Source of the DNA: Streptomyces lydicus | GTDB taxonomy: Bacteria; Actinomycetota; Actinomycetes; Streptomycetales; Streptomycetaceae | DNA: 16,439 bases | Assembly: GCF_000717345.1 (NCBI RefSeq) | Contig: NZ_JNZA01000069.1 | Location: 1 to 16,439 of the forward strand | Direction of reading: 5' to 3' | Shown: piece after piece, positions 1 through 16,439 of the stretch | How the letters are laid out: each line of letters opens with the position of its first letter | How positions within the stretch are numbered: the first letter of the stretch is position 1 | Translations under genes and position numbers: made by a program | The notes under the pieces: generated by a model | Told to the model about the DNA's origin: nothing | What the model saw: the letters and a program-made list of their open reading frames with translations, nothing else | The model's database searches: none

Positions 1-11
1 CCCGAACCCAC

Positions 12-56
12 CCCCCGCCCCCTCCCCCGAAGGGGGAGAGGGGGAGGGGGCGGGGG
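12..56. terminator. Perfect 17-bp GC-only hairpin, possible terminator / G-quadruplex
   Basis: The left arm (12-28) has three C5 runs separated by single G and T. The right arm (40-56) is its exact reverse complement, with an 11-base loop. It lies about 75 bases beyond the tex stop codon, where a terminator for that minus-strand gene would be expected. No T-tract follows on either strand, which is common for Streptomyces hairpin terminators. The plus strand also carries four G5 runs (32-36, 40-44, 46-50, 52-56) separated by 1-3 bases, so a G-quadruplex competes with the hairpin. Termination is inferred. Confidence 0.5.
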
Positions 57-129
57 AGCGCCGTCGACCGGAGCGCCGCCCGTTTCAGCACGAGGCAGGG
101 AAGCAGCGCCCCTCACCCCCGGTGCGGGC

Positions 130-2559
130 TCACCGCCCGCGTCCCTCCTTGCCGAGGAGGCCGGCGCGGCGGAGGGCGTCCGCCATCGCGTCGTTGGCGG
201 GTGCGGCGTCGCGGCCGCCACGGCGTTCGCCGCCGCGCTGGCCGCCGCCCTGCCGCTGGCGGGGCGTACCGCCCCGGGCGCCCTCGCGCGGGCCCCGGCC
301 GCCGCCGCCCGCTCCGCCGCGGCGTTCACCGCCGCCCGGGGAGGGGCTCTTGCCGTGCTCGTCGTCCAGCCGCAGCGTCAGCGAGATCCGCTTCCGCGGG
401 ATGTCGACGTCGAGCACCTTGACCCGCACGATGTCGCCCGGCTTGACCACCTCCCGCGGGTCCTTGACGAAGTTCCGCGACATCGCCGAGACATGCACCA
501 GACCGTCCTGGTGGACGCCGACGTCCACGAACGCCCCGAAGGCGGCGACATTGGTCACCACGCCCTCCAGGAGCATCCCGGGCTCCAGATCGCCGATCTT
601 CTCCACGCCCTCCTTGAAGGTCGCGGTCTTGAAGACCGGGCGCGGGTCGCGGCCCGGCTTCTCCAGCTCCTGCAGGATGTCGGTGACCGTCGGCAGGCCG
701 AAGGAATCGTCGACGAAGTCGGCGGGCTTCAGGGCGCGCAGCGCCGACGTGTTGCCGATCAGCGAACCCACCTCGGTACCCGCCGACTTCACCATCCGGC
801 GGACCACCGGGTACGCCTCGGGGTGCACGCTGGAGGCGTCCAGCGGGTCGTCGCCGCCGCGGATCCGCAGGAAGCCCGCGCACTGTTCGTACGCCTTCGG
901 GCCGAGCCGTGCCACGTCCTTGAGGGCCTTGCGGGAGCGGAACGGGCCGTTGCTGTCGCGGTGCGCGACGATGTTCTCGGCGAGGCCGGAGCCGATGCCC
1001 GACACCCGGGAAAGCAGCGGCGCGGACGCGGTGTTGACGTCCACACCGACGCCGTTCACGCAGTCCTCGACCACCGCGTCCAGCGAACGCGACAGCTTCA
1101 CCTCGGACAGGTCGTGCTGGTACTGGCCGACGCCGATCGACTTGGGGTCGATCTTGACCAGCTCGGCCAGCGGGTCCTGGAGGCGGCGGGCGATGGACAC
1201 CGCGCCGCGCAGCGAGACGTCCAGCTCGGGCAGTTCCTGGGAGGCGAAGGCCGAGGCGGAGTACACCGAGGCGCCTGCCTCGGAGACCATCACCTTCGTC
1301 AGCTTCAGCTCCGGCTGGGCGGCGATCAGATCGGCCGCCAGCTTGTCGGTCTCGCGGGAGGCGGTGCCGTTGCCGATGGCGATCAGTTCGACGTCGTGCT
1401 CGCGGGCGAGCTTCGACAGCGTGGCCAGCGAGGCGTCCCACTTCTGCTGCGGGACATGGGGGTAGATGGTCTCCGTGGCGGCCACCTTGCCGGTCGCGTC
1501 CACCACCGCGACCTTCACGCCCGTACGGAAACCGGGGTCCAGGCCCATCGTGGCGCGGGTGCCGGCCGGCGCCGCCAGCAGCAGGTCGCGCAGGTTGGCG
1601 GCGAAGACCCGTACCGCCTCGTCCTCGGCGGCCTGCCGCAGCCGCAGCCGCAGGTCGATGCCGAGGTGCACCAGGACGCGGGTGCGCCAGGCCCAGCGCA
1701 CGGTGTCCTGCAGCCACTTGTCGCCCGGGCGGCCCCGGTCGGCGATGCCGAAGCGGTGGGCGAGGGACTGCTCGTAGGAGCTGGGGCCCTCGGTGGCCGC
1801 CGACGGGTCCTCGGGCTCCAGGGTGAGATCGAGGATCTCCTCCTTCTCGCCGCGGAGCATCGCCAGCACCCGGTGGGAGGGCAGTTCGGTGAACGGTTCC
1901 GCGAAGTCGAAGTAGTCGGCGAACTTGGCGCCGGCCTCCTCCTTCCCCTCGCGCACCTTCGCCGCGACCCGGCCGCGCGTCCACATCCGCTCGCGCAGCT
2001 CGCCGATCAGGTCGGCGTCCTCGCTGAAGCGCTCGGTCAGGATGGCCCGGGCGCCTTCCAGGGCGGCCGCCGCGTCGGCGACGCCCTTGTCGGCGTCCAC
2101 GAACGCCGCGGCGGCCGCGGCCGGTTCCACCGACGGGTCGCCGAGCAGGCCGTCGGCGAGCGGCTCCAGGCCCGCCTCCCGCGCGATCTGCGCCTTGGTG
2201 CGCCGCTTCGGCTTGAACGGGAGGTAGATGTCCTCCAGCCGGGCCTTGGACTCGGCGCCGCGGATCTGCGCCTCCAGGGGGGCGTCCAGTTTGCCCTGGG
2301 ACCGTACGGACTCCAGGATCGCGGTCCGCCGCTCCTCCAGCTCCCGCAGGTAGCGCAGCCGCTCCTCGAGCGAGCGCAGTTGCGCGTCGTCGAGCATCTC
2401 GGTCGCTTCCTTGCGGTAGCGCGCGATGAACGGGACGGTCGAGCCCCCGTCGAGCAGTTCGACCGCGGCCTTCACCTGCCGCTCCTTGACGCCGAGCTCC
2501 CCGGCGATCCTCGCTTCGATGGACCCGAGGGCCCCGATGGGCTCAGTGGATGCCGTCAC
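130..2559 (-). CDS. tex: Tex family RNA-binding transcription accessory protein
   Basis: This is an 809-residue Tex protein, a cytoplasmic nucleic-acid-binding factor related to eukaryotic Spt6. The order of domains is typical: an N-terminal helical region, a YqgF/RNase H-like domain around the motif [12 protein letters not shown], the conserved block [13 protein letters not shown], helix-hairpin-helix repeats ([18 protein letters not shown]), and an S1 domain at about residues 657-731 ([18 protein letters not shown]). After S1 comes a tail of about 78 residues rich in Gly, Arg and Gln, ending in a short helix-like segment. I chose the GTG at 2559 rather than an upstream ATG at 2673, because homologues begin near VTASTEPIG and the extra 38 residues look non-coding. 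An AGGA sits 5 bases before the GTG. The exact role of Tex in Streptomyces is not known from this sequence; the family call is very secure. Confidence 0.96.
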
Positions 2560-2600
2560 GTTGATCCTGACCCGCCTTCCAGCTCGTGCTTCGAGCCTGC

Positions 2601-2630
2601 ATTGTGCCGGTTGGCGGCCCGGGGTGTCGC
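2601..2630 (-). promoter_or_regulatory. Candidate tex promoter
   Basis: Read on the minus strand, GCGACA (2630-2625) and CACAAT (2606-2601) are separated by 18 bases. Each matches 4 of 6 positions of the housekeeping -35 and -10 consensus. The predicted start of transcription is about 35 bases upstream of the GTG start of tex. This is suggestive only. Confidence 0.3.
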
Positions 2631-2648
2631 ACCGCCCGGCCGGGAGCG

Positions 2649-2680
2649 CCGGGGTGTGAGAAGCCGCACGCACACCCCGG
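2649..2680 (-). terminator. Hairpin downstream of the SCO6745-like gene
   Basis: CCGGGGTGTG (2649-2658) pairs perfectly with CACACCCCGG (2671-2680) around a 12-base loop. It begins 40 bases beyond the TAG stop of the minus-strand gene at 2721-3590 and lies upstream of the tex promoter region, so it probably insulates the two genes. It has no T-tract. Confidence 0.5.
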
Positions 2681-2720
2681 GCCCGCCCCCGAGGGAGCTT
2701 CCTGCCGACTGCCGAAGGGC

Positions 2721-3590
2721 CTACTTGCCGAACATCACCGCGGGGAACGCCCCGGCGTTCATGGCGGTGGTGGTGAAGCCGGCCGCCAGCTCGGTCAGCC
2801 GGGCCACGTCCTCGGCGCCCAGGTGTGCGTACGGTCCCCGGTCCAGCCGGTCCGTCCGGTGCTCCAGGTCCTTGCGCAGCTGGACGCCCGCCTCGGTCAA
2901 CTCGCCCTCGGCGTCCAGGAGCCCGCGGGTCCGCAGCCGCTCCTGGGCCGCCTGCCAGTCGTCCTCGGACCAGCCGCGGGTCGCCATGACGCCCGTGAAG
3001 CTCATGCCCCGGCCGCTCGCGTTGTGCGTGACCAGCGCCTCCAGCCCGTCCAGCTCGGCGTCCAGCAGTGCCAGCAGGTGGCCGTCGCCGCGGTGTTCGC
3101 GCAGCAGCGTCGCGGCGTGCCAGTAGGCCAGGTGCGGGGCGTCCGGCACGGGCAGGTCGGCGTGCGCGGCGTACAGCGGCCGGGCCTGCGGGGCGCAGCC
3201 CTCGGTGGCGCGCAGCGCCAGCTTCGCCGCCTCCGCCATCTCCGGCGACTCCACCGCCGCGTCACCGAGCAGCCGGCGCAGCGTGGCGTCCGCGGCGCGC
3301 AGCCGGGCGGCGAGCACCTGCTCGGGCGTGGTGACGGACCAGACGTGCGGTACGTGCCGGGCGATCAGTGCGTGGTTGAAGTTGTAGAAGGTGGCCGTGA
3401 CGGTGCCGGGGCCGACGGCGCCCATGGCCGCGCTGCGGCAGGCGAAGTAGCTCGCGCTGCGGTCCTCGATGCCGAGCGCGGCCATCTCGGCGGGCAGCTC
3501 CGGCGCGAAGTAGTGCGTGGAGTGGAAGGGGTTGATGACGTTGTGACAGGCGCGGCCGGCCTGCTCGGGCAGAGCGCTGGAAGAGGTCAT
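2721..3590 (-). CDS. SCO6745-like family protein, function unknown
   Basis: This 289-residue soluble protein has no signal peptide or membrane segment. The N-terminal half carries the block [15 protein letters not shown] followed by [12 protein letters not shown] and [10 protein letters not shown]. The C-terminal part ([20 protein letters not shown] followed by ELTEAG) has the look of a winged-helix wing and recognition segment. I recall this as an actinobacterial family named after S. coelicolor SCO6745, often annotated as helix-turn-helix; this is memory, not a search. The start at 3590 places the conserved block near the N-terminus. There is no convincing Shine-Dalgarno sequence, but a 16-base palindrome lies 11-26 bases upstream. 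It diverges from the GlxA-type regulator gene. Its activity is unknown; DNA binding is only a possibility. Confidence 0.85.
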
Positions 3591-3601
3591 ACAGGGCAGG
3601 G

Positions 3602-3617
3602 TACCGACCCGTCGGTA
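3602..3617. promoter_or_regulatory. Perfect palindrome, TetR-type operator candidate
   Basis: TACCGACCCGTCGGTA has two perfect 7-base arms, TACCGAC and GTCGGTA, around two bases. The form (ACCGAC..GTCGGT) resembles operators of TetR/AcrR-type repressors in actinomycetes. It lies 11 bases upstream of the minus-strand start at 3590, where a bound repressor would block transcription, and about 140 bases from the divergent regulator gene. No TetR gene is in the window. Operator function is inferred. Confidence 0.5.
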
Positions 3618-3695
3618 TGGGGGTGGCGGGAGGGCGTCGGGTGCCGCACCGGCCCCCTCCGCTCCGGGGCGGCGCCGGCTCTCCGTTCCGCGCCG

Positions 3696-3721
3696 TGGCA
3701 GGAAAGGTGGGAAACCTGTCA
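3696..3721. promoter_or_regulatory. Imperfect dyad upstream of GlxA-type regulator
   Basis: TGGCAGGAAA on the plus strand (3696-3705) faces TGACAGGTTT on the minus strand (3721-3712), centred about 49 bases before the ATG at 3757. Each half-site agrees at 8 of 10 positions with TGGCSNGWWY, the established target of AdpA. AdpA has the same DJ-1-plus-AraC architecture as the downstream gene. The site could serve autoregulation or AdpA control; neither is shown. Confidence 0.3.
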
Positions 3722-3756
3722 TTGCGGCCACCGCGCCCGCTGCCCAGGATGGGGCC

Positions 3757-4728
3757 ATGGAACAGCGCGATGTGCTGGTCGTCCTCTTCGACGGCGTGCA
3801 GGCTCTCGACGTCACCGGACCGGTCGACGTCTTCAACGGGGCGGACCGGGCGGCGCCCGGCAGCTACCGGATCCGTACCGCCGCCCTCGACGCCGCTCCG
3901 GTCCGCACGACGAGCGGACTGACCCTCGTCCCCGACCTCGCGCTCGCCGACGCGCCGGTGCCGCACACCCTGCTGGTGCCCGGCGGCGAAGGCACCCGTA
4001 CGCCCGACCCCCGGCTGACCGACTGGCTGCGCGGGAACGCCCACCGCGCCCGGCGCAAGGTCTCGGTGTGCAGCGGGGCGCTGCTGCTGGCCGAGACCGG
4101 CCTGCTCGACGGCCGTCGCGCGACGACCCACTGGATGCTGTGCGACACCCTCGCGGAGCGGTTCCCGGCCGTGCGGGTCGAGCCCGAACCGATCTACGTA
4201 CGCGACGGCGATCTGGCGACCTCGGCCGGCGTGACCGCCGGTATCGACCTGGCGCTGGCCCTGGTGGAGGAGGACCTCGGCCGGGATCTCGCGCTGACCG
4301 TCGCCCGGCATCTGGTGGTCTTCCTGCGGCGTCCCGGCAACCAGACCCAGTTCAGCGCCCAGTTGGCGGCCCAGACGGCGCAGCGGCGGCCGCTGCGCGA
4401 CGTCCAGCACTGGATCACCGAGAACCCGGCCGCGGACCTGTCCGTCGACGCCCTCGCGGACCGCGCGGGGCTCTCACCGCGGCACTTCGCCCGGGCGTTC
4501 CGGGACGAGGTCGGCATGACGCCGGGGCGCTACGTCGACCGGGTGCGGCTGGAGGCGGCCCGCCGCCGGCTGGAGGACACCGTCGACGGCGTCGCGCAGG
4601 TCGCGCGCCGCTGCGGCTACGGCACCCCCGAGGCGATGCGCCGCGCCTTCCTGCGGGCGCTGGGCGCCTCCCCGGCGGAGTACCGCCGCCGGTTCCAGCC
4701 GGCCGCACCGCAGCCGCGGCCGGTCTGA
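3757..4728 (+). CDS. GlxA family transcriptional regulator (DJ-1/PfpI + AraC HTH)
   Basis: This is a 323-residue cytoplasmic regulator. Residues about 5-180 form a DJ-1/PfpI-like domain: LDVTGPVDVF holds Asp18, and VCSGALLLAETGLL holds Cys105 at the position of the nucleophilic elbow cysteine. Residues about 220-315 form an AraC/XylS domain with two helix-turn-helix units: ALADRAGLSPRHFARAF, then VARRCGYGTPEAMRRAF. In this family the first domain is normally a sensory or dimerisation module. The ATG at 3757 has AGGA seven bases upstream. The stop is 62 bases before a gene for a stand-alone DJ-1 superfamily enzyme, the most likely target or partner. The gap is pyrimidine-rich, with three CCTTCCC-like units. 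At 323 residues it is shorter than AdpA (about 400), so I do not call it AdpA. The ligand is unknown. Confidence 0.93.
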   Translation: MEQRDVLVVLFDGVQALDVTGPVDVFNGADRAAPGSYRIRTAALDAAPVRTTSGLTLVPDLALADAPVPHTLLVPGGEGTRTPDPRLTDWLRGNAHRARRKVSVCSGALLLAETGLLDGRRATTHWMLCDTLAERFPAVRVEPEPIYVRDGDLATSAGVTAGIDLALALVEEDLGRDLALTVARHLVVFLRRPGNQTQFSAQLAAQTAQRRPLRDVQHWITENPAADLSVDALADRAGLSPRHFARAFRDEVGMTPGRYVDRVRLEAARRRLEDTVDGVAQVARRCGYGTPEAMRRAFLRALGASPAEYRRRFQPAAPQPRPV

Positions 4729-4790
4729 GCACCGCCGCGCCTTCCCCCTTCCCCGACCCTTCCCGCGATTCCTCGACACCAGGAGCCGAC

Positions 4791-5435
4791 ATGCAGATCG
4801 CCATCCTTCTCTACGACCACTTCACCGCCCTGGACGCCATCGGCCCGTACGAGACCCTCAGCAGACTGCCGGGAGCCGAGACGGTGTTCGTCGGCGAGCG
4901 CGCCGGCACCCACCGCAGTGATCTCGGTTCGCTCGGCCTGGTCGCCGACGCCGCGCTCGGCGAGGTCACCGCCCCGGACATCCTCGTCGTGCCCGGTGGC
5001 CCGGGGCAGACCGCGCTGATGGCGGACGGCCCGCTGCACGAGTGGATCCGCGCGGTGGACGCCGGCACCACCTGGACCACCTCGGTGTGCACCGGCTCGC
5101 TGATCCTCGGTGCCGCCGGCCTGCTCCGGGGGCGCCGGGCGACGTCCCACTGGCTGGCACTGGACCAGCTGCCCGGCCTCGGGGCCGAGCCGACCGGGGA
5201 GCGGGTGGTCTTCGACGGCAAGTACGTGACGGCGGCCGGCGTCTCGTCCGGTATCGACATGGGCCTGAGGCTGGCCGGCCGGATCGCCGGGGACACCGTG
5301 GCCCAGACGATCCAGCTCGGCATCGAGTACGACCCGCAGCCGCCCTACGACGCGGGCGCACCGGAGAAGGCACCCGCCGAGGTCACCGCGCTGCTGCGGG
5401 ACCGCGCCCGGTCCGTGCTGAGCGGCCAGCAGTAG
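4791..5435 (+). CDS. DJ-1/PfpI family protein, isonitrile hydratase-like
   Basis: This 214-residue soluble protein starts at an ATG with AGGAG five to six bases upstream. It resembles Pseudomonas isonitrile (isocyanide) hydratase InhA, which adds water to an isonitrile to give an N-formamide. The shared features are LDAIGPYE with Asp15, TSVCTGSL with the nucleophilic Cys100, GAAGLLRGRRATSHW, and the C-terminal block IEYDPQPPYDAGAPEKAP. Asp15 and Cys100 match by my alignment the Asp and Cys reported as catalytic in the Pseudomonas enzyme. It follows a GlxA-type regulator in the same direction and is probably co-transcribed or controlled by it. The fold and cysteine are secure. The substrate is not: related proteins can be glyoxalases, deglycases or of unknown function. 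Confidence 0.88.
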   Translation: MQIAILLYDHFTALDAIGPYETLSRLPGAETVFVGERAGTHRSDLGSLGLVADAALGEVTAPDILVVPGGPGQTALMADGPLHEWIRAVDAGTTWTTSVCTGSLILGAAGLLRGRRATSHWLALDQLPGLGAEPTGERVVFDGKYVTAAGVSSGIDMGLRLAGRIAGDTVAQTIQLGIEYDPQPPYDAGAPEKAPAEVTALLRDRARSVLSGQQ

Positions 5436-5450
5436 TTCCGGCCTGCCGAG

Positions 5451-5465
5451 GGCGCCCGCGGCGCC
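5451..5465. terminator. Small GC hairpin between convergent genes
   Basis: GGCGCC, a CGC triloop and GGCGCC form a symmetrical 6-bp stem in the 39-base gap between two convergent stop codons (5435 and 5475). It is suitably placed as a bidirectional terminator. The stem is short and has no T-tract. Confidence 0.35.
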
Positions 5466-5474
5466 GGTCCGGCG

Positions 5475-6248
5475 TCAGGGCGTGGGCCAGGTGAAGCGCG
5501 GCGCCCGGCGCTCCAGGAAGGCGGCGGCACCCTCCGCGGTGTCGCCGCTGGCGCGCGCCTGCGCGGCCCAGTGGGCGCCGCGCTCCTCGGCCTCGGCGGG
5601 CGGGACGTCCCAGGTCCCGTTGGCCAGCTCCTTCGCCGCGGTCTGGGTCAGCAGCGACCGGCTCGCCAGTACGGCCGAGAACTCCGCGACCCGCTTGGCC
5701 AGCTCGCCCTCCGCCAGCACCTCGTCCACCAGCCCGGTCCGCAGCGCCCGCGCGCAGTCGATCAACTCACCGGAGAACAGCAGGTACTTGGCCGTGGCGA
5801 GCCCCACCAGCCGGACCAGCCGCCGGGTGGCGGACGCCGGGTAGACCACCCCCAGCTTGGCCGGCGTCACGCCGAACAGCGCACCCTCCTCCGCGAACCG
5901 CAGATCGCAGGCGGCCGCCAACTGGGCGCCGCCGCCGACGCAGTAGCCGCGTATCGCCGCCAGCGTCGGCTTGGGGAAGGCCGCCAGTGCCTCCTCGGCC
6001 GCCACCGCCAGGCCCTGCGACTCGCCCGCCGCGTTCCCCCGCAGCGAGCCGATGTCCGCACCCGCGCAGAACGTGCCGCCCTCGCCGGTCAGCACCAGCG
6101 CCCGTACGGCGCGGTCGCCCGCCAGCCGGTCCAGCAGCGGCGGCAGATCCCGCCACATCTGGACGGTCATCGCATTGCGCTTGCCCGTGTTGCTGATGGT
6201 GACGGTCGCTGTGCCGTCGCTGACGTGCGTCGTGAGACCCGGTTCCAT
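5475..6248 (-). CDS. Enoyl-CoA hydratase/isomerase (crotonase) family protein
   Basis: This 257-residue crotonase-fold protein is soluble. The two segments that form the CoA-thioester oxyanion hole are present: FCAGADIGSL at residues 60-69 and GYCVGGGAQLAAACD at 101-115. The two glutamates used by classical enoyl-CoA hydratases (Glu144 and Glu164 of rat crotonase) align with Gln109 (GGGAQ) and Pro129 (FGVTP). It therefore probably does not perform standard hydration, and may be an isomerase, a thioesterase-like or another acyl-CoA enzyme of the superfamily. TAATAT lies 6 bases before the ATG at 6248, with no Shine-Dalgarno sequence, suggesting a leaderless transcript. It is divergent from the ABC-F gene. 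The pathway is unknown and no other acyl-CoA gene is nearby. Confidence 0.9.
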   Translation of the reverse strand: MEPGLTTHVSDGTATVTISNTGKRNAMTVQMWRDLPPLLDRLAGDRAVRALVLTGEGGTFCAGADIGSLRGNAAGESQGLAVAAEEALAAFPKPTLAAIRGYCVGGGAQLAAACDLRFAEEGALFGVTPAKLGVVYPASATRRLVRLVGLATAKYLLFSGELIDCARALRTGLVDEVLAEGELAKRVAEFSAVLASRSLLTQTAAKELANGTWDVPPAEAEERGAHWAAQARASGDTAEGAAAFLERRAPRFTWPTP

Positions 6249-6254
6249 GCCCGG

Positions 6255-6260
6255 ATATTA
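6255..6260 (-). promoter_or_regulatory. -10 element of the crotonase gene, leaderless candidate
   Basis: On the minus strand TAATAT (6260-6255) matches 5 of 6 positions of TATAAT. It is separated from the ATG at 6248 by six bases, so transcription would begin at or next to the A of the start codon. No clear -35 is seen. Confidence 0.5.
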
Positions 6261-6286
6261 GAGCGACCGGCGCGGCCGCGGCCGGA

Positions 6287-6292
6287 TACGAT
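6287..6292 (+). promoter_or_regulatory. -10 element of the ABC-F gene, near-leaderless candidate
   Basis: TACGAT is ten bases before the ATG at 6303, and no Shine-Dalgarno sequence lies between them. A start 6-8 bases downstream of the hexamer would leave a leader of only a few bases. The divergent promoters share a 54-base gap. Confidence 0.45.
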
Positions 6293-6302
6293 CGGCGGCC
6301 TG

Positions 6303-7946
6303 ATGTCAGCAACTCTCGTCGCCAAAGACCTCGCCGCCGGCCACGGCGAGCGCGTCCTGTTCTCCGGCCTGGATCTCGTCGTCGCTCCCGGCGATGTGAT
6401 CGGCCTCGTCGGCGCCAACGGAGCGGGCAAGTCCACCCTGCTGCGCCTGCTGGCCGGCCTGGACACCCCGGAGGACGGCAAGCTCTCGCTCAGCCCGCCC
6501 ACCGCCACCGTCGGCCACCTCCCGCAGGAGCCCGACCGCCGCCCCGGGGAGACCGTACGGGCCTTCCTCGCCCGCCGTACGGGCGTGTCCGCCGCCCAGC
6601 GCGCCCTGGACGACGCCACCCAGGCGCTGGTCGAGGAGCAGCCCGGCGCGGACGACGCCTACGCCACGGCGCTGGAGCGCTGGCTCGCGCTGGGCGCCGC
6701 CGACCTGGACGAACGTGCCGAGGAGACCGCGGCCCAGCTCGGCCTCTCCATCGGCCTCGACCAGCCGATGACCGCGCTCTCCGGAGGCCAGGCCGCCCGC
6801 GCCTCGCTGGCCTCCCTGCTGCTCTCCCGTTACGACATCTTCCTGCTGGACGAGCCCACCAACGACCTCGACCTGGACGGCCTGCAGCGGCTGGAGTCCT
6901 TCGTCACCGGGCTGCGCGCCGGCACCGTCCTGGTCAGCCACGACCGCGAGTTCCTGACCCGCACGGTCACCCGCGTCGTCGAGCTCGACCTCGCCCAGCA
7001 GCAGGTCAACAGCTACGGCGGCGGTTACGCCTCCTACCTGGAGGAGCGCGAGCGGGCCCGCCGGCACGCGCGCGAGCAGTACGAGGAGTACGCCGACACC
7101 AGGGCCGCCCTGGAGACCCGCGCGCACACCCAGCGCAACTGGATGGAGAAGGGCGTCAAGAACGCCCGCCGCAAGGCCACCGACAACGACAAGATCGGCC
7201 GCAAGGGCCGGGTGGAGGCCACCGAGAAGCAGGCGGCCAAGGCCAAGCAGACCCAGCGTCTGATCGAGCGGATGGAGGTCGTCGAGGAGCCCCGCAAGGA
7301 GTGGGAGCTGCGGATGGAGATCGCCGCCGCGCCGCGGGCCGGCGCGGTCGTGGCCACCCTCCGCGGCGCCGGCGTCCGGCGCGGTGATTTCACCTTCGGG
7401 CCGGTGGACCTCCAGATCGACTGGGCGGACCGGGTCGCCATCACGGGTCCCAACGGCTCCGGCAAGTCCACCCTGCTCGCCGCCCTCCTCGGCCGGCTGC
7501 CGCTGGACGCCGGCCAGGCCACGCTCGGCCCCGGTGTGGTGGTCGGCGAGGTCGACCAGGCCAGGGGGCGGTTCCTGGGCGACGAGCCGCTGATGGATGC
7601 CTTCCGGGCCTCCGTCCCCGACCTCTCGCCGGCCGACGTGCGCACCCTGCTCGCCAAGTTCGGGCTGAAGGCGGCGCATGTGCTGCGCCCGGCGCGCACC
7701 CTCTCGCCGGGGGAGCGCACCCGCGCCGCGCTGGCCCTCCTCCAGGGCCGCGGGGTCAACCTGCTGGTCCTGGACGAGCCGACCAACCACCTCGACCTGC
7801 CCGCCATCGAGCAGCTGGAGTCCGCGCTCGCGTCGTACCGGGGCACCCTGCTGCTGGTCACCCACGACCGCCGGATGCTGAAGGCGGTGCACACCACGCG
7901 CCGGATCGAGGTGGAGGCCGGCCGGATCACCGACCGGGCCGTCTGA
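6303..7946 (+). CDS. ABC-F family ATPase (ribosome-associated type)
   Basis: This 547-residue protein has two ATP-binding cassettes and no membrane segment, the ABC-F layout. Cassette 1 has Walker A GANGAGKST (37-45), signature LSGGQAARA, and Walker B LLDEPTNDLD with catalytic Glu184. Cassette 2 has Walker A GPNGSGKST (382-390), signature LSPGERTRA, and Walker B LVLDEPTNHLD with Glu492. Between them is a charged, helical inter-domain linker (about 215-330) rich in Lys, Arg and Glu. In this superclass the linker reaches the ribosomal peptidyl-transferase or E-site region. Members act as translation factors or protect ribosomes from antibiotics. Both sites look intact. Sequence alone does not tell whether this is a resistance or housekeeping member, and no antibiotic biosynthesis gene is adjacent. 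An initiator tRNA gene follows 83 bases downstream. Confidence 0.93.
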   Translation: MSATLVAKDLAAGHGERVLFSGLDLVVAPGDVIGLVGANGAGKSTLLRLLAGLDTPEDGKLSLSPPTATVGHLPQEPDRRPGETVRAFLARRTGVSAAQRALDDATQALVEEQPGADDAYATALERWLALGAADLDERAEETAAQLGLSIGLDQPMTALSGGQAARASLASLLLSRYDIFLLDEPTNDLDLDGLQRLESFVTGLRAGTVLVSHDREFLTRTVTRVVELDLAQQQVNSYGGGYASYLEERERARRHAREQYEEYADTRAALETRAHTQRNWMEKGVKNARRKATDNDKIGRKGRVEATEKQAAKAKQTQRLIERMEVVEEPRKEWELRMEIAAAPRAGAVVATLRGAGVRRGDFTFGPVDLQIDWADRVAITGPNGSGKSTLLAALLGRLPLDAGQATLGPGVVVGEVDQARGRFLGDEPLMDAFRASVPDLSPADVRTLLAKFGLKAAHVLRPARTLSPGERTRAALALLQGRGVNLLVLDEPTNHLDLPAIEQLESALASYRGTLLLVTHDRRMLKAVHTTRRIEVEAGRITDRAV

Positions 7947-7988
7947 CCAGGCACGGAGCCCCTCCCGACAGGCGTGGTGATTATCGAT

Positions 7989-8017
7989 TTGGCCCTGCGG
8001 TCGCCGACCCGTAAGGT
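7989..8017 (+). promoter_or_regulatory. Promoter of the initiator tRNA gene
   Basis: TTGGCC (7989-7994) and TAAGGT (8012-8017) are separated by 17 bases, a good housekeeping-sigma pair. The predicted start near 8024 is a few bases before the 5' end of the tRNA at 8030. Confidence 0.6.
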
Positions 8018-8029
8018 AGGGGCAACCGA

Positions 8030-8103
8030 CGCGGGGTGGAGCAGCTCGGTAGCTCGCTGGGCTCATAACCCAGAGGTCGCAGGTTCAAATCCTGTCCCCG
8101 CTA
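8030..8103 (+). tRNA. Initiator tRNA-fMet (CAT anticodon)
   Basis: The cloverleaf is complete. The acceptor strands are 8030-8036 and 8096-8102, the D-arm 8039-8055, the anticodon stem CTGGG/CCCAG with loop CTCATAA (anticodon CAT at 8064-8066), and the T-arm 8079-8095 with loop TTCAAAT. The discriminator base is A at 8103. Initiator hallmarks are an unpaired first position (C1 opposite U72), three consecutive G-C pairs in the anticodon stem, and an A11-U24 pair in the D-stem. CTG rather than CCA follows, so CCA must be added by the tRNA nucleotidyltransferase. Confidence 0.97.
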
Positions 8104-8112
8104 CTGATACGT

Positions 8113-8148
8113 ACAGCAGGTCCGGTGCTCAGGCACCGGACCTGCTGT
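8113..8148 (+). terminator. Strong hairpin terminator after tRNA-fMet
   Basis: ACAGCAGGTCCGGTGC (8113-8128) pairs perfectly over 16 bases with 8133-8148 around the tetraloop TCAG. It begins nine bases after the tRNA. No T-run follows, as is usual in Streptomyces. Confidence 0.8.
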
Positions 8149-8253
8149 GCTGTGTGCGGCTGCTGTGGCCGGAGGTCTCCGGTGCGCCCCGATGGCGGGG
8201 ATCGTACGGTCGCTCTCCGGGGTGTTCCGCGAAGCAGGAACAAAGAGAACAGG

Positions 8254-8293
8254 ATCGGTCACCCCGCCGACCAAATCACTCTGAATCGGTCAC
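8254..8293. repeat. Direct repeat ATCGGTCAC upstream of ATPase-domain gene
   Basis: ATCGGTCAC occurs at 8254-8262 and 8285-8293, 31 bases apart, which is about three helical turns. A third TCAC is at 8276-8279 (AATCACT). These lie 70-110 bases before the start of the next gene. The rest of 8149-8363 shows low third-position GC in all frames that I read and no credible gene. A regulator site is possible but unproved. Confidence 0.3.
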
Positions 8294-8363
8294 AAGGTGT
8301 CGATAAGTGCTGACTTGCGTTCAGCAGGCCGGTACGGACCAACGCATTCCCAACACTCTTCCT

Positions 8364-8861
8364 GTGAGGATGCCTTCCGGACCCCCCGCAGAACCCCCTG
8401 AAGAGCTGACCTCCCCGCTCGCGTACGAAGGTGTCTGGCGGTTCACCGCCCCGGCACTGGAGGCTTCGGTGCCCCAGGCCCGCCACGCGGTCCGGGATCT
8501 GCTCGCCGAACAGCGTGTGCCCGTGGCCGCCGAGATCATGGACGGCCTGCTGCTCATCGTCTCCGAACTCGTCACCAACGCCGTCCGGCACGCCGCCGTG
8601 CTCTCGCCGCAGATCGCCGTCCAGGTCACCATCGGTGCGAACTGGCTCCGGGTCGCGGTCGAGGACAACCACCCCTACCGCCCCAAGGCTTTGGAGGCGG
8701 AGGAGGGGGATGTCGGAGGCCGCGGGCTGTGGCTGGTCAAGACGCTCACGGCCGAGGCGGGCGGCAAATGCGACGTCGAGCACACGGTGAACGGAGGCAA
8801 GGCCATCTGGGCCGAGCTTCCGCTCACCCCGCTCGCTACCAGCCCGCCGACTGCCCGGTGA
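8364..8861 (+). CDS. ATP-binding HATPase_c protein, RsbW/SpoIIAB-like
   Basis: This soluble 165-residue protein is of the anti-sigma-factor/serine-kinase ATPase type abundant in Streptomyces. The N-box is LLLIVSELVTNAVRHA. A G1-like segment is VEDNHPYRPK, where the usual D-x-G/S is altered, and a G2 segment is GGRGLWLVKTL. Relatives bind or phosphorylate anti-sigma antagonists, or have unknown partners; no sigma factor or antagonist gene is adjacent. The start is uncertain: GTG 8364 and ATG 8370 are in frame (GTG-AGG-ATG). GTG 8307 has an AAGGTG sequence but would add 19 codons with only about half G/C at third positions, so I reject it. The last 26 bases overlap the end of the convergent idi gene. 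Confidence 0.88.
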   Translation: MRMPSGPPAEPPEELTSPLAYEGVWRFTAPALEASVPQARHAVRDLLAEQRVPVAAEIMDGLLLIVSELVTNAVRHAAVLSPQIAVQVTIGANWLRVAVEDNHPYRPKALEAEEGDVGGRGLWLVKTLTAEAGGKCDVEHTVNGGKAIWAELPLTPLATSPPTAR

Positions 8862-9447
8862 GTTCGCGCACCGCCGGGCGGGCCGCGTCCAGCACGGTCA
8901 TGAACCACGAGGAGAACGGCGCGGCGGCATGCCGATCGGCCAGCTCCTGCGGCGTCACGAACGCGATCTCGCCGACCTCCTCCGGGTCCGGCGCCGGCTC
9001 GGTCCGCACCAGCCCCACGAACAGGTGGTTGTACTCCTGCTCCACGAGCCCGGAGTCCGGATCCGGATGGTTGTAACGCACCGTGCCCGCCTCGGCCAGC
9101 AGCGCGGGCGCCAGCCCCAGCTCCTCCGTCGTCCGGCGGGCCGCCGCGACGAACGGCGCCTCACCGGGGTAGGGGTGGCCGCAGCAGGTGTTGGACCACA
9201 CACCGGGGGAGTGGTACTTCCCCAGCGCCCGGCGCTGGAGCAGCAGCCGGCCCTTCTCGTCGAAGAGGAAGACCGAGAACGCCCGGTGCAGCTGGCCCGG
9301 AGGCTGGTGCGCCGCGAGCTTCTCCGCGGTGCCGATCGTCCGACCGTCCTCGTCGACCAGCTCCAGCATGATCGGTTCGGCGGTGCCGCCCGGTGTGGTC
9401 ACCGCCGCGTCCCCGGCGGTCTGTCCGTTGGCAGGTGTGATCGGCAT
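8836..9447 (-). CDS. idi: Isopentenyl-diphosphate delta-isomerase, type I
   Basis: This 203-residue cytosolic Nudix-fold enzyme interconverts isopentenyl and dimethylallyl diphosphate. Visible signatures are QLHRAFSVFLFD, KYHSPGVWSNTCCGHP with the catalytic Cys89 of CGHP, a Nudix-like helix AARRTTEELGL, and EQEYNHLFVG, where Glu138 aligns with the second catalytic residue of the E. coli enzyme. Histidines 79 and 91 fit the metal site. Two ATGs compete. The one at 9453 has AAGG directly abutting it. The one at 9447 has AAGGA five bases upstream, so I prefer 9447. The gene is alone on its strand. It is divergent, across about 590 bases, from the envelope operon and overlaps the preceding convergent gene by 26 bases at its 3' end. 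Confidence 0.95.
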   Translation of the reverse strand: MPITPANGQTAGDAAVTTPGGTAEPIMLELVDEDGRTIGTAEKLAAHQPPGQLHRAFSVFLFDEKGRLLLQRRALGKYHSPGVWSNTCCGHPYPGEAPFVAAARRTTEELGLAPALLAEAGTVRYNHPDPDSGLVEQEYNHLFVGLVRTEPAPDPEEVGEIAFVTPQELADRHAAAPFSSWFMTVLDAARPAVRELTGQSAGW

Positions 9448-9762
9448 GCCCATCCTTGTCGTCGGTCTACGACGTCAAGTCTGCCCTAGCCCGGCCCTGA
9501 TCAGCGGCACAGCGGGTGCGCGGCGCCACACCGCCCGCGCGCCGTCCGCCGTGCGCGCCCGTCGGGAAACGGCCGTGCATCCACCGTGCAGCCGCCGTGA
9601 AAGGGGCCACATCCGTGCGTGCCGGCCGTGGCGCCGGGCCGGCGCCCGGTGCCGCGGGCCGCCGGCCGCAGCGGCGGGCGATGATCTCCGCCGGGCCCGG
9701 GACGACTCGTGCCCCACCTGCCCCGGCACAACCCGCCCGCCCCGTGACCAGCCCGCTCATAA

Positions 9763-9784
9763 CCGGCACCGGATTGGGTGCCGG
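9763..9784. repeat. Inverted repeat with 8-bp arms
   Basis: CCGGCACC (9763-9770) and GGTGCCGG (9777-9784) form a perfect stem with a six-base loop in the idi/operon intergenic region. It could be an operator or an RNA hairpin. Its function is unknown. Confidence 0.4.
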
Positions 9785-9860
9785 GCCCCTGGCCAGTTGT
9801 TCATGCGCCCCCCGATCCACCATGATGATCGCGGCAGGCGCAGCCGTCGGTCACTCGATC

Positions 9861-9881
9861 GTGCGGTGAATGTGCGGTGAA
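9861..9881 (+). promoter_or_regulatory. Tandem direct repeat GTGCGGTGAA, 11-base period
   Basis: GTGCGGTGAA occurs identically at 9861-9870 and 9872-9881, one helical turn apart. It ends 21 bases before a possible -10 hexamer TAGCCT (9903-9908). The placement over the -35 region suits an activator that binds tandem sites on one DNA face. It is not a match to a consensus I know. Confidence 0.4.
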
Positions 9882-9974
9882 CGGCCGCATCCGGCGATCC
9901 GATAGCCTCTGCCGACGTGCCACCCCAGCCCACCGGGCGCCAGGTGTGCCACGCCCGCTGCCCGGGTAGTTCGT

Positions 9975-9995
9975 ATCGAATGCGGATCGACTGCG
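9975..9995 (+). promoter_or_regulatory. SARP-like heptamer repeat, 11-base period
   Basis: ATCGAATGCG (9975-9984) and ATCGACTGCG (9986-9995) match at 9 of 10 bases with an 11-base period. The inner heptamers TCGAATG and TCGACTG are separated by four bases. This is the geometry and TCGA core described for SARP activators in Streptomyces. No good -10 lies eight bases downstream, so binding by such a regulator is uncertain. Confidence 0.4.
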
Positions 9996-10033
9996 AACCG
10001 GCCCGTGCTGCCTTGTCAGCATCCAAGGAGTGA
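9980..10033 (+). promoter_or_regulatory. Possible 17-codon leader ORF before the operon
   Basis: An ATG at 9980 opens a 17-residue frame (MRIDCEPARAALSASKE). Its TGA at 10031-10033 abuts the AAGGAG of the next gene and lies six bases before its CTG start, in the same frame. The position would suit translational coupling or attenuation. There is no strong ribosome binding site of its own, so it may be chance. Confidence 0.2.
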
Positions 10034-10042
10034 GTTCGTCTG
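10025..10042 (+). promoter_or_regulatory. Ribosome binding site plus apparent CTG start
   Basis: AAGGAG (10025-10030) lies nine bases before CTG (10040-10042), the only plausible initiator in the coding frame after the in-frame TGA at 10031. The next standard start is GTG at 10145. The 35 codons between have 31 G/C third positions, so they are almost certainly translated. Confidence 0.6.
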
Positions 10043-11845
10043 TCGACCGCCATCCTCACCGGTTCGCCGGTCGCCGGGTCGCCGCTCGAAGCCGACCTGC
10101 GCACGCTGGGCTTTGACGTCCGTACGGCGAACGACCCCGCGTCGGTGGCCGAGCTGATCGCCGGCCTGCCCGCGCAGCAGCGGATCGCCGTCGTCGATCC
10201 CCGCTTCGTGGGGCATCTGCACGCGCTCCGGCTCGCGCTGACCGACCCCCGCTTCCCGGCCGCCGCCGTACCCGGCGCGCTCACCGTGCAGCCCGAGGCG
10301 CGCCCCGCGCTGGCCCGCGCGGTCGGCCGGATCCCGGTCGGCGCCGGCACCGCGCACCTCACGGACGTACTGACCGAGACGCTCACCGAGTCCCTGGACC
10401 AGGACACCGTCGGCCTGCACCGGGTCGAGCTGGGCAGCCTGGTCGCCACCGTCGCCCTCACCCCCGCCCAGCGCGAGGAGGCACGGGAGGCGGTCGCCGC
10501 CGTCGACGACGAGGCGGTACGGCTGCGCACCGCCGTGAAGTCCCGCGACGGGTTCTTCACGACCTTCGGCATCAGCCCGTACTCCCGCTACCTCGCCCGC
10601 TGGTGCGCGCGCCGCGGCCTCACTCCCAATCAGGTCACCACGGCGTCCCTGCTCACCGCGCTGATCGCGGCGGGCTGCGCGGCCACCGGAACCCGCGGCG
10701 GCTTCGTCGCGGCCGGCCTGCTGCTGCTCTTCTCCTTCGTCCTGGACTGCACGGACGGGCAGCTCGCCCGCTACTCCCTGCAGTACTCGACGCTGGGCGC
10801 CTGGCTGGACGCCACCTTCGACCGGGCCAAGGAGTACGCGTACTACGCGGGCCTGGCCCTGGGTGCCGCGCGCGGCGGGGACGACGTATGGGCGCTGGCG
10901 CTGGGCGCGATGGTGCTGCAGACCTGCCGCCACGTCGTCGACTTCTCCTTCAACGAGGCGAACCACGACGCCACGGCGAACACGAGCCCGACCGCCGCGC
11001 TCTCCGACAAGCTCGACAGCGTCGGCTGGACGGTCTGGGTACGCCGGATGATCGTGCTCCCCATCGGTGAGCGCTGGGCCATGATCGCCGTGCTCACCGC
11101 GCTCACCACCCCGCGCATCGTCTTCTACGCCCTGCTCATCGGCTGTGCGCTGGCCGCCTGCTACACCACCGCGGGACGGGTGCTGCGCTCGCTGACCCGG
11201 CGGGCCCGGCGCACCGACCGCGCCGCGCAGGCGCTGGCCGACCTCGCCGACTCGGGGCCGGTCGCCGAGCTGATCGCCCGCGGTGCGCGCGGCCGCGGCC
11301 GGACCGGTTCCTACCTCGCCCCCGTTATGGCGTTTCTCTCGGCCGCGGTGCTGCTGATCTGGGTGATCTTCGAGGACGACCCCTCGTCCTGGCTCACCGT
11401 CGGCGTCGCCGCCGCCTCCGCGCTGCTGGCCGGTGCGGCCGTCTCCCGCCCGCTCAAGGGCGCCCTCGACTGGCTCGTACCGCCGCTCTTCCGGGCCGGC
11501 GAGTACGTCACGATCCTGGTGCTGGCCGCCCGCGCGGACGTCCCCGGGGCGCTGCCCGCGGCGTTCGGGCTGGTCGCGGCGGTCGCCTACCATCACTACG
11601 ACACGGTCTACCGCATCCGCGGTGGCACCGGAGCCCCTCCGCGGTGGCTGGTCCGGGCGACGGGCGGTGCCGAGGGACGGATCCTCGTGGTCACCGTCCT
11701 CGCTGCCGCGTTGTCCCCCTCAGGTTTCACAATCGCGCTGACGGCCCTTGCTGTGGTCCTGGCGCTGCTGGTGCTCGCCGAGAGCATCCGCTTCTGGGTG
11801 TCCTCCCAAGCACCCGCCGTACACGATGAAGGAGAACCCGCATGA
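10040..11845 (+). CDS. CDP-alcohol phosphatidyltransferase family protein with extra N- and C-terminal domains
   Basis: This 601-residue membrane protein carries the complete CDP-alcohol phosphotransferase motif D-x2-D-G-x2-A-R-x8-G-x3-D-x3-D: Asp236, Asp239-Gly240, Ala243-Arg244, Gly253, Asp257 and Asp261. Such enzymes move a phospho-alcohol from CDP-alcohol to a hydroxyl acceptor at the membrane. Residues about 1-165 form a soluble domain of unknown role. It precedes the segment SRDGFFTTFGISPYSR and RGLTPNQVT, a junction similar to that in archaeal fused inositol-phosphate cytidylyltransferase/DIPP synthases. The N-terminal part lacks the GxGxR nucleotidyltransferase loop. A hydrophobic C-terminal region (about 425-590) with YHHYDTVYRIRG resembles, from memory, DUF5941. 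The start is CTG at 10040. The stop overlaps the next ATG (ATGA). It is the first gene of the operon. Its substrate is unknown. Confidence 0.9.
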   Translation: MSTAILTGSPVAGSPLEADLRTLGFDVRTANDPASVAELIAGLPAQQRIAVVDPRFVGHLHALRLALTDPRFPAAAVPGALTVQPEARPALARAVGRIPVGAGTAHLTDVLTETLTESLDQDTVGLHRVELGSLVATVALTPAQREEAREAVAAVDDEAVRLRTAVKSRDGFFTTFGISPYSRYLARWCARRGLTPNQVTTASLLTALIAAGCAATGTRGGFVAAGLLLLFSFVLDCTDGQLARYSLQYSTLGAWLDATFDRAKEYAYYAGLALGAARGGDDVWALALGAMVLQTCRHVVDFSFNEANHDATANTSPTAALSDKLDSVGWTVWVRRMIVLPIGERWAMIAVLTALTTPRIVFYALLIGCALAACYTTAGRVLRSLTRRARRTDRAAQALADLADSGPVAELIARGARGRGRTGSYLAPVMAFLSAAVLLIWVIFEDDPSSWLTVGVAAASALLAGAAVSRPLKGALDWLVPPLFRAGEYVTILVLAARADVPGALPAAFGLVAAVAYHHYDTVYRIRGGTGAPPRWLVRATGGAEGRILVVTVLAAALSPSGFTIALTALAVVLALLVLAESIRFWVSSQAPAVHDEGEPA

Positions 11846-12579
11846 TCGGCCTCGTGCTGGCTGCCGGCGCCGGACGGCGTCTGCGCCCCTACACCGACAC
11901 CCTGCCCAAGGCACTGGTGCCGGTCGACGGGGACACGACCATCCTCGACCTGACCCTCGGCAACTTCGCCGAGATCGGCCTGACCGAGGTCGCGATCATC
12001 GTCGGCTACCGCAAGGAGGCCGTGTACGAGCGCAAGGAGGCCCTGGAGCAGAAGTACGGCCTCAAGCTCACCCTGATCGACAACGACAAGGCCGAGGAGT
12101 GGAACAACGCCTACTCCCTGTGGTGCGGCCGTGACTCGATCAAGCACACCGTGATCCTCGCCAACGGCGACACCGTGCACCCGGTCTCCGTCGAGAAGAC
12201 CCTGCTCGCCGCCCGCGGCAACGGCCAGAAGATCATCCTCGCGCTGGACACGGTCAAGCAGCTGGCAGACGAGGAGATGAAGGTCATCGTGGACCCCGAG
12301 AAGGGCGTCCAGAAGATCACCAAGCTGATGGACCCCGCCGAGGCGACCGGCGAGTACATCGGTGTCACCCTCATCGAGGGCGAGGCCGCCGAGGAGCTGG
12401 CCGACGCCCTGAAGACCACCTTCGAGCGGGACCCCGACCTCTACTACGAGGACGGCTACCAGGAGCTGGTCAACCGCGGCTTCAAGGTGGACGTGGCCCC
12501 GATCGGCGACGTCAAGTGGGTCGAGATCGACAACCACGACGACCTGGCGAAGGGCCGTGACATCGCATGCCAGTACTGA
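11842..12579 (+). CDS. Nucleotidyltransferase, LicC / inositol-phosphate cytidylyltransferase-like
   Basis: This 245-residue soluble NTP-transferase presumably condenses CTP or another NTP with a phosphorylated alcohol or sugar, releasing pyrophosphate. The nucleotide-binding loop LAAGAGRRLRPYTDTLPKAL is at the N-terminus. ILANGDTVHP carries the metal-binding Asp, GEYIGVTLIEG follows, and the C-terminal VKWVEIDNHDDL is typical of LicC- and IPCT-type enzymes. AAGGAG lies seven bases before the ATG, which overlaps the preceding stop as ATGA. Its neighbours are two CDP-alcohol transferases, which need a CDP-activated substrate, and a glycerol-1-phosphate dehydrogenase homologue. CTP as donor and a polyol phosphate as acceptor are therefore my favoured inference. 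Its Lys and Glu content is higher than that of its neighbours. A plain NDP-sugar pyrophosphorylase is the main alternative. Confidence 0.9.
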   Translation: MIGLVLAAGAGRRLRPYTDTLPKALVPVDGDTTILDLTLGNFAEIGLTEVAIIVGYRKEAVYERKEALEQKYGLKLTLIDNDKAEEWNNAYSLWCGRDSIKHTVILANGDTVHPVSVEKTLLAARGNGQKIILALDTVKQLADEEMKVIVDPEKGVQKITKLMDPAEATGEYIGVTLIEGEAAEELADALKTTFERDPDLYYEDGYQELVNRGFKVDVAPIGDVKWVEIDNHDDLAKGRDIACQY

Positions 12580-13628
12580 CCCGCCTCATTCCGTCCCCGG
12601 TCGTCGTCGACATCAACGCCGGCGCCCTGGACGACCTGGCGGGCCTGCTGGCCGATCAGCGCATCTCCGCGTCCGGCAAGCTCGCCATCGCGATCAGCGG
12701 CGGCTCGGGGGCGCGGCTGCGCGAGCGGCTGTCCCCCGCGCTGCCCGGCGCCGAGTGGTACGAGGTCGGCGGCGGCACGCTGGATGACGCGATCAAGCTC
12801 GCCGACGCCATGAAGAAGGGGCACTACGACGCGGTCGTGGGCCTCGGCGGCGGCAAGATCATCGACTGTGCCAAGTTCGCCGCCGCGCGGATCGGCCTGC
12901 CGCTGGTCGCCGTCGCGACGAACCTGTCGCACGACGGCCTGTGCTCGCCGGTCGCCACGCTGGACAACGACGCGGGCCGCGGCTCGTACGGTGTGCCGAA
13001 CCCGATCGCCGTGGTGATCGACCTCGACATCATCCGCGAGGCCCCGGTCCGGTTCGTCCGCTCCGGCATCGGCGACGCGATCTCCAACATCTCCGCGGTC
13101 GCGGACTGGGAGCTCTCGCACCGCGAGACCGGCGAGGACATCGACGGGCTGGCCGCCGCCATGGCCCGCCAGGCCGGCGAGGCCGTGCTGCGCCACCCCG
13201 GAGGTGTCGGCGACGACAACTTCCTCCAGGTGCTGGCCGAGGGCCTGGTCCTGACCGGCATCTCGATGTCGGTCGCGGGCGACAGCCGTCCGGCCTCCGG
13301 TGCCTGCCACGAGATCAACCACGCCTTCGACCTCCTCTTCCCCAAGCGCGCCGCGAGCCACGGCGAGCAGTGCGGCCTGGGCGCCGCCTTCGCCACGCAT
13401 CTGCGCGGGGACAAGGAGACCCGTGACCTGATGGTCGAGGTGCTGCGCCGGCACGGGCTGCCGGTCACGCCGGGTGAGATCGGCTTCACCGACGAGGAAT
13501 TCGTCCAGGTCGTCGAGTACGCACCCAAGACCCGCCCCGGGCGCTACACCATCCTGGAGCACCTCGACCTGTCCACCGACCAGATCAGGGACGCTTACGC
13601 CGACTATGCACAAGCCGTCAGTAGCTGA
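12567..13628 (+). CDS. sn-Glycerol-1-phosphate dehydrogenase family protein (iron-ADH/DHQS superfamily)
   Basis: This 353-residue cytosolic enzyme closely follows the signatures of archaeal glycerol-1-phosphate dehydrogenase (EgsA). These are GGGKIIDCAKFAA (94-106, NAD(P) binding), VATNLSHDGLCSPVA with Asp123, GIGDAISNISAVADWEL, SRPASGACHEINHAFD with His248, and SHGEQCGLGAAFATHL with His265. Asp123, His248 and His265 are the likely metal ligands. The family reduces dihydroxyacetone phosphate to sn-glycerol-1-phosphate, the mirror form of normal bacterial glycerol phosphate; Bacillus AraM is a bacterial example. The ATG overlaps the preceding gene by 13 bases in another frame, and the 3' end overlaps the next gene by 23. 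It probably supplies the polyol phosphate for the adjacent nucleotidyltransferase. A different ketose or polyol phosphate substrate remains possible. Confidence 0.92.
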   Translation: MPVLTRLIPSPVVVDINAGALDDLAGLLADQRISASGKLAIAISGGSGARLRERLSPALPGAEWYEVGGGTLDDAIKLADAMKKGHYDAVVGLGGGKIIDCAKFAAARIGLPLVAVATNLSHDGLCSPVATLDNDAGRGSYGVPNPIAVVIDLDIIREAPVRFVRSGIGDAISNISAVADWELSHRETGEDIDGLAAAMARQAGEAVLRHPGGVGDDNFLQVLAEGLVLTGISMSVAGDSRPASGACHEINHAFDLLFPKRAASHGEQCGLGAAFATHLRGDKETRDLMVEVLRRHGLPVTPGEIGFTDEEFVQVVEYAPKTRPGRYTILEHLDLSTDQIRDAYADYAQAVSS

Positions 13629-14385
13629 ACTCCGCCCGGTCGTGCACCCCGCGGGTGTCAAGGACCGGCGCAGCGGTGAGCACTGGGCCGGCCGGCTCTA
13701 CATGCGCGAGATCTCCCTGCGCATCGACCGGCACCTGGTGAACACGCGGGTCACGCCCAACCAGCTGACCTACCTGATGACCGTCTTCGGCGTCCTTGCC
13801 GCCCCGGCACTGCTGGTGCCGGGGATCTGGGGCGCCGTGCTCGGCGTGCTGATGGTCCAGCTCTACCTGCTGCTGGACTGCGTCGACGGCGAGATCGCCC
13901 GCTGGAAGAAGCAGTTCTCGCTGGGCGGCGTGTACCTGGACCGGGTCGGCGCCTACCTGTGCGACGCCGCGGTCCTGGTCGGCTTCGGCCTGCGCGCCGC
14001 CGACCTGTGGGGCGCGGGGCGGATCGACTGGCTGTGGGCGTTCCTCGGCACCCTCGCGGCCCTCGGCGCCATCCTGATCAAGGCCGAGACCGACCTCGTC
14101 GGCGTCGCCCGTCACCAGGGCGGGCTGCCGCCGGTCAAGGAGGCGGCGTCCGAGCCGCGCTCGTCCGGTATGGCGCTGGCCCGCAAGGCGGCCGCGGCGC
14201 TGAAGTTCCACCGGCTTGTCCTCGGTGTCGAGGCGTCCCTGCTGATCCTGGCCCTGGCGGTCCTGGACACGGTCAGGGGCGACCTGTTCTTCTCCCGTCT
14301 GGGCGTTGCCGTGCTGGCCGGCATCGCGCTCCTTCAGACGCTGCTCCACCTCGTGTCCATCCTCGCCTCCAGCAGGCTCAAGTGA
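13606..14385 (+). CDS. Second CDP-alcohol phosphatidyltransferase family protein, altered motif
   Basis: This 259-residue multi-pass membrane protein has an N-terminal amphipathic segment and RVTPNQLTYLM before the first membrane helices. The motif reads Asp91, Asp94-Gly95, Ala98-Arg99, Gly108 and Asp112. The fourth aspartate, which serves as the general base in studied members, is replaced by Ala116 (YLDRVGAYLCD). I checked this codon by codon in the nucleotide sequence. It may use another residue or acceptor geometry, or act as a partner of the larger transferase. The ATG at 13606 overlaps the previous gene by 23 bases, and its only weak AGGGA is 14 bases upstream, so translation is probably coupled. 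The substrate is unknown. Confidence 0.9.
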   Translation: MHKPSVAELRPVVHPAGVKDRRSGEHWAGRLYMREISLRIDRHLVNTRVTPNQLTYLMTVFGVLAAPALLVPGIWGAVLGVLMVQLYLLLDCVDGEIARWKKQFSLGGVYLDRVGAYLCDAAVLVGFGLRAADLWGAGRIDWLWAFLGTLAALGAILIKAETDLVGVARHQGGLPPVKEAASEPRSSGMALARKAAAALKFHRLVLGVEASLLILALAVLDTVRGDLFFSRLGVAVLAGIALLQTLLHLVSILASSRLK

Positions 14386-14396
14386 CGGGAGCCGAT

Positions 14397-15290
14397 GTGG
14401 GTACGAGCATGCGCGTCGGTGCGGTCGTCCTGACCATGGGCAACCGCCCCGACGAGCTGCGGGCGCTGCTGGACTCGGTCGCCAAGCAGGACGGTGACCC
14501 GATCGCGATCGCCGTCGTCGGCAACGGTTCGCCGCTGCCCGAGCTGGCCGTTCCCGGCGTGGACGTCCGGACCGTCGAGCTGCCGGAGAACGTCGGCATC
14601 CCGGCGGGCCGCAACGTCGGCATCGAGGCGTTCGGGCCCGGCGGCAGCGAGGTCGACATCCTGCTCTTCCTGGACGACGACGGGCTGCTGGCCAGGGAGG
14701 ACACCGCCGAGCTGTGCCGCAAGGCGTTCGCCGGGGACCCCGGGCTCGGGATCATCAGTTTCCGGATCGCCGATCCGGAGACCGGCGAGACCCAGCGCCG
14801 GCACGTGCCCAGGCTGCGCGCGTCCGACCCGATGCGCTCCTCGCGGGTGACCACCTTCCTCGGCGGCGCGAACGCGGTCCGTACGAAGGTGTTCGAGGAG
14901 GTCGGCGGGCTGCCCGACGACTTCTTCTACGCCCATGAGGAGACCGACCTGGCCTGGCGCGCGCTGGACGCGGGCTGGCTGATCGACTACCGGTCGGACA
15001 TGGTCCTCTTCCACCCGACGACGGCACCGGCCCGGCACGCGGTCTACCACCGGATGGTGGCCAGGAACCGCGTCTGGCTGGCCCGCCGCAACCTGCCTGC
15101 CCCGCTGGTTCCGGTCTATCTCGGTGTCTGGTTTCTGCTCACCCTCGCCCGCCGGCCGTCGCGGCCGGCACTGCGGGCCTGGCTGGGCGGCTTCAAGGAG
15201 GGCTGGGCGACCCCGTGCGGTCCCAGGCGCCCCATGAAGTGGGCTACCGTTTGGCGACTGACCCGACTGGGCCGCCCACCCGTCATCTGA
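14397..15290 (+). CDS. Glycosyltransferase family 2 protein
   Basis: This is a 297-residue GT-A fold enzyme. It has the N-terminal strand VGAVVLTMGNRPDEL, PENVGIPAGRNVGI, the metal-binding acidic triad FLDDDG (Asp93-95), a GGANAVR loop, and HEETDLAWRALDAGW (180-194) carrying the usual catalytic acidic residues. It resembles rhamnosyl- or galactofuranosyl-type GT2 enzymes, which transfer an NDP-activated sugar to a lipid-linked acceptor on the cytoplasmic membrane face. A hydrophobic patch (PVYLGVWFLLTLARRP) near the C-terminus could bind membrane. I choose GTG 14397 because GGGAG lies five bases upstream. GTG 14382, overlapping the previous stop, and ATG 14409 are in-frame alternatives. It probably decorates the product of the phosphatidyltransferases before export. 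Donor and acceptor are unknown. Confidence 0.9.
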   Translation: MGTSMRVGAVVLTMGNRPDELRALLDSVAKQDGDPIAIAVVGNGSPLPELAVPGVDVRTVELPENVGIPAGRNVGIEAFGPGGSEVDILLFLDDDGLLAREDTAELCRKAFAGDPGLGIISFRIADPETGETQRRHVPRLRASDPMRSSRVTTFLGGANAVRTKVFEEVGGLPDDFFYAHEETDLAWRALDAGWLIDYRSDMVLFHPTTAPARHAVYHRMVARNRVWLARRNLPAPLVPVYLGVWFLLTLARRPSRPALRAWLGGFKEGWATPCGPRRPMKWATVWRLTRLGRPPVI

Positions 15291-15320
15291 CAAGCTCGTA
15301 TCTGAGAGCATCAGCGCGAA

Positions 15321-15337
15321 CCGGGGCGTGGCCCCGG
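15321..15337 (+). repeat. Hairpin in the leader of the permease gene
   Basis: CCGGGGC (15321-15327), loop GTG, GCCCCGG (15331-15337) form a perfect 7-bp stem in the only sizeable gap of the operon (15291-15358). It ends 21 bases before the GTG start and leaves the ribosome binding site free. It could tune expression of the exporter or stabilise a processed mRNA. No convincing promoter is seen in the gap. Confidence 0.45.
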
Positions 15338-15358
15338 CAGCGCACCTTGAGGACGAAA

Positions 15359-16297
15359 GTGTCAACTGTGAGCGAGACCACGCACGACGGTGCGGTCGCC
15401 ATGAGTGCCCCGCCAGCTTCCGACGAAGGGCTCTCGCCCGCCCAGCGGGCCCAGAAGTACGGGCTTGCGCAGAGCGGGGCCCGGCCCAGCCTCCCGGACT
15501 ACATCCGGCAGCTGTGGCAGCGGCGGCACTTCATCTCCGCCTTCGCCAGCGCGAAGCTGACGGCGCAGTACAGCCAGGCCAAGCTGGGACAGGTCTGGCA
15601 GGTGGCCACGCCCCTGCTGAACGCGCTCGTCTACTACTTGATCTTCGGCCTGCTGATCGGTACGAGGAAGGGCATCCCCGACTTCGTCCCGTTCCTGGTG
15701 ACCGGCGTCTTCATCTTCACCTTCACCCAGAGTTCGGTGATGGCCGGTACCCGGGCGATCTCCGGCAACCTCGGGCTGGTGCGGGCGCTGCACTTCCCGC
15801 GGGCGTGCCTGCCGGTGTCGTTCTGCCTGATGCAGTTGCAGCAGCTGCTGTTCTCGATGGGCGTGCTGGTGCTGATCCTGCTCGGCTTCGGGCAGATGCC
15901 GACGTGGTCGTGGCTGCTGGTCTTCCCGGCGTTGACCCTGCAGTTCGTGTTCAACACCGGCTTGGCGATGGTGATGGCGCGGCTGGGTTCCAAGACTCCG
16001 GACCTGGCGCAGCTGATGCCGTTCATCATGCGGACGTGGATGTACGCGTCCGGCGTGATGTTCAGCATCGACCTGATCCTCAAGGGCAAGCACGTCCCGC
16101 ATTTCGTGGAAGTCCTGCTCAACGGGAATCCGGCCGCGGTCTACATCGACCTGATGCGTTTCGCGCTGATCGACAGCTTCACCCACAAGCAGCTGCCGCC
16201 GCACGTGTGGGCGTTCGCCGGCGGATGGGCGCTGCTGATGGGCGTCGTCGGTTTCGTGTACTTCTGGAAGGCTGAGGAGCGGTACGGACGTGGCTGA
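15359..16297 (+). CDS. ABC-2 type polysaccharide/teichoic acid exporter permease (TagG/Wzm-like)
   Basis: This 312-residue integral membrane protein has a cytoplasmic N-terminus of about 80 residues, unusually long and polar, and then about six membrane segments. Examples are PLLNALVYYLIFGLLIG, FVPFLVTGVFIFTFT, LFSMGVLVLILLGFG, WLLVFPALTLQFVFN, and a C-terminal WALLMGVVGFVYFW followed by KAEERYGRG. The KLTAQYSQAKLGQVWQV block before the first helix and the basic C-terminal end are typical of TagG/Wzm permeases. These flip lipid-linked glycopolymers across the membrane. The start is GTG 15359, with GAGGA five bases upstream. The 3' end overlaps the ATPase gene by eight bases, which fits a two-component transporter. 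It is the natural exit route for the product of this operon; the cargo is inferred. Confidence 0.93.
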   Translation: MSTVSETTHDGAVAMSAPPASDEGLSPAQRAQKYGLAQSGARPSLPDYIRQLWQRRHFISAFASAKLTAQYSQAKLGQVWQVATPLLNALVYYLIFGLLIGTRKGIPDFVPFLVTGVFIFTFTQSSVMAGTRAISGNLGLVRALHFPRACLPVSFCLMQLQQLLFSMGVLVLILLGFGQMPTWSWLLVFPALTLQFVFNTGLAMVMARLGSKTPDLAQLMPFIMRTWMYASGVMFSIDLILKGKHVPHFVEVLLNGNPAAVYIDLMRFALIDSFTHKQLPPHVWAFAGGWALLMGVVGFVYFWKAEERYGRG

Positions 16298-16439
16298 GCA
16301 GAACAACGGCCTCCAGCCGACCGAGGCGGCCGGGGAGCGTATCCCGACGGTGATCGCGGACGATCTGCACATCGTCTACCGCGTCTACGGCACCGGTGCG
16401 GGCCGGGGCAGTGCCACCGCGGCGCTGAACCGGATCATC
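16290..16439 (+). CDS. ABC transporter ATP-binding protein (TagH/Wzt-like), 5' part only
   Basis: Fifty codons are present before the window ends, so the gene is truncated by the window edge. The start GTG 16290 lies inside the end of the permease gene, with GAGGAG (16274-16279) ten bases upstream. The visible residues IADDLHIVYRVYGTG and GSATAALNRII match the N-terminal extension found before Walker A in Streptomyces TagH-type ATPases. The Walker motifs themselves lie outside the window. The identification rests on this N-terminus and on coupling to the permease gene. Confidence 0.85.
   Translation, partial: MAEQNNGLQPTEAAGERIPTVIADDLHIVYRVYGTGAGRGSATAALNRII

Follow-up and report, generated by a model that had tools for sequence, protein, structure and literature searches.

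Gene content of the locus

The window, meaning the whole stretch of DNA that was analysed, is an entire contig (C69, positions 1-16439, 16,439 nucleotides) of the 8.18 Mb genome of Streptomyces lydicus. Reading frames together with Pfam and NCBIfam assignments place six genes, A to F, on one strand at 10040..16297, where they overlap or are closely spaced. This agrees with the operon and the families proposed in an earlier sequence-only reading, except that the seventh gene of that proposal, G, is a stub of 50 codons. Nor does the window hold each step of the pathway envisaged there: no TagF-type polymerase is found among the operon genes, and the three TagF-like proteins of this genome are all encoded outside the operon.

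The order of an IPP isomerase gene and genes A to F is identical in all eight loci read from the genus Streptomyces (L024-L030 and L037), and relatives of the operon occur in every same-genus genome examined and in many other actinomycetes. In a homologous-protein search, used for kinship only, named relatives are nearly all Streptomyces among the 120 of 3986 matches listed. The S. coelicolor counterparts are believed to be SCO6752-6758, a numbering derived from the IPP isomerase SCO6750 and the adjacent cation-efflux gene in L024. A literature search on these counterparts returned mentions of some of SCO6750-6755; SCO6754 and SCO6756-6758 were not found. The neighbourhood is already published as a teichoic-acid annotation, and no publication was found that makes an argument for sn-glycerol-1-phosphate (G1P) there. 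Hopanoid-type genes lie downstream in L024, and no evidence of a functional link to them was found.

A dehydrogenase homologue paired with a cytidylyltransferase

Gene C (12567..13628, forward strand) encodes a homologue of sn-glycerol-1-phosphate dehydrogenase (EgsA/AraM type) which, judging from its sequence, should reduce dihydroxyacetone phosphate to G1P. The EgsA-like signatures claimed for it are indeed those of solved G1P dehydrogenases. C matches the solved enzyme 4rgq at 1.4e-42, and its SRPxSG motif and two flanking histidines are present in 4rgq, 5fb3 and 9h4x, all solved and named G1P dehydrogenase, as far as the partial alignment of 9h4x reaches. Residues R241 and R323 are Arg in 4rgq and 5fb3, and Ser and Lys in 3ce9, a named glycerol dehydrogenase. 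The G1P-dehydrogenase motif positions are conserved across 109 actinomycete rows and 10 rows from Methanobacteriaceae, but E. coli GldA does not have them; SRPxSG, H252, R323 and R326 are motifs of solved G1P dehydrogenases that are absent from GldA (one GldA was compared). An aspartate and two histidines, D170, H248 and H265, are what we take to be the metal ligands. Both histidines are found in 100% and D170 in 96% of the 109 actinomycete rows, and all three in 100% of the 10 archaeal rows. Against the curated NCBIfam equivalog PRK00843, C scores 238.7 bits, under the cut-off of 413, and it matches 77 of the 180 columns that are invariant among ten closely related archaeal rows (GldA matches 48). 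In a tree of C, 23 actinomycete rows separate from 8 archaeal rows; GldA sits on a very long branch, and the rooting is not informative.

Gene B (11842..12579, forward strand), described at the outset as a cytidylyltransferase-like enzyme, belongs to the cytidylyltransferases of LicC/IMPCT (COG1213-like) type. Its best solved relatives are LicC (1jyk, 3.3e-14) and IMPCT (4jd0, 1.4e-9), whose respective substrates are phosphocholine and inositol phosphate (PMC12275187, excerpt). Residues R13, K23 and D110 of B, aligned to 4jd0, are present in 106/106 rows; the catalytic residues of IMPCT are R16, K26 and D112 (PMC12275187, excerpt). B should activate G1P with CTP, the predicted acceptor and donor, and would then be a CTP:sn-glycerol-1-phosphate cytidylyltransferase. 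A literature search on such an enzyme found no publication.

B and C behave as a single unit. Across 197 genomes of the class, B occurs in 47, C in 47 and at least one of them in 48, both mismatches falling at contig ends. Of 55 named actinomycete loci, 52 have B and C as neighbours, and two of the three exceptions lie at contig ends; in 26/26 non-Streptomyces loci B is directly upstream of C.

Two unlike CDP-alcohol phosphotransferases and a putative exporter

Genes A and D both belong to the CDP-alcohol phosphotransferase family, as first reported, but they are not alike, since the signature of A is complete and D lacks the fourth aspartate. Gene A (10040..11845, forward strand), assigned by Pfam, its signature and fold matches, comprises an N-terminal domain of cytidylyltransferase-like fold (residues ~1-155), a CDP-OH_P_transf domain (195-337) and a C-terminal DUF5941 (393-601). 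Its start is uncertain, being either CTG 10040, inferred from an AAGGAG upstream, or GTG 10145. The window's A reads DCTDGQLAR-x8-G-x3-D-x3-D, and the pattern D-x2-D-G-x2-A-R-x8-G-x3-D-x3-D is complete in 56 of the 57 rows, out of 83, that have a recognisable motif; the other 26 have none. A glycine-rich loop was not seen in the N-terminal domain of the window's A.

For gene D (13606..14385, forward strand), assigned by Pfam, alignment and model, the first three signature aspartates are kept in 98/98 rows and the fourth is missing in all 98, being replaced by His (61), Ala (36, as in the window) or Pro (1). The missing residue is a new detail of this analysis. In CDP-alcohol phosphotransferases the fourth aspartate is a metal ligand and the presumed catalytic base, and routine CDP-alcohol transfer by D cannot be claimed from this sequence without explaining its loss. 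The model of D has a pLDDT of 88.6, and its top fold match is AF2299 (E 4.3e-6, TM-score 0.59 by query).

Gene E (14382..15290, forward strand) encodes a GT2 glycosyltransferase (Pfam Glycos_transf_2), starting either at GTG 14382, which overlaps the stop of D, or at ATG 14409. Gene F (15368..16297, forward strand, start uncertain) is identified by Pfam ABC2_membrane as an ABC-2 permease of the Wzm/TagG kind; it matches the NCBIfam galactan exporter Wzm/RfbD at 4.2e-17, below the cut-off. Gene G (16290..16439, forward strand) holds the first 50 codons of an ABC ATPase, the rest being cut by the contig end. Pfam gave no match to this stub; its 50 aa are 78% identical to the beginning of a protein that is complete in L024 and is ABC_tran by Pfam.

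Distribution of TagF and TagD in relation to the B-C pair

A teichoic-acid-like product had been among the suggestions for the operon, and its relatives support this, with TagF, TagGH-like and LCP genes around or next to B-C. In L088, the run is B-C-permease-ATPase-TagF-GT4, with two further PF04464 proteins, a GDPD and an LCP close by, and TagF adjoins the cluster in L031-L034. Among the 26 non-Streptomyces loci, TagF lies within the stretch read around C in 7 and LCP proteins are found in 15.

TagF-type polymerases are present in 46 of the 48 class genomes with the B-C pair vs 24 of the 149 others, and in 20/21 genera with the pair vs 15/69 others when tallied by genus; this co-occurrence partly reflects shared ancestry, and Fisher tests ignore kinship. 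C occurs without strong TagF in six genomes (G148, G210 and four of the 37 genomes of the genus, G022, G023, G031 and G034), and thus TagF cannot be the sole user of the module.

No TagD over the curated cut-off was found in 61 relatives or in the 197 class genomes, so that a match at E up to 1e-30 was called strong by a line of our own. Such matches are seen in 0 of 48 pair-carrying genomes vs 7 of 24 TagF-positive genomes without the pair; they occur in 13 of the 197 genomes, 6 of these 13 being without TagF. Weak TagD-like matches are present in 6 of 47 C-positive genomes, and the best TagD-like gene of the S. lydicus genome is a weak PF01467 match (67.7 bits vs a cut-off of 165.4). Eleven TagF-positive class genomes lack the pair and also any TagD match at 1e-12, and another supply route must therefore exist.

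Two other fates or substrates were considered for this genome. PcrB/GGGPS (PF01884) was not found there, with a positive B. subtilis control, and an archaeal-type ether lipid is thus not favoured here. Streptomyces species that carry all three genes for archaeal lipids are reported in a published survey (PMC6431249, excerpt), so ether lipid may be the fate of G1P in some species. A search for IspD gave one clear IspD and a second match at 29 bits, barely above the cut-off of 27, and a ribitol route via TarI is not favoured.

Proposed pathway and alternatives

By the textbook, archaeal and bacterial lipids are told apart by the chirality of their glycerol phosphate, and in Bacillus the same property separates lipoteichoic from wall teichoic acid. 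Taking together gene content, motifs and catalytic residues, linkage, co-occurrence and the observation that there are no better TagD-like matches where the module is present, we lean on balance towards a pathway in which C would supply G1P by reducing dihydroxyacetone phosphate, and B would couple it to CTP to give CDP-glycerol of the sn-1 series. A, perhaps D, and the TagF-type polymerases encoded elsewhere would transfer glycerol phosphate onto a lipid-linked acceptor at the membrane, E would add sugar, and F-G would carry the product out to the wall. Where actinomycetes have the B-C module, it would replace a TagD acting on glycerol-3-phosphate. The substrates, their chirality, the order of the transferases and a teichoic-acid-like polymer as product are predictions of this scheme.

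A joint reading is more tentative. Many actinomycetes, including all Streptomyces sampled, could make a G1P-based wall poly(glycerol phosphate) from CDP-sn-1-glycerol produced by C and B, with lipoteichoic and wall teichoic acids of the same hand and with D starting the chain. Without the usual base, D would do so on an acceptor such as polyprenyl phosphate, for which deprotonation is not required.

It is rather unlikely that the operon instead yields a glycerophosphodiester that is small or lipid-linked, such as a glycerophospho-glycolipid, and no polymer, with D or A joining G1P, E glycosylating and F-G flipping the product. D, present in 50 of the 55 named loci, is a steadier neighbour of B-C than TagF is, and in L077, L081 and L112 the gene after C encodes another CDP-alcohol transferase, one whose signature is complete. 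IPCT-DIPPS and PIP synthase, enzymes that join small head groups, are among the closest solved relatives, and the six C genomes without strong TagF point the same way. However, the near-constant presence of TagF alongside the pair, the LCP proteins of the non-Streptomyces loci and the position of B-C in the L088 run argue for a polymer.

We consider it improbable that C reduces another ketose phosphate while B activates an inositol-, ribitol- or arabitol-type polyol phosphate. The nearness of B to LicC and IMPCT and of A and D to inositol-phosphate transferases would fit, as would the standing of C below the curated G1P dehydrogenase cut-off and its limited agreement with the archaeal invariant columns. 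Against this, the motifs of C are common to solved G1P dehydrogenases of different origin and include both arginines that 3ce9 and GldA are missing. Least probable is ordinary stereochemistry, in which B makes CDP-glycerol from sn-glycerol-3-phosphate and C does something else or unrelated G1P work: B. subtilis CDP-glycerol and wall teichoic acid are of the sn-3 series (PMC7086022, excerpt) and a G1P route would presumably need changed polymerase stereoselectivity, but B and C are adjacent and occur almost 1:1, which suggests that the substrate of B is what C makes, and C carries G1P dehydrogenase motifs.

The unusual stereochemistry originally proposed needs restating. G1P is not foreign to bacterial envelopes, since the lipoteichoic acid of B. 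subtilis is a polymer of Gro1P and its wall teichoic acid one of Gro3P (PMC7086022, excerpt); what would be unusual is G1P being brought in through CDP-glycerol. In that case wall teichoic and lipoteichoic acid would be of one stereochemistry and could be built by a common machinery, which is not so in Bacillus. Such a CDP-linked route for G1P would also provide a role for the actinomycete G1P dehydrogenase homologues and explain donor supply in actinomycetes that have TagF-type proteins and no clear TagD. It would fit S. hygroscopicus, in which the wall teichoic and lipoteichoic acid backbones are reported to be very similar poly(glycerol phosphate); for Streptomyces, tagB/tagF orthologues are reported and a clear LtaS orthologue is not (PMC3196553, excerpt).

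Comparison with known systems

The proposed pathway resembles wall teichoic acid synthesis in B. subtilis (TagD, TagB/F, TagGH) in its proposed donor, CDP-glycerol, in the TagF-type proteins of the genome, in the ABC-2 permease and in the LCP proteins beside some relatives' loci. It differs in having no TagD over the cut-off and, instead, a LicC/IMPCT-type enzyme with a G1P dehydrogenase homologue, in the proposed sn-1 rather than sn-3 series, and in the two CDP-alcohol phosphotransferases of the operon. A CDP-2-glycerol route is associated with Gtp1-3.

Caulobacter CpgD, a COG1213-type phosphoglycerate cytidylyltransferase, is like B in enzyme type and in activating a three-carbon phosphate. 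However, it makes CDP-glycerate and gives no product with glycerol-1-phosphate, which counts against the G1P role of B, and unlike B with C it has no partner dehydrogenase mentioned in the excerpt (PMC12275187).

IPCT-DIPPS (4mnd) and AF2299 (4o6m) share with A the layout and fold of a cytidylyltransferase-like domain fused to a CDP-alcohol phosphotransferase, and with D its fold; unlike them, the window's A shows no N-terminal glycine-rich loop and D is without the fourth aspartate. In the AraM/PcrB route of B. subtilis, G1P is converted to heptaprenylglyceryl phosphate (PMC5059525 and PMC6431249, excerpts). C is likewise a bacterial enzyme of EgsA/AraM type, but in this genome, which is without PcrB, it is tied to a cytidylyltransferase.

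Operon organization and conservation

Contig C69, one of 131 in an 8.18-Mb S. lydicus genome, makes up the window. On its plus strand, six overlapping or closely spaced genes (A–F) are followed by the beginning of a seventh (G). Gene A (10040-11845) matches Pfam CDP-OH_P_transf plus DUF5941, B (11842-12579) NTP_transferase, C (12567-13628) Fe-ADH_2, D (13606-14385) CDP-OH_P_transf, E (14382-15290) Glycos_transf_2 and F (about 15368-16297) ABC2_membrane. G, from 16290 on the same strand, is a 50-codon stub with no Pfam match and 78% identity to the N-terminal start of a relative's ABC ATPase. An IPP isomerase gene lies upstream in divergent orientation, and the order IPP isomerase plus A–F was kept in all eight Streptomyces-genus loci read. 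In a close relative (locus L024), a cation-efflux gene (L024:15913-16917) lies between the IPP isomerase gene and A; the corresponding gap in the window (9454-10039) is shorter and too small for it. On the 3' side of A–F, L024 has the ABC ATPase gene and then three genes whose products are a squalene/phytoene synthase, a protein of the amine-oxidase type and a squalene-hopene cyclase; these three (flank L024:1031-7800) are a hopanoid-type cluster adjoining the glycerol-phosphate operon.

The available passages of a synteny study (PMC13118837) place crtB, tagH, tagG and araM together with genes for a CDP-alcohol transferase, a GT2 and a nucleotidyltransferase in one Streptomyces region, which they associate with teichoic acid biosynthesis. 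Judged by gene content, this is the operon region studied here; thus, the neighbourhood was already known.

B and C form one unit

B and C form one unit. B lies immediately upstream of C in all 26 non-Streptomyces loci (L031-L036, L070-L089), 20 of which were drawn from the 31 non-Streptomyces genomes with C in a set of 197 class genomes. B adjoins C in 52 of 55 named actinomycete loci; two of the three misses (L127, L140) are cut by contig ends, and L142 has no B within the stretch read. Across the 197 genomes, C and B each occur in 47, and the two sets differ only at G134 and G147; in these, the one gene detected is 119 and 75 bases away from the end of its contig. No match to B, D or E was seen in 10 archaeal loci.

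In a set of 61 genomes, C was detected at high score in 36/36 other same-genus, 4/15 same-order and 2/9 same-class genomes; the nearest named proteins among the matches listed are from Streptomyces. Four Streptomyces-genus genomes (G003, G020, G183, G213) carry two full-length copies of C, and G213 also has two of B.

The pair co-occurs with TagF

TagF-type proteins (PF04464, E up to 1e-30) were found in 46/48 genomes with the B–C pair versus 24/149 without it (Fisher 1.3e-24, kinship ignored). The difference is also seen with Streptomyces left out (30/32 versus 24/149) and when tallied by genus (20/21 versus 15/69). In the 61-genome set, strong TagF matches occur in 33 of 37 same-genus genomes (own counted), the exceptions being G022, G023, G031 and G034. 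TagD-like TIGR01518 matches above the curated cut-off were found in none of the 197 class genomes, nor in the 61-genome set. At E up to 1e-30 they occur in 13/197 genomes, six of them without TagF, and in 0/48 with the pair; among genomes with TagF, the counts are 0/46 with the pair versus 7/24 without. Weak matches (1e-12) occur in 6 of the 47 genomes with C, including our own. Eleven genomes with TagF have no B, C or TagD match at 1e-12 (G078, G079, G130, G135, G166, G188, G198, G200, G207, G217, G227), and another CDP-polyol supplier is expected in these.

Consecutive genes in L088 encode B, C, a permease, an ATPase, TagF and a GT4, with two further PF04464 proteins, a GDPD, a UDP-galactopyranose mutase and LCP proteins close by. 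Seven of the 26 non-Streptomyces stretches contain TagF (L031-L034, L084, L088, L089), and 15 contain an LCP protein. D accompanies the pair more often than TagF does (50/55 named loci), and in L112 (Paractinoplanes deccanensis; 11037-11768), L081 (10139-10855) and L077 (8356-9075) the gene overlapping C encodes a different CDP-alcohol transferase with a complete signature, fourth aspartate kept. Both observations count against an exclusive TagF role.

Our genome encodes three TagF-like proteins. Seven proteins scanned on a contig C16 stretch comprise an ABC-2 permease, two GT2-TagF fusions, a GT2, an epimerase, YfhO and PIG-L, with no CDP-polyol synthase among them. On contig C12 (L158:5928-7152), a small PF01467 cytidylyltransferase adjoins another CDP-alcohol phosphotransferase with a complete signature; a Polysacc_synt protein is also present, making this a second polyol-phosphate-like locus.

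Predicted activities and comparison with known systems

The best solved relative of C is a G1P dehydrogenase (4rgq, 1.4e-42). The SRPxSG motif and its two His are common to the alignments shown for three structures that bear the name G1P dehydrogenase (4rgq, 5fb3, 9h4x). At the positions of R241 and R323 of C, 4rgq and 5fb3 also have Arg; 3ce9, which is named glycerol dehydrogenase, has Ser and Lys there. The metal-site Asp and His residues are conserved across 109 actinomycete and 10 Methanobacteriaceae rows. SRPxSG, H252, R323 and R326 are conserved in both groups and absent from E. coli GldA, the single contrast in a comparison that listed agreeing positions only. Of 180 columns invariant among the 10 closely related archaeal rows, C agrees at 77 and GldA at 48. 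The NCBIfam G1PDH model scores C at 238.7 bits, below its cut-off of 413.

Among solved structures, B is closest to LicC (1jyk) and 4jd0, the latter identified as Thermotoga IMPCT in PMC12275187. The critical Arg, Lys and Asp named in the passages available correspond to R13, K23 and D110, invariant in 106/106 rows, as are N88, N89, Y91, S92, W226, E228 and D230. The family does not reveal which substrate B uses: the same passages describe CpgD, another enzyme of this type, as making CDP-glycerate and yielding no product from glycerol-1-phosphate.

We take C followed by B as a putative route in which the two predicted activities would yield CDP-sn-1-glycerol, which would then feed a putative wall polymer. 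We found this reading in no open-licence paper among the matches listed. In S. coelicolor, an attempt to delete tagO failed, which its authors take to mean that the organism cannot do without teichoic acid (PMC7300013, in part). B. subtilis wall teichoic acid (WTA) is described as Gro3P and lipoteichoic acid (LTA) as Gro1P (PMC7086022, in part). For S. hygroscopicus, the available passages of PMC3196553 report no clear LtaS orthologue, tagB/tagF orthologues in Streptomyces, and very similar WTA and LTA backbones; they state no handedness, and we infer that one glycerol handedness for both polymers would fit.
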